This document shows positions 1-64,000 of a DNA stretch of 64,000 nt, piece after piece. The number at the start of each line of letters is the position of its first letter. Within the stretch, counting starts at the first letter, position 1. This DNA is from Bradyrhizobium prioriisuperbiae (GTDB taxonomy: Bacteria; Pseudomonadota; Alphaproteobacteria; Rhizobiales; Xanthobacteraceae): positions 4,390,501 to 4,454,500 of the forward strand of contig NZ_CP135921.1 in the NCBI RefSeq assembly GCF_032397745.1, read 5' to 3'. The notes beneath the pieces were generated by a model. That model was given only the letters and a program-made list of their open reading frames with translations, did no database searches and was not told the DNA's origin. A program made the position numbers and the translations under genes.

Positions 1-1025
1 AGCGTCGAATGCTCGACTTCCACCACCATCTCGCGCGCAAGGGTCTGCGGATCGTCCAGCGCCTGCAGCATGTTCTGCACCGGCCCGCAGGGCACCCCCG
101 CATCGTCCAGGGCGGCGAGCCAGTGCGCGGCCGGCTTGGTGTGGAAGCGTTGCGACAACTCGGCTTCCAGCTCCTTCAGGTGCGCCATCCGGTCGGAGCC
201 GGTCTTGAAGCGCGGATCGGCCGCGAGCTCCGGCGACCCGAGAACCTCCAGCGTGCGTTGCCAGTTCCTCTGGTTGGCGCCGCCGACCACGATCCATTTG
301 TCTGAGGCCTCGAACGCCTGGTAGGGCGCGTTGAGCGGGTGGGCGGATCCCATCGCCTTCGGCGCCACGCCGGTGGCCAGCGCAATCGCCGCCTGCCAGT
401 AGGTCTGCACCAGCGCGGCCTCGAACAGCGAGGTTTCCACCCATTGGCCTTCGCCGGTCTTCAGCCGGTTGCTGTAGGCAGCGACAATGCCGAGCGCGGC
501 CAGAATGCCGGCGGTGATGTCGGACAAAGGCGCGCCGCATTTGACCGGCGGGCCGTCGGGGCTTTCACCGGTGAAGGTCATGATGCCGCTCATCGCCTGC
601 GCCACCAGATCGAAACCGCGGCGGTCCTTGTAAGGGCCGGTGCGGCCGAAGCCGGAGAGCGAACAGTAGATCAGCCCGGGATTGTCCTTGCGCAGGCCCT
701 CATAACCGAAGCCGAGCCGTTCCATCGCGCCCGGCGCGAAATTCTCCACCAGCACGTCGGCCGATTTGATCAAGCGCCGCAACACCTCCGCGCCGCCCGG
801 CGTCTTCAGGTCCAGCGCGATGCCGCGCTTGTTGCGGTTCATCATCAGGAACGCCGCCGCCTCGTCGCCGATCTTGGGCGGCACCGAATAGCGGGTGTCG
901 TCGCCGGCGGGGATCTTCTCGATCTTGATGACGTCGGCGCCCATGTCGGCGAGCATCAGTGTGCAGGTCGGGCCCGCCATCACATGGGTCAGATCGACCA
1001 CCTTCAGTCCGGCCAATGGGCCCAT
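1..1025 (-). CDS. CaiB/BaiF family CoA transferase (3' end outside window)
   Basis: This is a class III CoA transferase, which moves CoA between acyl-CoA and a free acid in the cytoplasm. The 341 codons present begin with an ATG at 1025 and run off the window edge, so roughly the last 50-60 residues of a ~400-residue family are missing. The N-terminus reads as a typical CaiB start (GLKVVDLTHVMAGP), followed by an EKIPAGDDTR stretch. The likely catalytic Asp lies in RRGFDLVAQA near residue 170. The gene sits 17 bases after the enoyl-CoA hydratase-like gene, so the two are probably one transcript from the divergent promoter shared with the GntR regulator. The acyl substrate cannot be told from the sequence. 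Confidence 0.9.
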   Translation of the reverse strand, partial: MGPLAGLKVVDLTHVMAGPTCTLMLADMGADVIKIEKIPAGDDTRYSVPPKIGDEAAAFLMMNRNKRGIALDLKTPGGAEVLRRLIKSADVLVENFAPGAMERLGFGYEGLRKDNPGLIYCSLSGFGRTGPYKDRRGFDLVAQAMSGIMTFTGESPDGPPVKCGAPLSDITAGILAALGIVAAYSNRLKTGEGQWVETSLFEAALVQTYWQAAIALATGVAPKAMGSAHPLNAPYQAFEASDKWIVVGGANQRNWQRTLEVLGSPELAADPRFKTGSDRMAHLKELEAELSQRFHTKPAAHWLAALDDAGVPCGPVQNMLQALDDPQTLAREMVVEVEHST

Positions 1026-1042
1026 GATTGTTCTCCGCGTTT

Positions 1043-1837
1043 TTATGTGCCGGTCCATTGCGGCGGGCGCTTGTTGAGAAAGGCGTCCATGCCTTCGCGG
1101 AAATCCTGGCTCTGATAACACATCAGGATCAGGTCCTCGTCGTGCGGCAGGTCCTTCGATTGCAGGCGATGCAGCGCCTGCTTGGTGGAGCGCAGCGTCA
1201 GCGGCGCAAGGCTCGCGACCAGGCGCGCCAGTTCATCGCTGCGTCGCTGCAGGGCTGGAAGGTCCTCCACCACCTCGTTCAGCAGGCCGATGCGGGCGGC
1301 TTCCTCCGCCTCCACAAGCCGTGCGGTGAAGATCACGTCCTTGAGGCGCGCCGGTCCGATCAAAGTGGCAAGCCGGTTGATGCTGGACATCGACAGGCAG
1401 TTGCCCAGCGTGCGCGCGATGGGGAAACCGAATTTCGCACTTTGCGTGCCGATGCGCAGGTCGCAGCAGGCGGCGATGCCGGCGCCGCCGCCGGTGCAGG
1501 CGCCGGTGATCGCGGCGATGGTCGGCACCCGGCAGGTCTCGAGCTGGCCGAGCACGCGATCGATCCGCGCTTCGTACGCGATGGCATCCTCTGCCGTCTT
1601 GAAGGCGCGAAACTGGTTGATGTCGGTGCCGGCCGCGAACGCCTTGTCGCCGGCGCCGGTGAGGACCAGCACCTTGACCGTGCCGTCCAGGCCCGCGCTC
1701 TCGCAGATCTCGGCGAGACGCTCATACATCTTGAAGGTCAGCGAGTTGCGGGCCTGCGGCCGGTTGAAGGTGATCCGGCCGATGCCGTCGCTGACCTCGT
1801 AAAGCAGGTCGGAGGTGGGTTCGGTGGAGGGGCTCAT
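1043..1837 (-). CDS. enoyl-CoA hydratase/isomerase family protein
   Basis: This 264-residue crotonase-fold protein has the usual family length. The oxyanion-hole segments are visible as KAFAAGTDINQF and TGACTGGGAGIAACCDLRIG. The two glutamates used by true hydratases are not seen. The first expected position lies in GGGAG (normally GGGCE) and the second in FGFPIARTLG (normally FGQPE). It may therefore be an isomerase, hydrolase or lyase of the superfamily rather than a hydratase. It is the first gene of a likely two-gene unit with the CoA transferase, which suggests activation and conversion of an acyl-CoA. Control by the divergent GntR protein is inferred from the operators at 1887-1963. Confidence 0.88.
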   Translation of the reverse strand: MSPSTEPTSDLLYEVSDGIGRITFNRPQARNSLTFKMYERLAEICESAGLDGTVKVLVLTGAGDKAFAAGTDINQFRAFKTAEDAIAYEARIDRVLGQLETCRVPTIAAITGACTGGGAGIAACCDLRIGTQSAKFGFPIARTLGNCLSMSSINRLATLIGPARLKDVIFTARLVEAEEAARIGLLNEVVEDLPALQRRSDELARLVASLAPLTLRSTKQALHRLQSKDLPHDEDLILMCYQSQDFREGMDAFLNKRPPQWTGT

Positions 1838-1886
1838 GGGGCGACCTGCCTGGGGGAAATGCTGTGGGAGACCAAGGAGGCTTCAA

Positions 1887-1900
1887 TTTTGAATGCAAAA
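1887..1900. promoter_or_regulatory. GntR-type operator copy A
   Basis: The 14-mer TTTTGAATGCAAAA is a near-palindrome of the TTTTG-N4-CAAAA form expected for FCD-type GntR proteins. It lies about 50 bases upstream of the hydratase-like start on the minus strand. It is the exact reverse complement of copy B at 1950-1963, and the dyad centres are 63 bases apart (six helical turns). Confidence 0.75.
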
Positions 1901-1949
1901 GTAAGGTTTAACAAGCGAAAATTACCTGAAAAATCTTGTTTCAGTCTAA

Positions 1950-1963
1950 TTTTGCATTCAAAA
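1950..1963. promoter_or_regulatory. GntR-type operator copy B
   Basis: TTTTGCATTCAAAA is the exact reverse complement of copy A. It lies 34 bases upstream of the preferred GntR start at 1998, where binding would repress the regulator's own transcription. It also argues against the earlier ATG/GTG at 1963-1967 as the true start, since that start would sit inside the operator. Confidence 0.75.
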
Positions 1964-1997
1964 TGTGTTACAAGCCGACGCCAAGGAGATTGCGGAG

Positions 1998-2696
1998 ATG
2001 ATGCACGACGAGGTGGTGTCCCGCCTCCGGCACATTCTGACGGAAGGCGAAATCGCGCCCGGCGCGCGGATTCCCGAGCGCGATCTCTGCGTGTCGCTGG
2101 GCATCTCGCGCACGCCGCTGCGCGAGGCGCTGAAGGTGCTGGCCGCGGAAGGCCTGGTGGTGCTGCTGCCCAATCGCGGATCGCGCGCCGCCAAACTCAC
2201 GCAGAACGACGTCAAGGAATTGTTCGAGGTCTGCGAGGCGCTGGAGGCGACCGCGGGCGAACTCGCTTGTCCCCGCATTTCCGACGAGCAGCTTCGTGTC
2301 ATCGCCGAACTGCAGACGGAGATGGTCGCCCATTATCGGACACGCGATCTCCTGGCGTATTATCGCTGCAACCGGCAGATCCATGAGGCCATCGTCAAAG
2401 CCGCCGACAATGCGGTGCTGGCTTCATTCTATGAGTCGGTGGCGGGACGCATCCGCCGCGCGCGCTTCATCACGCCGATGTCGGCGGAGCACTGGGCGCT
2501 CGCCGTGCAGGAGCACGAAGCTATTCTCAACGCCCTGCAGCGGCGCGACGGCAGCGGCCTCGCGCACATCCTGCGCACCCATCTGCGGCGCAAGCGGCAG
2601 GAGGTCGTGCTGGCCGGCTTCGCCGAACGCACTGACGATGGCGAACTGCCGGCGCAAGCTGATCGTTTGTCAGACCGAACATCGGCACGGGGCTAG
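1998..2696 (+). CDS. GntR family regulator, FCD (FadR) subfamily
   Basis: This is a ligand-responsive repressor of 232 residues. An N-terminal winged helix (about residues 5-70, with LCVSLGISRTPLREALKVL as recognition region) is followed by an all-helical FCD effector domain (about 80-215). The domain carries the spaced His residues that usually bind a metal, for example in CNRQIHEAIV and LRTHLRRK. I chose the ATG at 1998 because AAGGAG at 1983-1988 lies nine bases upstream. The longer reading frame from 1965 overlaps an operator. The gene is divergent from the CoA transferase/hydratase pair and probably controls both units; the inducer is likely an organic acid or acyl-CoA. Confidence 0.9.
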   Translation: MMHDEVVSRLRHILTEGEIAPGARIPERDLCVSLGISRTPLREALKVLAAEGLVVLLPNRGSRAAKLTQNDVKELFEVCEALEATAGELACPRISDEQLRVIAELQTEMVAHYRTRDLLAYYRCNRQIHEAIVKAADNAVLASFYESVAGRIRRARFITPMSAEHWALAVQEHEAILNALQRRDGSGLAHILRTHLRRKRQEVVLAGFAERTDDGELPAQADRLSDRTSARG

Positions 2697-2841
2697 GACG
2701 GTTCATCCATCGGCGGCGCGCAACTCGGTGTCCGGCAGATCTGAATCTACGTCTTCGATGTGACAAGCGATTTTACCTTGCTTGGGACATGAGCCTAGGA
2801 TGGATCGATCGTTGCGGGTTTCCTTGAATTGGGAGGCGTTC

Positions 2842-4080
2842 GTGATAAATCTGGCTCCGCTTGATTTACATTCCCGATCTGGCAGGAAACTGCTGGAGGG
2901 GACAGCAAGTGTTGCGTCGGCCGAGCTTGTCGCGCTAGCGCCTCGTCTGGCACGCACCTTTTCGTTGACGTCTCCGTTCGCGCCGGGCCTGCATTGCATT
3001 GGCGGCGAAATAGCGGTCGACGCCGGTCCGGCTTTCGGCGCGGTGAGACTGAGCGTCGCGGGAAATGGCGAGACCTTGGAGACTGCGTTTGTCTCGTGTC
3101 TGGGCGAAGCGGCGGATCTGCTTTCACAATTCGAGAGGCCAGGCGACATCAGGGCTGTGGAAGCCGGTGGCGGGCATACGAATTTTATGGCAGACGGTTG
3201 GATTGCCGCGGCCGCGGCACGCGCCACCAGGTCGATCGATTGGATCAATGCATCGGACGCATCGAGTGGAGAACCCGCGCTGCTTCCGGTCGATCTTTGC
3301 CTCAGGCGGCCACCGGCACGACGGGCGATCGAACCGGTCGGCGCGCTGTCGGCAGGCGCAGCCGCAGGGCCGAGTCTCGAGATCGCCGCTCTTCGCGCTG
3401 CTTTGGAGCTCTGCGAGCGTGATGCGGCCGCCATCTGGTGGCTGGGCGGCTGCCGTCCGAAGGGTTTCGCGCTGGAGCATCCGGCAACCAAAGTCGGGGC
3501 TGAACTGATCGCGCGATTGCGCCAGGGAGAGACTGCGCGGCGAACCATTCTGCTCGATATCACGGCAGATATTGGCGTTCCAGTTGTTGCGGCTGTGTCG
3601 ATGGATCATGACGGCCGAGGAATGGCGTACGGACTGTCGTCGAGATTGATCACGAGCGATGCAGTGAAGGCCGCGGTCCTTGAAATGTGCCAAATGGAAA
3701 TGGCAGCTCCGATTGCGCAGGCCAAGCATGCTGAGGGTGGTGACGCTGTGCTCAACGAGGCGGATCGCCGCCATCTCCGTCGCGCGGAGTTCGCGGCAGC
3801 GGACTGTGAGCTTCTTCATCCGCAGGAGATGTCGGCGCAGGGGGCGAGCGGGCCGTCCGCCGGGTTGGAACTCCGGGGACTGACGGACCATCTGCGCAAT
3901 CACGGTATTCGGCTCTTTCTGATTGACCACACGCGACAAGATATCGGCGTTCCTGTTGCAAGGGCCGTTTCGCCCGACCTGCAGCCGTTTTCAAGGGATG
4001 TTTCGACGATGCGGTTTACGCAGGCGCGCCGAGACCAGGATGGCGCAAGTCTCACGGAGCGCGAGAGGCTATTATTCTAG
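2842..4080 (+). CDS. YcaO domain protein, orphan
   Basis: YcaO enzymes use ATP to activate a peptide backbone amide, making azolines, thioamides or amidines in modified peptides; one modifies ribosomal protein S12. Family motifs are visible in order: SCLGEAADLL near residue 85, ALRAALELCERDAAAIWW at 184-200, LDITADIGVPVVAAVS at 238-253, EMCQMEM (E-x-x-Q-x-E) at 281-287 and DHTRQDIGVPVARAVSP at 362-378. No Pro-rich C-terminal PxPxP tail is present. The GTG at 2842 was chosen because GGGAGG lies five bases before it; TTG 2782 and ATG 2800 are alternatives. No E1-like partner, TfuA or obvious precursor peptide lies beside it. The next gene is a BTAD regulator 89 bases downstream. Confidence 0.82.
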   Translation: MINLAPLDLHSRSGRKLLEGTASVASAELVALAPRLARTFSLTSPFAPGLHCIGGEIAVDAGPAFGAVRLSVAGNGETLETAFVSCLGEAADLLSQFERPGDIRAVEAGGGHTNFMADGWIAAAAARATRSIDWINASDASSGEPALLPVDLCLRRPPARRAIEPVGALSAGAAAGPSLEIAALRAALELCERDAAAIWWLGGCRPKGFALEHPATKVGAELIARLRQGETARRTILLDITADIGVPVVAAVSMDHDGRGMAYGLSSRLITSDAVKAAVLEMCQMEMAAPIAQAKHAEGGDAVLNEADRRHLRRAEFAAADCELLHPQEMSAQGASGPSAGLELRGLTDHLRNHGIRLFLIDHTRQDIGVPVARAVSPDLQPFSRDVSTMRFTQARRDQDGASLTERERLLF

Positions 4081-4169
4081 CAGTTGAGTAATCTAGTAGT
4101 GAAAATATCGCTGGACGCCCAGTGGTTGTATCTCGTAGGTTTACGCAGATTTGACCATGGGGCGCGCAA

Positions 4170-6227
4170 TTGGACGGAGCGTCAGACGCCGCAAAGGATC
4201 GCATTCCTGAGGGGCCGGTGCGTGGGCAACTGATCCTCCATCTCCTCGGAGATTTCGCAGCCAAAATCGACGGTCGTGAGATATCGCTTGCAACCCGCAA
4301 GGCCAAGGCCCTGACGGCGTATCTCGCTCTTTCGGACAGCCCGCAGGACACACGCGAACGTCTTGTCGGACTGTTATGGAGCGAGAGCGACGAAGAGCGA
4401 GCACGGGCTTCGTTGCGGCAAGCCGTGCATGATATCAAGTTGGCCTTCGATGGTGCAGGATTTGCCGGATTCCGTGTCGACAAGCAGACCTTGTCGCTGG
4501 TCCGTGAACGGATCGTCTGTGATGTTGACGAGGTGGTCGCGGCGGCCGCGCAGGGCACGGTGCACTCGCGGCTGCTCGATACCCAACGCATTACCGACAG
4601 CCTGCTTTCAGGCCTCGACAATGTCGATCCGGCCTTCCAGGTCTGGCTGCTGGCCAAACGCCAACTGCTTCTCGATCGGTTGACACTTGCACTCGAACAC
4701 CTGCTGCCGGCCGACGGAGATTCCCGTGAGGCAAGTGCCGCAGCCTTGGCCCTGCTGAATCTCGATCCGACGCATGAAGTTGCCTGCCGGCACCTCATTC
4801 GCTCACGTGCGGCCCGGGGCGACCTCGGCGGAGCCCTGAAAATTTACAAATCGCTCTGGGATCTGCTGGAGACAGATTACGATATCGAACCCTCCCGCGA
4901 AACGCAGGCATTAATCGTTGGCATCAAGCAGACGCCCGGCTTGAGCGAGCACCCGCAAACCGTGCCAGTTGCACCAGGCTTGCATGGCGCATCACGCGAG
5001 GCGTTCGCACCGAGGCGATTATTCATATCTGTTTGCGCATTCGACGGGAGCGGTGTACCCGAAGACAAGCGTCACGTCGTCAATGGTTTTCGACATGAAT
5101 TTGTTGCCTGCCTCGCGCGCTTCCGCGAATGGTCGGTGCGAACACTGCCGCCACTCTGGGAATCGGAACCGAGAACGTGGTCCTCGCCGCCCGAGTATAT
5201 CGTTGAGGGCAGCGCCTACGAGTCGAGCGGCACGGTTCGGCTCGTTGTCACCCTTCGCGATGCCGCAACGTCGATATGTATCTGGAGCGAACGCTACTCC
5301 ATCACGCTGGCCGCGTGGTTCGAGACGCAGGAGCGCATCGTCCGCCAGATCGCGATGTCCCTGAATATCCATGTCTCTGCCGAGCGATTGCGTCGTCTTG
5401 CGACCGGTGGGGAGGTGACCCTCGAAATCCATGACCGATGGCTGCGCGGTCAGTCGCTGCTCCTGCAAATGACATCCGGACACTGGCCGGCCGGAGCCGC
5501 GCTGGTCGAGAGTCTGCTGGCCGATGCGCCTGATTTCTCTCCCGCTTTGAGTGGTCTGGTTCAGTTCCGCAACATCGCGCACATCGTGCTGCCCGGCCGA
5601 TTTCGGAATACCGCCGGGCATCTGGAGACATTGCGGATAGCGCAACGTTCCGTTCAGCTCGACCCGCTCGATTCACGCGCGCAACTCAGTCTCGCCTGGA
5701 CCTACCAATTGATCGGACAGCTGGACAAATCGACCCTGCATGCCGCGCTTGCGGTCGATCTCAACGACAACGATCCCTGGACCTTGATGGCGGCGGGGCA
5801 GATCTTCGCCTATTGCGGTGAGTACCAGCGCGCCGTGAGGCTGTCGGCCGCATCGCTTGGCAGCACGCCAATACCCATGCCGCCACAGGTCGCTTATTCC
5901 GGCGCAATCAGGTTTCTTTGCTCCGACTATACGAGATGCATTGACGCGTCCCCACGCGACCTCGGAGTGTCGCCTGCCTTCGCGATATGGGGCTGCGCGG
6001 CCAAGGCCCATGTCGGCCGGCTGGACGAGGCAAAAGCGGAATTCGAGAAGGCGCTGGAAGCGATCGCGGCCGACTGGCATGGCCAGCCGCCGCCGACACG
6101 CGAAAGCATGACCCGTTGGCTGCTGCACGTTTTTCCGATCGCGATCCCGGAAGATTGGGAGCGCCTCGCTGCGGGTCTCGGCGCAGCCGGCGCTCCGGTC
6201 ACCGGAATCGAGTTCGGGGTGTGGTGA
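4170..6227 (+). CDS. BTAD/SARP-type transcriptional regulator with TPR-like C-terminus
   Basis: This 685-residue cytoplasmic regulator begins with an OmpR-like winged helix (about residues 22-105, LLGDFAAKIDGREISLATRK onward). A bacterial transcriptional activation domain follows (about 110-255, helical, including LDNVDPAFQVWLLAKRQLLL). The middle part (about 285-400) resembles the alpha/beta module found in adenylate-cyclase-type HTH proteins (YIVEGSAYESSGTVRLVVTL). Helical TPR-like repeats extend to the C-terminus. The start is a TTG with GGGGCG upstream; I saw no better in-frame ATG. It follows the YcaO gene on the same strand and probably controls it or the convergent peroxidase genes. 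No ligand can be assigned. Confidence 0.85.
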   Translation: MDGASDAAKDRIPEGPVRGQLILHLLGDFAAKIDGREISLATRKAKALTAYLALSDSPQDTRERLVGLLWSESDEERARASLRQAVHDIKLAFDGAGFAGFRVDKQTLSLVRERIVCDVDEVVAAAAQGTVHSRLLDTQRITDSLLSGLDNVDPAFQVWLLAKRQLLLDRLTLALEHLLPADGDSREASAAALALLNLDPTHEVACRHLIRSRAARGDLGGALKIYKSLWDLLETDYDIEPSRETQALIVGIKQTPGLSEHPQTVPVAPGLHGASREAFAPRRLFISVCAFDGSGVPEDKRHVVNGFRHEFVACLARFREWSVRTLPPLWESEPRTWSSPPEYIVEGSAYESSGTVRLVVTLRDAATSICIWSERYSITLAAWFETQERIVRQIAMSLNIHVSAERLRRLATGGEVTLEIHDRWLRGQSLLLQMTSGHWPAGAALVESLLADAPDFSPALSGLVQFRNIAHIVLPGRFRNTAGHLETLRIAQRSVQLDPLDSRAQLSLAWTYQLIGQLDKSTLHAALAVDLNDNDPWTLMAAGQIFAYCGEYQRAVRLSAASLGSTPIPMPPQVAYSGAIRFLCSDYTRCIDASPRDLGVSPAFAIWGCAAKAHVGRLDEAKAEFEKALEAIAADWHGQPPPTRESMTRWLLHVFPIAIPEDWERLAAGLGAAGAPVTGIEFGVW

Positions 6228-6237
6228 AGGCCGCGCT

Positions 6238-6729
6238 TCAGGCGCATGTACTCAGCGTGTAATCACCGATGCGCTCGGCGTGAAGAGTCATTTTCTTCAC
6301 CTTGGTGTCCTGCTGCGCTGGGTCAATCGGCGCCCCAAATATGCGCTGGTAGAACGTCGGAAGTCGATACAGGGCGCCGGCAAGGATTCTGGCTTCGTGC
6401 GTCACCAGGATGTCCCGAGGCGGCAACCGGAGAACGAAGACGTCACCATCGCCCTGCGTCACCGCCAGACCCAGGCCTGCGTCACGGGGCACCGGCGTGT
6501 TCAGTCCGTCGTCGTAAATGAGGCCGACTCTCGCCTTCCTGCATTGTTCCCAAAATTCCACGAACGACGTTGGCCTGGGCCACTTGGGAGGTATTTCCTG
6601 CGTGGAGGGAACGGGGTCAGCTTCCGTCATTTCGTGGTCGACATAATTCATGCCGGTCGCCCAGCTTTTCACGAGTTTACCCCATGCGGGAAAATCGTTC
6701 TGGTTGATGGTGATCTTTTCACGTCCCAT
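6238..6729 (-). CDS. hypothetical protein next to haem peroxidase
   Basis: This 163-residue soluble protein is one I do not recognise. There is no signal peptide or membrane segment. It is acidic in the first half, has a Trp/Pro-rich stretch (EIPPKWPRPTSFVEFWEQC), and ends in TLSTCA. The ATG at 6729 is preceded by AGGTGG at good spacing. It lies 42 bases after the peroxidase stop on the same strand, so the two are probably co-transcribed. Its stop is only ten bases from the end of the convergent BTAD regulator. It could be a peroxidase accessory protein. The Cys near the C-terminus and the YcaO gene nearby make a modified-peptide role conceivable but unsupported. Confidence 0.7.
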   Translation of the reverse strand: MGREKITINQNDFPAWGKLVKSWATGMNYVDHEMTEADPVPSTQEIPPKWPRPTSFVEFWEQCRKARVGLIYDDGLNTPVPRDAGLGLAVTQGDGDVFVLRLPPRDILVTHEARILAGALYRLPTFYQRIFGAPIDPAQQDTKVKKMTLHAERIGDYTLSTCA

Positions 6730-6771
6730 ATTCCACCTCACTCTTGCTGCATGCGTGATGCTTGATACCGG

Positions 6772-8583
6772 CTACCCGCCGGTGGGGAATTCAATTCGAG
6801 CTCCGAGAAAGTCGATCAGCCGTTCTACCGTCGTGACGTTTTCGGCGCCGGAAAATGCGTCGGGCTTCCCGTCGAAAAGGATTTCCGATAGCCGTCGAAG
6901 TTGAGCTGCAAGGTCCCAGTTGCCGTCGATGTCGAGAAGGCGATCATGCTGGAAAATGCCGTAGAAGACATCAGCCACGACAATTGACGTCAGCACGCCA
7001 AGATGTTTCCCGGCGATGCCAGGGTCCAGTCCAGCTTCGAAGCGGGCGAAGAACGGGATCGGCGGATCCGTTGCCAGGATTCTGATATCGTTGTCGTCCA
7101 GGTGTTGCCCGGTTTCCGGTGCTGATCGACGCTCCGATAGCCAGCGGGAAATGTCCGCGTACCAGGGCGGAGCCTTCGGGGTGTCCAGAGGGCCCCTCAG
7201 AAAGGGCGACAGCTGGAGCAGTTTGCCGTGTGTTGGGCTCAGCCTTTCGGCCAGTGCGCGAACCGACCAAGGTTGCGTGGCAATTGAACTTGTCAGGTCG
7301 CGAAACGTCAATCCCGGTTCGTTTGTGTCTTGTCCCCGGGCAGCACCCTCGATGTCCAAACGGGACCACGGACCGATCGGCACGCTGAAGTTCGTTGTCG
7401 CCGGGTCGCTTCCGAAAAAACGCTGCCAATCGATCGTCCAGAATTCCTCAAACGGCATCAGACCGGCGTTCTTTTCCGAGGTGTGTTCAAGAATGAGGGG
7501 CAGACCGAGGCCGCGGTACTCCGAAATCTCTGTCCTTGGATTGAACGAATACACCGACCGGATCATCGCGTGACCAAAGCGAAAGAAGCCAAAAGAGAAT
7601 TCCAGCGGCACCAACCAGGTACCGGTGTCGAGTCCCTGTGGTGGGTCAAGGACTGTAATCCTCCCGGACTCGTATTCTGCAAAGACACCCGGGTGCAAAA
7701 TCTTGGACAAAATGTCGTTTCTGATAATGCTCCGGTAAATCAGTGCGCACGCAGACTGCCCAGCCACAAACTTCCTTTGCGCATTAACCAGGTGGCTCCC
7801 CGTCGGACAGATCTTTGGATTGTCGTCGAGACTTTCGAGTAATTGATTTTGAAGGTGGTGGAACATGACGACGATTTGCGAAAGAATCGCATGGGAGTCG
7901 TTGCGTCCGTCCGCGATCAGCGCCTCGGGATAGCTATTTTCGCCAAGTACTTCGGTCGCGCGTGCGCGCGCAATGTCTCTCAAGTCATCCGTATTGCCAG
8001 TATAGAACTTTCCGTCTTTTCGTACTTCCCCTAGTCGAAGGCGATTGCGAAAGCCGCTTTTGTCCTCGTTATAGGCAAACGGACATTGAATAGGGCCGCC
8101 GCCGAAGATTGTCTCAAGCCGCAGGGGCTTGCTGCGGACGTTGCTGAGGCCGAGCACGCTGCCTTCACTGCGTGACAAAAATAGCGAGCTCTCAACGAGG
8201 TCATGCGCGATCAATTGCAGAAAATACGTGTAGCCACTGGGAATCCAATCGTTGAATTGTTCACGTGCGCCAGGCTTAGGTTCGACCTCGATGATGCCGG
8301 CGAGTTTCTTCATCAGATTCTCGGCCTGTTGCCGCTGATCGGAACACTTCGGGTCGAAAGGCACTCCGTCGATCGCGAACCGCTGCGCCTCAGTGGGCTC
8401 GGGCTGCTGCGCGTCAGTGGGCTCGCACTGCTGCGCGGCAGTGGGGGGCTGAAGGGGGGACTGAAGGAAGTGCCTGAAACCGGGAATTGACCCCTCAGGC
8501 CCTGCATCGATCCGTGGCTCAAATGCTCTGGACTCGATCTCATCGCGCGCAGTCCAGAGAGAGATTGTCCCGTGTCCGCTCAT
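6772..8583 (-). CDS. animal-type haem peroxidase family protein
   Basis: This 603-residue protein has the landmarks of the peroxidase-cyclooxygenase superfamily. The distal His-Asp pair is in QLIAHDLVE (His127, Asp128). The catalytic Arg region is DGRNDSHAILSQ (Arg227), followed by MFHHLQN. The proximal His is in FRFGHAMIRSVY (His338). Such enzymes use hydrogen peroxide to oxidise halides, fatty acids or phenols, but the substrate here is unknown. There is no signal peptide, so it is either cytoplasmic or exported by a non-Sec route. The N-terminal 75 residues are poorly conserved and contain a Gln/Pro/Thr/Glu repeat. It leads a two-gene unit with the 163-residue unknown protein and is convergent with the YcaO-BTAD genes. 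Confidence 0.87.
   Translation of the reverse strand: MSGHGTISLWTARDEIESRAFEPRIDAGPEGSIPGFRHFLQSPLQPPTAAQQCEPTDAQQPEPTEAQRFAIDGVPFDPKCSDQRQQAENLMKKLAGIIEVEPKPGAREQFNDWIPSGYTYFLQLIAHDLVESSLFLSRSEGSVLGLSNVRSKPLRLETIFGGGPIQCPFAYNEDKSGFRNRLRLGEVRKDGKFYTGNTDDLRDIARARATEVLGENSYPEALIADGRNDSHAILSQIVVMFHHLQNQLLESLDDNPKICPTGSHLVNAQRKFVAGQSACALIYRSIIRNDILSKILHPGVFAEYESGRITVLDPPQGLDTGTWLVPLEFSFGFFRFGHAMIRSVYSFNPRTEISEYRGLGLPLILEHTSEKNAGLMPFEEFWTIDWQRFFGSDPATTNFSVPIGPWSRLDIEGAARGQDTNEPGLTFRDLTSSIATQPWSVRALAERLSPTHGKLLQLSPFLRGPLDTPKAPPWYADISRWLSERRSAPETGQHLDDNDIRILATDPPIPFFARFEAGLDPGIAGKHLGVLTSIVVADVFYGIFQHDRLLDIDGNWDLAAQLRRLSEILFDGKPDAFSGAENVTTVERLIDFLGARIEFPTGG
8390..8446. repeat. 24-bp tandem repeat inside the peroxidase gene
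   Basis: Two 24-base units (8390-8413 and 8414-8437) plus nine bases of a third encode an imperfect eight-residue repeat (EPT[DE]AQQ-type). It lies in the variable N-terminal part of the haem peroxidase. The unit keeps the reading frame. Confidence 0.7.
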
Positions 8584-8988
8584 CCGACCGTCCCCTTTGA
8601 CGGCGATTCCGCCATACCTGCCGTTAACCCAGCGTGAAATGACCTCCCCCTGATCGCCAGGAGGGTTCTCACGCTGCCCTCACACCGTCTGCCCAAACTC
8701 ACTCTCGCACGATGTTGCCGAAACTGAGAGCGAGCAGTGCGGTATTTTCATAACCAACAAATTTTGCGTCAAGGCATTGCCCGCCCTTCATACGCGGGCG
8801 GGGCTGGCGGCAGCATCGTGTACTGCCTCGCAAACCGGCAGGCTTTGTCCCGATTTGCCGTGCCACGCCGACCCAATCCGCGCATGGCGCCCGGTCGGAT
8901 CGTCGCACGGCCCCCCGATGCGCCACCGCTGAGGGCGGTTGCCCCCAATCCATCTCGCAATCTTAGCCGCTCAGCCCGGGACCACATA
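8584..8988. other. non-coding gap, divergent promoter region
   Basis: This stretch separates the peroxidase gene (leftward) from the seven-gene block (rightward). I found no convincing gene in it. It must hold the promoters of both units, but I could not single out -35/-10 boxes or an operator with confidence. Confidence 0.5.
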
Positions 8989-9372
8989 ATGGCCGACTTC
9001 TCCATCCGCATGAACAACATTCTCCGGTTTTCGAGTTGCGAGGTCCCGCATATTCCGACCAGCAAGCCGCATGAGGAAGTCCTCATTGTCGAGCTGCGCG
9101 GCGATCGTCTGACGATTACCCAGGATCGCGCGGATGGTGGTCTCGGAAGCCGCATCTACGCACGGCGAACGATCGACCTGCCGGAGGCTTCCATCTTCAC
9201 GATCCTCCCTGAACTGCCGTCCCACGTTCGGGACGGCTCTTTTTTCTCCGCTCTCGGCTCCGTCGCTATTCTTGCGGCGGGTTGCGGCGAGCAGCGCCGG
9301 TTGCGCGCTGTCGGCACCGACAGGAACAGCGGCCAGTGTCACGGATGGATCTTCGACGCAACGGAGGCGTGA
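8989..9372 (+). CDS. hypothetical protein, first gene of the seven-gene block
   Basis: This 127-residue protein is not recognised. It has no signal peptide or membrane span. The sequence alternates short beta-type stretches (EEVLIVELRGDRLTITQD) and has three cysteines, including one in LAAGCGEQRR. The ATG at 8989 (MADFSIRMNN) fits better than the upstream in-frame ATG at 8737, whose extra 84 residues are Arg/Pro-rich and look non-coding. It is on the same strand as the six genes that follow and lies 81 bases before the membrane protein gene. A small structural or adaptor protein is possible, but nothing in the sequence fixes a role. Confidence 0.62.
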   Translation: MADFSIRMNNILRFSSCEVPHIPTSKPHEEVLIVELRGDRLTITQDRADGGLGSRIYARRTIDLPEASIFTILPELPSHVRDGSFFSALGSVAILAAGCGEQRRLRAVGTDRNSGQCHGWIFDATEA

Positions 9373-9453
9373 GGCGATGCACGGGCCAAGGCCGCGCGCA
9401 TGTCGCTGGATAAAACCTGACGAACGGAAGTGTCCTTCCAGGGGAAGACCAAA

Positions 9454-10782
9454 ATGCAGAAGATCGTAGGCAGGAGGCTGAGGGCGATATCGGGGCTGTC
9501 ACCGGCAACCGCTGTCGCCCGGTCCATCGCACCGCTCTTATTTGGTGTGACAGCGGCGGTCTTCCTCTGCAGCTTAACCGTTCCGACCGGTGCACAATCG
9601 CCAGCTCCCGCGGCATCGTCCGGGTCTTGCGAACCCGCAGCGGCTGCGGTGGGACGGGTCTATCGCATCTCCCGCGGTGCTGCGGCGCCGGCGAGTCCAG
9701 ACGAGCCGGGCGTGACGGATGTCGAGCTGGGCGACGAAATCGCGATCGAGGTGACGAATTACCCCAAGCTCAAGCCCTGCGCCACTCTTGCAAAGAGGCT
9801 CGTTCTGTTTATCGACGGCCGGCCCGCCGGACCCCTGAAACTGCCGCCGCAGATCGATCCGGCCGGGAACAACGTCAAGTTCGTTGCGAAGCTGGTCGTC
9901 GAGTTGCGCGAAGGGTCGCGCGAAACCCTCGCCGCCATTGTGGAGAGAGCCCGAGCGGAGCCAGCAGGCTTGCTCGTGAGCATCGGACCGGATGAACAGC
10001 CGGCTATTCGCTCCGAGGCAAAACTCAAGCTGAATCCGCTGCCTACCCGCTGGGGAATCACGTGGCTGATCGTATTCCTGGTTCTGCTCGCGGCTTTCGT
10101 CGTCTGCGCATTGCGCACCAACATCATTCGTGATGGCCAACCCGAGCCGGGCGCGCTGGATTGGCGCGGGGCCTACAGCCTGTCCCGCGCGCAGGCGGCC
10201 TGGTGGTTCTTCGTCGTGCTCGCCGCCTATCTGTTCATCGGGCTGGTCACGGGGGACTTCAACAATTCGTTCAACAGTACCGCTCTCACGCTGCTCGCGA
10301 TCGGTGCCGGTACGGCGCTCGGCTCCGCCGCGATCAATGTTGCCAAGACATCCGACAAGGCAACGCTGGAAGCGCAAACTGCACGCGAGGCGGCAACGCA
10401 GGACGTGGCCATGCTTGCGGGGCGGGAAGCCGCCCTCAGGCAGGAAGTCGCTGTCGAAGCGAACGGCGAGCGCAAGGTCGAGATCGTCAAACAGGTCGCC
10501 GCGGTCCAGGCGCGGCTGAGCGCGCGGGAATCCGATCGCGCCAAACTGCTCAATCAATCGGAAAATTTCTTCCGCGACATCGTAAGCGACGCCAATGGAG
10601 TGAGCTTCCATCGCTTCCAGGTGGTCGCATGGACGGTCGTGCTGACGGTCGTCTTCGCGAAGGACGTGATGTCCGGCCTCGCAATGCCGGACTTCAACAC
10701 AACGCTGCTTGGCCTGCAGGGTTTGAGCGCGGCGACGTTCCTTGGGTTGAAGACGACGGAGGCGACCGTTCCAAAAAATTGA
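9454..10782 (+). CDS. multi-pass membrane protein of unknown family
   Basis: This 442-residue protein starts at the ATG preceded by AGGGGAAG. Residues 25-47 form a signal or anchor segment ending near TGAQ. A beta-rich extracytoplasmic region (about 60-195) follows, containing the likely disulphide residues Cys59 and Cys109. Membrane spans are seen at about 201-220, 248-266 and 277-296. A charged coiled-coil-like stretch (about 300-370, many Ala/Glu/Arg) separates these from further spans at about 388-405 and 415-432. The segments SLSRAQAAWWFFVVLAAYLF and FHRFQVVAWTVVLTVVF look like a recurring membrane module, but I cannot name the family. It may anchor the peptidoglycan-active proteins encoded downstream. 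Confidence 0.8.
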   Translation: MQKIVGRRLRAISGLSPATAVARSIAPLLFGVTAAVFLCSLTVPTGAQSPAPAASSGSCEPAAAAVGRVYRISRGAAAPASPDEPGVTDVELGDEIAIEVTNYPKLKPCATLAKRLVLFIDGRPAGPLKLPPQIDPAGNNVKFVAKLVVELREGSRETLAAIVERARAEPAGLLVSIGPDEQPAIRSEAKLKLNPLPTRWGITWLIVFLVLLAAFVVCALRTNIIRDGQPEPGALDWRGAYSLSRAQAAWWFFVVLAAYLFIGLVTGDFNNSFNSTALTLLAIGAGTALGSAAINVAKTSDKATLEAQTAREAATQDVAMLAGREAALRQEVAVEANGERKVEIVKQVAAVQARLSARESDRAKLLNQSENFFRDIVSDANGVSFHRFQVVAWTVVLTVVFAKDVMSGLAMPDFNTTLLGLQGLSAATFLGLKTTEATVPKN

Positions 10783-10847
10783 TCGGGCCTGCCGTCGGCA
10801 GGCCGCGCGATGCCCACTCCGAACACATCAAACCGGTGGAGAACACC

Positions 10848-12698
10848 ATGCATAACGGACGTATCTTGCTACCCATCGCCGAAGCGCATGAAGGCGAGCC
10901 ATATGTGCTTGGGGCGCGTGTGCCTATGGATAATGCAACGTTCCACGGGCCGTGGGACTGTGCCGAATTCGTGTCCTGGTGCGTCTATCAGGCCTACGGT
11001 GTGCTGTTCGGCGTGAGGCCGGACAATCCGCAGACCGCAGACGCCTATACCGGGTACTGGACCGAGGACGCGCTGTCGTCGCATGCGACCATTGCTGTCA
11101 GCCAGGCGCTGAATACGCCGGGGGCCATTCTGCTGCGCCGGCCGCGTTCTCAAGGCAGTGGTCATGCGATCGGGCACATCGCGATATCGCGAGGGGACGG
11201 CAGCACGGTCGAGGCGCGGGGGGCGAGGTTCGGCGTGGTGATCGCTACCGGCGCCGCATCGCGACCTTGGGACTATGGCGTGCTGGTTCCCGGCATCGAA
11301 TATACAGCCGGCGCTGGGCAGCCCTATGTCCCGCAAGCGGGACAGCTGATGGTCACGTCGCCGCTGACGCGGGGGCCGACGGTCATCGCCGTGCAGCGTG
11401 CGCTCCAGCAGCGTGGCTACGAACCAGGTCGGATCGACGGCGTCTTCGGTGTGACAACCGAAGCGGCGGTTTACAATCTGCAAGCCGCGGAAGGGGTGGC
11501 GACGGACGGCGTCGTGGGTCCGGAAACCGCCGGTCTTCTCGGCTTGGGGTGGCCGATTGCAGTCAGCGAAGGCGATACGGACGCTTTTGCCGCGGTCGAG
11601 GCACGCGAGCAAACACGCATCGATGCGCTCAGCCTTCGTCTGCTGACGCCAGGACAGGATGGCGAGGCGCGCCCGGGTAATGCCGGGGCGCCCCAGGGCG
11701 ATGTCGGTGATGCTGAAATGGCGGCTCGAGCCGATGCGCTGCTGCCTGGTCCAGGTGCGGATGAGATCACCGGATTCGAGCGCACCGAGCCGAGGCCCGG
11801 CCGGTTCGTTCATTTCGCGAAACTTGCAAATGACAGCCGCATCTATCTCGGCTCGGAGACGCGTTACACCGACGACATGGCGCGGCGCGGACTGTATCAG
11901 CCGTCCAACCGGCTGAACGAGATTGCGGACGCCGGCCGTTACGACCGCAATACAGCCATGGGCATCCACGGCCGGCTGGCCCAGATCATCTGGCCGACCG
12001 TCATGGGAGAGAGCGACGGCTATTTCGCCCGCCTGAACTCCTACGATCGCGCCGCTTTCACCTTCGGCTGTTACCAGGCGGCGGCGCATACGCCGAACGA
12101 AAATCTGATCGTGCTATTCCGCATGCTGCTGGCGTTGCCGTCTGCGGCCCGCTTCTTCCCCGATCTGACTCTGGTGGAGGACGGTGAACAGGTTCCGCGC
12201 GTGCATCGCAGGCTTCCTGATGGATCGGTCCGGTCGCTCGAAACGTCGCGCAGGGTGACGCGCCCGAACGGTGTCGTCGAGACGCAGATCGCTGACTTCA
12301 TGCAGTACCTCAATGCCGATCCGACACGCGTCGACGATGCGGAGAGGACCACCACCGCCAGGCTGTTGCTCTGGTGCCGCCAGGAGGAGGCGCGCAATGT
12401 GCAGGTGCGCCACGCCATAGCGACGGCACGACGCAAGATCAGCGACACTATGCGACGCGTCGGGGCTTTCACCGGCAACGACTGGCGCGAGGTCATCTGG
12501 GTCAACGATATCCGCCATCAGGGGCGCGCCGGATTCCAGAGGATCGCGCAGGCCTTCGAAGGCGGCAACGCGCTCGAACGGCTGGCCGCCATCGGCGCGA
12601 GCAACTATCCGGATCGGATCAAGACCGTACGCGACTGCATTCGCACGTTGGAGAGCGAGGACATCTTGCGCGGCTGGTCCGCGGCCGATCTGCAATAG
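10848..12698 (+). CDS. NlpC/P60-like peptidase with peptidoglycan-binding domain and unknown C-terminal domain
   Basis: This 616-residue protein begins at an ATG with GGAG eight bases before it. The N-terminal domain (about 1-150) has a Cys-His peptidase signature: Cys38 in GPWDCAEFVSWC, and His106/His110 in GSGHAIGHIAIS. A PG_binding_1 domain follows (about 170-235; RALQQRGYEPGRIDGVFGVTT, then TDGVVGPETAGLLGL). Residues about 300-616 form a domain I do not recognise; GESDGYFARLNSYDRAAFTF has the look of a glycan-binding or lysozyme-like region. There is no signal peptide, although peptidoglycan should be the substrate. Export would need a phage-like or other special route, or the target may be foreign cell wall. 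Confidence 0.83.
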   Translation: MHNGRILLPIAEAHEGEPYVLGARVPMDNATFHGPWDCAEFVSWCVYQAYGVLFGVRPDNPQTADAYTGYWTEDALSSHATIAVSQALNTPGAILLRRPRSQGSGHAIGHIAISRGDGSTVEARGARFGVVIATGAASRPWDYGVLVPGIEYTAGAGQPYVPQAGQLMVTSPLTRGPTVIAVQRALQQRGYEPGRIDGVFGVTTEAAVYNLQAAEGVATDGVVGPETAGLLGLGWPIAVSEGDTDAFAAVEAREQTRIDALSLRLLTPGQDGEARPGNAGAPQGDVGDAEMAARADALLPGPGADEITGFERTEPRPGRFVHFAKLANDSRIYLGSETRYTDDMARRGLYQPSNRLNEIADAGRYDRNTAMGIHGRLAQIIWPTVMGESDGYFARLNSYDRAAFTFGCYQAAAHTPNENLIVLFRMLLALPSAARFFPDLTLVEDGEQVPRVHRRLPDGSVRSLETSRRVTRPNGVVETQIADFMQYLNADPTRVDDAERTTTARLLLWCRQEEARNVQVRHAIATARRKISDTMRRVGAFTGNDWREVIWVNDIRHQGRAGFQRIAQAFEGGNALERLAAIGASNYPDRIKTVRDCIRTLESEDILRGWSAADLQ

Positions 12699-12809
12699 GG
12701 CCGGAACGATGCGACGCGGGAGCAGGGAAACAGCGGCGGCGTCTCAAGGAAAAATTCGGAATAGCCAGCCGTCGCGGTGCTGACAACCCATTCACGACAG
12801 GAGAGTGTC

Positions 12810-14408
12810 ATGATTGCCAATTACGTTGAAATACCCGGAAGTCATCGCGAACCACCCAAAGGTCTGCCGGCGATCGCCTCGGCCCACGCTTCAACGCCCG
12901 GGGAGCCGATCGAAATCAGCGTCTATCTGAAAGATCGCAGCGCCGACGATCTTCTGCAGCAGGGACCTCTTTCTGCGTCAGCGGCCGCAGCAAAGAATGC
13001 GCCGGCATACGACGTTGCTGGCCAGCGGGCAGCGGAATACGCCAACGATTTCGCGAAAATCGCAGACTTTGCGAATGAAACGGGGTTGGCGATCGTCAGG
13101 CAGGATCCAGCGCGCCGGCTGGTCAAACTCTCCGGTCCGATCGACAAGATCGAAGCCGCCTTCAGGACCAAGCTGCACTACTACAATGACGGTCAGCAGG
13201 GGTTTCGCGCGCGTTCAGGCACCCTCTCGGCGCCGGCTGATGTGGTCGACAGCGTGGAGGCCGTTTTGGGCCTCGACACGAGACCGATTGCAAAGGCGAA
13301 GCTCACCCATCACCTGGACCCGCATGCCGTCGTGGGACATCTCCCCAACGAGGTGGCGAAACTCTACGGATTTCCGAACACGACCGGCAACGGAGCCGGC
13401 CAGTGCATCGCTCTGATCGAACTCGGCGGTGGCTTCCGGGACAGCGACAACCAAGCGGCGTTCAGGGCCATGAATCTGAATACGCCGAGGGTCATGCCGA
13501 TCTCGGTGTCGGGAGGACAAAACCAGCCCGGCAGGGATCCCAACGCGGATAGTGAGGTCGCGCTGGATATCCAGGTCGCGGGCGGAGCGGCTCCGGGAGC
13601 CAGCATCGCGGTGTATTTCGCCCCCAACACCGTCCAGGGCTTCGTCGATGCCATCACCAGGGCGGTCCACGATCAGCAAAATCGTCCGTCGATCATCTCG
13701 ATCAGCTGGGGATCGGCGGAACTGAACTGGAGCGGCCAGGGCCTCGCCGCGATGAACACGGCGTTCAAGGACGCTGCGTCGTTGAATATAACGGTGCTTG
13801 CGGCGGCAGGCGACAATCTTGCGACCGATGGTATCGGCGACGGCCGCGCGCATACCGATTTTCCGGCGTCGAGCCCGTTTGTCATCGGCTGCGGTGGCAC
13901 TGTGATCGATACCAGTGACGGCGTCATCACCAGCGAGAAGGTCTGGAATCGCAACGGCGGCGGAACCGGCGGCGGCATCAGCGATGTATTCGCGATGCCC
14001 GCTTATCAGGCCAATGCGAACATCCCGGAGTCGGTCAACGATCGAAAAGTCAGGCGAGGCGTGCCGGATATTGCCGGCGATGCCGACCCCCGCAGCGGCT
14101 TTTCCGTCGTCGTCGGCGGCATTGGCGGAACGATTGGCGGAACCAGCGCGGTGGCGCCATTGTTCGCGGGATTTTTTGCGCTGATCAACGAGGCGTGCAG
14201 CAAGCCCGCCGGATTTGCCCTCCCGCTGTTGTATGGCAGTACGGCAGCGTTCCGTTCGGTTGTCAGCGGCGACAACAAGGTTGGCAATATCGGCTACACC
14301 GCCGGCCCGGGCTGGAATGCCTGCACTGGTCTCGGCGTGCCTGATGGTTCGAGACTCTTTGCCGTCTTCAAGCAGGCGTCCGCTGATCCAGCTTCGGCGG
14401 TTGCTTGA
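12810..14408 (+). CDS. S53 family peptidase (sedolisin/kumamolisin type)
   Basis: This 532-residue acid-type serine-carboxyl peptidase has an N-terminal pro-domain (about 10-165, ending near VLGLDTRPIAKAKL) and a subtilisin-like catalytic domain. The Glu-Asp pair is in DSEVALDIQVAGG (Glu249, Asp253), the oxyanion Asp in AAAGDNLATDG (Asp335), and the nucleophile in GGTSAVAP (Ser446). The C-terminal WNACTGLGVPDG fits the calcium-binding end of the family. The start at 12810 has AGGAG upstream; the earlier ATG at 12777 lacks this. No classical signal peptide is seen. Its place between peptidoglycan-active proteins suggests it processes or degrades proteins for the same purpose. Confidence 0.92.
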   Translation: MIANYVEIPGSHREPPKGLPAIASAHASTPGEPIEISVYLKDRSADDLLQQGPLSASAAAAKNAPAYDVAGQRAAEYANDFAKIADFANETGLAIVRQDPARRLVKLSGPIDKIEAAFRTKLHYYNDGQQGFRARSGTLSAPADVVDSVEAVLGLDTRPIAKAKLTHHLDPHAVVGHLPNEVAKLYGFPNTTGNGAGQCIALIELGGGFRDSDNQAAFRAMNLNTPRVMPISVSGGQNQPGRDPNADSEVALDIQVAGGAAPGASIAVYFAPNTVQGFVDAITRAVHDQQNRPSIISISWGSAELNWSGQGLAAMNTAFKDAASLNITVLAAAGDNLATDGIGDGRAHTDFPASSPFVIGCGGTVIDTSDGVITSEKVWNRNGGGTGGGISDVFAMPAYQANANIPESVNDRKVRRGVPDIAGDADPRSGFSVVVGGIGGTIGGTSAVAPLFAGFFALINEACSKPAGFALPLLYGSTAAFRSVVSGDNKVGNIGYTAGPGWNACTGLGVPDGSRLFAVFKQASADPASAVA

Positions 14409-14583
14409 GCGTTGGCGCTTGCGTTGGGCATCGGTTTTGCCGGTCGCGATCTGGGGTGGCTTTGTGAAAGTAGGGCCACGCAAGGCTCCCCAGGATCGCG
14501 CCGCCAGCGCCGCCTAAACGTCAACCCGGCGACCGCACGGCGGCGCCGTTCAGTTCTGGGATCTGGAAAATCGGGGGGATACC

Positions 14584-15333
14584 GTGCGGCGATCAATCAT
14601 CCTTTTTCTGCTGGCTGTGCTCGTTTCGGGGTGCCGCTTCGGCGATAGCGGGCGTGGCGTATCGGCCAAGCCAAGCGAGGTCCATGCGTTTGCCGGCGTT
14701 TGTTCCGCGCCCGTGCCGGACCTTACCCCGACCGGCTACACGATTGCGGGATTCGATTTCGTCGACGAACAGTGCGGGGTCTTCTTCGATGGCATAGTCG
14801 AACTGGCAAAGAATTCGCGGTACGCGTCGAGTTCGATCGCAACCGCAAATACCCAGGCGGCCCTGATCATGGCCGCCGTCGACGCCGCGACCAAATCGAT
14901 CGCGATCGTCGCGGCGAGCAGTGAACTCGCGCGCAAGCTGATCGACGGCTACGCCGCGGAATATGCCTTCTCGCCCTATGCGCTGGAGGTCCGTCAGCTC
15001 GTCGTCGATGCGCTGAGTGCTTATCGCGCCGACAGCAAGACCGACGAAGCTGTGCGAACGCTGCAAGCGTTGCCGCCCGGGGACGCATTTTGCCTCGCGA
15101 ACAATATTGTCCGCAACTACGCCAAGATCTGCACGATCGCGAACGTCGAAGCGCTGGCCCGACAGGCTGTCGCGAACTCGAAGATCGGCAAATCGGATTC
15201 CCCGGCGGCTAACCCGCAGCGCACATTTTCCCCAGCAGCGGCGAGCAGGGCCCTGCCTCGGGCAACGGCCGAGCAACTCACAAGCTTCCGCCGCGGGCTG
15301 GCCTTGCCGAACTATACCGCCGGCAAACCTTGA
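14584..15333 (+). CDS. predicted lipoprotein of unknown function
   Basis: This 249-residue protein carries a short basic N-terminus, a hydrophobic stretch and a clear lipobox, VLVSGC, with the lipid-bearing Cys at residue 17. The start is GTG with a purine run (GGGGGGA) directly upstream. The mature part is mostly helical and Ala-rich, with four more cysteines (for example FAGVCSAP, DEQCGVFF, GDAFCLAN, YAKICTIA) that could form two disulphides in the periplasm. No known domain is recognised. It is the only member of the block with a standard lipoprotein signal. Its stop is 12 bases from the next start, so it is probably co-translated with the following gene. Confidence 0.8.
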   Translation: MRRSIILFLLAVLVSGCRFGDSGRGVSAKPSEVHAFAGVCSAPVPDLTPTGYTIAGFDFVDEQCGVFFDGIVELAKNSRYASSSIATANTQAALIMAAVDAATKSIAIVAASSELARKLIDGYAAEYAFSPYALEVRQLVVDALSAYRADSKTDEAVRTLQALPPGDAFCLANNIVRNYAKICTIANVEALARQAVANSKIGKSDSPAANPQRTFSPAAASRALPRATAEQLTSFRRGLALPNYTAGKP

Positions 15334-15345
15334 GTGGAGGCAGAC

Positions 15346-16611
15346 ATGAACGATCATTCGATATTCGCATTCCGATCCGGCGACGGCGTGATCGCGCCCG
15401 ATAAACTCGAACTGACCGATGCCGAGTTGCAGCGGGCGAGAGTGCAGGAGCAATCGGCGGACGACCCGGCGCCGGAACCTGAAACGCTGATGCAGCGGGC
15501 TTCCCGGTTCATCGCAACCTTCAGTGCCGCAACGCCGCTGAAGGCGAAGTGGCCGGAGCAGGATGCGCATGCCCCGGATTACCGCCATTTGAGCGCCAGC
15601 ACGATCGGCGCGGCGACAACCTTCATGTTGACGCCCGATGTCGTCGAACTGCTGATCGGCGCCAATCGGTTCGACCCCCACGGCATGAATGATGTCATCG
15701 CCCTCGCTTTTCGCGGGTTGGCGCTGGGCAAGGCGACGGAAATCGGATCCAGGCACGAAGTGGAGAACGCCACCTCGATCGAGGTTACCGACGTTCGGCC
15801 CAATCACAGCGACTATCGCTGCCTCCTGGGTTTCTACAAGCGCGACGCGGATCCGACGAAACGCCGTCTGACCTTGTTCTCGGGTTCGACGGTTCCGAAC
15901 CCGTACTACATGCGCGGCTATTACAACAAGGTGAACTTCGGCGTGTCGTTCAGTACCGCATGCAACATGGTCCCGACCGGTGGTTACGTATTCCGGGTGG
16001 CAGCGCACAAGCATGGCACTATCAAGCCCGCGCTGCGCATGACCGATCCCGACGACCTGGCGCAGGACGCGACGTGCACGGTACTGCGAACGACCAACGA
16101 CCTCATCTTCGGAGTCGACGATACTTGGGACACCAGCATGCCTTACGACAACGTGCACTGCACCTATGTCACGAGCGTGAAAGCCGAATGGGAAGCATCG
16201 TTTTCGTCGGCCGGCTGCCTGACTGTCCGTGGCAAACAGCTCACGAGCGACCAATGGGCCAAGTTTCAGGCCGTGCTGAACCAGCTCGGATCGGGCAAAC
16301 GCTGTGATCTTGTGCTGTTGACGGGCCGCGACGCGGGCATCGCGGCTGCGATGCTTCTCAATGGGCAGTCGGGCGACGACGTCGCGCTGCGTCGTGAACT
16401 CATCCGGTTGCGGCCGGGCTCGCAAAGCGCCGAGGTTGCTCGTCTGCGCGAGAAGCTCGGCCTCTCCGCCGGAAACTATTTCGGTCCGGTCACGAAAAAG
16501 AAGCTCACCGAGCGGCAGACCCAGCAAGGCCAGCCCGCTGACGGCATCTTCACGCCTGAGCTCGATACCTTGTGGGGCTGGAACGTGTTCGGAGCACCGC
16601 CAGGCGTATGA
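15346..16611 (+). CDS. protein with peptidoglycan-binding-like C-terminus and SAGC motif
   Basis: This 421-residue protein starts at an ATG with GGAGG six bases upstream. The first 90 residues are Ala/Glu-rich and probably linker-like. The middle (about 90-330) contains NPYYMRGYYNKVNFG, a His in DNVHCTYV and a Cys in FSSAGCLTVRG. The order His then SAGC recalls L,D-transpeptidase-like or related cell-wall enzymes, but I cannot assign a family. The last 65 residues (VARLREKLGLSAGNYFGPVT and on) look like a divergent peptidoglycan-binding fold. There is no signal peptide. It sits between the lipoprotein and a glycosidase-like gene in the seven-gene block. Confidence 0.78.
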   Translation: MNDHSIFAFRSGDGVIAPDKLELTDAELQRARVQEQSADDPAPEPETLMQRASRFIATFSAATPLKAKWPEQDAHAPDYRHLSASTIGAATTFMLTPDVVELLIGANRFDPHGMNDVIALAFRGLALGKATEIGSRHEVENATSIEVTDVRPNHSDYRCLLGFYKRDADPTKRRLTLFSGSTVPNPYYMRGYYNKVNFGVSFSTACNMVPTGGYVFRVAAHKHGTIKPALRMTDPDDLAQDATCTVLRTTNDLIFGVDDTWDTSMPYDNVHCTYVTSVKAEWEASFSSAGCLTVRGKQLTSDQWAKFQAVLNQLGSGKRCDLVLLTGRDAGIAAAMLLNGQSGDDVALRRELIRLRPGSQSAEVARLREKLGLSAGNYFGPVTKKKLTERQTQQGQPADGIFTPELDTLWGWNVFGAPPGV

Positions 16612-16705
16612 TCGATATCGCCGCTGGAGGAGTAGACGTTCAATGCCCGCGACCCAAACACCTCGCTGCGGAAAAACCAACATTTGAAAACCGAGAACAA
16701 TTGTC

Positions 16706-17536
16706 ATGCCAGTCTTCAAGACAGGATTGAAGCCACCTTTCAGTGGACACGGATTTTACGTCTACGACCTCGAAACTTTGCTGAACGCCTATGGCAGCAC
16801 GGCCGCGCTGATCGGCGAATTGCACCGCCTGAAGGTCGATCATCTGTGGTTGCGCATCCACGGCCGCAACTACGTCGGCAGCCATCAGCACACCAATCTG
16901 AATCGCGAGACCGCTTTCGCGGATGATGCCCGTGCGGCTGGATTTGCGATCGCCGGCTGGGGCTGGTGCCAGGGCGAAGACATCCCGGCGGAAACCGCTC
17001 TCGCGTTGGGGGCGATCAATACCTATGGTGTCGATCATTACATCGCCGACATCGAGCAGGGAGAGAACGGCGCTCATTGGACCGCGCAGGAGATTCAGCA
17101 GTTTCTCGGCGGCATCCGCGGTCATGTCGCCGGACTGGGCTTTACCAGTTTCGGCTTCATCGACGGGCATGCACCTCAGCTGCTTCAGGCGGCCGCGGCT
17201 TTTGTCGACATGATCAATCCGCAAGCCTATTGGTTCAAGAACTTCCCGAAAGCCTCGATGCTGAATCAGACGGGAACCGTCGGAGAATATCCGCTTGCCA
17301 ACTCGGCCGGATATGCCGGATTCTGCTGCGACCGATATCAGCACTGGGCTGCCAAACCCGTGGTGATTTCCGGCCAGGCCTATACCGCCGACGGATTCGA
17401 CAGCGCGGACGCGGTCGCGAAGCTCAGTCAATTCTTCAATGACTTCGGCCGCTATGGCGATATTTGCGGCTTCAACTGGTGGCACCTGGGTGACGCGAAC
17501 AAGGCCATGCGCGATGTTATTGCGGCCCACATGTGA
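16706..17536 (+). CDS. TIM-barrel glycoside-hydrolase-like protein
   Basis: This 276-residue protein looks like a (beta/alpha)8 barrel. Strand ends carry HLWLRIHG, FAIAGWGWCQG, DHYIADIEQG, FTSFGFIDG, MINPQAYW, VVISGQAY and CGFNWWHLGD. The acidic pair in YIADIEQG fits a GH25-like or DUF1906-like (Rv2525c-type) glycosidase active site. No signal peptide is present. It closes the seven-gene block and could cut or bind peptidoglycan glycan strands, complementing the peptidase-like gene upstream. Catalysis is not certain, because many members of such families are annotated only as glycoside-hydrolase-like. Confidence 0.75.
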   Translation: MPVFKTGLKPPFSGHGFYVYDLETLLNAYGSTAALIGELHRLKVDHLWLRIHGRNYVGSHQHTNLNRETAFADDARAAGFAIAGWGWCQGEDIPAETALALGAINTYGVDHYIADIEQGENGAHWTAQEIQQFLGGIRGHVAGLGFTSFGFIDGHAPQLLQAAAAFVDMINPQAYWFKNFPKASMLNQTGTVGEYPLANSAGYAGFCCDRYQHWAAKPVVISGQAYTADGFDSADAVAKLSQFFNDFGRYGDICGFNWWHLGDANKAMRDVIAAHM

Positions 17537-17656
17537 TCACAACGCGCCGTTGAACCAAAAATGCACAGTGCGTTGCGAGGATCGCGACTGCACAGGCTCT
17601 CCATGGCGCGATAGCGTTGATGCACATGCTAGGCGCTCGCACTGGAGGAGACGATA

Positions 17657-18238
17657 ATGGATATCCGCAAGACGGTTGTTTTCGATGAGGAGATCGCGGT
17701 GGAGCATGGGACGCGGCTTGCGTCCCCGCTGCGGCGGGTGGCGCTCGGCGTGGTGCTGAAAAATCCGCTGGTCGGCAAGCCGGTCGGCACGGATCTGGCG
17801 CCGCTGATCGATATCTCTTTCAAGGTCGGCGACATGCTGACCAGGAAAGCGCTCGAGCTGATCGGCGACCCCAAAAATCTGCGAGCTTATTCCAAGGCGG
17901 CGCTGGTGGGCACGGCCGGTGACCTCGAACACGGCGCGGTGATGATCCACGCCCGCATCGGGATGGCGATGCGCGGGGTGATCCGCCGCGGTCGGGTTCC
18001 GATTCCGGGCAATGCCAAGGTGGTGGCGCCCGGCGCGCATGCCGACATGATCTTCGGCCCGATCGACGATGGATGGGATCTCGATGCCATCGACACCATG
18101 CCGGTCATGGTTGCGGACGCGCCGCGTCCGGACGAGATCCTGCTGCTGGTCGGCTACATGGCCGGTCCGCGCCCGCACGCGCGGTCCAAGGGGCCGGATC
18201 AGAAGGATGTCGATGCGCTCCTCAAATCATTCGCTTGA
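17657..18238 (+). CDS. DUF1185 (amino acid synthesis) family protein
   Basis: This 193-residue cytoplasmic protein matches the DUF1185 pattern: RKTVVFDEEI at the N-terminus, a conserved PLRRVALGVVLKNPLVG segment, EHGAVMIHARIGMAMR in the middle, and a MADAP-like ending near VADAPRPDEILLLVGYM. The family is labelled amino acid synthesis, but no reaction has been firmly shown. GGAGGAGAC lies just before the ATG. The gene opens a new group after the seven-gene block and is followed by a LysR regulator that may control it. Confidence 0.85.
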   Translation: MDIRKTVVFDEEIAVEHGTRLASPLRRVALGVVLKNPLVGKPVGTDLAPLIDISFKVGDMLTRKALELIGDPKNLRAYSKAALVGTAGDLEHGAVMIHARIGMAMRGVIRRGRVPIPGNAKVVAPGAHADMIFGPIDDGWDLDAIDTMPVMVADAPRPDEILLLVGYMAGPRPHARSKGPDQKDVDALLKSFA

Positions 18239-18329
18239 ATCTCGCGCTCCGAGGCGGCCCAATGAGGCGTTGCCATAACGCCCCATTGGGTCCGTGCCGG
18301 AGACGAGCGATGCAAGCTGGACCGACGTC

Positions 18330-19283
18330 ATGAAGTCCCGGACCAGGTCGGCTGGACCGGGGCCAGGGAAAGCGAGCGCGCCTGAGACAAAGGTCGCTGT
18401 GTTTCCCTGGGACGACGTGCAGTATTTCCTCGAACTGGTGCGCAAGACCACGCTGCTCAAGGCGGCGCGGCGGCTGGGCGTGTCGCACACCACCGTGCTG
18501 CGCCGCATCGCCAATCTGGAGCGACGCCTCGATCACAAGCTGTTCGAGCGAACCCAGAAAGGGTTCGTGCTGACGGAAGCCGGATGGCGGCTGCTGGCGC
18601 ATGCGGAAGCAATGGCGCAGGCCGCGGATGAAATCTCGTCGGTCGGCCATGTCGGCAACGATTTGTCCGGCCCGGTTCGCATCGCGGTGGTGGAAGGCTT
18701 TGCCGCGCGGATTCTGTCGCCCGCGCTGCCGGCATTTCGCGAACAGCACCCCAATATCGCGGTCGAGGTGGTCACCGCGATGCAGATCGCCAACCTGACC
18801 AGGCGGGAAGCCGATATCTCGATCGGCCTGGTGCGGCCGACCGGTCCGCGCCTGGTCGCGCGCCGGCTGGCGCGATGCGATGTTCATCTGTATGCGTCGC
18901 ACACATATGTCGAGCGCCATGGCGAGCCGGCGCGCATCGAGGACATCGATGAGCATGTCTTCGTCGATTATATCGAGGATCTCATCGAAATCCCCAGCCT
19001 GAAATGGCTTCGCGACACCACGGGCCAGCGCAACGTGGTGTTTAGCAGCACAAGCCCGCTGGCGCAGCTCAATGCGGTTCTTGCCGGCGTCGGCATCGGG
19101 ATGTTTCCCGATTACATCGTGCGTGGCGAGCCGTCGGTCAGGATGATCCTGCCGAAGCAGGTGAAGGCGGAACGCGAGTTCTGGCTGGCGATCCATGAAG
19201 ATCTCAGGAACGTGCCGCGCATGGCCGCCGTGTTCAATTTCATCAAGGCGATGGTCCAGGCGGATTCCTCGTTTCGACGATGA
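18330..19283 (+). CDS. LysR family transcriptional regulator
   Basis: This is a LysR regulator of about 317 residues. The winged helix is near residues 25-85 (LVRKTTLLKAARRLGVSHTT). An effector-binding domain follows from about residue 110 (GPVRIAVVEGFAARILSPAL). I took the ATG at 18330; the GTG at 18294 would add 12 residues, and neither has a strong ribosome site. The gene is not divergent from a target in the usual LysR manner. It follows the DUF1185 gene at about 90 bases and precedes a glutamine amidotransferase, so one of these may be its target. The ligand is unknown. Confidence 0.88.
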   Translation: MKSRTRSAGPGPGKASAPETKVAVFPWDDVQYFLELVRKTTLLKAARRLGVSHTTVLRRIANLERRLDHKLFERTQKGFVLTEAGWRLLAHAEAMAQAADEISSVGHVGNDLSGPVRIAVVEGFAARILSPALPAFREQHPNIAVEVVTAMQIANLTRREADISIGLVRPTGPRLVARRLARCDVHLYASHTYVERHGEPARIEDIDEHVFVDYIEDLIEIPSLKWLRDTTGQRNVVFSSTSPLAQLNAVLAGVGIGMFPDYIVRGEPSVRMILPKQVKAEREFWLAIHEDLRNVPRMAAVFNFIKAMVQADSSFRR

Positions 19284-19378
19284 GATGGCTCTGGCCCTCC
19301 GGCATCGGGGATGGCATGGAGGCCGGCATTCCGACCATGGGCAAACCGGGCCGCATGGCAAGATGAGATTCGGCAGCG

Positions 19379-20083
19379 ATGACAAAAACGGCAATTGCGA
19401 TCCGCCATATTGCTTTCGAGGATCTCGGCAGCTTCCAGACGGTGCTGGAAGCGGCAGGATACACGGTCCAGTATCGCGACGCCGGTGTCGATGATCTCCG
19501 CGCGCTTCGAGCCGACACCGTCGATCTCTTGGCCGTGCTGGGCGGTCCGATCGGCGCCTATCAGGACGATGATTATCCGTTCCTGACTGGCGAGATCTCG
19601 CTGATCGAAAGCCGGCTTGCGTTGGGCCGGCCGACGCTGGGCATTTGCCTCGGTGCGCAGCTGATGGCACGGGCGCTGGGCGCGCGGGTCTATCCCGGCC
19701 CGGCCGCCGAGATCGGCTGGGCACCGGTCACCTTGACCGATGCCGGCCGCGCCGGACCGCTGCGTTGTCTTGCTGACGTCGCCATGCTGCATTGGCACGG
19801 CGATACCTTCGATCTGCCGGAGGGAGCGGAGCGGCTGGCGTCGACATCGATCTGCGCCAACCAGGCCTTTGCCATCGGGCGCAACACACTCGCATTCCAG
19901 TTTCATCCGGAGGCCGGCGGCCGCGATTTCGAGCGCTGGCTGATCGGCCATGCGTCCGAACTGGCCCGCGTCGGGCTTTCGCCCCAAAGCCTGCGCGCCG
20001 ATAATGCGCGCCTGTCGGCGGCAAACATCGCCGCCGGGCAACATTGCTTGCGTGCCTGGCTGGAAGAGCTTGACCGGCAATGA
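19379..20083 (+). CDS. class I glutamine amidotransferase-like protein
   Basis: This 234-residue protein has the class I amidotransferase nucleophile in GICLGAQL and the partner His-Glu in FQFHPEAGG. These hydrolyse glutamine to give ammonia for an amination. A stand-alone domain of this size resembles GuaA-N-type proteins often annotated as glutamine amidotransferase or gamma-glutamyl hydrolase-like. No synthetase partner is beside it. The next gene, RNase Z, is functionally unrelated and begins 131 bases on. Confidence 0.87.
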   Translation: MTKTAIAIRHIAFEDLGSFQTVLEAAGYTVQYRDAGVDDLRALRADTVDLLAVLGGPIGAYQDDDYPFLTGEISLIESRLALGRPTLGICLGAQLMARALGARVYPGPAAEIGWAPVTLTDAGRAGPLRCLADVAMLHWHGDTFDLPEGAERLASTSICANQAFAIGRNTLAFQFHPEAGGRDFERWLIGHASELARVGLSPQSLRADNARLSAANIAAGQHCLRAWLEELDRQ

Positions 20084-20214
20084 CGCCGGAGCGATTGCTG
20101 AAAATCTCGCAGTCATGTTTGCCGGGGTGGTTGGGGGGCTTGGCTGCTGCTACAGGGGATCCGCGACGCCGGGCACTCCCTGCGCGCTCTTCGCCAAGCC
20201 AGGTTCGCACCATC

Positions 20215-21120
20215 ATGTTCAAGCTCACATTTCTCGGGACCTCGGCCAGCGTGCCGTCCGCCGAGCGCAATCATCCGGGTCTCCTGATCGAGGCGGGTGG
20301 TCATCGGTTGCTGGTGGACTGCGGCGAGGGCACGCAACGGCAATTGTTGCGCGCAGGCGCCGGCTTCAGGCGGCTCGAGCGCCTGCTGCTCACCCACGCC
20401 CATTTCGACCACGTGCTTGGAATACCCGGGTTATTTTCGACGCTGCGGACGCGACAAAACGAGGAACTCGTCACCATTCACGGCAGTCCCGGCACGCTCG
20501 AAATTGTCACCCGGATGCTGGCCGGTCTCTGGGGCGAGGGACGGGCGCCGATACCTTTGGAGATGGTGCCGCTGCAGCCGGGCAGAGTTCTCGACGCCGG
20601 CGAGTTCGTGATCGACTGCTTTCCGGTCCGCCACCGCGACACCGACAGTTATGCCTTCGTGTTCGAGACGCCCGCGCGTCGCCATCTTCGTCCGGACCAT
20701 CTGGCGGACCTGGGTGTGCCGGACGGACCGATGCGCAGGGAATTGGCGGAGGGGCGTGCGATCGTCCTGGCGGACGGTCGAACGATTGTTCCCGAAAACG
20801 TCCTGGGGCCGCTGGAACGCGGTACCAAGCTGGTCGTCGTCGGCGACATCGAGACCACGGACGGATTGGCGGACCACGTGCGGGATGCCGATCTGCTGGT
20901 CATCGAGGCCACGTTCCTGCAGCGCGACGCCGCCATCGCGCGCGACTACGGACACCTCACCGCGGCGGAGGCAGCCGCATTGGCTGCGGCGAACAGCGTG
21001 AAGCAGCTGGTTCTCACGCATATCTCGGGTCGTTATCCTGATGATGAAATCCTGGCGGAAGCCGTAGCAATATTTCCGGCCAGTCGGATCGCGTCGGATC
21101 TCGCCACCATGACCGTTTAG
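20215..21120 (+). CDS. rnz: ribonuclease Z (tRNase Z) family metallo-beta-lactamase
   Basis: RNase Z removes the 3' trailer of tRNA precursors. The 301-residue protein begins MFKLTFLGTSASVPS, typical of the family. It carries the zinc motif THAHFDHVLG near residues 60-70 and later His/Asp residues in VVGDIETTD and DYGHLTAAEAA, with a final LTHISGRY. The ATG at 20215 was chosen because the family signature starts right there; the 45 codons upstream look non-coding. The length is in the range of the short tRNase Z form. A phosphoesterase gene follows 13 bases downstream and may share the transcript. Confidence 0.9.
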   Translation: MFKLTFLGTSASVPSAERNHPGLLIEAGGHRLLVDCGEGTQRQLLRAGAGFRRLERLLLTHAHFDHVLGIPGLFSTLRTRQNEELVTIHGSPGTLEIVTRMLAGLWGEGRAPIPLEMVPLQPGRVLDAGEFVIDCFPVRHRDTDSYAFVFETPARRHLRPDHLADLGVPDGPMRRELAEGRAIVLADGRTIVPENVLGPLERGTKLVVVGDIETTDGLADHVRDADLLVIEATFLQRDAAIARDYGHLTAAEAAALAAANSVKQLVLTHISGRYPDDEILAEAVAIFPASRIASDLATMTV

Positions 21121-21133
21121 GACGCATCGATCG

Positions 21134-21601
21134 ATGGTCTTCAGGATCGGCATCATTTCCGATACGCACGGCTTGCTGAGGCCGGAGGCGGAGCGAGCCC
21201 TGACGGGGGTCGATCACATCATCCACGGCGGCGACATCGGTGATCCCGACATTATCACCGCCCTTCGCAGGATCGCTCCCGTCTCCGCGATCAGGGGAAA
21301 CGTCGACACCGGCGATTGGGCCGGTCAATATCCTGAGACCGAACGCGTGCGTCTCGCCGGGCGGTGGTTCTACCTCTTGCACGACCTCAAGACGATGCAG
21401 ATCGATCCCGTAACACAGGGCATCGACGTTGTCGTCTCCGGCCACTCCCATGTGCCGGAGATCGACACGGTGGACGGCGTACTCTACGTCAACCCAGGCA
21501 GCGCGGGCCGGCGACGCTTCAAGCTCCCGATCACACTTGCAATCCTGCACGTCACGACCGAGGCGCTGCGACCGGTTATCCACGATCTGGAAGCTGATTG
21601 A
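21134..21601 (+). CDS. YfcE/MJ0936-type metallophosphoesterase
   Basis: This 155-residue calcineurin-like phosphoesterase has all metal-binding blocks in order: IISDTHGLL, HGGDIGD, RGNVD, LLHDLK and SGHSHVPE, with VNPGSAGRRR close to the end. Members hydrolyse phosphodiesters in vitro; the cellular substrate is usually unknown. The small size fits the YfcE subfamily. It lies just after the RNase Z gene on the same strand. Confidence 0.9.
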   Translation: MVFRIGIISDTHGLLRPEAERALTGVDHIIHGGDIGDPDIITALRRIAPVSAIRGNVDTGDWAGQYPETERVRLAGRWFYLLHDLKTMQIDPVTQGIDVVVSGHSHVPEIDTVDGVLYVNPGSAGRRRFKLPITLAILHVTTEALRPVIHDLEAD

Positions 21602-21717
21602 GGCGTCATGCGCCGGTGTCGATCTCGTCGCGGGGCGGACTTCGCCGACGCGGCCGGCCGTGTAAGGTGAACTGCGCCGCTGACGCGTTGGATCGCGATG
21701 ATCCCGCCTGGGCGCCG

Positions 21718-22314
21718 TCAGAACTGCTTTGCCAGCAGCGCAAAACTTTGCCGGACGTAATAGGCGAGGGGATGCGCCGCGTCGTTCTGCTTCCATTTCT
21801 CCAGGGCCAGGCGCAGCGTTCCCATCGCCACCATCGCGACCAGCCGAAGCCCGTCCCGCCGTGCCGGCGACGGCCAGAGCTCGCACATGGCATCGAACAG
21901 GATCTGCTCCGTCTCGACGAAAACGGCTTCCTTGCGGGCGCGCAGCGCTTCGGTTGACTCCATCAGGCGGTCGAACACGATGGACTCCTTGGTCTCGTGG
22001 CGCGAGGCGAGCTTGATCAGGCACTTCTGGACGGCATCGAGAGGGGCCTGATCGGACGACTCGGCGAGCATCGCCGGCCTCAGTGCTTCCCGAAAGCCGC
22101 TGTCGTGCGCGGCCAGCAGAACGTCCTCCTTGGACTTGAAATAATAGAAGAAGGTCCGGCGCGAGATGCCGGCGGCCTCCGTGATGGCGTCGAGCGTGGT
22201 GCCGTCGTAACCGTGCTTCACGAACAATTTCAAACCCTTGTCAACGATTCGCTCGGACGTCTCCCGCCGCTTGCGTTCCCGCAGGCCTTCCGGTCGTTCC
22301 AGCGCCCCCCTCAT
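21718..22314 (-). CDS. TetR/AcrR family regulator
   Basis: This 198-residue repressor has an N-terminal TetR helix-turn-helix (DGTTLDAITEAAGISRRTFFYYF, about residues 36-58) and a divergent helical ligand domain. It is divergent from the FAD monooxygenase gene. Two inverted repeats sit in the gap between them (22347-22390) and are probable binding sites, so it most likely represses both itself and the monooxygenase until a substrate appears. Confidence 0.9.
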   Translation of the reverse strand: MRGALERPEGLRERKRRETSERIVDKGLKLFVKHGYDGTTLDAITEAAGISRRTFFYYFKSKEDVLLAAHDSGFREALRPAMLAESSDQAPLDAVQKCLIKLASRHETKESIVFDRLMESTEALRARKEAVFVETEQILFDAMCELWPSPARRDGLRLVAMVAMGTLRLALEKWKQNDAAHPLAYYVRQSFALLAKQF

Positions 22315-22346
22315 ATCAACCGCCTCCGCCGGTGCCCACTTGCATA

Positions 22347-22363
22347 ATTACACCGAGTGTAAT
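22347..22363. promoter_or_regulatory. inverted repeat, probable TetR operator 1
   Basis: ATTACAC-CGA-GTGTAAT has perfect 7-base arms around a 3-base centre. It shares the CAC-N3-GTG core with operator 2, which begins at the end of this repeat. It lies 33 bases upstream of the TetR start. Confidence 0.72.
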
Positions 22364-22390
22364 AAATATCGCACTGGGTGCGATATTTAT
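22362..22390. promoter_or_regulatory. inverted repeat, probable TetR operator 2
   Basis: Perfect 13-base arms (22362-22374 ATAAATATCGCAC, and 22378-22390) surround a TGG centre. This is the longest perfect dyad in the divergent region and is a strong candidate for the main repressor site. Confidence 0.78.
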
Positions 22391-22468
22391 AGTCGGATCG
22401 GCGCGTGGCCTCAAGCGAAGATTGAGGCGGAGGGTGGCGCTGACGACGTGGAGTAAGGGACGTGTGTT

Positions 22469-24031
22469 TTGCTGTATGATGTCGTGATTGCCGGTGCGGG
22501 TCCGGTCGGCCTTTATCTCGCGTGTGAGCTGCGCCTCGCAAATCTCTCGGTGCTGGTGCTGGAGCAGAACGAGAGCCCGGATTCCCCGCTGAAGCGGCTG
22601 CCGTTCGGCTTGCGCGGCCTCTCGGTGCCCACCATCGAGGCCTTTGATTGTCGCGGTCTGCTGGACGACATCGCAGCGCCGCAGCGCGCCAGAGATCAAT
22701 CGGGCAGCAACAACGCATCCGGTTCAGCGCACTGGATGCAGCAGCCGCGCCGTCCGGGCGGCCATTTCGCCGGCATCCAGTTTTTCCACGACAACATCGA
22801 TGCCTCGAAGTGGCCGTATCGCCTGGCAAATCTGCGCTCATCAAGTCCGGCCGACAGCAACATGGCGGTCGCGATGGAGCACATCGAATCCGTCCTGGCC
22901 GCGCGCGCGAGTGCCATGGGAGCTGAGATACGTCGTGGCCGCGGCGTCGAAGGCGTCGATCAATCGGACGACAGCGTGACCGTTCGCGCCGGCGGCGAGA
23001 TCTTTCGCTGCCGCTGGCTGGTTGGCTGTGATGGCGGCCGCAGTACGGTTCGCAAGGCCAGTGGCTTCGACTTCGTCGGCACCGATCCCGAGTTCACCGG
23101 CTATTCTGTTGACGTCGAGCTGGCCGATCCGGACAAGCTCGCCCCCGGCCGCCATTACACGCCGACCGGCATGTATACGTACGCGCAGCCCGGGACCATC
23201 GCGATGGTCGATTTTGACGGCGGCGCTTTCCACCGAACCCAGTCGATCACGCTTGCGCATGTGCAGGCGGTGTTGCGCCGCATCTCCGGCACCGATGTCA
23301 CCTTGACGGCGCTCAAGCTTGCCACCACCTGGACCGATCGCGCCTTTCAGGCGACCATATACCGCAGGGGGCGGGTGCTGCTGGCGGGCGATGCCGCGCA
23401 CATCCATTCGCCCCTGGGCGGCCAGGGGCTTAACCTCGGCTTTGGCGACGCCATGAACCTCGGATGGAAGCTGGCTGCGACCATTCGCGGTGACGCACCG
23501 GCCGGCCTGCTCGACAGCTATGCGAGCGAGCGGCATCCGGTGGGCGCGCAGATCCTGGACTGGTCCCGCGCCCAGGTGGCGCTGATGCGGCCGACCAAGA
23601 GTACGCGCGCCCTCGAAGCGATCATCCGCGATCTCATCGACACCCGTGACGGCGCGACCTATTTCGCCGAGCGCGTCTGGGGGGTGTCGCTCCGCTATGA
23701 TCTCGGCGAGGGCCATCCCCTGGTAGGCCGCAGCGCGCCCGATTTCGAATTGGCCGACGGCACGAAGCTGGGTGAACTGCTCAGGAACGGGAAAGGCTTG
23801 CTGCTGGACTTTGACACCCGGCCGTCACGTCGAACGCTCGCAAGCCGCTGGAGCGGCCGGATTGCGTATGCCGCAGGCGAGGCCAGGGATCGGCTGGGCC
23901 TGAGCGCGCTGCTTGTGCGCCCCGATGGCGTTGTAGCCTGGGCCGCGGACACCTTTGCTGACGAGGATGTCACACAGGCCGCGTCGCGATGGTTCGGCGA
24001 CCCCGAAGAGATGCGCGAATCCACATCATAG
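22469..24031 (+). CDS. FAD-dependent monooxygenase (UbiH/PhzE-like aromatic hydroxylase type)
   Basis: This 520-residue flavin monooxygenase has the FAD-binding motif VVIAGAGPVGLYLACEL at the N-terminus and the GDAAHIHSPLGGQGLNLGFGD motif near residue 305. A thioredoxin-like C-terminal domain, common in phenol-hydroxylase-type enzymes, follows (RSAPDFELADG to end). Such enzymes hydroxylate aromatic rings using NAD(P)H. The start is a TTG preceded by TAAGGGA. It is divergent from TetR and probably induced by an aromatic compound; the substrate is not determinable. Confidence 0.9.
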   Translation: MLYDVVIAGAGPVGLYLACELRLANLSVLVLEQNESPDSPLKRLPFGLRGLSVPTIEAFDCRGLLDDIAAPQRARDQSGSNNASGSAHWMQQPRRPGGHFAGIQFFHDNIDASKWPYRLANLRSSSPADSNMAVAMEHIESVLAARASAMGAEIRRGRGVEGVDQSDDSVTVRAGGEIFRCRWLVGCDGGRSTVRKASGFDFVGTDPEFTGYSVDVELADPDKLAPGRHYTPTGMYTYAQPGTIAMVDFDGGAFHRTQSITLAHVQAVLRRISGTDVTLTALKLATTWTDRAFQATIYRRGRVLLAGDAAHIHSPLGGQGLNLGFGDAMNLGWKLAATIRGDAPAGLLDSYASERHPVGAQILDWSRAQVALMRPTKSTRALEAIIRDLIDTRDGATYFAERVWGVSLRYDLGEGHPLVGRSAPDFELADGTKLGELLRNGKGLLLDFDTRPSRRTLASRWSGRIAYAAGEARDRLGLSALLVRPDGVVAWAADTFADEDVTQAASRWFGDPEEMRESTS

Positions 24032-24080
24032 TTCCGACGCATGGTCGGTCTTCCGCGGACAAAACGGCGGTGTGCGGCGT

Positions 24081-24104
24081 GGCCCGGATGAGCGAAGCGA
24101 CATC
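24081..24104. repeat. REP-like fragment
   Basis: GGCCCGGATGAGCGAAGCGA at 24081-24100, continuing CAT, resembles a short repeat I recall in many intergenic spacers of Bradyrhizobium-type genomes. Only one arm is clear here, so it is probably a decayed copy. Confidence 0.3.
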
Positions 24105-24236
24105 AGCGATCGCATAGGGTGCGTATCCATCAGGAGATCGTGATCGGCGGGTGTCCCTGGGCGATCGACTCTTATATGTGCAGGCAGTCGCAACGGCTTC
24201 GCGGCATCCACCCGCCACAGGTTTTACGACGGTCTC

Positions 24237-24722
24237 ATGACAGTTCACATCGTGCCTCCATCCGCGGATCTCTCCGTGGATCCCGACTTCTTTGACCTGC
24301 TCACCGGCAGCTTTGCGCGCCTGACCGGCAACTCCCTCGTTGATGAAGGGCAGCTCGCCAAAGCAAATGGGCCGCACTGGCTCTATCGCGACGCGCCGTT
24401 TGCGGTGCTGGCTCACAACACCGACGCGGATCCGCGCTTCATCTATGCAAACAAGGCGGCCCAGACCTGCTTCGAATATGACTGGGACGAGTTCATCACC
24501 CTGCCGTCGCGCCTTTCTGCCGAGGCGCCCGATCGCGCCGAGCGCCAGCGGCTGATGGAGAGCGTCACGCGTCACGGTTTCATCTCCGATTACCGCGGCG
24601 TTCGTATTTCCAAAACCGGCCGCCGGTTCTGGATCGAGAGCGGCATCGTCTGGAATCTGATCGACCGCGACGGCCATCTGCGCGGGCAGGCGGCGACGTT
24701 TTCCGGCTGGAGCGGCGTGTAG
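24237..24722 (+). CDS. MEKHLA domain protein
   Basis: This 161-residue protein fits the MEKHLA domain, a PAS-related module found alone in bacteria and in plant HD-ZIP III regulators. The conserved parts are LTGSFARLTGNSLV, LYRDAPFAVLAHN, FIYANKAAQTCFEYDWDEF, LPSRLSAEAPDR and WIESGIVWNLIDRDG. It has no output domain, so it may bind a small ligand and act through another protein. It lies between the monooxygenase and a hydrolase. Confidence 0.88.
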   Translation: MTVHIVPPSADLSVDPDFFDLLTGSFARLTGNSLVDEGQLAKANGPHWLYRDAPFAVLAHNTDADPRFIYANKAAQTCFEYDWDEFITLPSRLSAEAPDRAERQRLMESVTRHGFISDYRGVRISKTGRRFWIESGIVWNLIDRDGHLRGQAATFSGWSGV

Positions 24723-24817
24723 AGCGCTTTGTGGGTTGTGGGGACAGCGCTGGCCGGACACCGAAAAGTCCGAAAGCGCGTTCCATGATCCGAGGTCATC
24801 TTTGTCGGAGAGGATTG

Positions 24818-25669
24818 ATGCGCGCCCTGCTGTTTGTGGTCCTGATGGTGTTTGCCGCCCTGCCGGCCGGCGCGGCGGAGCGATGGGAGACCCTGCCGCC
24901 GACGCCGGCGCCGATTCCCACCGATCGCAGCGGCGAGGCCGAGGTCAACGGCATCCGCATCCATTATGCGATCTATGGCCAGGAACTCGGCAAGGGTTCG
25001 CCGGTGATCTTTTTGCACGGCGGCCTCGCCAACACCGATTATTGGGGCAACCAGGTCGGCCCGGTCGCCGCCCATCACACCGTGATCCTGATGGACAGCC
25101 GCGGCCATGGCCGCAGCACCCGCGACAGCCGCCCGTATGGCTACGATCTGATGGCCGACGACGTTGTCGCATTAATGGTCCAACTCAAGATCGAAAAAGC
25201 CGATATCGTCGGCTGGAGCGACGGCGCCATTCTCGGCCTCGATCTCGCCATGCGTCACAAGGACCGCGTCGGCAAGGTTTTCGCGTTTGCCGCCAACACC
25301 ATGACGTCAGGCGTGATCGACGGCGTCGAAAAGAATCCAACCTTCGCCGCCTACATCGCCCGCGCCGGCCAGGAATACGCTGCCCGCTCGGCAACGCCCG
25401 GCGACTACGATGCCTTTGTCGAGCAGATCGGCAAGATGTGGGCCAGCCAGCCGAACTGGAGCGACGCGCAGCTCAGGAGCATCGACACGCCGGTGCTTAT
25501 TGTCGACGGCGACCATGACGAGGCGATCAAGCGCGATCACACCGAATACATGGCGGCGACCATCCCGCACGCCGGATTGTTGATCCTGCCCAACGCCAGT
25601 CATTTCGCCTTCCTGCAGGATCCGAAGCTGTTCAACTTCGCGCTGCTGCATTTTCTGGGTGACGAGTAG
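24818..25669 (+). CDS. secreted alpha/beta hydrolase
   Basis: This 283-residue alpha/beta-fold hydrolase has an N-terminal signal peptide (MRALLFVVLMVFAALPAGAA). The oxyanion segment is VIFLHGGLANTDYW and the nucleophile elbow is GWSDGA. The Asp and His of the triad are in IVDGDHDEA and NASHFAF. It probably acts in the periplasm on an ester or similar bond. GGAGAGGA precedes the chosen ATG, while 29 extra in-frame residues upstream lack a ribosome site. Confidence 0.88.
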   Translation: MRALLFVVLMVFAALPAGAAERWETLPPTPAPIPTDRSGEAEVNGIRIHYAIYGQELGKGSPVIFLHGGLANTDYWGNQVGPVAAHHTVILMDSRGHGRSTRDSRPYGYDLMADDVVALMVQLKIEKADIVGWSDGAILGLDLAMRHKDRVGKVFAFAANTMTSGVIDGVEKNPTFAAYIARAGQEYAARSATPGDYDAFVEQIGKMWASQPNWSDAQLRSIDTPVLIVDGDHDEAIKRDHTEYMAATIPHAGLLILPNASHFAFLQDPKLFNFALLHFLGDE

Positions 25670-25689
25670 GACGAATTTGTCGGATTTCC

Positions 25690-25713
25690 TCGCCCGGCGT
25701 GAGAGCCGGGCGA
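25690..25713. terminator. hairpin between convergent genes
   Basis: A perfect 9-base stem (TCGCCCGGC / GCCGGGCGA) with a GTGAGA loop lies between the convergent hydrolase and Gly/His-rich genes. It has no T run on either side, so it could end transcription in both directions only with help. Confidence 0.5.
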
Positions 25714-25735
25714 TGATGTGGATCAGTTGCAGAGG

Positions 25736-26137
25736 TCAGTTGCAGACCTCGACCGGCCGCCGGCGCCAGCCATGTTTCGTGTGCACCCGCTGATGCACCA
25801 CATAACAGCTGCCGGTGTCGGCGTCGGAATCGTCGTAAAACGAGTTGCCGGCATACGGATATCCGTAGTCATAGTCGTCATAGCCGTATGGTCCATAAAG
25901 GCCATAACCAAAGCCGCCGAACGCCAACCCACGGCCAAAGCCGTGATGATGGAATCCGTGGAAGCCTCCACCATGGAATCCGCCACCGTGGAAACCGCCT
26001 CCGCCGTGGAAGCCACCACCCCCGAAGCCGCCGCCATGGCCACCGCCGTCGCCGCGTGCGGATGCCATCGTCGGGGCAACCAGTCCGACAGATGCAACCG
26101 TCAGGAGCGCGATCATCGTTTTGCGCAACATTGTCAT
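25736..26137 (-). CDS. secreted glycine/histidine-rich protein
   Basis: This 133-residue protein starts MTMLRKTMIALLTVASVGLV and has a signal peptide cleaved near TMASA. A region with GGG/GFHGG repeats (about 28-65) is followed by Tyr/Asp-rich YGPYGYDDYDYGYPYAG and a C-terminal block with two cysteines (GSCYVVHQRVHTKHGWRRRP, then EVCN). Such proteins are common in Bradyrhizobiaceae. The many histidines suggest metal binding, but this is inference. The chosen start is internal to a longer reading frame. Confidence 0.75.
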   Translation of the reverse strand: MTMLRKTMIALLTVASVGLVAPTMASARGDGGGHGGGFGGGGFHGGGGFHGGGFHGGGFHGFHHHGFGRGLAFGGFGYGLYGPYGYDDYDYGYPYAGNSFYDDSDADTGSCYVVHQRVHTKHGWRRRPVEVCN

Positions 26138-26580
26138 TCTCCGTAATCCATCGCTCGATTGCTCCCAACCGTCATCAATGTCGCTATGAACGTAGGACGC
26201 GTTCGAAGAAGCGCCACGGTGCGCGGCACCTGTGCCGCTCAACTCTGCGCGACCGCCAGCGCTAAATTCCAGTTTACAATCCAGCGATCGCCGCAGCTGC
26301 AATAGAACTCGAGACAGATGCAATAAGACGACCCACATTGGTGCCGAACCACTGCATGGGAGAAACTGCCATCGAGCGAGTGATGCCGGAGGGATCAGAT
26401 CAGGCGCGGCGGCTGCAGGCTTCGCCGATCGGGCCCACCTCTCCCGCGGCTTCCGCAGCAGCCTCGGCGTAACGGCCGGGCATTCACGCGCGTGCTCGTG
26501 GGCTCGCATGCGGAGCCGGAAATTCGGCTCCCTAAGATCAGGTGCGTTTGTGATCGCCTTGGAAAGACCACTGGGGCCGC
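26138..26580. other. gap holding a decayed AraC fragment
   Basis: No intact gene is seen here. The left end must hold the promoter of the Gly/His-rich gene. The centre encodes the broken AraC-type segment listed separately. Confidence 0.5.
26390..26500 (+). pseudogene. remnant of an AraC-type helix-turn-helix
   Basis: In the plus-strand frame starting at 26232 the translation includes AGFADRAHLSRGFRSSLGVT. This matches the conserved second helix-turn-helix of AraC proteins (GFxDxxHLxRxFRxxxGxTP). The remainder of a regulator is missing on both sides, and the neighbouring translation is not recognisable. I read it as a relic of a gene lost by deletion. Confidence 0.6.
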
Positions 26581-26844
26581 TCAATCCGCCCAGCGTTTGG
26601 CGCGGACCGTCACCCGTGCAATCGGGTGTCCGGTTACGCTTTGCACGACGGCGGCGAGCTGGCGTCCGTAGCGGGTTTCGATCTGGTTGGCCTGGTATTC
26701 GCTGCGTGCGCGGGCAAACACTGCTTCGTCTTCAATGTCCTCGACGCGGAATCCGAGGAACATGCGGTCATAGTCTGCGGCGCCCAATACCAGATTGAGC
26801 TTGGCCTGAATGGCAAGCTGCTGTGCGTCCGTGGGGCGAGTCAT
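26581..26844 (-). CDS. small protein, possibly DnaA N-terminal-domain-like
   Basis: This 87-residue protein starts MTRPTDAQQLAIQAKLNLVL. Its order of short helices followed by DEAVFARARSEYQANQIETRYG and a C-terminal HPIARVTVRAK recalls the N-terminal domain of DnaA (which binds DnaB or regulators), but with no ATPase or DNA-binding part. The resemblance is by eye and weak. The start at 26844 was preferred to a longer frame whose first 111 residues look non-coding. The gene ends close to the AraC remnant and is on the same strand as the YcaQ gene. Confidence 0.5.
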   Translation of the reverse strand: MTRPTDAQQLAIQAKLNLVLGAADYDRMFLGFRVEDIEDEAVFARARSEYQANQIETRYGRQLAAVVQSVTGHPIARVTVRAKRWAD

Positions 26845-27178
26845 GGTCTGTTCCGTACGGTATCGATGTCTGAAATACGCAGGCTTCAAAATACGTGTAT
26901 GCTCTGAGTTGGTTTCAAATGGACCGGTTCCACATATGCCAATTTTCACAGGGCAGAATTTATCCGTCCCGATTCTGCACGCCCCGGCTTTAACGCCCAG
27001 ATCTTGACCGCATCGGATGGGGTCGGTCCCGCCCGCCACAGTTTTCGTAGCGCCCAACAGTGCGCGCGACCGACGGTGGAGGCAAGTCCTTATGCTGCGG
27101 TTCTCGCAAGAAATTGCGGCATCACCCCTGGATCTGCGGCTTGTCCGGCCAGAACAGCCGTCACAGAACCGCTCCACG
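26845..27178. other. non-coding gap
   Basis: No convincing gene is seen between the small DnaA-N-like gene and the YcaQ gene. The longer reading frame through it on the minus strand has atypical composition (many Cys, Arg and Ser). Confidence 0.5.
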
Positions 27179-28333
27179 TCAGTCCGCGAGCTGAAACCGC
27201 TCGAACCGGTCCAGCGCGTCCTCGATCAGCGGTTTCAGCGCCTTGCGCTGCCCTCGGCCGATCCAGCTCCATTTCTGCATCAGCAATTTTTTGGCCTGGC
27301 GGTCGGTCTTGAGATCGAGCGCTGCGATGATGGTGTCGCCGACCAGCACCGGCAGCGCGAAATAACCGAACAGGCGTTTTTCCTTGGGAATATACGCCTC
27401 GAACCGATGTTCATAATCGAACACCAGATGGGTGCGCTTGCGCTGGATGATCAGCGGATCGAACGGCGAGAGGATGTGAACGAGCTCGGATTGCGGTGCG
27501 GCGGTGTCCTGAAGCGCTTCGGGTTTCGCCCAATGCTCCTGCTTGCCTGCGCCTTCGAGCGTGACGGCGACAAGCTCGTGGCGGCGCAGCCGCGCCTCGA
27601 TCTGCCGGCGCACGGCGGCCTTGCTCGGCGCGTCGAGGTGGCAGATCGAATCGAGGCTGACGATGCCCTGCGCACGCAGGCCGCGGTCCAGCAGATAGGC
27701 GGCGGTGTCGGTGGCTGACGCCGGCTTTGGCGGTGTCTCCCAGCCGAAATGCCGCGCCATCAGATCATAGCTCTTCAGCATCCCGGTCCGCTCGCTGATG
27801 GTCAGCATGCCGGTGTAGAATGCGAGCTGCAGCGCCCGCTTGGAGGGCTTGCGGCTGGCCCAGGGATGGATCTTGTCCACCAGCACGTCGTCGTCGATAT
27901 CGCGGATCGAGAGCGGGCCGCCGGTGCGGATCAGCCGCAGCACCTTGCGCATGTCGGCGGGGCTCACCGTCTCGAACCAATTGCTGGGGTTGCGTTTGTG
28001 CTCGCGCATGGCTGCGATGAAGAAGCGAAGATCGCGGGTCGGCACATAGGACAGCGCGTGGGTCCAGTATTCGAACACGCTTTTGTCGAGGCTCTGCGCC
28101 TGTCGCAGGTCAGCACGGCGATAACTCGGGATCCGGCTGAACAGGATGTGGTGATGGCAGCGCTCGATCACATTGATGGTGTCGATCTGCACATAGCCGA
28201 GATGCTCGACCGCAGCTTGTGTCGCCTGCGGCCCCTCGCCGAACGGCGCTGACGTGTCGAGCCGCTGCGCATGCAGCCAGATGCGGCGGGCCTGGGTTTT
28301 GCTGACGGGATGGTGCGGAAGGGGGCGGGGCAT
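27179..28333 (-). CDS. YcaQ/AlkX-type DNA glycosylase (winged-helix DUF1006 family)
   Basis: This 384-residue protein belongs to the HTH_42 family that unhooks DNA interstrand crosslinks. Typical features are LGYVQIDTINVIERCHHHIL near residue 45, SVFEYWTHALSYVPTRDLRF near residue 85, and the C-terminal VHILSPFDPLIIQRKRTHLV and GYFALPVLVGD. The QIDT motif is part of the expected active site. I took the ATG at 28333 (MPRPLPHHPVSKTQ). It is transcribed leftward with no partner gene. Confidence 0.9.
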   Translation of the reverse strand: MPRPLPHHPVSKTQARRIWLHAQRLDTSAPFGEGPQATQAAVEHLGYVQIDTINVIERCHHHILFSRIPSYRRADLRQAQSLDKSVFEYWTHALSYVPTRDLRFFIAAMREHKRNPSNWFETVSPADMRKVLRLIRTGGPLSIRDIDDDVLVDKIHPWASRKPSKRALQLAFYTGMLTISERTGMLKSYDLMARHFGWETPPKPASATDTAAYLLDRGLRAQGIVSLDSICHLDAPSKAAVRRQIEARLRRHELVAVTLEGAGKQEHWAKPEALQDTAAPQSELVHILSPFDPLIIQRKRTHLVFDYEHRFEAYIPKEKRLFGYFALPVLVGDTIIAALDLKTDRQAKKLLMQKWSWIGRGQRKALKPLIEDALDRFERFQLAD

Positions 28334-28413
28334 GGGAGCGCGAGTGTAGCGCTGATTCGGCGCTCGCAAATCCCGCTGTCTGCGGCGCTGCCGCGCCAGT
28401 GCGGCCGATTTCC

Positions 28414-28477
28414 CAAGTCTAAGACCAACAAGTCTAAGACCAACAAGTGTCTAAGACCAACCAGTGTCTAAGACCAA
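28414..28477. repeat. four-copy tandem repeat, 15-17 bp
   Basis: Two 15-base copies of CAAGTCTAAGACCAA (28414-28428, 28429-28443) are followed by 17-base variants with an extra GT (28444-28460, 28461-28477). It lies upstream of the YcaQ gene and encodes nothing obvious. Confidence 0.8.
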
Positions 28478-28629
28478 ACGGCGCCGGTCTGACTGCGAAT
28501 ACGTGATCAAATACACCAGACCTTAAATACATCGGTCGGTCGTTCAATAATCACACCGGCGCCGGCCAAGGTCTAAGTGGAAGGTGACCGGGGCAGTTCT
28601 GACCATAAGCCCGGCTCCCGCCGGCAGAC

Positions 28630-28645
28630 TGTGATTAAAATCACA
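28630..28645. promoter_or_regulatory. CRP/FNR-like palindrome
   Basis: TGTGATTAAAATCACA matches the TGTGA-N6-TCACA shape of a CRP-family site exactly. It lies about 260 bases upstream of the SRPBCC gene and just ahead of a possible leader transcript. Which regulator binds it in this organism is unknown. Confidence 0.55.
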
Positions 28646-28815
28646 TTCCGTAGCAGAGCGCGGGGCAACTGGCTTTGCGTCCCGTCGCGCGGCCGGTAAC
28701 CTTAAAGCGTTAGGTTAAAAACTGTATGATGATGCGGCGGCGCCGCGTTGCGCTATCATATCTGTGTCTCGCAACGTCGCAGGTCGACCCCAATCTTCCA
28801 GCGTCCTGCGGGATG

Positions 28816-28858
28816 GGGGCCGCCGAGCGTTTGAGTACGGCGGCCCCGCTTGTTTTGG
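28816..28858 (+). terminator. terminator-like hairpin in the leader before the SRPBCC gene
   Basis: A perfect 9-base stem (GGGGCCGCC at 28816-28824, GGCGGCCCC at 28839-28847) with a 14-base loop is followed by GCTTGTTTTGG. It ends about 50 bases before the SRPBCC start, so it could be an attenuator or the end of a small RNA. Confidence 0.5.
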
Positions 28859-28905
28859 GTGCGAGGTCGCCGATGGATGTCGCGAGATGAAGGACGGAGC
28901 ACTCC

Positions 28906-29400
28906 ATGACGGATTCCCGCGCCAACACCTCGAGCCGCACATCACGGATCATCAGGGCCCGACCCGAGGAGCTTTACGCTGCCTTCATCGATCCGATGGC
29001 GCTGGTTGAATGGCTGCCGCCAGCGGAGATGACCGGCACGATTCACGCATTCACGGCCGGGGTCGGCGGTGGCTACAGCATGTCGCTGGTCTATCCCGAG
29101 AGTGAGCGCACTTTTCAAGGCAAGACGTCCGAGCGGGAAGACCGGGTCAGCGTGCGTTTCGTCGAACTCACGCCGCCGCGGCGGATCGTCGAAGCCGTCG
29201 TTTTCGACAGCCCCGATCCTGCCTTCCACGGCGAGATGACAATGGTGATCACGTTCGGCGATGTGCCCGGCGGCACTGAGGTCGTATTCGCCTGCAGCAA
29301 TCTGCCACCGGGCCTGCGGCCGGAGGACAACGATGCCGGCGCGCGGCTGTCGCTCGCGCAATTGGCGCAGCGTTTCGAGGGATCCGAGGCAAGCCAATGA
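28906..29400 (+). CDS. SRPBCC (AHSA1-like) domain protein
   Basis: This 164-residue cytoplasmic protein has the START/Bet-v-1-like fold of the AHSA1 group. It starts at an ATG in TCCATGACG. Family features are RIIRARPEELYAAFIDPMAL, WLPPAEMTGTI, FTAGVGGGYSMSLVYPE and a C-terminal helix LSLAQLAQRFE. Such proteins bind small hydrophobic ligands or act as co-chaperones; no ligand is known here. It is preceded by a long non-coding stretch with a CRP-like site, an inverted repeat and a terminator-like hairpin. Confidence 0.88.
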   Translation: MTDSRANTSSRTSRIIRARPEELYAAFIDPMALVEWLPPAEMTGTIHAFTAGVGGGYSMSLVYPESERTFQGKTSEREDRVSVRFVELTPPRRIVEAVVFDSPDPAFHGEMTMVITFGDVPGGTEVVFACSNLPPGLRPEDNDAGARLSLAQLAQRFEGSEASQ

Positions 29401-29839
29401 AAAAGGGCCCGGCGTTTCCACCGGGCCTCACGAAGTGCCGTCGCAGGAGGTAGCCCGGCGACAGGTCTTGCGATGTTACGCGGCAACCGACGTGAGCGTA
29501 ATCCGTCAAAGGTCCAACTGCCCGGCGGGAATAAATCCTCCTTTCCCCTTCGTGTCCTGCTGATGTCGGCGCTCAGGCGCGCGCCCCGGTTACGGGGAGC
29601 AGCCGCGGTTTAGGTTGCGGTCCGGGGCGTGTCGGCAGGTCTCGCGATGCCCGGCAAGTCTTTCAAAATATGTGTGAAAATGCACCGGGGGCGGCGCGGC
29701 GCATGGGGCTCTGCGGCGGCGTTCTCTGGACGGCAGGTGGGGAAGCGCGTAGCACAGATGGCGAAAATCCAGTTTCCGGCCGCGTGTCCGCTGAGGACCT
29801 CCCGGCCATGGACGCGCTGAAGAAACCGGGAGTGAGACA
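29401..29839. other. gap with a hairpin near 29406-29427
   Basis: No gene is recognised here. A GGCCCGG / CCGGGCC hairpin starts just after the SRPBCC stop; a run of A precedes it, so on the minus strand it would read as a terminator followed by T. The rest holds the promoter of the MoxR operon, which I could not pin down. Confidence 0.5.
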
Positions 29840-30787
29840 TTGGCTGACCAACGGCCCACAGCCTCGATCGAGACCGTGCAAAACGGCTTGGCCTCGGCCG
29901 GCTACATCGCCAGCCGTCAGATCGCGACCGCGGTCTATCTCGCGCAGCAGATCGAAAAACCCATCCTGGTCGAAGGCCCCGCCGGCGTCGGCAAGACCGA
30001 GCTTGCGAAGGCGATCGCCTCCTGGCGCGGGCTGAAGATGCTTCGCCTGCAATGTTATGAGGGCCTCGACGAGGCCAAGGCGCTGTACGAGTGGAAATAC
30101 GCCAAGCAGCTGCTCTACACCCAGATCCTGAAGGACAAGCTCGGCGAGGTGCTGGGCGGCGCAGAGACGCTGCCGGCGGCGCTCGACCAGCTGCACAATT
30201 TCGGCGACGTGTTCTTCTCCAAGGAATTTGTCGAACCGCGCCCGCTGTTGCAGGCGCTGGAGCAGCCGGGAGGCTGCGTGCTGCTGATCGACGAGATCGA
30301 CAAGTCGGATGCCGAGTTCGAATCGCTGCTGCTGGAGATCCTGTCGGATTTCCAGATCAGCATTCCGGAGCTCGGCACCGTGTCGGCGGTGGTGCCGCCG
30401 ACGGTGATCCTGACCTCGAACGGTGAGCGTGATCTCGGCGACGCCCTGAAGCGGCGCTGCCTGCATCTCCATATCGGCTTCCCCGAACAGAAGCTGGAGG
30501 AGCGCATTGTCGAGACCCGCGTTCCCGGGATCTCGGAGGTGCTGCGCAAGCAGATCGTCGGCTTCATCAACCAGGTCCGCACCCTCGACCTCAAGAAGCT
30601 GCCGTCGGTGAGCGAGACCATCGACTGGGCGAAGGTGCTGCTTCTGCTGCAATCCTCCGAGCTCGACCACGACATGGTCAAGGACACCCTCAACGTGCTC
30701 CTGAAGTACGAGGCCGACATCGAAGCCACGCTGCCTCAGGTGCACACGTTCATTTCCAAGGCGGCGCGGCCCAACGTCTTCGGGTGA
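29840..30787 (+). CDS. MoxR-type AAA ATPase (CoxD-like)
   Basis: This 315-residue ATPase has the Walker A motif GPAGVGKTEL near residue 45 and Walker B in CVLLIDEIDKSD. The sensor segments are VILTSNGERDLGDALKRRC and the helical C-terminal lid. MoxR proteins act with VWA proteins as chaperones that load metals or activate enzymes. The start is a TTG with GGGAGTG upstream. It overlaps the following VWA gene by four bases, so the two are translated together. This pairing is typical of CoxD-CoxE near carbon-monoxide dehydrogenase genes, but no such structural genes are in the window. Confidence 0.9.
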   Translation: MADQRPTASIETVQNGLASAGYIASRQIATAVYLAQQIEKPILVEGPAGVGKTELAKAIASWRGLKMLRLQCYEGLDEAKALYEWKYAKQLLYTQILKDKLGEVLGGAETLPAALDQLHNFGDVFFSKEFVEPRPLLQALEQPGGCVLLIDEIDKSDAEFESLLLEILSDFQISIPELGTVSAVVPPTVILTSNGERDLGDALKRRCLHLHIGFPEQKLEERIVETRVPGISEVLRKQIVGFINQVRTLDLKKLPSVSETIDWAKVLLLLQSSELDHDMVKDTLNVLLKYEADIEATLPQVHTFISKAARPNVFG

Positions 30788-32184
30788 CGGCGATGAAGGA
30801 GAACCTGCATCGTTTCTTTCGGGCGGCGCGGGGCGCGGGGGTCCGCGTCTCGCCGGCCGAGAGCATCGATGCGATGCGCGCCGTGGCGGAGATCGGCTTT
30901 TCCGATCGCCTGGTGTTGCGCGATGCGCTGCTGCTGACCCTGGCCAAATCCCAGGACGAGAAGCAGGCGTTGAGCGACTGCTTCGATCTGTTCTTCGATC
31001 ATCCCGATCTGAATACTGCGCCTGAGGCCGATGGTTCGGATGCGTCCGAGACGGATGGGACAGATCAGGATCGCACCGATGAGGCGGCCGAACAGGCCGG
31101 GCAGGAGGCCACGGCGGCCGGTGGCCCGCCCAGCCTCGGCACGCTGGCGCAGATGCTGCTGTCGGGGGACCGCGCCGCGATGGCGGCGGCGCTTGCCAAT
31201 GCATCGAATGCCGCGTCGCTGCCGGACATCCGTTATTTCACCCAGCGCGGCATCTACTCGAACCGCATTCTCGATCAACTCGGCATTGCGCGCCTGCGCG
31301 ACGATCTGGACGCGCTGACGGTGTCCAATCCCGCGGACGCCGAGCGGTTGGCGGCGGCGCTGGATGCGCTGCGCGGCAATGTCCGGGAGCGTGTGACCCA
31401 GGCGCTGCTGCTCTACGGGCGCGAGGAGAAGGAAAGCCTGCGCAACGAGATCCTGCGCAATGCGCCGCTGTACCAGATCGAGCCGCGCCGGATCGAGGAA
31501 ATGCGTGCGCTGATTCGCCAGATCGCGCGCCGGCTGCGCGAGCGCTACAGCAAGCCGCGCAAGCGCCAGCGTCGTGGGCACCTCGACGTCCGCCGCACCA
31601 TCCGCCGCAACGCCTCCTGGGGCGGTGTGCCGTTTCTCACCGCCTGGAAACGCCGGCATCGCGACCGGCCGCAGATCGTGGCGTTGTGCGATGTCTCCGG
31701 TTCGGTGGCGAAAGTCTCGGATTTCTTTCTGCTGCTGATCCACAGCCTGCATGAGGTAGTGTCGGATGTGCGCTCGTTCGCGTTCTCCGGCCATCTCGTC
31801 GAAGTCAGCCGGCTGTTGGAAGAAAAGGATCCCGAAGACGCCATGAAGGAGATCATGGCGAGCGTCGGCTTCGGCTCGTCCGATTACGGCAATTCGTTCG
31901 CCGATTTCGAAAACCAGTGGATGAACGCGATCACGCCGCGCACCACCGTGATCATCCTGGGCGATGCCCGCACCAACAACCTCGATCCGCGCGCCGATAT
32001 CCTGCGCCGCATCGCCGAGCGCTCCAAGCGCCTGGTCTGGCTCAACCCCGAGGGACGCATGGCCTGGGGCTGGGGCGATTCCGAGATGCCGCGTTATTCG
32101 ACCTTCTGCACCGTGGTGCGCCAGTGCGCCACCGCGCAGCAACTGGAGCGCGCGGTGTCGGATATCGTGGCGACGTATCAGTAG
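30784..32184 (+). CDS. VWA domain protein (CoxE-like)
   Basis: This 466-residue protein has a C-terminal von Willebrand A domain with the MIDAS motif in VALCDVSGSVAKVSDFF (DVSGS) and further conserved blocks SFAFSGHLVEVS and DYGNSFADFE. The first half is charged, with an acidic stretch rich in Asp/Glu (about residues 78-105). It starts at a GTG overlapping the MoxR stop (GTGA). Together with the ATPase it probably forms an activation complex for a metalloenzyme. Confidence 0.9.
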   Translation: MTAMKENLHRFFRAARGAGVRVSPAESIDAMRAVAEIGFSDRLVLRDALLLTLAKSQDEKQALSDCFDLFFDHPDLNTAPEADGSDASETDGTDQDRTDEAAEQAGQEATAAGGPPSLGTLAQMLLSGDRAAMAAALANASNAASLPDIRYFTQRGIYSNRILDQLGIARLRDDLDALTVSNPADAERLAAALDALRGNVRERVTQALLLYGREEKESLRNEILRNAPLYQIEPRRIEEMRALIRQIARRLRERYSKPRKRQRRGHLDVRRTIRRNASWGGVPFLTAWKRRHRDRPQIVALCDVSGSVAKVSDFFLLLIHSLHEVVSDVRSFAFSGHLVEVSRLLEEKDPEDAMKEIMASVGFGSSDYGNSFADFENQWMNAITPRTTVIILGDARTNNLDPRADILRRIAERSKRLVWLNPEGRMAWGWGDSEMPRYSTFCTVVRQCATAQQLERAVSDIVATYQ

Positions 32185-32199
32185 TCGTCGACACGCCCA

Positions 32200-32595
32200 T
32201 CAGCTCGGCGCTGCGTCATATCTCTGCTCGACATGAAACGACTTGGCTGTGATCAGCCACGCGCCATCGATGCAATGATAGGCGAGGTAGTCCAGATACT
32301 GGATCGCATCGATCCGGACGCGGACCTTCACCATCGCCTGTGTCGGCGACGCAATATCCACCAGCAAGATTTCCTGCCGGCGTGGCGCATGTTTTGATTT
32401 CGGCGAAGGTCCTGACGCGAGCGCGTCCTTGTAGGTCTGCGCGGGTAGCAGCCGCAGTTGTCCGTCGCGCAGTCCATGCAACTGGGCGCTTGGGGTGAAC
32501 ACCTCGTCGAAGCGCGAGATATCGTTGTCGAACATCAGCTCGAAGTAGCGTGCAACGGCTTCGAGGAGTGCATGCAGGGAGGAGCGATCGGTCAT
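32200..32595 (-). CDS. NTF2-like (SnoaL/lumazine-binding type) protein
   Basis: This 131-residue protein is of the small cone-shaped NTF2 fold: MTDRSSLHALLEAVARYFEL, DEVFTPSAQLHGLRDGQLRLL, and a C-terminal IDGAWLITAKSFHV. The ATG at 32595 gives the normal size. The family includes isomerases and non-catalytic ligand binders. It is divergent from the Lrp gene, which suggests Lrp controls it. Confidence 0.82.
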   Translation of the reverse strand: MTDRSSLHALLEAVARYFELMFDNDISRFDEVFTPSAQLHGLRDGQLRLLPAQTYKDALASGPSPKSKHAPRRQEILLVDIASPTQAMVKVRVRIDAIQYLDYLAYHCIDGAWLITAKSFHVEQRYDAAPS

Positions 32596-32730
32596 TGCGA
32601 AGATCCTTGGCAAAGGTGTCGATGCTAATGATGCTGTCATGGTTATCCGGCGCATGTCCTTGCGAAGTGTGCTAAGGGAGATGTATCCAGCGCAATAATC
32701 CGCTCTTTTTAGATTCAGGAATGCGTGATC

Positions 32731-33216
32731 ATGCCAAAATCGAACCTTGATGCTATCGACTGTCGCATCGTTGCCGAGCTGCAATCCGACGGCCGTTTGA
32801 GCAACGTCGAACTGGCCGACAAGGTCGGCCTGTCACCTTCACCTTGCCTGCGCCGGGTCAAGCGCCTGGAGCAGGACGGCTATATCGAAGGTTATCGGGC
32901 GGCGCTGCGGCGGGACCGCGTGGGCCTCGGCTTTTCGGTCTTTGTCGGCGTCAAGATCGAGAGCCATGGCAACAAGCGTGCGCTGGCGTTCGAGAAAGCG
33001 GTTGTCGCGATGCCGGAGGTGGTCGCATGCCATCTGGTGTCCGGCGAGGCGGACTATTTCCTCGAGGTCGTGGTGCCTGACCTTGCCGACTATCAGCACT
33101 TTCTCGTCGGCAAGCTGCTCAACCTGCCGATCGTGCGCGAAGTCCGCAGCAACATCGCCATCCAGACCCTGAAGGCCGGCGCGCCGTTGCCGCTGGGGCA
33201 TCTTGGTGATCTATGA
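32731..33216 (+). CDS. Lrp/AsnC family regulator
   Basis: This 161-residue regulator has the AsnC-type helix-turn-helix at the N-terminus (DAIDCRIVAELQSDGRLSNV, then LSPSPCLRRVKRLEQDGYI) and an effector domain (RAM) with VACHLVSGEADYFLEVVVPD. It starts at the ATG at 32731 with AGGA upstream. Lrp-type proteins respond to amino acids. It is divergent from the NTF2-like gene and followed on the same strand by a GNAT gene 32 bases on. Confidence 0.92.
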   Translation: MPKSNLDAIDCRIVAELQSDGRLSNVELADKVGLSPSPCLRRVKRLEQDGYIEGYRAALRRDRVGLGFSVFVGVKIESHGNKRALAFEKAVVAMPEVVACHLVSGEADYFLEVVVPDLADYQHFLVGKLLNLPIVREVRSNIAIQTLKAGAPLPLGHLGDL

Positions 33217-33248
33217 TGCCGGCTTGAATTTTTGATGAGAGAGTGAAA

Positions 33249-33743
33249 ATGCCTTCCGATCCCGCGCGGCCGCAGGCCCGCATCACCATCCGTGACGCCG
33301 ATCCTTCCGACACCGCTTTCATGCACAGCCTCTCCCCGCGGCTATCCGGCGTGCCGGGGCCTGTGTGGCACACCCGCGCGGCGATGGATGGGTTTCAGGA
33401 CCGGCACATGGCGGCCACCGTCGATGCCGGGCTTGCGGGCGCGCGCACGCTGATGGCGCTGTCGGAAGGGGGGCAACGGCTCGGCTACATCCATCTGCAG
33501 CCGGGCAAGGACGGCGTGACCGATGAGCCCTGCGGTTATGTGGCGGTGCTCGCGCTTGTGGAGGAGGCCGAAGGGCAGGGCGTCGCCGCACAATTGATGG
33601 CGCAGGCGGAAGCCTGGGCGCGGGCGCAGGGCTATCGCTTTCTCAGCCTCGATGTGTTCGCCGACAATGTCCGTGCGATCGATGTCTACACCCGTGGCGG
33701 CTTCGGCGCCGAGACCATCCGGATGGTGAAGCCGCTGACGTGA
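33249..33743 (+). CDS. GNAT family N-acetyltransferase
   Basis: This 164-residue acetyltransferase has the acetyl-CoA loop in VEEAEGQGVAAQLMAQAEAW (GQGVA in the Q/RxxGxG/A position), preceded by CGYVAVLALV. The C-terminal VRAIDVYTRGGFGAETIRM is typical of the family. The acceptor substrate is not identifiable. It lies downstream of the Lrp gene and may be part of the same transcript. Confidence 0.87.
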   Translation: MPSDPARPQARITIRDADPSDTAFMHSLSPRLSGVPGPVWHTRAAMDGFQDRHMAATVDAGLAGARTLMALSEGGQRLGYIHLQPGKDGVTDEPCGYVAVLALVEEAEGQGVAAQLMAQAEAWARAQGYRFLSLDVFADNVRAIDVYTRGGFGAETIRMVKPLT

Positions 33744-33781
33744 GAGGGCGTGTCGCGACGCGTGACGTCAGCGAACGACAG

Positions 33782-33799
33782 CCGTGGTCGCGACCACGG
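33782..33799. promoter_or_regulatory. perfect 18-bp palindrome
   Basis: CCGTGGTCG is joined directly to CGACCACGG. It lies between the GNAT and the SnoaL-like gene, about 90 bases before the latter's start. It may be an operator or a poorly stable terminator stem. Confidence 0.45.
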
Positions 33800-33890
33800 A
33801 GCTTTCGCTGCTGACAGAATCTGGCGCACCGGTCCGCTAGGTTTGCCCTCCAGGATGGCCGCGAAGGCCGTTCACGATCAGGAGAATCCC

Positions 33891-34301
33891 ATGCCGCAGG
33901 CAACAGCCCTCACGTTTCACGATGCGCAGGCCGTGATCGAGCGCGCGCAGCGGTTGATGAACGCCGGCGACCTCGCCGAGGTCACGACGACGTTTGCCGC
34001 GGATGCCGCAGTCCGGCTCGACGACCTTCCAGATGCATGGGGTCGCTCGCCACTCGAGACATTTTTGATGGCTCGTTTTGCGCGCCAGAAGAACCATCGT
34101 TTGCAGAAGCAGTTGCGCGCGGTCTCCGACAATATCGTCGCCTGCACCTGGGAAGGCGAGTGGGACGACGGGCAGAATGGCCGCCGGATGCAGGGGCGGG
34201 GCTTCGAACTCCTGACCACGCGGGGCGGCGAAATCACCCACTGGGAAGCCGTTTTCAATGTGGCGCCGAAGACGGGTGTGTCGCTGCAGCCGGTCAATTG
34301 A
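33891..34301 (+). CDS. DUF1348/SnoaL-like protein
   Basis: This 136-residue protein belongs to the NTF2-like superfamily of the DUF1348 or SnoaL type: FHDAQAVIERAQRLMNAGDL, a central RLDDLPDAWGRSPLETFLMA, and WEGEWDDGQNGRRMQGRGFE with a C-terminal ITHWEAVFNV. CAGGAG lies nine bases before the ATG. Family members often have no enzyme activity known. It lies about 70 bases before the TetR gene. Confidence 0.85.
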   Translation: MPQATALTFHDAQAVIERAQRLMNAGDLAEVTTTFAADAAVRLDDLPDAWGRSPLETFLMARFARQKNHRLQKQLRAVSDNIVACTWEGEWDDGQNGRRMQGRGFELLTTRGGEITHWEAVFNVAPKTGVSLQPVN

Positions 34302-34343
34302 GCAGGCGGTTCTCTGAGCTTGCCGCCGCGGTCTTGACTTTTA

Positions 34344-34362
34344 AGACGAACGGTCATATTGG
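34344..34362. promoter_or_regulatory. shared TetR-site copy 1
   Basis: AGACGAACGGTCATATTGG lies just before the TetR start and matches the sequence at 35050 in 17 of 19 positions. It overlaps the end of a possible -35/-10 region (TTGACT at about 34334). Confidence 0.65.
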
Positions 34363-34368
34363 TGGCAC

Positions 34369-34953
34369 ATGGCACGCCACAGCCTCAAGGAGCAGATCGT
34401 CGAAGCGGGCATGAAGACCTTTCTTGAGAAAGGCTTCAACGGCTGCGGCGTGCAGGAGATCACCTCCACCGCCGGGGTGCCGAAGGGCTCGTTCTACAAT
34501 CACTTCGAAAGCAAGGAAGCGCTCGGCGCCGAGATCGTCGATCGGTACGGCGAGGGCACCGAGCGGCGCAAGATCTTGCGCGATCGCACGTTGCATCCGC
34601 TCAAGCGGCTGAAACGTTATTTCGAAGACCTGATGACGATCTCGACGGAGTCGAATTTCGAGCGCGGTTGCCTGCTCGGCAATTTCAGCGCCGAAGTCTC
34701 GACCCAGAGCCCGCTGATCCGCGAGCGGCTTGATGCGATTTTCGTCCGCTGGACCAAGGATATCGAAACCGCCATTGCGGATGCACAGGAGCAAGGCCTC
34801 GTCGCCACCGACCTGAAGGCCGGCGTGCTCGCGAGCGTGGTGCTCGATGCCTATGAGGGCGCGGTGCTGCGGGCCAAGGTCGAGAAAAACCGGCGTGCGC
34901 TCGATGCCTTCATGAAGGTCACCTTCAGCAGGATCCTGGCGCCGCCGGGCTGA
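34369..34953 (+). CDS. TetR/AcrR family regulator
   Basis: This 194-residue repressor has the TetR helix-turn-helix (GVQEITSTAGVPKGSFYNHF, about residues 28-47) and a typical C-terminal domain. It probably binds the AGACGA-x-CGGTCATATTG element before its own start and before the MFS gene. The GAnCGGTC core recalls NemR-type operators, and an N-ethylmaleimide or quinone-type signal is possible. It is followed on the same strand by the MFS exporter gene 161 bases on. Confidence 0.92.
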   Translation: MARHSLKEQIVEAGMKTFLEKGFNGCGVQEITSTAGVPKGSFYNHFESKEALGAEIVDRYGEGTERRKILRDRTLHPLKRLKRYFEDLMTISTESNFERGCLLGNFSAEVSTQSPLIRERLDAIFVRWTKDIETAIADAQEQGLVATDLKAGVLASVVLDAYEGAVLRAKVEKNRRALDAFMKVTFSRILAPPG

Positions 34954-35049
34954 GAGGGCGGAAACGCTTCCGCAAAATCTGGCCTCGCCAAATCCGTCAT
35001 CTGACACAAGCCAGTCGCCTCTTCGTCGTTCTTTCTTGATCTGAATTGA

Positions 35050-35068
35050 GACGACCGGTCATATTGAA
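35050..35068. promoter_or_regulatory. shared TetR-site copy 2
   Basis: AGACGACCGGTCATATTGA lies about 47 bases before the MFS start and contains the palindrome GACCGGTC. Its match to 34344-34362 suggests the TetR protein binds both. Confidence 0.65.
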
Positions 35069-35114
35069 ATATCGAGAGCATTCAATCTTCACTCGCATCA
35101 AAAGGCATCCTCCG

Positions 35115-36353
35115 ATGACATCTCCCGCACCGCAGACCAGTTCATCCGCCGCAGCTCTGCCGTCCCGCGCGCCGCTGGTCTGGCTCGCCTTCGGCGCGTT
35201 TGCCGTTGCCACCGAAGCCTTCATGATCGCGCCGCTGCTGCCGGACATCGGCGGTGACCTCTCGGTCGGCGTCGGCCAGGCCGGTCAGCTCATCACCGCG
35301 TTCGCGTTGACCTATGCGATCTCCTCGCCGGTGCTCACCGCTCTCACCGCGGGCGTGCATCGCCGCCGGCTTCTGATTGTCTGCATGGGGGCGTTCACAC
35401 TCGCCAACCTGCTGGCGGTGGCGGCTGGCGATTACTGGGAACTGATGGCTGCGCGCATTCTGCTTGCCCTCGCCGCCGGACTTTATCTGCCGAATGCCAC
35501 CGCACTTGCGGGGGCGCTGGTGCCGTCGCAGCAGCGCGGGCGTGCGCTTGCCATCATCAGCGGCGGCAGCAGTCTCGCCATCGTGCTCGGCGTGCCGCTC
35601 GGGGCTCTCATCGGCCACGCGCTGGGCTGGCGTATGACCTTCGGTGGCGTTGCCATCCTCGCAGCCATTGCGACCGCTGGACTGATGATCGGCCTGCCGG
35701 GCGACATTGGTGCTGCGCTGCCGGTGGCGAGCCTGCGTCAACGGATCGACGTGGCGCGGCGGCCGGCGGTGCTTGCGGCAATGCTGGTGACGGTGCTGTG
35801 GGCAAGCGGCGCCTACACGCTCTATGGGTATCTGGCGACCTATCTTGCCGCCGCGGCCGGTATCAGCGGCACATCTCTGAGCGCAGTGCTGTTCGTATGG
35901 GGCGTTGCCGCCGCGACCGGCGTGTTCTGCGGTGGCAGCCTGACCGACAGGTTCGGCGCCCGCCAGGTCATCGTGCCGGCGCTGTCGATCCTGGCTTGCG
36001 CCTTCGCCAGCCTGTCGGCATCGGCGGCATGGCTGACGCCGGCGCAGGCGCTTGCGCCTGTGCTGATTTCAATCGTGATCTGGGGTGTCAGCGCCTGGAC
36101 ATTCATGCCCTCGCAGCAGGCGCGGCTGATCGCGATCGGAGGCGTCGCGGCGGCACCTGTCGCGCTCTCGCTCAACGCCTCGTTCATGTATGCCGGCTTT
36201 TCCCTCGGCGCGGTGATCGGCTCGGTTACGCTTGCAGTGTCCTCGCATGTGAGTCTCGGCCTGGTCGGCGCCGTGCTCGAACTGTCGGCCGTCGGTCTCG
36301 TGCTCGCCACCAGCCGCAAGCCTGTGGCCGCGCCGGCGGTCGCCTCGTCGTAA
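35115..36353 (+). CDS. MFS transporter, drug/sugar efflux type
   Basis: This 412-residue protein has about twelve hydrophobic spans. Motif A-like RRRLL follows the second loop, and DRFGAR marks the matching loop after span 7. It resembles the AraJ/YdhP-type (DHA1) exporters. The ATG at 35115 follows ATCCTCCG. Control by the adjacent TetR protein is suggested by the shared site. A clear terminator follows. The exported compound cannot be deduced. Confidence 0.9.
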   Translation: MTSPAPQTSSSAAALPSRAPLVWLAFGAFAVATEAFMIAPLLPDIGGDLSVGVGQAGQLITAFALTYAISSPVLTALTAGVHRRRLLIVCMGAFTLANLLAVAAGDYWELMAARILLALAAGLYLPNATALAGALVPSQQRGRALAIISGGSSLAIVLGVPLGALIGHALGWRMTFGGVAILAAIATAGLMIGLPGDIGAALPVASLRQRIDVARRPAVLAAMLVTVLWASGAYTLYGYLATYLAAAAGISGTSLSAVLFVWGVAAATGVFCGGSLTDRFGARQVIVPALSILACAFASLSASAAWLTPAQALAPVLISIVIWGVSAWTFMPSQQARLIAIGGVAAAPVALSLNASFMYAGFSLGAVIGSVTLAVSSHVSLGLVGAVLELSAVGLVLATSRKPVAAPAVASS

Positions 36354-36401
36354 CGGGCGTCGCCCGACGCCTTATCCGGCTTTTCCCGTCCCGTGGTTCT
36401 G

Positions 36402-36432
36402 GCGGCCCGTCTTGTTCGGGCCGCTTTCCTTT
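36402..36432 (+). terminator. Rho-independent terminator of the MFS gene
   Basis: A perfect 8-base stem (GCGGCCCG at 36402-36409, CGGGCCGC at 36417-36424) with a 7-base loop is followed by TTTCCTTT. Confidence 0.8.
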
Positions 36433-36778
36433 GACGTCCCGACGGTCTTGCGCCCCGGCTTATTTGCTGGCGGCTTGAGTGTTATCTCGGCTTCGGGCTG
36501 CCGCAACAGGCCGGTGCCGAGCCGCTCCGTCCGGATTGGTGATCGACGGCGGGCCTGGATCCGTTCCGCATCTGGCGGTTGCATCCGGTTCGGAATGCTT
36601 ATAAACGATAATCAAGATTGGTATTTTAGCAATTTTATTGTTGGCGGCTGGCCGGCAGACGTCGAAGCCACTGCGCGCGTTTCACGGCGTGCGTTTGCCG
36701 AACGACTGTCGCGGTTCGACAACTTCAGTCAAATTTCAAATCCGTCGGACCGAGAAAACCTGTTTTGGAGTCCCCGCG
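36433..36778. other. non-coding gap, locally AT-rich
   Basis: No gene is recognised between the terminator and the small protein gene. Bases 36598-36645 are strikingly AT-rich compared with their surroundings and probably contain the promoter of the small gene. Confidence 0.5.
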
Positions 36779-37021
36779 ATGAGCGCCGATGAGTCCAAAT
36801 CTGCCGAATCCAAATCCGTCCCCATTGAGATAGTCGCGTCCGATGTCACGCAAGGCGACGGAAGGGCGGTAAGGCTGGTCCAGGACAATCGCTCGTCGTT
36901 GCCGAACATTAGCGCCGCCGAAAGCCTGCGGCTGATCCAGGCGTTTACGAAAATCAGTGACACGGACGACCGCATGATCATCATCGAACTGGCCGAACAG
37001 CTGGCGCAGAAGTCGCGCTAG
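36779..37021 (+). CDS. small hypothetical protein
   Basis: This 80-residue soluble protein is not recognised. An acidic/Ser-Lys N-terminus (MSADESKSAESKSVPIEIV) leads into a helical C-terminus (SAAESLRLIQAFTKISDTDD, then LAEQLAQKSR). The ATG is preceded by GGAG nine bases upstream. Similar small helical proteins are common in Bradyrhizobium; a regulatory role is possible but unproven. Confidence 0.65.
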   Translation: MSADESKSAESKSVPIEIVASDVTQGDGRAVRLVQDNRSSLPNISAAESLRLIQAFTKISDTDDRMIIIELAEQLAQKSR

Positions 37022-37066
37022 AAGACGTGCGGAACGCCTGTGCCTGCGTCGCCGGGCGATGGGGCG

Positions 37067-37462
37067 TCAGTCGTCCCGCTGCTTGCCTCCGGCCAGCGAC
37101 AGCGTAAGGCGGTCGTAGAGCGCGAGCGCTTCGTCGGCCCGTCCCGCTTCGCAGGCGGCTCGTGCGCGGATCAAGGCGGCAAATGTGGCGTACAGCGTTT
37201 CGCCTGGAATATCCTGCGCTTCGCCATGGGCTTCGATCGCGGTTACCAGTCGCAGGTCGCGTGCTGCGCATCGTGGGAGGAGGGCGGGCTCCGCCGCCCG
37301 CGCCTCGGAGAGGCCGGCGTTTGGCAGCAGCGAGATCGTGCGTTCGCCGCTGATCGCGTCGAGACGCCAATCGAGTCCGATCGCCAGCATGGCGACGATG
37401 AGTATTGCGAGCCAGCCGCAAACTGCCGCCGTTCCGGCATTCCATGTCTTGTCCGGGCGCAT
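37067..37462 (-). CDS. hypothetical membrane-anchored protein
   Basis: This 131-residue protein has a single N-terminal membrane span (AAVCGWLAILIVAMLAIGLD) and a soluble helical C-terminal part (about 55-131) with two cysteines (LLPRCAARDL, RAACEAGRAD). I do not recognise the family. The final helical part resembles a single TPR-type hairpin. The start at 37462 was chosen over a longer frame that lacks a hydrophobic N-terminus. Confidence 0.65.
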   Translation of the reverse strand: MRPDKTWNAGTAAVCGWLAILIVAMLAIGLDWRLDAISGERTISLLPNAGLSEARAAEPALLPRCAARDLRLVTAIEAHGEAQDIPGETLYATFAALIRARAACEAGRADEALALYDRLTLSLAGGKQRDD

Positions 37463-37539
37463 GAGAAATCCCTGTCTCGCGGGCGCCGCATGGCCGCGAC
37501 GCATGGTCGATGTTGGTCGAATGTCGTCGACGGTCGTGT

Positions 37540-37674
37540 TCAGTCGCCGGTGACACTCAGCGAGGCGTGGCTTGGGCCAGTGGCCGACATTGCGCTCTCG
37601 AGCTTGTGCCATGCGATGGCGTGGGCGGATGCGAACGCTGTGATGGCGGCGATCAACAAGGCGCGCTGAAACAT
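37540..37674 (-). CDS. small exported or membrane peptide
   Basis: This 44-residue peptide (MFQRALLIAAITAFASAHAI and a Ser/Thr-rich tail) has a hydrophobic N-terminus that could be a signal or anchor. A GGAG lies some 11 bases before the ATG. It is on the same strand as the membrane-anchored gene downstream of it. I cannot name it, and it may not be expressed. Confidence 0.4.
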   Translation of the reverse strand: MFQRALLIAAITAFASAHAIAWHKLESAMSATGPSHASLSVTGD

Positions 37675-37830
37675 TTGTGACGGCTCCGGGACGTAAGGTC
37701 CTTGTTTCGGATCATTGCCGAGCATCGTTCGGGCCGCGACCGCCGTTCGAGGGACATGGCGCGAACTATTTTTTTGCCGCGGCGTTGAACGTCGTGCCGT
37801 ATGAATCGGCAGGCCCGGAAGGCAAATGTG

Positions 37831-38814
37831 CTAGCGCAGCGCCGCCTTGCCGGTCTCGCGGATGTCGCGCGGGGTGAGGCCATAGAGCTTGCGGAAGCGA
37901 CGGTTGAAATACGACAGGTCGCCGAAGCCGGCGTCGTAGGCGATGGCGCCGACCGGCAAGCGGTCGAAGTCGGCTTCGCACAACATGCGATGGGCGTCGG
38001 CAAGCCGGCGGTCGAGCAGGAACGCCGAGAACGTGGTGCCGTCGCGCTCGAACAATCGCTGCAGATACCGCACGGTGACGCCGAGGTGGGTGGCGACGTG
38101 CTGGATCGACAGCCCCTGCTGGTCGCTGTGCGCGGCGATGTAGATCTTCGCCGCCTGCAGCCGCGCGGCGCGCACGCCGCGATCCGCTGCGGCTCCCGCG
38201 GCGAGATCGGCGGCACTGAGCGTCAGTGCGATCAGGTCGTTGACATGACCGGCGACGAGTTCGTGGAGTCCCGGCGACTGCAACACATCTTCCGCGAACA
38301 GCGGGGTCGCATAGCTCGCGAGGAGTCTCAATGCATCGATGTGCCCGGGGATATGCTGCATTACGGCATCACCGATGTTTTCGACCAGAGGCGCGAGGGC
38401 GGTGCGCGGGACCTGTATGGAGACCGAGCTTCCGGGACCCACGCGCTGGAACGTTGTGACCTCGGCGCCGCTCATCAGCACGGCATCGCCGCCGCGAAGT
38501 TCGATGTCGCGGCCGCGTGAGGAGGCGAGCGCAGAGCCGGTACGATTCACGGTCAGGATCAGATCGTCGTTGCCGTCGGCGATGGAGGCCCGGCTGCGGG
38601 TGATGCACATGGCGGACGATCTGCCCGACAGCAATTGCAATCCCGGAAGCGAACGGACCGTGACGTCGCAGCGAAAAGGAACATCGGGCGCCGGTTCCAT
38701 GTCGACCTTGAGCAGCGAGCGCCCGTAATACTCGCGCCACATCGGCACGCGGTCCTTCTCGGCGAGGCCCTCGGTCGAAAACCGGATTGTCGAAACGTCA
38801 ATGGGGTCTATCAT
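37831..38814 (-). CDS. AraC family regulator
   Basis: This 327-residue regulator has an AraC-binding-like N-terminal domain (about 15-190) and a C-terminal double helix-turn-helix (about 220-325), with LSIQHVATHLGVTVRYLQRL and the second motif FGDLSYFNRRFRKLYGLTPR. It resembles the AraC proteins with FeaR/XylS-type sensor domains that respond to aromatic or amine compounds. No obvious target gene is beside it. Confidence 0.92.
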   Translation of the reverse strand: MIDPIDVSTIRFSTEGLAEKDRVPMWREYYGRSLLKVDMEPAPDVPFRCDVTVRSLPGLQLLSGRSSAMCITRSRASIADGNDDLILTVNRTGSALASSRGRDIELRGGDAVLMSGAEVTTFQRVGPGSSVSIQVPRTALAPLVENIGDAVMQHIPGHIDALRLLASYATPLFAEDVLQSPGLHELVAGHVNDLIALTLSAADLAAGAAADRGVRAARLQAAKIYIAAHSDQQGLSIQHVATHLGVTVRYLQRLFERDGTTFSAFLLDRRLADAHRMLCEADFDRLPVGAIAYDAGFGDLSYFNRRFRKLYGLTPRDIRETGKAALR

Positions 38815-39178
38815 CTCGAAGCAATCATCGTTGGTGGCGGTCGAATGGCACTGATCGAACGGGCTGGAGCAAAAGGCCCCAGGTGATTAACAATCCGGCG
38901 AGGCAAAAATTCCGCGGCGGGATCGTCCGCGTCTTGCGTTGGAAGGACGTGGCCACCATCGATCGGCGCAGCATCGGCGCGGATCCCGCACGGAGCGCAT
39001 GATCGATGACGTCGTTCAAAAATGTGAAATGAATGCGTCTTTTACTTGGCGCACGCAAGCAAAGCCGGATGCCGGCTTTTGCGGGAAACGCAGGTCACTT
39101 TGTCCGAAAGTGCATTGGTGCCGGCGATCCGAAGTTCGCCTGATCGCGAACTTCGGATCTGGATGTTCGGCAGGCCGA
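38815..39178. other. non-coding gap with a long inverted repeat
   Basis: The region upstream of AraC and after the LuxR stop shows no gene. It contains the perfect inverted repeat at 39126-39159 listed below, and presumably the AraC promoter. Confidence 0.5.
39126..39159. repeat. perfect 14-bp inverted repeat
   Basis: GATCCGAAGTTCGC (39126-39139) and its exact reverse complement (39146-39159) surround a 6-base loop. It begins 20 bases after the LuxR-type gene's stop (minus strand). A strong stem forms in RNA, but no T run follows. Confidence 0.7.
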
Positions 39179-40210
39179 TCACTCGCAGAGTTCGGTCGGC
39201 AACCGGATGTCGCGACGGGCCGTGTCGACAAAAGGCGTCGCGAAACGCGCAACGATTTTGACCAGGTCGGCCTGGCGGCGGGTGCCGGTCTTTTCGAACA
39301 AGTTGCTGAGATGGGTCTTGGCGGTGCTGTAGGCGATGCCGAGTGAGGCGGCGACCTCGGGCACCCCGCCGACATCCACGATCGCCAGTAGCACGCGCAG
39401 TTCGGTCGCCGTCAGCTTGTAGTGCCGTGCCAGCATCTGGGGTTGCGACAGGGTCAGCGGCTCGGTCCTGTGCACGATCAGGGCCGTCACCGCCGTGGTG
39501 GTCAACCGGGACGCGTGTCCCGCACTGGAAAGCGGCAGCACGTGTGCCACATGGAGGCTGCCGTCGTTGGCGAGCAGCGGCAAAGCGATTGCGTGCGGGC
39601 CATTGGCGGCATCGTGGCAGCTCGCGGCGGACAAGGCTTCGCGCAGGGACTGCTCGGTAGCTGTGTCGGTTGCGACCAACTTGCCACCGATCTCGCACAG
39701 GCTGTCGCTGGCCGACAGCAGCGCGCGAAAGCTCGTATTGGCGTGCACAACGCCGCCGTTGGCGTCGATCAGCGCGATGCCGGCGTTCAGGCCGTCCAGT
39801 GTATCGGTGAACGTCGCCGCTTCCGAGGTCTTCAGGTCGACCGTCCGCCCGATCTGCATGGCCCGGCGAAGATGCGGAACGATCGCGCGCAGGCGACGGC
39901 GGGCGTCGCTGTCGTCGTCGCGTTGCGGGCAGATCGCGCTTGCGAGGGCCGTACTGCTGTCGAGTTGCCGAAACAATTGTGACGCGCCGTCGTCGAGGTA
40001 ATAAACGTTGCTGCTCTCGCCCGCACCGTCCTTCGGCGCGAGCGTTGGCGCGCAGCCGACGAAACGGCTGGCCTTGCAGATCACATGCCGCCACTGCACC
40101 GGGTCGAGCGCCGCGTCATAAATCTCGCCAATCAGGTTTGAGAGTTGTTCGGCCTCGCTCGTCACGGTCTCCGGACCGATTGCAGAGACCTGGTCGGACT
40201 GTTGAGCCAA
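39179..40210 (-). CDS. LuxR-type helix-turn-helix regulator with PAS-like sensor
   Basis: This 343-residue protein has a variable N-terminal sensor part (EAEQLSNLIGEIYDAALDPV to about 180, with a PAS-like stretch GIALIDANGGVVHANTSFRA). A C-terminal LuxR/NarL helix-turn-helix follows, with LTATELRVLLAIVDVGGVPE and TAKTHLSNLFEKTGTRRQAD. The TTG at 40210 was chosen because GGAGG lies eight bases upstream. The longer frame from 40363 adds 51 residues without such a site. It has the same architecture as the regulator at 62732-63853. Confidence 0.85.
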   Translation of the reverse strand: MAQQSDQVSAIGPETVTSEAEQLSNLIGEIYDAALDPVQWRHVICKASRFVGCAPTLAPKDGAGESSNVYYLDDGASQLFRQLDSSTALASAICPQRDDDSDARRRLRAIVPHLRRAMQIGRTVDLKTSEAATFTDTLDGLNAGIALIDANGGVVHANTSFRALLSASDSLCEIGGKLVATDTATEQSLREALSAASCHDAANGPHAIALPLLANDGSLHVAHVLPLSSAGHASRLTTTAVTALIVHRTEPLTLSQPQMLARHYKLTATELRVLLAIVDVGGVPEVAASLGIAYSTAKTHLSNLFEKTGTRRQADLVKIVARFATPFVDTARRDIRLPTELCE

Positions 40211-40372
40211 GATAGTTGCCTCCGTTTGCCGCTGAAGTCGCGAGTCGGTTTGCGATCCTAGTTGCGTCGCCGTGATCGCGCTTGGACTGGAGCGACGGTT
40301 TGCCGGATGCGGCCGATATCGCGCAATCGTGAATACGGGCTGACACTCGACGTGCGGATTCATGCGTTTGGT

Positions 40373-40408
40373 GCGTGGAATGCGGCGTGGATCGCGGCGT
40401 GGAATAAC
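40373..40408. repeat. three-copy 12-bp tandem repeat
   Basis: GCGTGGAATGCG, GCGTGGATCGCG and GCGTGGAATAAC follow one another directly. Confidence 0.65.
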
Positions 40409-40594
40409 TTGTGCGGGTACGCGATTTTTTTTGTGCTGTCGTCGCCGGAAGTGTTGAACCTAATTAGGGGATGGCGAGACCAAGGCCAGTCGACGGCGCG
40501 GCGCCATGGGTTCCGCGCCCGTCGCTGTTTGGGCAAACCCTGTTGTTATCGGTGTCCACGCGTCTGTCGCTGGAGTCCAAATCTAATCTAAATC

Positions 40595-40646
40595 CAAGTC
40601 CAAGTCTCGATCCAAGTCTCGATCCAAGTCTCGATACAGGTCTCGG
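40595..40646. repeat. 12-bp tandem repeat array
   Basis: Two exact CAAGTCTCGATC units (40601-40612, 40613-40624), a third with one change (40625-40636) and a partial fourth are preceded by a lone CAAGTC. The array begins about 30 bases beyond the M23 peptidase stop. Confidence 0.75.
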
Positions 40647-40675
40647 CCGCGGGCTCCACTGTGCAGCGCCTGCCG

Positions 40676-42478
40676 TCAGTGTTCGCCGAGGCGCGCCTGC
40701 AGCAACGTATCCGCGCGTTCCCGCGTCTTGTGGAATGCGGCCAGGGTCTCGCCGTCGAGCACGCGGCCGGCGCGCAGCCGCACCCGCAGCGGATCGACGT
40801 TACGGCCGTTGATACGGACCTCGTAATAGAGATGCGGTCCGGTGGAGAGCCCGGTCGAGCCGACATAGGCGATGGTCTGGCCCTGGCGCACCCGCTCGCC
40901 GACATGCAGGCCGCGCGGCACGCCGGAGATATGCGCGTAGGTGGTCTCATAGCCATAGTCGTGGCGGATCCGGATATATTCGCCATAACCCGATTGCCGG
41001 TCGATCTTCTCGACCACGCCGGCAGCAGCCGCCGCGATCGGCGAGCCGAACGGCGCCGCATAGTCCACGCCCTCATGGAAGCGGCGGTCACGCAGCACCG
41101 GATGCACGCGCCAGCCGAAGCCATCGCCGAGATGGCCGGCATCGACCGGCTTGCGCAGCAGCGAGGTGGTGACCGAGTGGCCGTCGGCGTCGTAATAGTC
41201 CGAGCTGTCGTCGTCCGGTGCGGTAAAGCGATAGTAGCGGTGGGTCTTGCCATCCAGCATCAGTGCGGCGAAGGCCAGTTCCGGCTGGCCCAGCGCATTG
41301 GGGCTGTAGAGCAGTTCGGCGCGGTCGCGCGCCGATGCCGGAGCGTCGAGATCGACATCGTGGCCGCACAGCCGCAACAGTTCGTCGACCAGCGCGCGAT
41401 CGATCCGGCTCGACCGCACCATGGCGTCGAGGCTTTCGCGCAGGCTCGCGCCGGATGTCGGCCGCAACGCCGCTTCATCACTGGCGTGGTGCTGCGGTGC
41501 GCGGGTTGAGGCTGCCGTGCTGGCCGTCACCGGCACGTAGCGTCCGTTGTTGGACAGCGCCGCCGCCACCTCCGGCTTGTCGGCGCCTGCGATGCTCACC
41601 TTGCGCAGCCGTCCCGTCGCCTGTCCCCGGCGCTCCTGCAGTACGGTGATGGTTTCGCCGCCGGCGAAGGCGTCGCGGCCGAACCATTTGCGCGGTGCGA
41701 GCAGCGAGGCGATCGCCTCGGTGTCCCGCCCCGCGGTGCCAAGCGCCGTGAGAATCTGCTGCAGCGTGTCACCAGTGCGCGCAACGATGACATGCCGCAT
41801 GTCCTGTGCCTGAGCCAACGCCTGGGCTTTAGCCTTCTCGATCACCGTGACGTTGATGGCGTCGACCGGCGGCGCTGCCAGCGGCTGCGTGTCATCGGCC
41901 GGCGCATACGCGCTGGCGTGCGCCGGCGGCGCGGGATGTGCAGGCATTGCCGGATGTGAGTTGCCGAAGCGGATTTCGTGCGGCAGTGCCGGTTTCGTCG
42001 CGGCACCGGCCACCTCGTGCGTAGCGTTCGCTGGCGCAGCGGCAACCTGGGCGATCGGCGCCGGCGGCTGGCCGAGCCGGGCGATCACATGAGTGAAGGG
42101 TTTCGGGCCGAGTTGGTCGTCGTCGAGCTGTTCGATCCGTGCGCGCATCAGGCCGTCGTCGTCTTGCGCCTGTGTGGCGGCGAGGCGATCGCCGCGTGCA
42201 AATGCCGTATCGGTTGCGATCCGCCGCGCGAATGTCGGCGCCGCCGCGAATTGGGCGTGCGAACCCAGCATGGACCACAGCGCGCCGAGCATCAGCGCGG
42301 CCGCGACTGTCGCCATCAGTATCACCGCGGTGAGCCATCGCACGCTGACAGGCATGCTGATCGGGCCGAGGACGATGGTGTGGCGGATCGGCGTGGTCTC
42401 GACGTCCGCGTCGGTCGCGCCGTTCAGGGGCGGCGCGCCGTCGGTCACGGTCGCGTCGGGCAGCAGCGGTCCCTTCAT
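40676..42478 (-). CDS. membrane-anchored M23 family metallopeptidase
   Basis: This 600-residue envelope protein has one membrane anchor (about 45-70, RWLTAVILMATVAAALMLGA). A Pro/Ala-rich linker and a LysM-like segment (MRHVIVARTGDTLQQILTAL) follow. The C-terminal M23/LytM domain has the zinc motifs HEGVDYAAPFG and GPHLYYEVRINGR, plus the TTYAHISGVP strand. The HLYYE form of the last motif, instead of HLHYE, occurs in part of the family. It likely trims or remodels peptidoglycan in the periplasm during division or elongation. Confidence 0.9.
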   Translation of the reverse strand: MKGPLLPDATVTDGAPPLNGATDADVETTPIRHTIVLGPISMPVSVRWLTAVILMATVAAALMLGALWSMLGSHAQFAAAPTFARRIATDTAFARGDRLAATQAQDDDGLMRARIEQLDDDQLGPKPFTHVIARLGQPPAPIAQVAAAPANATHEVAGAATKPALPHEIRFGNSHPAMPAHPAPPAHASAYAPADDTQPLAAPPVDAINVTVIEKAKAQALAQAQDMRHVIVARTGDTLQQILTALGTAGRDTEAIASLLAPRKWFGRDAFAGGETITVLQERRGQATGRLRKVSIAGADKPEVAAALSNNGRYVPVTASTAASTRAPQHHASDEAALRPTSGASLRESLDAMVRSSRIDRALVDELLRLCGHDVDLDAPASARDRAELLYSPNALGQPELAFAALMLDGKTHRYYRFTAPDDDSSDYYDADGHSVTTSLLRKPVDAGHLGDGFGWRVHPVLRDRRFHEGVDYAAPFGSPIAAAAAGVVEKIDRQSGYGEYIRIRHDYGYETTYAHISGVPRGLHVGERVRQGQTIAYVGSTGLSTGPHLYYEVRINGRNVDPLRVRLRAGRVLDGETLAAFHKTRERADTLLQARLGEH

Positions 42479-42743
42479 GCGACGACGACCCGCATCATGC
42501 AGACATCATCCGCCACGCGTGATGACGCAAGCCGACTTCAATTCTGATGGTGGCGTGGAAGCTCGGCAACACTGTTCCGCCCGCGGTCCGGGCGAACCAC
42601 GTCTGTCGGCGGCTCCCCGATGCTGGCGGATGCGATTCGACGTTACACTATAACGTTGGAAAGGTAGGCAGCATTGTGGCGCCGGCTTGCAGATCGTATC
42701 CGCAAGCGGTCATTTAATGATTGCCACGAGCTGTGGACGTCAT

Positions 42744-44498
42744 TCAGTCCGTCTGCTTCGCATCCCATCCCGTGGCGGCGGCATAAAACGCCTTGGCGTC
42801 TGCCGTGAAGGCGAGGCGAGAGGGACGAACCGTGTAATGCATGTGGCCGCCGCGATAGAGCTTCAGCGCGACGCGTCCGGCGGCGAGCGATGGCGGCAAA
42901 TGGTCGACGACATAGCGGCTGACGCCATAGGGCGTGATCAGGTCGCTGTAGCCCTGCGTGATCATCAGCCGAAATGACGGCTCCAGGGCCAGCAATTCGC
43001 GAATGTCATCGCTGACGCTTGCCTGGTTACGCGAGCTGCCGCCGCCGTTGTCCCATTTCCACTTGCCGTTCACGTCGGTGGCCAGCAACTGGTAAGTCAT
43101 CTCGGTCTTGAAGCCGAGTTGGTCGCGCGCGTAGGCGGCAAACGCACCCCCATAGGCGCGGGTGAAGCCGTCGAGCACCGGATCGGGGCCACGGTCCGAC
43201 AGCGATTCCGGATAGGGATCGGGTGCCACCAGCGTCGCGTCATAACGACTGACCACCGCCTGGTCGCTCTCGCGCAATTGCTTCAGATACGCGTCGCGCA
43301 CGAAGCCGCGGCTGCGCGTCACCACGTCGAGCGGCAGGCCCGTCATTTGCGCGACACGGGCGTAGAAGGCGGCCGCCGCCTCGCCGGTCGGGGCAGCTCC
43401 GGCCAGCGTGGTCATGTACTCGGTCATCGCGAAGCGGTCGGCCTCGGCCATCGCCTCGCGGCTGAAAGCATTGCGTCGCTCGAGCTCGGTCGCCACCAGC
43501 GAGGGCAGTTGCAGCGCGGCGCCGAGCGGATAGCGGCTGGCGCCGAAGATCAGCCGCCCTTCCAGCAGCGGCGACACCATGACGATGCCGGCGACGATCA
43601 GGCCCTGTTCCTGGCGCAGCGCGTCGGCGGTCTTCGCCGCGCGAAATCCGCCATAACTTTCGCCGAGCAGATATTTTGGCGAGCCGGCGCGATTGTTGTG
43701 GGCGACATAGAGTGCGATCGCCTTGGCCATCGCGGAGGCATCGGGGCGCACGCCGTAGAAGTTCGCGGCATCGTCGGCCTTCGCGGTGCGGCTCCAGCCG
43801 GTGCCGATCGGATCGATCATCACGAGATCGGTGAAGCCGAGCCAGCTCTGCGGATTGTCGACGAGTTTGGCGTTGGCGCCGTCGCGACCGCTCGGGCCGA
43901 AGTCGAGAATTTTCGGGCCGACCAGGCCGAGATGCAGATAGGCCGAGGCCGCGCCGGGCCCGCCATTGAACACGAAGGTCACCGGGCGGCCGGCGGATGC
44001 GGTTTTATCGGCGCCTTTCGCGACATACGCGGTGTAGAAGATCGCTGCCGTGCGCTCGCCGCTCTGTCCGTAGAGATTGAGCGTGCCCGCGGTCGCCGTG
44101 TAGGCGAGGGGACGGCCGTCGATGTCGGCGGTGTGTTCGGTGACGGAATCGGCCGGCAGCAGCGCCAGCACGCCGGCGCTCGTGCCTGCATTGTCTGTCC
44201 GCGCGCCGGGCTTGCCTTCAGGTTTTCCGGCGACTGATGCGTCGTCAGCGGATTTTGGACCGTCGGGCGTTGCAGCATCTGACTTTGCCGCGTCGGGTTT
44301 GGCGGCATCCGACTTGGTCGCACCGGCCTTAGCCGCTTCCTTGGCTGTTTCCTTGGCCGCTTCGCTTGCGGCATTCACCTTCGGCCTGGCGCCTCCGGCG
44401 CGTTCCTGTGCCGCGGCCTCGCGTGGCGTGACTTGCGGCAGCGCGACCAGCACGAACAGCGGAAGCGCGAGCGCCCGCAAAGCGACAGGGAACGTCAT
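42744..44498 (-). CDS. secreted S10 family serine carboxypeptidase
   Basis: This 584-residue protein has a signal peptide (MTFPVALRALALPLFVLVAL) followed by a low-complexity Ala/Lys/Asp region (about 40-100). The catalytic domain then runs to the end. The oxyanion region is FVFNGGPGAASAYLH, the nucleophile is Ser281 in LLGESYGGFR, and the His is in YRGGHMHYT near the end. Bacterial S10 members of this size act in the periplasm on peptide C-termini. Confidence 0.9.
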   Translation of the reverse strand: MTFPVALRALALPLFVLVALPQVTPREAAAQERAGGARPKVNAASEAAKETAKEAAKAGATKSDAAKPDAAKSDAATPDGPKSADDASVAGKPEGKPGARTDNAGTSAGVLALLPADSVTEHTADIDGRPLAYTATAGTLNLYGQSGERTAAIFYTAYVAKGADKTASAGRPVTFVFNGGPGAASAYLHLGLVGPKILDFGPSGRDGANAKLVDNPQSWLGFTDLVMIDPIGTGWSRTAKADDAANFYGVRPDASAMAKAIALYVAHNNRAGSPKYLLGESYGGFRAAKTADALRQEQGLIVAGIVMVSPLLEGRLIFGASRYPLGAALQLPSLVATELERRNAFSREAMAEADRFAMTEYMTTLAGAAPTGEAAAAFYARVAQMTGLPLDVVTRSRGFVRDAYLKQLRESDQAVVSRYDATLVAPDPYPESLSDRGPDPVLDGFTRAYGGAFAAYARDQLGFKTEMTYQLLATDVNGKWKWDNGGGSSRNQASVSDDIRELLALEPSFRLMITQGYSDLITPYGVSRYVVDHLPPSLAAGRVALKLYRGGHMHYTVRPSRLAFTADAKAFYAAATGWDAKQTD

Positions 44499-44600
44499 GA
44501 AGGCTCTCCAATAATGTCAGTCAGCAGAGCAAAAACCGCACCCAGCGTCCATGCGAGAGCCTGCACGTTGTCGTGAAAACGCTGCGGCGGTTTTGCGCAG

Positions 44601-45098
44601 TTACGCCGCGGTGCGCTCCAGCGCGGCGGCGATCACCAGGCACAATGCGACAAGGCCGAGCCGCAGCCGTACCACATGCCAGCGCCACCAGCTGTTGCGC
44701 AATTCGGTCCAGTTCTCCGGCGGCGCGTCCTTTGACCAGCCCAACATCTCTGTGTTGATCGGCTGGCTGAGGAAGCGGGTGATCAGGCCGGTTGCCATGA
44801 AGCAGGCGGCGGCGATCGCAAGCGTGACCACCCGGGTTCGGTCCTCATAGGCGAGCAGGGTGGCCACCAGCGTGACCAGCACGGTCAGCGCGCCGAGCCG
44901 CGGCATCGTCACCCGCATGCTGCGAACGACACTCTGTTGTTGTGCGATATAGGTCGCGGCATCGAGTCCTGTGGGATTGTGGCTCAGCCAGACCCCGAAG
45001 ATGGAGCCGACCAGGAGGGCTGCGAGCAACAGGTCGGCGAAATCGACGACGAGGGACACCAGCAGCAGGTTGGCGAGATCGATGATGGCCATCAACAT
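44601..45098 (-). CDS. DUF1772 (anthrone oxygenase-like) membrane protein
   Basis: This 165-residue protein has four likely membrane spans (about 6-30, 60-80, 85-105 and 145-163) and the family signature QPINTEMLGWSKDAPPENWT with the RNSWWRWHVVRLR helix. Relatives include noranthrone monooxygenases, but bacterial members mostly lack a known role. The ATG at 45098 begins MLMAIIDLANL. It is divergent from the caspase-like gene across a region with a strong inverted repeat. Confidence 0.82.
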   Translation of the reverse strand: MLMAIIDLANLLLVSLVVDFADLLLAALLVGSIFGVWLSHNPTGLDAATYIAQQQSVVRSMRVTMPRLGALTVLVTLVATLLAYEDRTRVVTLAIAAACFMATGLITRFLSQPINTEMLGWSKDAPPENWTELRNSWWRWHVVRLRLGLVALCLVIAAALERTAA

Positions 45099-45217
45099 GA
45101 ATCCGCTCTCAAATGATAGATGATCAAAACACGGGCTTGAAAATCCTGGCGCGGACGGTTCTGTATTGGTGTGGCGAAATTGCAGATGGCGCTGCACACT
45201 CTTGCCGGCCGCGTGGA

Positions 45218-45246
45218 CAGTGTCGCAACTTCAACTTGCGACACTG
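45218..45246. promoter_or_regulatory. perfect 11-bp inverted repeat in a divergent promoter region
   Basis: CAGTGTCGCAA (45218-45228) and TTGCGACACTG (45236-45246) are exact reverse complements around a 7-base loop. It lies between the DUF1772 gene and the caspase-like gene and may be an operator or a transcript hairpin. A run of six T at 45304-45309 follows about 60 bases on. Confidence 0.55.
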
Positions 45247-45392
45247 CGGATCAAGTCGTGCGGGCTCTGCATCATGATTGCCATGTGCCACCCGTTGCGG
45301 GGCTTTTTTCTGCGGAAAAACACCTTATTTATCTGATCGGTCAGGCCCGATCCCAACCGGTTTACCCCTTGCAAATTCCGTATTCCGCAAGC

Positions 45393-46904
45393 ATGTCGTT
45401 CGATCGCATGTGGTCCGCAATGCACAGCGTTGCGCGACTGATGACGAGCCTCGTGGTTGCGCTGGTCTGCGTTGCCGTGCCTGTGCGGGCACAGGACCAG
45501 CCGTCGCAATATTGCGATCCGGAAGCCTACACCGCCGAGGATATCGATGCGGCGCTCGCGGCGTGCGATGCGCAACTCGCCGGCAAGAGCGTGCTTTTGC
45601 GCGAGCGGATTCGCGCCTATTTGACCCGTGGCGATCTGCTGGGGTTGAAAGGCCAGCCTGAAGCGGCGATGTCGAACTACGACCAGGCGGTGAAGCTGAT
45701 CGCGACCGCGGGGCAGCTCACCTCCGGCTCGCTGCTCGACAAGGAGACGCCGGACTCGGTGAGCAGGATCCTGGCCGCCTCCGTGCTCTATCATCGCGGC
45801 GAGGCATTGCGCGTGCAGGGGCAGATGCCGCTCGCGGTCGCCGATTATTCCAGGGCGATCGACTATTACGAGGACGACGCGCAGACATACTGGCATCGCG
45901 CCCAGGCCTATGAAGCGGGCGGCCAGCTCGCGCTCGCGCTGCGCGATCTCGACAAGGCCGCGACCCTGGAGCCGGACGGCGCGCGCTATCTGATCGATCG
46001 TGGCCGTATTCTGACCCGAACCGGCGCGCTCAACCGCGCCATGGCCGATTTCGACAAGGCGCTGGCGCTGTCGCCGAACGATGCCAATGCGCAAGCCGGC
46101 CGCGAGGCCGTACAGGCGCGACTGCGTGCGCAATCGCAGCAGACGTCGACGCGGGGGCCATCGCCCGCCGTGGCGGAACGGCGTGTCGCGCTGGTGATCG
46201 GCAATTCGGCCTATCGCAACGCGCCGCGGTTGCCGAATCCGGCGCGCGATGCGGCTGGTGTCGCCGACGCGCTGCGTCGCGTCGGGTTCGCCACCGTGAC
46301 CCTGGAGACCGATCTGCCCAGGGACAAACTCACCGAGGCCTTGCGCGCATTCGCGCAGCTCGCCGACGAGGCCGACTGGGCGCTGGTGTATTACGCCGGC
46401 CACGGCATCGAGCTCGGCGGCGCCAATTATCTCGTTCCGGTGGATGCGAAACTCTCGGCTGACCGTGACATCGGCTTCGAGGCGGTGCCGCTGGAGTCCG
46501 TGCTGAGTGCGGTGGAAGGTGCGAAGAAGCTGCGCATCGTGGTGCTCGATGCCTGCCGCGACAATCCGTTCGCGAGCCAGATGCGCCGCACGCTGAGCGC
46601 AACGACACGGGCAATCGGCCGCGGGCTTGCCTCGGTCGAGCCGGAGCGCGGCACGCTGGTGGTCTATGCCGCCAAGCACGGCGAGACCGCGCTGGACGGC
46701 GATGTCAGTGGCAACAGCCCATTTGCCACTGCGTTCATCAAGAACGTGCAAGTCCCGGGCCTCGAAGTGCGCCGGATGTTCGATGTGGTGCGTGACGACG
46801 TCATGGATATCACCGGACGGCGGCAGCAGCCGTTCAGCTACGGCTCGGTCTCGGGCCGGCAGGACTTCTACTTCGTGGCGGCGCAGACGGCCGGAAAGAA
46901 GTAG
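45393..46904 (+). CDS. secreted caspase-like (peptidase C14) protein with TPR repeats
   Basis: This 503-residue protein has a signal peptide ending near VPVRAQ. TPR-type helical repeats (about 70-245) follow, then a caspase-like p20 domain (about 262-500). The catalytic dyad is visible: His337 in YYAGHGIEL and Cys388 in VLDACRDNPF. The domain starts RRVALVIGNSAYRN, typical of bacterial metacaspase-like peptidases. The substrate is unknown. The start at 45393 was chosen because it gives a clean signal peptide; the longer frame from 45171 runs through the inverted repeat. Confidence 0.9.
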   Translation: MSFDRMWSAMHSVARLMTSLVVALVCVAVPVRAQDQPSQYCDPEAYTAEDIDAALAACDAQLAGKSVLLRERIRAYLTRGDLLGLKGQPEAAMSNYDQAVKLIATAGQLTSGSLLDKETPDSVSRILAASVLYHRGEALRVQGQMPLAVADYSRAIDYYEDDAQTYWHRAQAYEAGGQLALALRDLDKAATLEPDGARYLIDRGRILTRTGALNRAMADFDKALALSPNDANAQAGREAVQARLRAQSQQTSTRGPSPAVAERRVALVIGNSAYRNAPRLPNPARDAAGVADALRRVGFATVTLETDLPRDKLTEALRAFAQLADEADWALVYYAGHGIELGGANYLVPVDAKLSADRDIGFEAVPLESVLSAVEGAKKLRIVVLDACRDNPFASQMRRTLSATTRAIGRGLASVEPERGTLVVYAAKHGETALDGDVSGNSPFATAFIKNVQVPGLEVRRMFDVVRDDVMDITGRRQQPFSYGSVSGRQDFYFVAAQTAGKK

Positions 46905-47201
46905 GTCGACGCGGGGCCTTCGGAATGCCCGGCTCGAGCGTTCGGGGACATGGCCGACTGGTGTTTGGAAACATCGCCGACATGGCTGACCGGTTCGAAC
47001 TGGCCGGTTTTGGAGGGGCCCGCCGCTTCCTTGGTGCATGTCTCTTTCCGCGCAAAATCTTCAAAATTCTTAAGAGATATCAATACTTGCGCTTGTCGAA
47101 ATGTCCTGGCTGTGACCTGCGGGACACAGCTCTGGCAGATGTCTTCAGGTAATGTCCATGGCAGAAAGATTCTGCAGTCCTGCTGTCTCCCGGAGAGTTC
47201 C

Positions 47202-48635
47202 ATGAAAGTTGTTGCCCTCGGCTCCGCCGCCCTCGCGCTGGGCACTGCCCTTGTCGCAGGCGCTGGCGCCGCTTCCGCCGCCGATCTGCCGGCCCGCGTC
47301 TACACCAAGGCGCCGCCGATGCTGGTGCAGGCCTACAACTGGACCGGCTTCTACGCCGGTGTGAACGCCGGCGTCGGTTTTGGCCGCAGCAAGACCGATC
47401 TGGCCGTGCCCGGCCTTGGTGACGAGCACTCGCGCCTCGGCGGCCTCGGTGCCCTCGGTGGCGCCCAGATCGGCTACAATCTGCAGACCGGCAACTTCCT
47501 CGGTCTCGGCAACATCGTGTTCGGCGTTGAAGCCGACATCCAGGGTGCCGACCTTCAGGACAACCGCACCTGCTACTATTTCTGCGCCCCCGGTGCCGGG
47601 GCCGCGATCAACCAGAAGCTCGACTGGTTCGGCACCGCGCGCGGCCGCGTCGGTATCGCCAGCGGTCCGGTGTTCAGCTACTTCACCGGCGGTTTCGCTT
47701 ACGGCAACGTCAAGACCACCATCACTGACCTGAGCGGGCTCACCGCTCCGTCCACCTTCAGCAGCACCCGCACCGGCTGGACCATCGGCTCCGGCGTCGA
47801 AGCGGCGCTCGGCGGCAACTGGACCGGCAAGGTCGAGTATCTCTATGTTGATCTCGGCACCCAGAGCGGCATCAACACCGCCGTGCCGTATACCTACTCG
47901 TCCGAGATCCGCGAGCACATCTTCCGCGCCGGCCTGAACTATCGCTTCGGCGGCACCGGCGTCTATGCACCGGAACCGGTGGCGAACTGGACCGGCTTCT
48001 ACATCGGCGGCAACGGCGGCGGCGCCACCGCGCTCAACAAGAGCTCCCTGCAGGATGGCGCGGTCAACGAGAAGTTCAACCTGAGCCCGGACGGCTACTT
48101 CGGCGGCGCCCAGATCGGCTACAACTGGCAGGCGGCGAACTGGGTCTGGGGCCTCGAAGCCGACATCCAGGGCGGTTCGCTCAAGGATAACTTCGCCTGC
48201 CTGAACAGCTGCGACGTGGCCACGTCGACATTGATCGCATTCAACCAGAAAATGGAGTGGTTCGGCACCGTTCGCGGCCGGCTCGGCTATTCGGTTGGCT
48301 CCTCGCTGTTCTATGCCACCGGCGGTCTCGCCTATGGCAACGTGAAGACCCAGCTCTCCGGTGCCAACGGCCCGGGCATCCCGATCGACGAGTCGTTCTC
48401 GCACACCAAGGTCGGCTACGCGGTGGGCGGCGGCATCGAATCGCCGTTCGATCTGTTCGGCTGGTTCGGCAAGAACTGGACCTCGAAGACCGAATACCTG
48501 TTCGTCGACCTCGGCAAGTCGACCGACTCGGTGTCCGCGGTTCCGGGTCTCACCTTCACCACCCACGCGCAGGAGCACATGCTCCGCACCGGCCTGAACT
48601 ATCACTTCAACTCCCCGGTGGTGGCGAAATACTAA
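47202..48635 (+). CDS. double-barrel outer-membrane protein, copy 1
   Basis: This 477-residue outer-membrane protein has a signal peptide (cleaved near ASA-ADLPARVY) and two tandem Omp25/RopB-like beta-barrel halves. The first begins at NWTGFYAGVNAG (about residue 46), the second at NWTGFYIGGNGG (about 263). The first half ends with EHIFRAGLNYRF and the second with LNYHFNSPVVAKY; both fit the aromatic last-strand signal. Each half could form an eight-stranded barrel, or both together one larger barrel. It is the first of three tandem paralogues, each with its own terminator. Confidence 0.88.
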   Translation: MKVVALGSAALALGTALVAGAGAASAADLPARVYTKAPPMLVQAYNWTGFYAGVNAGVGFGRSKTDLAVPGLGDEHSRLGGLGALGGAQIGYNLQTGNFLGLGNIVFGVEADIQGADLQDNRTCYYFCAPGAGAAINQKLDWFGTARGRVGIASGPVFSYFTGGFAYGNVKTTITDLSGLTAPSTFSSTRTGWTIGSGVEAALGGNWTGKVEYLYVDLGTQSGINTAVPYTYSSEIREHIFRAGLNYRFGGTGVYAPEPVANWTGFYIGGNGGGATALNKSSLQDGAVNEKFNLSPDGYFGGAQIGYNWQAANWVWGLEADIQGGSLKDNFACLNSCDVATSTLIAFNQKMEWFGTVRGRLGYSVGSSLFYATGGLAYGNVKTQLSGANGPGIPIDESFSHTKVGYAVGGGIESPFDLFGWFGKNWTSKTEYLFVDLGKSTDSVSAVPGLTFTTHAQEHMLRTGLNYHFNSPVVAKY

Positions 48636-48665
48636 GCTTCGACAGGGCTTTATCCGAAGACAAAA

Positions 48666-48689
48666 CCCCGGCCGTGCGCCGGGGTTTTT
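48666..48689 (+). terminator. Rho-independent terminator, outer-membrane protein copy 1
   Basis: A CCCCGGC / GCCGGGG stem with a 5-base loop is flanked by AAAA and TTTTT. Confidence 0.85.
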
Positions 48690-48821
48690 GTTTGGCCGGC
48701 CGTGGTTGAGGATTGCGCGCGATTTGGCGTTCAGTCTGAAACTTCAATCCTGTGGCCGGTGGGTTACATCGTCGCACCCCTGATCGATGTAATGTTTCTG
48801 CATATTGGCGGGGGTTTTGAC

Positions 48822-50264
48822 ATGAAGATTGCAGCTTTCCTGACGGGTGTCGCGGGTGCCGCGCTGATCGCAGGGGTAGGTTCGGCGCACGCCGCTGATA
48901 TGCCTGCCAAGGTTTACCGGAAAGCCCCGCCCATGGTGGTGCAGGCCTACAACTGGACTGGCTTTTACGCCGGCGTGAATGCCGGCTTCGGCTTCGGCCG
49001 CGATTTGACCACGGCGCGCAATGGCGTCCTCAACGAGCAAAGCCGCATTGGAGCGCTGGGCGGTCTCGGTGGCGGCCAGATTGGCTACAACTGGCAGTTC
49101 GGCGATTTCGGCTTGGGCAATGTGGTGCTCGGCGTCGAGACCGACATCCAGGGGGCGGGTATCGAGAGCGATCGCACTTGCGGCGTCAACAATTTCTGTG
49201 GTCCGACCTCCGGCACCACCTATTCGCAGAAGCTCGACTGGTTTGGCACGGCGCGCGGCCGCATCGGCGTCGCCACCGGTCCGGTGCTGAGCTATGTCAC
49301 CGGCGGTTTTGCCTACGGCAGCGTCGAAACCGGATTCAGCCGTCCGCTGGTCGGCTCGTCGAGCTTCAAGGAGACCCGCACCGGCTGGACCATCGGCTCT
49401 GGTATCGAAGCGGCGCTCGGCGGCAACTGGACCGGCAAGATCGAATATCTCTACCTCGACCTCGGCACCCAGAACGGCGCGCCACTGCTGGCGACCCTTC
49501 CGACCTCGTCATTCTCGTCGGAGATCCGCGAGCACATCTTCCGCGTCGGCCTGAACTACCGCATCGGTGGCACCGGCGTTTATGCGCCGGAGCCGGTGCG
49601 CAACTGGGCGGGCTGGTATGTCGGCGGCAACGGCGGCTCCGCGACCGCGCGCAACCCGACCTCGGTGATTCCGGCCTCCGATCCGACGGTACGCGAGCGT
49701 ACCGTGCTGAGTCCCGACGGTTACTTCGGCGGCGCCCAGATCGGCTACAACTGGCAGGCCGCGAACTGGGTGTTCGGTTTGGAAACCGACTTCCAGGGCT
49801 CGTCGCAGAAGGACGACAAGGTCTGCCTGTTCGGCTGCCCGACCAACGGTCTCGGCGGTGCCGTCGACCAGAAGATGCAGTGGTTCGGGACGGCCCGCGG
49901 TCGCCTCGGTTATTCCGTCGGCTCCTCGCTGTTCTATGCCACGGGCGGTTTCGCCTATGGCAATGTGAAGACCAACTTCACCTTCCTCGATGTGCCGTCG
50001 GTCTCGACTTCGATCTCGCAGACTCGGACAGGCTGGACGGTTGGCGCCGGCCTCGAATCGCCGTTCGAGTTCTTCGGCCTGTTCGGCAAGAACTGGACCT
50101 CGAAGACCGAATATCTCTATGTCGATCTGGGACGCACAACGGGAACCGTCGCGACGCCCGGCTTCTTCGGTGGCAGCCAGACGTTTACCTCGCGTGCGCA
50201 GGAACACATTTTCCGCACCGGCCTGAACTACTACTTCAACTCGCCGGTGGTGGCGAAGTACTGA
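48822..50264 (+). CDS. double-barrel outer-membrane protein, copy 2
   Basis: This 480-residue paralogue of the previous gene has a signal peptide ending near AHA-ADMPAKVY. Its first barrel half starts at NWTGFYAGVNAGFGFG and its second at NWAGWYVGGNGG; both halves end in GLNY motifs (GLNYRIGG; GLNYYFNSPVV). The second halves of copies 1-3 share long, nearly identical blocks (GRLGYSVGSSLFYATGG), which suggests recent duplication or gene conversion. It may serve as a porin or adhesin-like surface protein. Confidence 0.88.
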   Translation: MKIAAFLTGVAGAALIAGVGSAHAADMPAKVYRKAPPMVVQAYNWTGFYAGVNAGFGFGRDLTTARNGVLNEQSRIGALGGLGGGQIGYNWQFGDFGLGNVVLGVETDIQGAGIESDRTCGVNNFCGPTSGTTYSQKLDWFGTARGRIGVATGPVLSYVTGGFAYGSVETGFSRPLVGSSSFKETRTGWTIGSGIEAALGGNWTGKIEYLYLDLGTQNGAPLLATLPTSSFSSEIREHIFRVGLNYRIGGTGVYAPEPVRNWAGWYVGGNGGSATARNPTSVIPASDPTVRERTVLSPDGYFGGAQIGYNWQAANWVFGLETDFQGSSQKDDKVCLFGCPTNGLGGAVDQKMQWFGTARGRLGYSVGSSLFYATGGFAYGNVKTNFTFLDVPSVSTSISQTRTGWTVGAGLESPFEFFGLFGKNWTSKTEYLYVDLGRTTGTVATPGFFGGSQTFTSRAQEHIFRTGLNYYFNSPVVAKY

Positions 50265-50305
50265 GCAATCCTGAGACCGAACATCTCAGCGAACTGGCTG
50301 AAAAA

Positions 50306-50329
50306 CCCCGGCCTCGTGCCGGGGTTTTT
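50306..50329 (+). terminator. Rho-independent terminator, outer-membrane protein copy 2
   Basis: A CCCCGGC / GCCGGGG stem with a CTCGT loop is followed by TTTTT, almost the same stem as after copy 1. Confidence 0.85.
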
Positions 50330-50448
50330 ACGTATGGCCAGGGCGTCTGCCGCACGGTGGTTTGCGCCCGACTGTGGCCTGCGCGGTACAGACGAGACGG
50401 GCCGAACGACGTATCGTTACGCAATATTTCTGGGGTGCCATTGGGGGG

Positions 50449-51885
50449 ATGCTGGTGAAAAAGCTTGTTGTCGCAGCTGTTTTTATCGCAACCGCCGGCG
50501 GATCCGGCGCCGCGTTGGCCGCTGATCTTCCGGCCCGGGTCTACACCAAGGCGCCGCCGCTGGTGGTGCAGGCCTACAACTGGACCGGCTTCTACGCCGG
50601 TGTAAACGCCGGCTTCGGCTTTGGCCGCGACCTCACGACATTCAACAGCGCGACCGGCATCGCAGAGCGGATGCGCATCGGCGCGCTTGGCGCTGTGGGC
50701 GGCGGCCAGATCGGCTACAACTGGCAGGCGGGCAATTTCGGCCTCGGCAATGTGGTGTTCGGTCTTGAAGCCGATATCCAGGGGGCAGGGCTCTCCAGCG
50801 ATCGCACCTGCGGCCTGTTCTGCGCACCCGGTTTCGGATTGCAGTATTCCCAGAAGCTCGATTGGTTCGGCACTGCGCGCGGCCGCATCGGCCTCGCCAC
50901 CGGTCCGGTGCTGAGCTACGTCACCGGCGGTTTTGCTTTTGGCAATGTCGAGACCAGTTTCACGTCTTTTGCCAATCCGGTGACCGTCACGAGTTTCCGG
51001 GAAAACCGCACTGGCTGGACGGTAGGTTCCGGCATCGAGGCGGCGCTTGGCGGCAACTGGACCGGCAAGATCGAATATCTGTATCTCGATCTCGGCACCC
51101 AGACCGGCGCGCTGACGCTTCAGGGGATTCCTTCGGCGTTCTCCTCCGAGATTCGCGAACACATCTTCCGCGTCGGCCTGAACTATCGTATCGGCGGCAC
51201 CGGCATCTATGCGCCTGAGCCGGTGGCGAACTGGGCCGGCTGGTACATCGGCGGCAATGGCGGCTCCGCCACCGCGCGCAATGCAACGACCTTCGGCATT
51301 CCTTCGGTGCCTCCGTCCCAGCAGCGCACCTTCGTCAGTCCGGACGGCTATTTCGGCGGCGTCCAGCTCGGCTACAACTGGCAGGCGGCGAACTGGGTGT
51401 ATGGTCTTGAAGCGGACATCCAGGGCTCGTCGCAGAAGGACAACAAGGTCTGTGCCGCGCCCTGCGCGCCGGGCTTCGTCACCTTCGCCATCGATCAGAA
51501 AATGCATTGGTTCGGGACCGTGCGCGGCCGGCTCGGCTATTCGGTCGGCTCCTCGCTGTTCTATGCCACCGGCGGCTTCGCTTACGGCAGCGTCAAGACC
51601 AACATCCTGACCATTGCCGCGGGCGTGCCCGCAGACAGCTCGTTCTCGAACACCCGCACCGGCTGGACGGTCGGTGCCGGCCTGGAATCGCCGTTCGAGT
51701 TCTTCGGCCTGTTCGGCCGCAACTGGACCTCCAAGACCGAGTATCTCTATGTCGACCTCGGCCGAAGCACGGACACGATCGTGCATCCGATCTTCAATAC
51801 CACCTTCAGCACCCGTGCCCAGGAACACATCTTCCGCACCGGCTTGAACTATCACTTCAATTCGCCGGTGGTGGCGAAGTACTGA
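50449..51885 (+). CDS. double-barrel outer-membrane protein, copy 3
   Basis: This 478-residue third paralogue starts MLVKKLVVAAVFIATAGGSG with GGGGGG before the ATG. The signal is cleaved near ALA-ADLPARVY. Halves start at NWTGFYAGVNAGFGFG and NWAGWYIGGNGG and end in GLNYRIGG and GLNYHFNSPVVAKY. The loops between strands differ most among the copies (for example RNATTFGIPSVPPSQQ), as expected for surface-exposed regions. Confidence 0.88.
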   Translation: MLVKKLVVAAVFIATAGGSGAALAADLPARVYTKAPPLVVQAYNWTGFYAGVNAGFGFGRDLTTFNSATGIAERMRIGALGAVGGGQIGYNWQAGNFGLGNVVFGLEADIQGAGLSSDRTCGLFCAPGFGLQYSQKLDWFGTARGRIGLATGPVLSYVTGGFAFGNVETSFTSFANPVTVTSFRENRTGWTVGSGIEAALGGNWTGKIEYLYLDLGTQTGALTLQGIPSAFSSEIREHIFRVGLNYRIGGTGIYAPEPVANWAGWYIGGNGGSATARNATTFGIPSVPPSQQRTFVSPDGYFGGVQLGYNWQAANWVYGLEADIQGSSQKDNKVCAAPCAPGFVTFAIDQKMHWFGTVRGRLGYSVGSSLFYATGGFAYGSVKTNILTIAAGVPADSSFSNTRTGWTVGAGLESPFEFFGLFGRNWTSKTEYLYVDLGRSTDTIVHPIFNTTFSTRAQEHIFRTGLNYHFNSPVVAKY

Positions 51886-51927
51886 GCAGGACAACCGAGA
51901 CCGAACATCTCGGAGTTGACAGCAAAA

Positions 51928-51952
51928 CCTCGGCCTTCGCGCCGGGGTTTTT
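51928..51952 (+). terminator. Rho-independent terminator, outer-membrane protein copy 3
   Basis: A CCTCGGC / GCCGGGG stem with one T-G wobble and a 6-base loop is followed by TTTTT. Confidence 0.8.
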
Positions 51953-52138
51953 GTTGATGTTGTCACCACGACGATCACGTTCCGGATCGTGCCGTCGGAT
52001 TCATTCTCAGCGATGGTCGCGAAGCCCATTGCCATTGCCCGCACGCTCTGCATAGTGCTGCGTGCATTTTGTGATCGCTGCAATTTCATATCGATGCCAT
52101 CGCGCTGTCGTGCTGGCGAATTTTCATGGAGATCGGCG

Positions 52139-53071
52139 ATGCAGGCGCTCCTGCTGAGAGACTTGCTTTCCCGGAGCATGATGGCCGCCGTTGCGTTGCT
52201 GATGTCTGTGGTCGCATCGTCGCCGGCGTCGGCCCAGCCCGCGCCGCCGAGCGAGGCCGCGCGCAAGGCGGAAATGCAGGCCGCTTGGCAAGCCGCCGAG
52301 AAGGGTGGCAAGGCCGGCCCCGCCGATATCACCTTGATCGATCAGGCCACGCTTAAGCTGCCGGTGGATTATTTCTTTGTGCCCAAGGCCGAGGGTGCGC
52401 GCGTGCTGCGGGCGATGGGCAATGTGGTCAATGAGGCGAGCTTCGTCGGCCTCGTGGTCGGCACCCGACAGAACGATAACTGGATCGTGGTGATCCGCCA
52501 CGTCAAGGATGGCTACATCAAGGACGACGATGCCAAGAACTGGAATGCCGACGAACTGTTGAAGAATCTCAAGGACGGGGCGGAGGAGGCCAACAAGGAT
52601 CGCGTCGCGCGCGGCTTTCCCGAGATGCAGGTGATCGGTTGGGTGGAGCCGCCGGCCTATGATGCTGCCAGCCACCGGCTGGTGTGGTCGCTGCTCGCCA
52701 AGGACAAGGGCGAAGCGGACACCGCGCCGAAGGCGATCAACTACAATACCTATGCGCTCGGACGTGACGGCTATTTCAGCCTCAATCTGTTGTCCGGTTC
52801 GGAGCGGATCGCCGGCGAAAAACATGTCGCGCACGAATTACTCGCCGATCTTTCCTACGATGTCGGCAAACGCTACGAGGACTTCAGCCCCACGACCGAT
52901 CGGATTGCCGAATATGGTCTGATGGCGCTGGTCGGCGGCGTGGCCGCGAAGAAGCTCGGCTTGTTCGCACTGATGGCCGGCGTGGTGCTCAAGTTCGGCA
53001 AACTGTTCGCGGTCGGCGCCGCGGTGGCTGGGGCGGGTTTGTTGAAATTCTTCCGCCGCAAGCCGCAATAG
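52139..53071 (+). CDS. DUF2167 membrane protein
   Basis: This 310-residue protein of the DUF2167 family has a signal peptide (MQALLLRDLLSRSMMAAVAL, cleaved near ASA) and an extracytoplasmic domain with the conserved KDGYIKDDDAKNWNADELLK and GFPEMQVIGWVEPPAYD. A C-terminal pair of hydrophobic segments (about 262-305) ends in FFRRKPQ. The family's function is unknown. GGAG is seven bases before the ATG. It follows the three outer-membrane genes and may act in the same envelope context. Confidence 0.87.
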   Translation: MQALLLRDLLSRSMMAAVALLMSVVASSPASAQPAPPSEAARKAEMQAAWQAAEKGGKAGPADITLIDQATLKLPVDYFFVPKAEGARVLRAMGNVVNEASFVGLVVGTRQNDNWIVVIRHVKDGYIKDDDAKNWNADELLKNLKDGAEEANKDRVARGFPEMQVIGWVEPPAYDAASHRLVWSLLAKDKGEADTAPKAINYNTYALGRDGYFSLNLLSGSERIAGEKHVAHELLADLSYDVGKRYEDFSPTTDRIAEYGLMALVGGVAAKKLGLFALMAGVVLKFGKLFAVGAAVAGAGLLKFFRRKPQ

Positions 53072-53158
53072 TCAGCTCGGCTATGGCGAGCCGAAAGCCC
53101 GGCAATTGGCCGGAACAAAATTAAGAATCTTCGCCTGACAACGTCGCGCCTTAAGTCC

Positions 53159-55930
53159 TCACGCCGCAGACACGGTGCGCGAAGGCGCGCTGCGATCCGC
53201 ATCTATCAGCAACTGCCGGATCTCGCAGGCCGGCCTCGCGGCGGAGAACAAAAAACCCTGCATCTCGGTGCAGCCGAGCGTGCGCAGCAGTTCGCGCTGG
53301 CGGTCGGTCTCCACACCTTCCGCCACCGTGGTCATGTTGCGGGCGGCGGCGATGTTTACCACGGCCTGCACGATCGAGGACGATCCAGCGGCGTCGCCGA
53401 TGGCACTGACGAACGAGCGGTCGATCTTGATCTTGTCGAACGGGAAGCGCTGCAGATAGGAGAGTGACGAATAGCCGGTGCCGAAATCGTCCAGCGCGAT
53501 GCGCACGCCGATGGCGCGCAGATGATGCAGGATGGCAAGCGCCGTATCGTCGTCGCGGATCAGCACTGCTTCGGTGATTTCCAGCTCCAGCCGGCTCGGC
53601 GAGAGTCCGGAGGATGACAGCGCCGTCGCGACATTGAGCGCCAGAGTGTGGCTGCGGAACTGCACCGGAGAGACGTTGACGGCGAGCCGAACGCCGTCAG
53701 GCCAGCGCGCAGCCTCGGTGCAGGCGGTCATGAGCACCCATTCGCCGAGCGCGATGATCAGACCGGTTTCTTCGGCCACGGGAATGAATTCGGCCGGCGA
53801 GACCATGCCGCGCTCGGGATGGCGCCAGCGCAGCAGCGCCTCGCAGCCGGTCACGGTGTTGCGGGCGAGGTCGAGCAGCGGCTGGTAATGAATTTCGAAG
53901 CCGCCGCCCTCGAAGTCGCGGCTGCCCACGATCTGGCGCAAGTCCTGCTCCATCTCCTGGCGTGCCTTCACCCGCGCGTCCATCTGCGGCTCGAAGAAAC
54001 GCCAGGTGCGCCGGCCGTCGGCCTTGGCGCCGTACATCGCGAGATCCGCATGCTTGAGCAACTGGTCGAGATCGGCGCCGTCGCGCGGTGCCAGTGCGAT
54101 GCCGATCGAGGCGTCGGTTGAGATGCGGTGACCCAGGCATTCGCATGGCCTGCGGATCGTCTCCTGGATACGGGTCACCATGTCGACGACGTCGCGCTGG
54201 TGCCGCACACCGGTCTGCACCACGGCGAATTCGTCGCCGCCGAGCCGGGCGACGAAATCCTCGTCGCGCAGGCAGCCGCGCAGCCGTGCCGCGATTTCCT
54301 TCAGCAGGGCATCGCCGACGGGGTGCCCCAGCGAATCGTTGATGCTCTTGAATTCATCGATGTCGAGATAAAGCACGGCGAACTGGCCGCCGCCTTCGAC
54401 GCTCCCGAATTCCTGCTCCAGCCGCTCATGCAGCAGCACCCGGTTCGGCAGGTCGGTCAGCGCATCGTAGTGCGCGAGATGAGCGATCTTTTCCTCGGCG
54501 CGGCGGCGTTCGGTGATGTCTTCCAGTGTGGTCACCCACCCGCCATCGTCGAGCGGCTGGTACTGGAACTGGATGATGCGTCCGTCGCCCGGCTCGAACA
54601 GCGATTGCGTGACCTCGCCCTTCGCCACCATGCGCATGAAATTCATGCAGTAGTCGTCGACGTCGCCTGGGAAAGATCCGCGCTCTCTGCGATGCTCGAT
54701 CAGATCCCGCAACATGCAGCCCGGCTTCACCACGTCGGGCGACAGGTTGAACATGTCGATATAGCGCTGATTGAACACCACCAGCCGCTGCGATCGGTCG
54801 AACAGCAAGAGGCCGTGCTTCATGTTGTTGAGCGCGGTGTCGAGATGGCGCTTTTGCTGCCCCAGCCGGCGCTGCGAGGCCCGATGCTGCCGCGACATCT
54901 GCCGCACGATCAGATACAGCATCGAGGCGATCACCAGCGCCGAAAGTCCGGCCGCCGCGATCAGAAGCCGGGTCTGGGCGCGCCAGTCGGACAGCGCTGC
55001 CTCCACCGTGGCGGTGGCGATGAGCGTGAGCGGTGTGCCGCCGAGGTGGCGCACGGTGCCAAGGCGATCCTGATGGTCGACCGGACTTTTGAACCGCAGC
55101 GTTCCGGAGCCGCCGTTCTTCCGCGCGAGGGTCAGCAGCGGGCCGTTCGCAAGGTTTTTGCCGACCATCGCTTCGACGTGGGGATGCCGCGCAAGCAAAG
55201 TGCCATCGCGATGAAACATGGAGATCGCGGAGCCTTCCGCCAGTATGACCGAGCTGAAGAACTGCTCGATCATTTCGGGAGCGATGCCGCGCGTCACCAC
55301 GCCGAGAAACTCACCGTTGGGTCCGAGGATCCGCCGCGAGGCGATGATCGCCCAGCTGCCGGAGAGACGGCTCTGCACCAGCTCAAGCTGGGTGGGCATC
55401 GGCGCACTGCCGGACTTGAAGGCCTTGAAGTAGGCGCGGTCGGCGATGCTGATCGGCCGTATCGGCCAGACCGTCGACGAGTTGACCATTATTCCGTTGG
55501 CGTCGTAAATGTTGATGCCGTTGGTATCCAGTGTGCTGCCAATCCGCGTTGTGAGCATCTGGTGAGTATCTTCGCCGGAAATTGCATCGCGAAACGCTTC
55601 CGGTGAGATGACAGTGCTGACAGGCAGATGGGCGACGATGTCCCCCTGCATGGCCTGGATGTCCTGGAATTGCAGATCGAAGTGGCGCGCCAGCAGCAGG
55701 ATGGTGTTATTGAGTTCGCGCGCCGTGCTCGCCAGCGCCCGGTCGCGGGAATGACCGATTGTCATCGCGGTGCCGACCGCGATCGCCGCGATCAGCAGTG
55801 CGCCGCAGATCAAAAGCCAGCGGACGGGGCTGCGCCAGCCGGTTGCTCTGGCGTCGACCGTATCGCTGTCGCCGGACGTTGTCCGGCCGCGATCATGCTC
55901 CATGCTGCGTTCGACGAGTTGCAACGCCAT
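53159..55930 (-). CDS. membrane sensor with GGDEF and EAL domains (cyclic-di-GMP turnover)
   Basis: This 923-residue protein has an N-terminal membrane span (about 37-57), an extracytoplasmic dCache-like sensor (about 62-318) and a second span (about 322-342). A PAS-like domain (about 360-475), a GGDEF domain with intact GGDEF at 564-568, and an EAL domain with EALLRW at 697-702 follow. An RDED sequence at 555-558, five residues before GGDEF, fits the inhibitory I-site. Both catalytic motifs are intact, so it could make or degrade cyclic-di-GMP. The ATG at 55930 was preferred to a longer frame lacking a ribosome site. Confidence 0.92.
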   Translation of the reverse strand: MALQLVERSMEHDRGRTTSGDSDTVDARATGWRSPVRWLLICGALLIAAIAVGTAMTIGHSRDRALASTARELNNTILLLARHFDLQFQDIQAMQGDIVAHLPVSTVISPEAFRDAISGEDTHQMLTTRIGSTLDTNGINIYDANGIMVNSSTVWPIRPISIADRAYFKAFKSGSAPMPTQLELVQSRLSGSWAIIASRRILGPNGEFLGVVTRGIAPEMIEQFFSSVILAEGSAISMFHRDGTLLARHPHVEAMVGKNLANGPLLTLARKNGGSGTLRFKSPVDHQDRLGTVRHLGGTPLTLIATATVEAALSDWRAQTRLLIAAAGLSALVIASMLYLIVRQMSRQHRASQRRLGQQKRHLDTALNNMKHGLLLFDRSQRLVVFNQRYIDMFNLSPDVVKPGCMLRDLIEHRRERGSFPGDVDDYCMNFMRMVAKGEVTQSLFEPGDGRIIQFQYQPLDDGGWVTTLEDITERRRAEEKIAHLAHYDALTDLPNRVLLHERLEQEFGSVEGGGQFAVLYLDIDEFKSINDSLGHPVGDALLKEIAARLRGCLRDEDFVARLGGDEFAVVQTGVRHQRDVVDMVTRIQETIRRPCECLGHRISTDASIGIALAPRDGADLDQLLKHADLAMYGAKADGRRTWRFFEPQMDARVKARQEMEQDLRQIVGSRDFEGGGFEIHYQPLLDLARNTVTGCEALLRWRHPERGMVSPAEFIPVAEETGLIIALGEWVLMTACTEAARWPDGVRLAVNVSPVQFRSHTLALNVATALSSSGLSPSRLELEITEAVLIRDDDTALAILHHLRAIGVRIALDDFGTGYSSLSYLQRFPFDKIKIDRSFVSAIGDAAGSSSIVQAVVNIAAARNMTTVAEGVETDRQRELLRTLGCTEMQGFLFSAARPACEIRQLLIDADRSAPSRTVSAA

Positions 55931-56155
55931 CGCCCCACCCTTGGGGGTAAGTAAATACGTGGCACAGATGGAGTTATCGTTAGCAATGTCGGTTACCCAA
56001 AGGTTTATGAGACCGTTCGAATGCCGCGCGTGCGGGAATGTGGCATGGCGCTGCAATTGTGCTCCCGAATTCGCGCTGATCGGCAATGATGGAGTAAGGA
56101 TAATGCGCCTGCGTGAATTCCATTCTCATGGAAGCTGTCGTCGCGTCATCGCTGC

Positions 56156-56542
56156 TCACGGCGGCGTTGGTGACGGCACGGTCATCACCTCGATCTTGTT
56201 GCCGTCGGGATCGCGGATGAAGGCTGCATAATACATCACCATGGTGGCCTGCCGCAGGCCGGGTGCACCGTCGTCGCGGCCGCCACTGGCAAGGGCGCGG
56301 GCATGAAAGTCCTGTACGGCTTCGGTGGTCTTGGCCCGCAGGCAGACATGCGCGCCGGTGTCGTCGTCAAGCGGACGCATCGCGGGCCGGGCGTTGAGCC
56401 AGACCTCGGGATATTTCTGGCCGAAACCGATGGTCGCGGGCCGCTCCACCAGGCGGCTGTAACCCAGTGGCTCCAGCACATGCTGATAGAACGCCGCGCT
56501 TGCCGCGAGGTCGCGCACGGCAATGGAGATGTGGTCGATCAT
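56156..56542 (-). CDS. VOC superfamily (glyoxalase-like) protein
   Basis: This 128-residue vicinal-oxygen-chelate protein starts MIDHISIAVRDLAASAAFYQ and ends in the paired half with YAAFIRDPDGNKIEVM, whose Glu is the usual metal ligand. The His in DHISI near the start is the other. It may detoxify an electrophile or open a ring; the substrate is unknown. It is divergent from the Old Yellow Enzyme gene, which supports a stress or electrophile-handling pair. Confidence 0.87.
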   Translation of the reverse strand: MIDHISIAVRDLAASAAFYQHVLEPLGYSRLVERPATIGFGQKYPEVWLNARPAMRPLDDDTGAHVCLRAKTTEAVQDFHARALASGGRDDGAPGLRQATMVMYYAAFIRDPDGNKIEVMTVPSPTPP

Positions 56543-56739
56543 GAAAACCCCCGCCTGTGTCCGGAATTGCAGCAAATCATGCTAGCAGCCGAGCCGGAAG
56601 CCCGAAGGGTGCGTCTGCAAGGCAGCCATGACAGGCGCCATCGATTGCGGTGGTTGAACCGAGTGGGAGCGGCGGGATAGCCTGCCGCCGTCCTTTCAGA
56701 GCTTCCTTCAATTATGCCTTAATTGCCCTTGGAGCCTCC

Positions 56740-57852
56740 ATGCCGACATCGTCGCTGTTTTCACCGCTGCAGATCGGGCCTTATCGGCTGGCGCATCGCG
56801 TCCTGATGGCGCCGTTGACTCGGATGCGGGCGGAGCAGGCGAGTTTCGCGCCACGCCCGCTCAACGCCGAATACTATCGGCAACGGGCCAGCCGAGGCGG
56901 CCTGATCATTGCCGAGGCTTCCCCGGTGGCGGCGACCGGACGCGGCAATCCGGCGACGCCCGGTATCTATTCGGAGGAGCAGATCGCCGGCTGGCGCAAG
57001 GTCACCGATGCGGTGCATGCCGAGGGCGGCCTCATCTTTTTGCAACTGTGGCACGTCGGGCGTGTCTCGCACTCTTCGCTGCAGCCGGGCGGCGTGCTGC
57101 CGGTGGCGCCCTCGGCGGTCGCCATCGACGGCGTTACCATGACGCCGGCATCCAGCACGCCGCAGCGCTACGAGACGCCGCGCGCGCTGGAAACCGCTGA
57201 GATCCCCGGCGTGGTCGAGGCCTTCCGGCAAGGTGCGCGCAATGCGCTTGCAGCCGGCTTCGACGGTGTCGAGATTCATGGTGCCAATGGCTACTTGGTC
57301 GAGCAGTTCCTGCAGTCCCATACCAATCTGCGTACTGACCAATATGGCGGCTCGATCGCCAACCGCACCCGTTTCCTGCTGGAGGTCACCAATGCGGCGA
57401 TCGAGGTGTGGGGTGCCGATCGCGTCGGCGTGCGGCTGTCGCCTTATGGTGTCGCCAACGGTAGCGGCGAGGCCGAGCCGATGCCGCTTTATGACTATGC
57501 GGTCGGCGCGCTCGATCCGCTGGGCCTCGCCTATCTGCATCTGCTTGAGCCGCGCTCAAGCGGCGCGGGCCGGGCCGAGGTCAATCACACCAACGTGCCC
57601 TCGGCGATGGAGTTGTTCCGGCCGAAATGGCGCGGCGTGCTGGTCACCGCCGGGGGCTTCACCGCGGACTCTGCCGAAGCTGCTGTTGCCGAAGGCCATG
57701 CCGACGCCATCGCATTCGGCCGCTTCTTCATTTCCAATCCGGATCTGCCGCGGCGCATCCAGCGCAAGATCCCATTCACGCCCTACAACCGCGCAACGTT
57801 CTATGGCGGCGAGGAGGCGGGTTATACCGATTATCCGGTCGCGGCGGAGTAG
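56740..57852 (+). CDS. Old Yellow Enzyme family FMN-dependent alkene reductase
   Basis: This 370-residue flavoprotein reduces activated C=C bonds of enones, nitro-esters or maleimides using NAD(P)H. It starts SLFSPLQIGPYRLAHRVLMA. The active-site pair is seen in EIHGANGYLVEQFLQ (His and Asn), with NLRTDQYGGSIANRTRFLLE as the FMN-binding loop and the C-terminal AFGRFFISNPDLPRRI. GGAG is five bases before the ATG. It is convergent with the LysR gene. Confidence 0.93.
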   Translation: MPTSSLFSPLQIGPYRLAHRVLMAPLTRMRAEQASFAPRPLNAEYYRQRASRGGLIIAEASPVAATGRGNPATPGIYSEEQIAGWRKVTDAVHAEGGLIFLQLWHVGRVSHSSLQPGGVLPVAPSAVAIDGVTMTPASSTPQRYETPRALETAEIPGVVEAFRQGARNALAAGFDGVEIHGANGYLVEQFLQSHTNLRTDQYGGSIANRTRFLLEVTNAAIEVWGADRVGVRLSPYGVANGSGEAEPMPLYDYAVGALDPLGLAYLHLLEPRSSGAGRAEVNHTNVPSAMELFRPKWRGVLVTAGGFTADSAEAAVAEGHADAIAFGRFFISNPDLPRRIQRKIPFTPYNRATFYGGEEAGYTDYPVAAE

Positions 57853-57862
57853 GGGCGCCACT

Positions 57863-58801
57863 TCAGTTCTTCGCCAATCCCTTCAGCACCTGCACGGTTT
57901 CCTTCAGGCCGCGATGCAGCGGCTTGTCGCGGCGGATGACGACGGCGAGCGTGCGGGAGAGCTTCGGCGACAGCGGGCGAATCACCAGCGATTTCACGGC
58001 GGCGCTGCGGGCGCCGCCGTCCCGGCGTAGCGCCATGCCCGGAACCACCGCACAGCCGAGGCCGGCGGCAACCAGCTCCTTGATGGCTTCGACGCTTGCC
58101 AGCGTCATCGCCGGGCGCAGCGCCACGCCGCTCGAGGCGAACCAGTTCTCCACCAGGCGGCGGGTGTTGCCGCCCGGCAGCAGCACCGGCAACGCGGCGA
58201 GCGTCGATGGGCTCACCCGTGCGGGCAGCTGTGTGTTCGGTGGGGCGATCAGCATGAAATCGTCATCCAGCACCGGGGTGATTTCGAGCGCACGGCCCGA
58301 GGCCGGTAGCGTCACGAGGCCGATGTCGAGGGTATTGTCCTCCACCGCCTTCACCACATCGATGGTGTTGCCGGTGCCGACCGAAATCTCGAGGGTTGGA
58401 AACCGCCGGCGCAGCTCGCGCAGGATCGACGGCAACAGGAAGATGCAGGCGGTGGCGCCGGTGCCGAGCCGCACCCGTCCCATCGCGCCGGTGGCGTGCC
58501 GCGCCATGGCATCGTGCGTCGCCGCGACCGCGGCCTCGATCCGCACGGCATGATCCAGCAGTTCGGAGCCCGCGACCGTGGGCTTCGCCCGCCGCCCGAC
58601 GCGCTCGATCAGCTTGACGCCGAGGCGCTGCTCCAGCGCCCGCACCTGGAGGCTGATCGCTGGCTGCGACAGGTTCGCGCGCTCGGCCGCGGCGGAGAAC
58701 GATCCCAGCTCGATCACGTTGCGGAAGCTGCGCAGTTGATCGAGGTTGAGTCCGGGCGCATGAGGCGCCGCGATTTGCACGTCCTGGCGAAATGAGCGCA
58801 T
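57863..58801 (-). CDS. LysR family regulator
   Basis: This 312-residue regulator has the N-terminal LysR helix-turn-helix (SFRNVIELGSFSAAAERANL and QPAISLQVRALEQRLG, about residues 20-60) and a typical effector domain (GRVRLGTGATACIFLLPSIL onward). The ATG at 58801 has GGGAG upstream. It is divergent from the DUF1127-GNAT-MFS operon, with an inverted repeat between, and probably controls it. Confidence 0.92.
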   Translation of the reverse strand: MRSFRQDVQIAAPHAPGLNLDQLRSFRNVIELGSFSAAAERANLSQPAISLQVRALEQRLGVKLIERVGRRAKPTVAGSELLDHAVRIEAAVAATHDAMARHATGAMGRVRLGTGATACIFLLPSILRELRRRFPTLEISVGTGNTIDVVKAVEDNTLDIGLVTLPASGRALEITPVLDDDFMLIAPPNTQLPARVSPSTLAALPVLLPGGNTRRLVENWFASSGVALRPAMTLASVEAIKELVAAGLGCAVVPGMALRRDGGARSAAVKSLVIRPLSPKLSRTLAVVIRRDKPLHRGLKETVQVLKGLAKN

Positions 58802-58865
58802 GGATTCTCCCTCAGGCGGGCGATGCATTCCGGATCGTGTCGGCATCATGGGGCACCGAGCCGAA

Positions 58866-58902
58866 TTGATAAGAAAATCTCATACTCCGTATAATTTATC
58901 AA
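58866..58902. promoter_or_regulatory. LysR-type operator (widely spaced inverted repeat)
   Basis: TTGATAA at 58866-58872 and TTATCAA at 58896-58902 form an inverted repeat in the AT-rich divergent region. Such spacing fits a LysR tetramer binding site. Confidence 0.5.
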
Positions 58903-58978
58903 AGCTTCTTTTATGTCTTGGATGGGTGCACATTGGCTTCGGAGCTGGTTGAAAACACGGATCGACAGGTTAAAGACA

Positions 58979-59188
58979 ATGTCACGCCCACCCTATGGAG
59001 CTCTCACGGAGCGCTGCTTCGACGCCATCATCGACTGGAGCATCGAGCTCGGATTGATCATCACCGGTTCGCCGCATTCGCAGCTGCGCCAGCGCGCGGC
59101 GCTGCGCCGGCTGGATTCCCGGCTGCGCGCCGATGTCGGCGTCAGCCGCACGGAAGCATTGCGCGGCCGACGCGATCTGACACCATGA
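58979..59188 (+). CDS. small DUF1127-like protein
   Basis: This 69-residue protein matches the DUF1127 pattern only in its C-terminal half: RQRAALRRLDSRLRADVGVS, then RTEALRGRRD, close to the LxDRxLxDIGLSR signature. The family often regulates small RNAs or phosphate/carbon metabolism in alphaproteobacteria. The ATG at 58979 gives the typical size. Its stop overlaps the next start by four bases (ATGA), which implies translational coupling. Confidence 0.68.
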   Translation: MSRPPYGALTERCFDAIIDWSIELGLIITGSPHSQLRQRAALRRLDSRLRADVGVSRTEALRGRRDLTP

Positions 59189-59772
59189 CGCTTGCGCGGG
59201 GCTCCGATCCGAAGCTGCCGCGCTCCGCCGTCGTGGTGCGCGATGCCACCGTCACCGACATGACGGACGTGGCCGCAATCTATTCCGATCACGTGCTGCA
59301 CGGCCTCGCCACCTTCGAGGAAGTGCCGCCGACGGTGGATGAGATGGTGTCGCGCCGGGCTGCGGTGCTGGCGCTCGGACTGCCATACCTGGTCGCGCAG
59401 ATCGAGGAACGGGTGGTGGGTTATGCCTACGCCAGTGCCTATCGGCCGCGCCCGGCCTATCGTTTCTCGGTGGAGAATTCAGTTTACCTTGCCGACGGGC
59501 TCGGCGGCCGCGGTCTTGGTGCCGCGCTGCTTGCCGAACTGATCAGGCGTTGCGAGCAGGGCCCGTGGCGGCAGATGGTCGCTGTCATCGGCAACAGCGG
59601 CAACGCAGCGTCCATCGCACTGCACCGTAAGCTCGGTTTTCAGCCGGTGGGTACGCTGACATCGGTGGGCTTCAAACTCGGGCGCTGGGTCGATACGATG
59701 CTGATGATCCGACCGCTCGGCGAGGGCGATACGACATCGCCGGATGCCAATCCCGTGGGCGTCCGAACCTGA
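59185..59772 (+). CDS. GNAT N-acetyltransferase, phosphinothricin-acetyltransferase type
   Basis: This 195-residue acetyltransferase reads like PAT/MnaT proteins: VVRDATVTDMTDVAAIYSDH, then HGLATFEEVPPT and YAYASAYRPRPAYRFSVENS. The acetyl-CoA loop is in LGGRGLGAALLAELIRRC and the tail in LHRKLGFQPVGTLTSVGFKL. Members acetylate phosphinothricin, methionine sulfone or sulfoximine. It overlaps the DUF1127-like gene by four bases and is followed by an MFS gene eight bases on, so it is the middle of a small resistance-type operon. Confidence 0.9.
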   Translation: MTLARGSDPKLPRSAVVVRDATVTDMTDVAAIYSDHVLHGLATFEEVPPTVDEMVSRRAAVLALGLPYLVAQIEERVVGYAYASAYRPRPAYRFSVENSVYLADGLGGRGLGAALLAELIRRCEQGPWRQMVAVIGNSGNAASIALHRKLGFQPVGTLTSVGFKLGRWVDTMLMIRPLGEGDTTSPDANPVGVRT

Positions 59773-59780
59773 AAGTCTGA

Positions 59781-60974
59781 ATGCCGATCCCCTCCCGCAC
59801 CGTCTTCTGCCTCGGCCTTGCGCAGCTCATCTCGTGGGGCATTTCCTATTACCTGATCGGCGGATTCGGCGAGGCGATGTCGGCCGATCTCGGCTTCTCG
59901 CGCGGGCTGATCTATGGCGGTTTCTCGGTGGCGCTGCTGGTGATGGGCCTGAGTTCGCCGCTGGTGGGATCGCTGATCGATCGCCATGGCGGTCGCAGCG
60001 TGATGATCGCAGGCACGCTGCTCAACGCCATCGGTTGTATCACGCTCGCATTGTGCCGTGGCCCGGTGCTGTATTTCGTGGCCTGGATCGTGCTCGGGCT
60101 GGCGATGCGGCTGACGCTTTATGAGGCGGCGTTCGCGGCTCTGGCGCGGCTCGGCGGACCGCAGGCGCGCCGCGCCATGTCGCAGATTACGCTGCCGGGC
60201 GGCCTTGCCTCCACGGTGTTCTGGCCGCTCGGCCATTTGATCGCCGAACATGCCGGCTGGCGCGGCGCTGTTTTCGCCTATGCTGGGTTCGCGCTGCTCA
60301 CAATTCCGCTGCATCTGGCGATTCCGCGCGGCCGCTATGCGGACGGTGTCGCGCATGACGCGGGACCACAGCACGTGCCTCTGGCACAAACGCCGCGTGC
60401 GCGGCTGCTGGCCGGGGCGCTATATGCCGTGATCGCGATGCTGACCAATTTCCTCAATGCCGGGATGTCGTCGCACATGATCGCGATCCTGACCGGGTTG
60501 GGAGTTGCCGCCACCACGTCGGTGTGGATCGGCGCCTTGCGCGGCATTGGCCAATCCGCATCGCGTCTCAGCGAAATCCTGTTCGGGCGACGAGTACCGC
60601 CGCTGCTGCTCAATCTCGCCGCCTGCAGCCTGCTGCCGTTTGCCTTTATCGCCGGCTTGTTCAGCGGCACCGTCGGGATCGCCGCGCTGGCGTTCGCCTT
60701 CGTCTACGGTGCCACCAACGGCATCGTCACCATCACCCGCGGCACGCTGCCATTGGTGCTGTTCGATCATCGCGTCTACGGCTCGCTGGTCGGCCGTCTG
60801 CTGGCGCCAAGCTTCGTCGTCTCCGCCGCAGCGCCCCTGATCTATGCATCGGTAATCGACCGCTTTGGCGAGGCTGGCGCGCTGTATCTCTCGCTCGCAG
60901 CGGCGGGCATTGCTTTTGCCGCGGCGGCGTGGCTGGCGGTGGCGTTCCGGCCGGCGACGTCGGTCACAAGATAA
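59781..60974 (+). CDS. MFS transporter
   Basis: This 397-residue transporter has about twelve hydrophobic spans, the motif LIDRHGGRSV after span 2, and a C-terminal cluster ending in AWLAVAFRPATSVTR. It is the last gene of the DUF1127-GNAT-MFS operon and could export the acetylated product or the toxin itself. Its end overlaps the convergent short-chain dehydrogenase gene by eleven bases. Confidence 0.9.
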   Translation: MPIPSRTVFCLGLAQLISWGISYYLIGGFGEAMSADLGFSRGLIYGGFSVALLVMGLSSPLVGSLIDRHGGRSVMIAGTLLNAIGCITLALCRGPVLYFVAWIVLGLAMRLTLYEAAFAALARLGGPQARRAMSQITLPGGLASTVFWPLGHLIAEHAGWRGAVFAYAGFALLTIPLHLAIPRGRYADGVAHDAGPQHVPLAQTPRARLLAGALYAVIAMLTNFLNAGMSSHMIAILTGLGVAATTSVWIGALRGIGQSASRLSEILFGRRVPPLLLNLAACSLLPFAFIAGLFSGTVGIAALAFAFVYGATNGIVTITRGTLPLVLFDHRVYGSLVGRLLAPSFVVSAAAPLIYASVIDRFGEAGALYLSLAAAGIAFAAAAWLAVAFRPATSVTR

Positions 60975-61698
60975 GCCCGCCGTCGACGACCAGCGTCTGT
61001 CCGACGATGTAGGAGGCCAGCGGCGACGCCAGAAACAGTGCCGCACCGGCCATATCCGCCGGCGTGCCAAGCCGTTTCAATGGAATCTTCTCCACAGCGG
61101 CTTCCAGCCGCTTCGGATTGGCCGTCGTCACCCTGGTCATCTTGGTATCGACCAGGCCGGGCGCGATGCCGTTGACGCGGATGCCGTCTTCGGCCCAGGC
61201 CTGCCCCAGTGTCCGCGTCAGTCCCATCGCACCGGTCTTCGAGGCGTTGTAGGCGGGATTGCCTTTGGTGGAATGATAGGCCGCCGTGGACGAGACGATA
61301 ATCAGCGTGCCTCCGCTCGCCTTCAGCATGTCATGGAACTTGCCGCCGCAGGCCATCAGGCTCATCAGGTTGACCTCGAGTACCTTGCGGAAGCCCGGCA
61401 TCTCGAATTCGGCGCGCTTGTAGAGCACGGCACCCTGCGCCAGCACCAGGACATCCAGCCGGTCGAAAGCGGGCTGGAAGGCGTCGATTGCGCGGGGATA
61501 GCCGACGTCCAACTGGCTGTAGTGCAGGCCATCGAGGTTGCTGCCATCGTCGGGCGAATAGTCCCGCGCCGTGGCGCGGGTGCCGGACACATGTACGCTC
61601 GCGCCCCTGGCGCGGAACGCCTGCGCGATGCCGTTGCCGATCCCGCTCGAGCCGCCGACCACGAGTGCGGTTTTGCCGGCAAAATTCAGTTCGTTCAT
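60964..61698 (-). CDS. short-chain dehydrogenase/reductase (SDR)
   Basis: This 244-residue NAD(P)-dependent oxidoreductase of the classical SDR type starts MNELNFAGKTALVVGGSSGI. The nucleotide motif is GGSSGIG, the active-site Ser is in IIVSSTAAYHSTKG, and the catalytic Tyr-Lys pair is in PAYNASKTG. The C-terminal ASYIVGQTLVVDGGLIL is typical. It is convergent with the MFS gene and divergent from the second SDR gene. Confidence 0.92.
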   Translation of the reverse strand: MNELNFAGKTALVVGGSSGIGNGIAQAFRARGASVHVSGTRATARDYSPDDGSNLDGLHYSQLDVGYPRAIDAFQPAFDRLDVLVLAQGAVLYKRAEFEMPGFRKVLEVNLMSLMACGGKFHDMLKASGGTLIIVSSTAAYHSTKGNPAYNASKTGAMGLTRTLGQAWAEDGIRVNGIAPGLVDTKMTRVTTANPKRLEAAVEKIPLKRLGTPADMAGAALFLASPLASYIVGQTLVVDGGLIL

Positions 61699-61877
61699 CG
61701 CTGTCCGTCCCTGATCATTTCTTGTTCGTCTGGATGCTGCACAAGGCGATTGACCTGATCCAGTTTGCTCCCGGACAATGCGTGCGATCAACAGTGCAGG
61801 TTTGGCCGGTATCCCGTTTCGCGGAATACCTGCAATGAGCCCGTTCAATGAAAAGCAGTGCAGGGAAGGACAGCCAC

Positions 61878-62669
61878 ATGTCGGATGCCACGTCGGACTT
61901 CAAGCAGCTGAGCCGTTCGGTTGCGGGATCGCGCGTGCTGGTTACGGGCGCCGCCAGCGGCATGGGCCGCGCCACGGCGCGGGTGTTCGCAGCAGAGGGC
62001 GCGGTGGTGGCGGTGACCGACCTGGCACTGGCGGATGCGGAGCGGGTGGCCGCCGATATCCGCGCCCGGGGCGACCACGCTACGGCGTGGGCGCTCGATG
62101 TGGCTGACGGCGACGCCATCAGCCGCGTGGTTGGTGAGATCGCGGACAAATTCGGCGGCCTCGACATTGTGATCAACAATGCCGGCGTCTCCGGCACCTC
62201 GCCGATCGATGGCGACGGCTATGATGCGCTGTGGCAGCGGAGCATCGCGCTTCTCCTAACGGCGCATCCGCGCATCATCCGCGCCGCGCTGCCTCATCTG
62301 CGCAAGGCGAGGCACCCGCGTATCGTCAACATCGCGTCGACCGAGGCGCTCGGCGCCACCGCGCTGCACAGCCCGTATTCCGCGGCCAAGGCCGGCGTGG
62401 TCGGGCTGACGCGTTCGCTCGCGGTGGAGCTGGGGCGCGAGGGCATCACGGTGAACTGCATCTGCCCGGGGCCGATCACCACCGGCATGACCGCGCGGAT
62501 CAGCGACGAGCACAAGGCGATCTATGCCAAGCGGCGCACCGCGCTGGGGCGCTACGGCGACCCGGAAGAGGTCGCGCACATGACGCTGAGTCTCTGCCTG
62601 CCGGCGGCCTCGTTCCTGACCGGCGCGATCATTCCGGTGGATGGCGGGTTGATGGCCAGGAATGCTTGA
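61878..62669 (+). CDS. short-chain dehydrogenase/reductase (SDR)
   Basis: This 263-residue classical SDR has the cofactor motif VTGAASGMGRA, DIVINNAGVSG, the active-site Ser in IVNIASTEALG, the Tyr-Lys pair in SPYSAAKAG, and the closing TGAIIPVDGGLMARNA. GGAAGGA is before the ATG at 61878. It is divergent from the other SDR gene and may act in the same pathway. Substrate unknown. Confidence 0.92.
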   Translation: MSDATSDFKQLSRSVAGSRVLVTGAASGMGRATARVFAAEGAVVAVTDLALADAERVAADIRARGDHATAWALDVADGDAISRVVGEIADKFGGLDIVINNAGVSGTSPIDGDGYDALWQRSIALLLTAHPRIIRAALPHLRKARHPRIVNIASTEALGATALHSPYSAAKAGVVGLTRSLAVELGREGITVNCICPGPITTGMTARISDEHKAIYAKRRTALGRYGDPEEVAHMTLSLCLPAASFLTGAIIPVDGGLMARNA

Positions 62670-62731
62670 GCAATGCGTAGCGAATACATTGAGAATATGT
62701 CAGTCGAATAAGCGCAATCAGCCTTCGCTGA

Positions 62732-63853
62732 CTACATCTCGCCCAGGGAAAAATTCCGCACCAGGGCGCCCAGCGCGGCCTGGGTGCGAACGCCGGTCTT
62801 GTCGAAGATGCGCTTGAGGTTGAAGCGCACGGTGCCGGTGGTGAGATCGAAACGCTCGGCGATACCATCGACATTGGTGCCGCCCGCCACCAGCGCGGCG
62901 ATCTCGCTCTCGCGCGGTGTCAGGCGGAAGACGTCACTGAGCGCCGCGGCATCGATCTTGAGCACGGCGTCCGGCTCGCGGATGAAGACGACGGTGCGCG
63001 GTGTCCGCAATCCCGGCTCGGAGGTGTGCAGCCGCCAGATCGGTGCGATGTGCAGCAAAAGCGGCAGCCGGGCCGACGGCCGCGGCAGGTGCATCCGCTT
63101 GCCGTCGCTGATGGCCGACGTGCCGACTACGGAGAGGGCGTCCTGTAATTTCTCGGTCAGTGCCGCGGTTGCCGCGCGCAGGCCGCAACGTCCCAGCGAC
63201 AGCCCGTCGTTCTGATCCAGGATCTCCATGGCGCGTGCGTTGAGGATCAGCGGCTGTTGCGCGTCGTCGAGCACGATGGCGCCGTCGGCCATCCTTTCGA
63301 TCACGCTCGCCAAACCGTCGGCGCGGCGTTCGGCATCGCTGATGCGATTCTGCAGGTCGATCGCGGTGGCGACGTGGGGAATCATCGCTTCCATCAGGCG
63401 GACCTCATTGGGGGCGAAGGCGCCGACATGGCGCCGCCGGCAGGTGATGAGATGGAATGGTGCGCTGGTCTGAACGTGTTGGACCGACATCGCATAGAAG
63501 CCGTTCGCCGGCCTCACCAGTTCATTGTAAATCTCGCTGCGTTCGAGATCGCGGTCGGCGATCATTTCCGCCGATGACACCACCTTGCCTTGCGGCAGCA
63601 TCTCGACCCACTCATGCCACAGCGGTGCGGTCGTCGACGAGGCGAACCGCGCTACGCCTTGTGTATCGAGGCCGGCACTGGCCTTGAGCGGGCCCGGGCC
63701 CGGTTGCGAGGTGTCGGTCGAAAACAGCAGCGCATGCTCGCCGCGAAAGTGCATCATCATGTTGTCGAGCGCCGTGTCCCAGAACTGTGGGTCGGCGGCG
63801 GACTGATAGACCTGGTCGACCAGGCGAAGCAATTCAGGCGTCACGTCAGTCAT
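62732..63853 (-). CDS. LuxR-type helix-turn-helix regulator
   Basis: This 373-residue regulator starts MTDVTPELLRLVDQVYQSAA, carries a sensor region with a PAS-like stretch (GAIVLDDAQQPLILNARAME), and ends in a LuxR/NarL helix-turn-helix (LTPRESEIAALVAGGTNVDG, then VRFNLKRIFDKTGVRTQAAL). It resembles the regulator at 39179-40210 in domain order. No autoinducer-binding domain or synthase is present. It is convergent with the second SDR gene. The 147 bases from its start to the window end probably hold its promoter. Confidence 0.9.
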   Translation of the reverse strand: MTDVTPELLRLVDQVYQSAADPQFWDTALDNMMMHFRGEHALLFSTDTSQPGPGPLKASAGLDTQGVARFASSTTAPLWHEWVEMLPQGKVVSSAEMIADRDLERSEIYNELVRPANGFYAMSVQHVQTSAPFHLITCRRRHVGAFAPNEVRLMEAMIPHVATAIDLQNRISDAERRADGLASVIERMADGAIVLDDAQQPLILNARAMEILDQNDGLSLGRCGLRAATAALTEKLQDALSVVGTSAISDGKRMHLPRPSARLPLLLHIAPIWRLHTSEPGLRTPRTVVFIREPDAVLKIDAAALSDVFRLTPRESEIAALVAGGTNVDGIAERFDLTTGTVRFNLKRIFDKTGVRTQAALGALVRNFSLGEM

Positions 63854-64000
63854 TAAAATTCATCAACAACAGGTGCAAAAAATTCACCAGCGGAATGCGC
63901 GGCTTATGTCTCATCGGCGAACTTTGCGGCTAAAACAAGGGAGAATCCGTTGTGTCGCGACCACATCCCCATCGCGTATTGCGAAGAGCGCGCATGTCTC

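Follow-up and report, generated by a model that had tools for sequence, protein, structure and literature searches.

Relation to described systems

Alphaproteobacterial conflict systems built on trypsin or S8 peptidases employ lysozyme-like and papain-like effectors that attack peptidoglycan (PMC7159879; eLife 2020, 9:e52696). Among them, 'System 3' is found mostly in alphaproteobacteria, and a proteolytic cascade was proposed for it. Like the window (the entire 64,000-nucleotide stretch of Bradyrhizobium prioriisuperbiae DNA analyzed here), it combines several peptidase families with peptidoglycan-attacking domains in a single locus (PMC7159879). The window differs in that it holds no NucA, no trypsin and no recognised EAD, but a sedolisin instead; in ten window proteins, a Pfam scan recognised neither the NucA nor the trypsin of the 'System 3' core. 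An L,D-transpeptidase-like domain, as present in the window, goes without mention for 'System 3' in the accessible part of that publication. An earlier note on this DNA, according to which the locus could be an undescribed system, was thus right only in part, since related trypsin/S8 systems with wall-directed effectors are in print (PMC7159879).

Other systems share single aspects with the locus. Proteolytically activated pro-nucleases have a precedent in nuclease-protease pairs and canu loci (PMC12799240, Science 2025). These resemble the window in that a latent enzyme adjoins a protease of varying family, and their TPR and caspase partners reappear in our comparison of loci with the domain of p6. 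However, their effector is a nuclease with demonstrated cleavage, whereas the effector of the window would be wall-active and its cleavage is deduced. LypABC of Caulobacter, an alphaproteobacterial protease/NLR lysis system, exerts CARD-NLR-like control of lysis, and its downstream lytic effector is stated as unknown (PMC13236601, Nat Microbiol 2026). No wall enzyme is described for it in the text available, while the window lacks an NLR. The type VI secretion system (T6SS) effector Tlde1a, finally, represents an antibacterial use of an altered L,D-transpeptidase fold (PMC9638812), as might p6. In contrast to Tlde1a, p6 contains a peptidoglycan (PG)-binding domain, has SAGC in place of SHGC and adjoins no T6SS gene. 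Among the matches listed from the open-licence PMC literature, none paired an L,D-transpeptidase-like domain with proteases.

We consider it possible, if somewhat short of probable, that the block described below is a horizontally acquired sedolisin variant of the alphaproteobacterial protease-plus-wall-enzyme conflict modules, acting by protease-gated lysis.

Layout and origin of the block

Six well-supported co-directional genes, p2 to p7, occupy positions 9430-17536 of the plus strand. The gaps between them measure 65 nt (p2-p3), 78 or 111 nt (p3-p4, alternative starts), 175 nt (p4-p5), 0 or 12 nt (p5-p6, alternative starts) and 94 nt (p6-p7). Relatives make p2, p3 and p6 certain as genes (172, 193 and 73 proteins; in each list the entry of the window itself is, or may be, counted). 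The earlier note had counted seven co-directional genes, and seven plus-strand open reading frames (ORFs) are indeed in place, but the first, p1 (8989..9372, +, 127 aa), is doubtful. It belongs to no family in profile scans, lacks a convincing homologue apart from a weak match (0.0046) among related loci, and contains a terminator-like stem-loop (9216..9237, +) that matches the consensus with an 8 bp stem followed by TCTTTTTT; p1 may therefore be no gene. Terminator-like sites were overall rarer than in shuffles (4 versus a mean of 7.3).

The block lies in a stretch of low third-position GC content (2782..17536). Called genes of this stretch range from 0.64 to 0.71, compared to 0.74-0.87 in the nearest flanking genes, values that leave out two spurious minus-strand ORFs as well as p2, p5 and p6, which are shadowed by overlapping ORFs. 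From its composition, the stretch is probably a horizontally acquired island. Equally low values occur in window genes outside of it, at 25736-27177 and 32200-32784.

A simple hydropathy scan revealed leader-like hydrophobic N-termini in p2 and p5, while no Sec-like one was found in p3, p4, p6 and p7. This agrees with the earlier note, in which four enzyme-like members lack signal peptides.

Wall-directed and accompanying proteins

The ORF p3 (10848..12698, +) encodes a leaderless protein composed of an NlpC/P60 domain (residues 1-151), PG_binding_1 (163-233) and a C-terminal domain (about 303-610). Its N-terminus has the papain-like fold of NlpC, including the Cys and the His, and the catalytic residues are intact. 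While the first two domains had been recognised before, the third, which is probably lysozyme-like, was overlooked. On plasmids, p3 relatives occur in 12 records. Among six neighbourhoods examined, which were kept out of the control count given below, the relative from S. fredii adjoins a C1 peptidase and in that from R. leguminosarum an S8 peptidase lies about 4.5 kb off.

The second wall-directed protein, p6 (15334..16611, +), is a leaderless protein with an L,D-transpeptidase-like domain (about residues 98-342) and PG_binding_1 (355-417). The fold of the former, the 'His/SAGC' part, is a prediction. Plain Foldseek returned nothing under E 0.001 for p3 or p6; the fold statements for both rest on a second look with VIA, in which folds missed by Foldseek cannot appear. 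The codons of the motif H275-X16-SAGC fall at 16156..16218 (+). Of 31 aligned rows, 22 show a spacing of 16, eight a spacing of 9 and one a spacing of 11. Compared to the motif H-X14-17-[S/T]HGC (PMC9638812), spacing, Ser, Gly and Cys agree, but the His of HGC is replaced by Ala. The catalytic residues of p6 are intact, and no L,D-transpeptidase model of Pfam or NCBIfam matched it. A search with p6 matched 59 of 297 genomes; once matches resting on the PG-binding part were left out, seven places besides the window contained the L,D-transpeptidase-like core. The genome of the window itself has a second locus with the p6 domain, followed about 600 nt further downstream by an S8 protease. No match to p6 was found among plasmids.

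Between p4 and p6 lies p5 (14584..15333, +), a predicted lipoprotein whose LPAM_1 match falls just below the cut-off. Its distant relative on a Skermanella plasmid adjoins an NlpC/P60 protein. The last gene, p7 (16706..17536, +), encodes 276 aa without a leader. It matched no family in profile scans, no convincing PDB relative and nothing among plasmids. Compared with the Rv2525c-like glycoside hydrolases (PF08924), it gave no Pfam match and an hhalign probability of 0.1 with p7 as a single sequence. These searches did not confirm the TIM barrel that the earlier note had assigned to p7. Across 296 further genomes from the order, a single one has a weak relative; such near absence of relatives argues against a conflict module.

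Phage and secretion genes

Family scans of the seven block proteins and three upstream proteins found no holin and no T6SS protein. The PHROGs scan, which took in eight of these ten, matched p3 to endolysins with PG-binding domains, to one 'head and packaging' model and weakly to a minor tail protein (E 5e-5). On viral contigs there was no relative of p2, p3 or p7, and p6 matched through its PG-binding part only; no p6 relative was present in 50,697 phage records. A prophage or phage lysis cassette was therefore rejected, given these results and the lack of phage genes around the block. PADLOC found no defence match in the block, its sole hit being a 0.045 Cmr6 match to an upstream 167-aa ORF. 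The absence of phage and secretion genes alongside, as stated in the earlier note, thus holds for the block, but elsewhere the genome encodes a T6SS at about 6.45-6.48 Mb. VipB was recognised there by Pfam and Hcp, VgrG and others by eye, so that the system looks complete.

This raises the question whether the wall enzymes are leaderless antibacterial cargo of that T6SS, with p5 as periplasmic immunity lipoprotein and the sedolisin as an incidental neighbour or cargo itself. Such a role would fit the Tlde1a precedent (PMC9638812) and the lipoprotein-like gene found directly upstream of the p6-domain gene in the window and in two further loci (L062 and L093). Nevertheless, we regard it as unlikely: the T6SS is located about 2 Mb from the block, no Hcp, VgrG or PAAR was found among the block proteins, and VipB occurs in only two of 11 other p6-domain genomes tested, a count in which one of the nine genomes without VipB is 84% complete and which leaves out seven further p6-domain genomes. 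In addition, the giant STAND/clostripain fusions of some relatives would presumably make poor T6SS cargo.

The membrane protein and the sedolisin

The membrane protein p2 (9430..10782, +; an ORF with a 172-protein family) comprises by hydropathy a leader-like N-terminus, a presumably extracytoplasmic part and about four transmembrane-like segments. The earlier note had proposed it as the base of the system. We rejected this, since no p3, p4 or p6 relative lies near p2 in any of 20 other p2 loci, as judged from first gene calls that missed some genes and from flanks of 4 to 21 kb, several of them ended by contig ends (L008, L012, L013 and L023 are among the short ones). Furthermore, p2 and the p6 domain occur together in no genome searched except their own, and p2 has no match among plasmids. 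In four of the other loci p2 is located beside gyrB. In another (L018) the gene next to p2 appeared amidase-like by eye, a mild and the sole hint of a wall link for p2.

PDB and Pfam matches identify p4 (12777..14408, +) as a leaderless sedolisin (S53, kumamolisin-like) with a prodomain. Residues 40-531 match pro-kumamolisin (PDB 1t1e, E 1.4e-122), and the Pro-kuma_activ match is the only one in its genome. When genome contigs were first scanned with the sedolisin, no relative emerged. Like kumamolisin, p4 possesses the prodomain, the catalytic Glu, Asp and Ser and the oxyanion Asp (E260, D264, D346 and S457). What sets it apart from kumamolisin is the wall-enzyme genes that accompany it. Since sedolisins share the fold of subtilisin, one of them would be a natural swap for an S8 peptidase. 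The alignment of p4 starts at residue 40, that of kumamolisin at 35, a similar distance before the prodomain; the lack of a leader may thus be ordinary for the family.

Alternatively, the block might encode secreted digestive exoenzymes, an acid protease together with wall hydrolases that, after non-classical export, serve in acid soil to feed on dead cells or bacterial prey. Sedolisins are active at low pH, acidophily and S53 genes are correlated among archaea (PMC6411800), and every recognised enzyme of the block acts on cell material. However, no export gene was recognised in the block, and some relatives with the p6 domain are fused to intracellular sensors. Tat-like leaders, identified by eye in the relatives L094, L096 and L098, are absent from the p6 of the window. 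On balance, digestion appears rather improbable to us.

A similarly doubtful explanation is that unrelated acquired genes became neighbours in the island by chance, without any joint function. The whole block p2-p7 was found again in no genome searched, third-position GC is low across 2782-17536, and p2 stands apart from p3, p4 and p6 elsewhere. In addition, 58 plasmid records contain relatives of p4, and in the one neighbourhood examined, on a Polymorphobacter plasmid, no wall gene was annotated. Against mere chance speak the single gene direction, the short gaps and at least two wall-directed genes. Furthermore, homologues of p3 and p6 (P0195 and P0004, 87-89% identity) each lie on a contig with a length of 113,904 bases, taken from this equal length as one and the same. 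The recurring neighbourhood of proteases and the p6 domain, considered next, points in the same direction.

Proteases linked to the p6 domain

Of 24 p6-domain loci, the window included, 14 have a protease from the families S8, S53, C14, S1 or C11, either fused to the domain or at most 8 kb away. Among 27 control loci, only one has such a protease. The corresponding Fisher p of 1.7e-5 is naive. Seeds for the HMMs of this census were drawn from those same p6-domain loci, a single family contributes 11 of the 24, and the control loci are not random positions. Two fragmentary p6 matches in one genome (G868) and two control loci with short flanks (L008, L023) were left out, while the p6-type genes of L057, L093 and L097 were entered by HMM match where the gene caller would miss or cut them. 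Curated Pfam models recognised S8 in four and C14 in three of 102 neighbours from 13 p6-domain loci. Neither was among the 25 families listed, of 210, for 133 neighbours from 17 control loci. From an initial 153 control genes, 20 had been set aside, 18 of them because they were short or doubtful and two long ones because of the size limit.

Of the co-occurrence that the earlier note suggested checking, between the membrane protein, the sedolisin and PG-binding genes, a pairing of wall protein and protease recurs through the p6 domain, while p2 and the sedolisin do not take part. The sedolisin itself is found in none of the other 23 p6-domain loci, which counts against a conflict module. So do several further results: within p6's own clade the window provides the only neighbourhood and hence the only protease link, nine p3-homologue loci among the controls contain none of the five proteases, and the block includes no trypsin, NucA, STAND, TIR or recognised adaptor. 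No EAD1 match by Pfam was obtained for the block proteins, although EADs are divergent and their models may be missing from the set scanned.

In some loci the p6 domain is fused to or located beside TIR-nSTAND1, TPR-S-trypsin or caspase proteins. Because the protease pairing recurs and TIR, nSTAND1 and TPR-S sensors accompany it in several cases, a cassette that attacks the envelope and includes an activating protease is a reasonable reading, and this outline of the earlier note stands without p2 as its base. Such a cassette may serve self-lysis or act as a weapon. If the block is the sedolisin variant of a conflict module suggested above, p3 (an endopeptidase with a lysozyme-like domain), p6 (an L,D-transpeptidase-like domain plus wall anchor) and perhaps p7 would be the wall-cutting proteins; made without export signals, they would be kept off the wall in a healthy cell. 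The zymogen p4 would stand in for the subtilisin, trypsin, clostripain or caspase of related loci. Membrane damage, infection or acidification might activate p4, which would release or unmask the wall enzymes, and these would lyse their own cell or, once released, its neighbours. Beforehand, the p5 lipoprotein may guard the periplasm. We infer not only this trigger and outcome, but also co-transcription of the block, cleavage of p3 and p6 by p4 and whatever roles p2, p5 and p7 play.

One might further speculate, with little confidence, that L,D-transpeptidase-like proteins with PG-binding domains form a class of wall-lytic effectors gated by proteolysis, counterparts at the wall of bacterial gasdermins and pro-nucleases, in which clades have their own proteases (S8, S1, C11). 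The window would be its sedolisin-gated branch, with acidification of the cytoplasm as death trigger. To our knowledge, protease-activated bacterial death effectors have so far been mainly pore formers and nucleases. A wall-active family with five protease families, in places together with STAND, TIR or TPR-S, would provide Gram-negative cells with direct lysis on command. If this holds true, such effectors could be of the kind missing from Caulobacter LypABC, and the p6-domain family supplies candidates for lytic effectors that CARD-NLR-like systems would act through and that have yet to be identified. A function can thereby be hypothesised for a conserved domain which, in p6, is recognised by no Pfam or NCBIfam model.

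A tree of the core domain, read without support values or a statistical test, places the S8 loci, the S1 loci (together with L057) and the C11 loci in three separate groups, and the C14 loci form none. Ten of the 24 p6-domain loci have no protease, among them L127-L129, which group next to the C11 loci. The neighbours in L057 are matched by the caspase, subtilase and 'nacht' models of PADLOC.

Protease linkage of the p6 domain

What is new about the block under study (p1 to p7, 8989-17536, + strand) is chiefly an unannotated, predicted L,D-transpeptidase-like domain that has varied partner proteases; the seven-gene arrangement as such contributes less. This domain forms the core of p6, beside a PG-binding part, and its neighbourhoods were compared by domain scans at 23 loci and the window, several of the contigs being short. 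Protease-linked loci numbered 14 of these 24 (window counted) versus 1 of 27 controls (Fisher p 1.7e-5, kinship ignored, 11 of the 24 loci from one family), while the controls were taken around homologues of p2 (membrane protein) and p3 (NlpC/P60, PG-binding and probably lysozyme-like), not at random positions, and the five protease HMMs were seeded from the same p6-domain loci that they scored. One control locus (L010) held an S8-like protein according to the loci-derived S8 HMM. Curated Pfam models are free of this seed bias and agree in direction: S8 was found in 4 and C14 in 3 of 102 p6-domain neighbours, whereas neither was among the 25 families listed, of 210, for 133 control neighbours, a listing that omits families with few members. 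The five protease families belong to three clans, one of subtilisins (S8) and sedolisins (S53), one of caspases (C14) and clostripains (C11), and one of trypsins (S1).

The individual loci illustrate this variety. The second p6-domain locus of the own genome (L056 8563-12535, at about 3.62 Mb) carries an S8 subtilase downstream, and L056, L059 and L097 each encode an S8 protease close to a protein made up of lysozyme-like, p6-core and PG-binding parts. In L057 a protein of this type is followed by S8+trypsin, caspase and S8. The lysozyme-like reading of the N-terminus derives from the database name of a homologue, as well as from L130 and L093, where Phage_lysozyme matches; Pfam gave no match in the L056 and L057 proteins. 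L058, L124 and L126 combine p6 core, PG-binding and GH19 with a fused or adjacent clostripain, and in L125 a clostripain adjoins a large protein. A small two-TM protein, for which Pfam gave no family in the L124 copy, is common to L058 (10647-11282), L124 (5645-6178) and L125 (11655-12353), beside the clostripain-linked p6-domain proteins. In L130 (5626-15293) a TIR-nSTAND1-TPR protein ends C-terminally in the p6 core (A2 profile) and is adjoined by a second protein of Phage_lysozyme, p6 core, TPR-S and trypsin; TPR-S-trypsin proteins likewise adjoin p6-core proteins in L131 and L133. L132 has a trypsin and a WD40 protein, and L098 a caspase, and no protease was found in the neighbourhoods of L060, L061, L062, L093-L096 and L127-L129.

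In a midpoint-rooted FastTree phylogeny of 40 p6 cores, with groups taken from the topology alone, S8 loci, S1 loci (L057 included) and C11 loci formed separate groups, and caspase loci did not cluster. The window p6 groups with proteins known from sequence search alone; of the relatives whose context is known, the C11 loci L126, L124 and L058 stand nearest to it, with L127 (no protease) close behind. Thus the protease link is a property of the p6-core family, extended to the window by analogy and through the sedolisin alongside.

Composition and distribution of the block

The source genome is one contig of 9.08 Mb, and the plasmid and protein relatives encountered suggest that its order is Hyphomicrobiales. 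The earlier note had described seven co-directional genes, a description that holds up with corrections: six (9430-17536) run in a single direction with short gaps; the seventh, p1 (8989-9372), is a doubtful small ORF that contains a terminator-like hairpin and matched no family in family scans. Judged from its sequence, p4 is a kumamolisin-type sedolisin zymogen, given its alignment to 1t1e across prodomain and enzyme (E 1.4e-122) and its residues Glu260, Asp264, Asp346 and Ser457, and it is the sole Pro-kuma_activ match in its genome. p5 is a lipoprotein as predicted from sequence, with an LPAM_1 match below cut-off. Family scans of p7 matched no family, PDB comparison gave no convincing relative, and a search of 296 other genomes in the order yielded one weak relative.

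All parts are patchy in distribution. Among 60 relatives p2 is present in the own genome only, and within the order in 2 of 297 genomes (own included), while its family occurs on 19 further named contigs. At E 1e-20, p3 was detected in 12 of 297 genomes, among them the own one. The p6 core was scored at E 1e-15 or better in overlapping genome sets; it occurs in 3/198 genomes of the family and 5/385 of the class (own included in each), in 3/79 relatives of genome G200 and in 10/74 of genome G233; the own genome has two copies. The expected co-occurrence of p2 with sedolisin and PG-binding genes was not borne out, as no relative of p3, p4 or p6 was found nearby in 20 other p2 loci. In a near relative p3 and p6 seem to be kept together, since their homologues P0195 (89%) and P0004 (87%) are each on a contig of 113,904 bases. 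That the genes of the block are neighbours by chance is unlikely in our estimate.

A Skermanella plasmid encodes a distant relative of p5 (23.6% over 203 residues), followed immediately by an NlpC/P60 protein that looks SLT-like by eye in its C-terminal half, with an NlpC-PG-binding protein nearby. Lipoprotein-like genes also stand immediately upstream of the p6-core gene in L062 and L093; they are related to one another, and a relationship to p5 was not detectable. Elsewhere, four Rhizobiales loci (L005, L007, L009, L015) have a p2-family gene as the next gene after gyrB, and in a Bacteroidetes bin such a gene precedes an amidase-like gene assigned by eye (L018 9698-11875). An Azotobacter plasmid encodes a homologue of the p3 C-terminal domain (L102 6422-7894) in the vicinity of a patatin and of Qat anti-phage genes.

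Export and proposed mechanism

As noticed earlier, p3, p4, p6 and p7 show no leader by simple hydropathy. Three p6-domain relatives (L094, L096, L098) have Tat-like leaders at the N-terminus by eye, which suggests that part of the family acts outside the cytoplasm, as expected of a wall enzyme; that the block is an exoenzyme cassette strikes us as improbable. The own genome encodes a T6SS, complete as judged by eye, and the wall enzymes might be its cargo. However, the marker VipB was found in just 2 of 11 other p6-domain genomes tested, seven further ones being outside this test; VipB also occurs in a twelfth genome, G326, which carries a p3 homologue only. We give the cargo reading a low probability.

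Instead, the wall enzymes may be stored within the cell, where a partner protease would release or unmask them. This storage and release, possible though short of probable in our view, is the simplest fit to leaderless enzymes, a zymogen protease and the family linkage. From the enzyme family of p4, an acid-sensitive switch through the sedolisin might be envisioned. The envelope-attacking system with an activating protease, as initially suggested, is partly supported: the protease linkage speaks for it, and the separate occurrence of p2 speaks against p2 as its base. Precedents are protease-gated nucleases (PMC12799240), peptidoglycan attack proposed for protease-rich alphaproteobacterial systems (PMC7159879) and LypABC, a lysis system with an unidentified lytic effector (PMC13236601).

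Other features of the window

The region 2782-8583 comprises a YcaO protein (2782-4080), a BTAD regulator (4170-6227), a 167-aa ORF and a 603-aa protein, haem peroxidase-like by eye and without Pfam match, all sharing the low third-position GC of the block. It is possibly a RiPP-related or other portion of the same island. Domain scans further revealed a TPR and caspase (Peptidase_C14) protein (45171-46904, + strand); next come genes for three OMP_b-brl proteins (46950-51885) and for a DUF2167 protein. A Peptidase_M23 protein (40676-42478, - strand) is a further, possibly wall-directed, enzyme.
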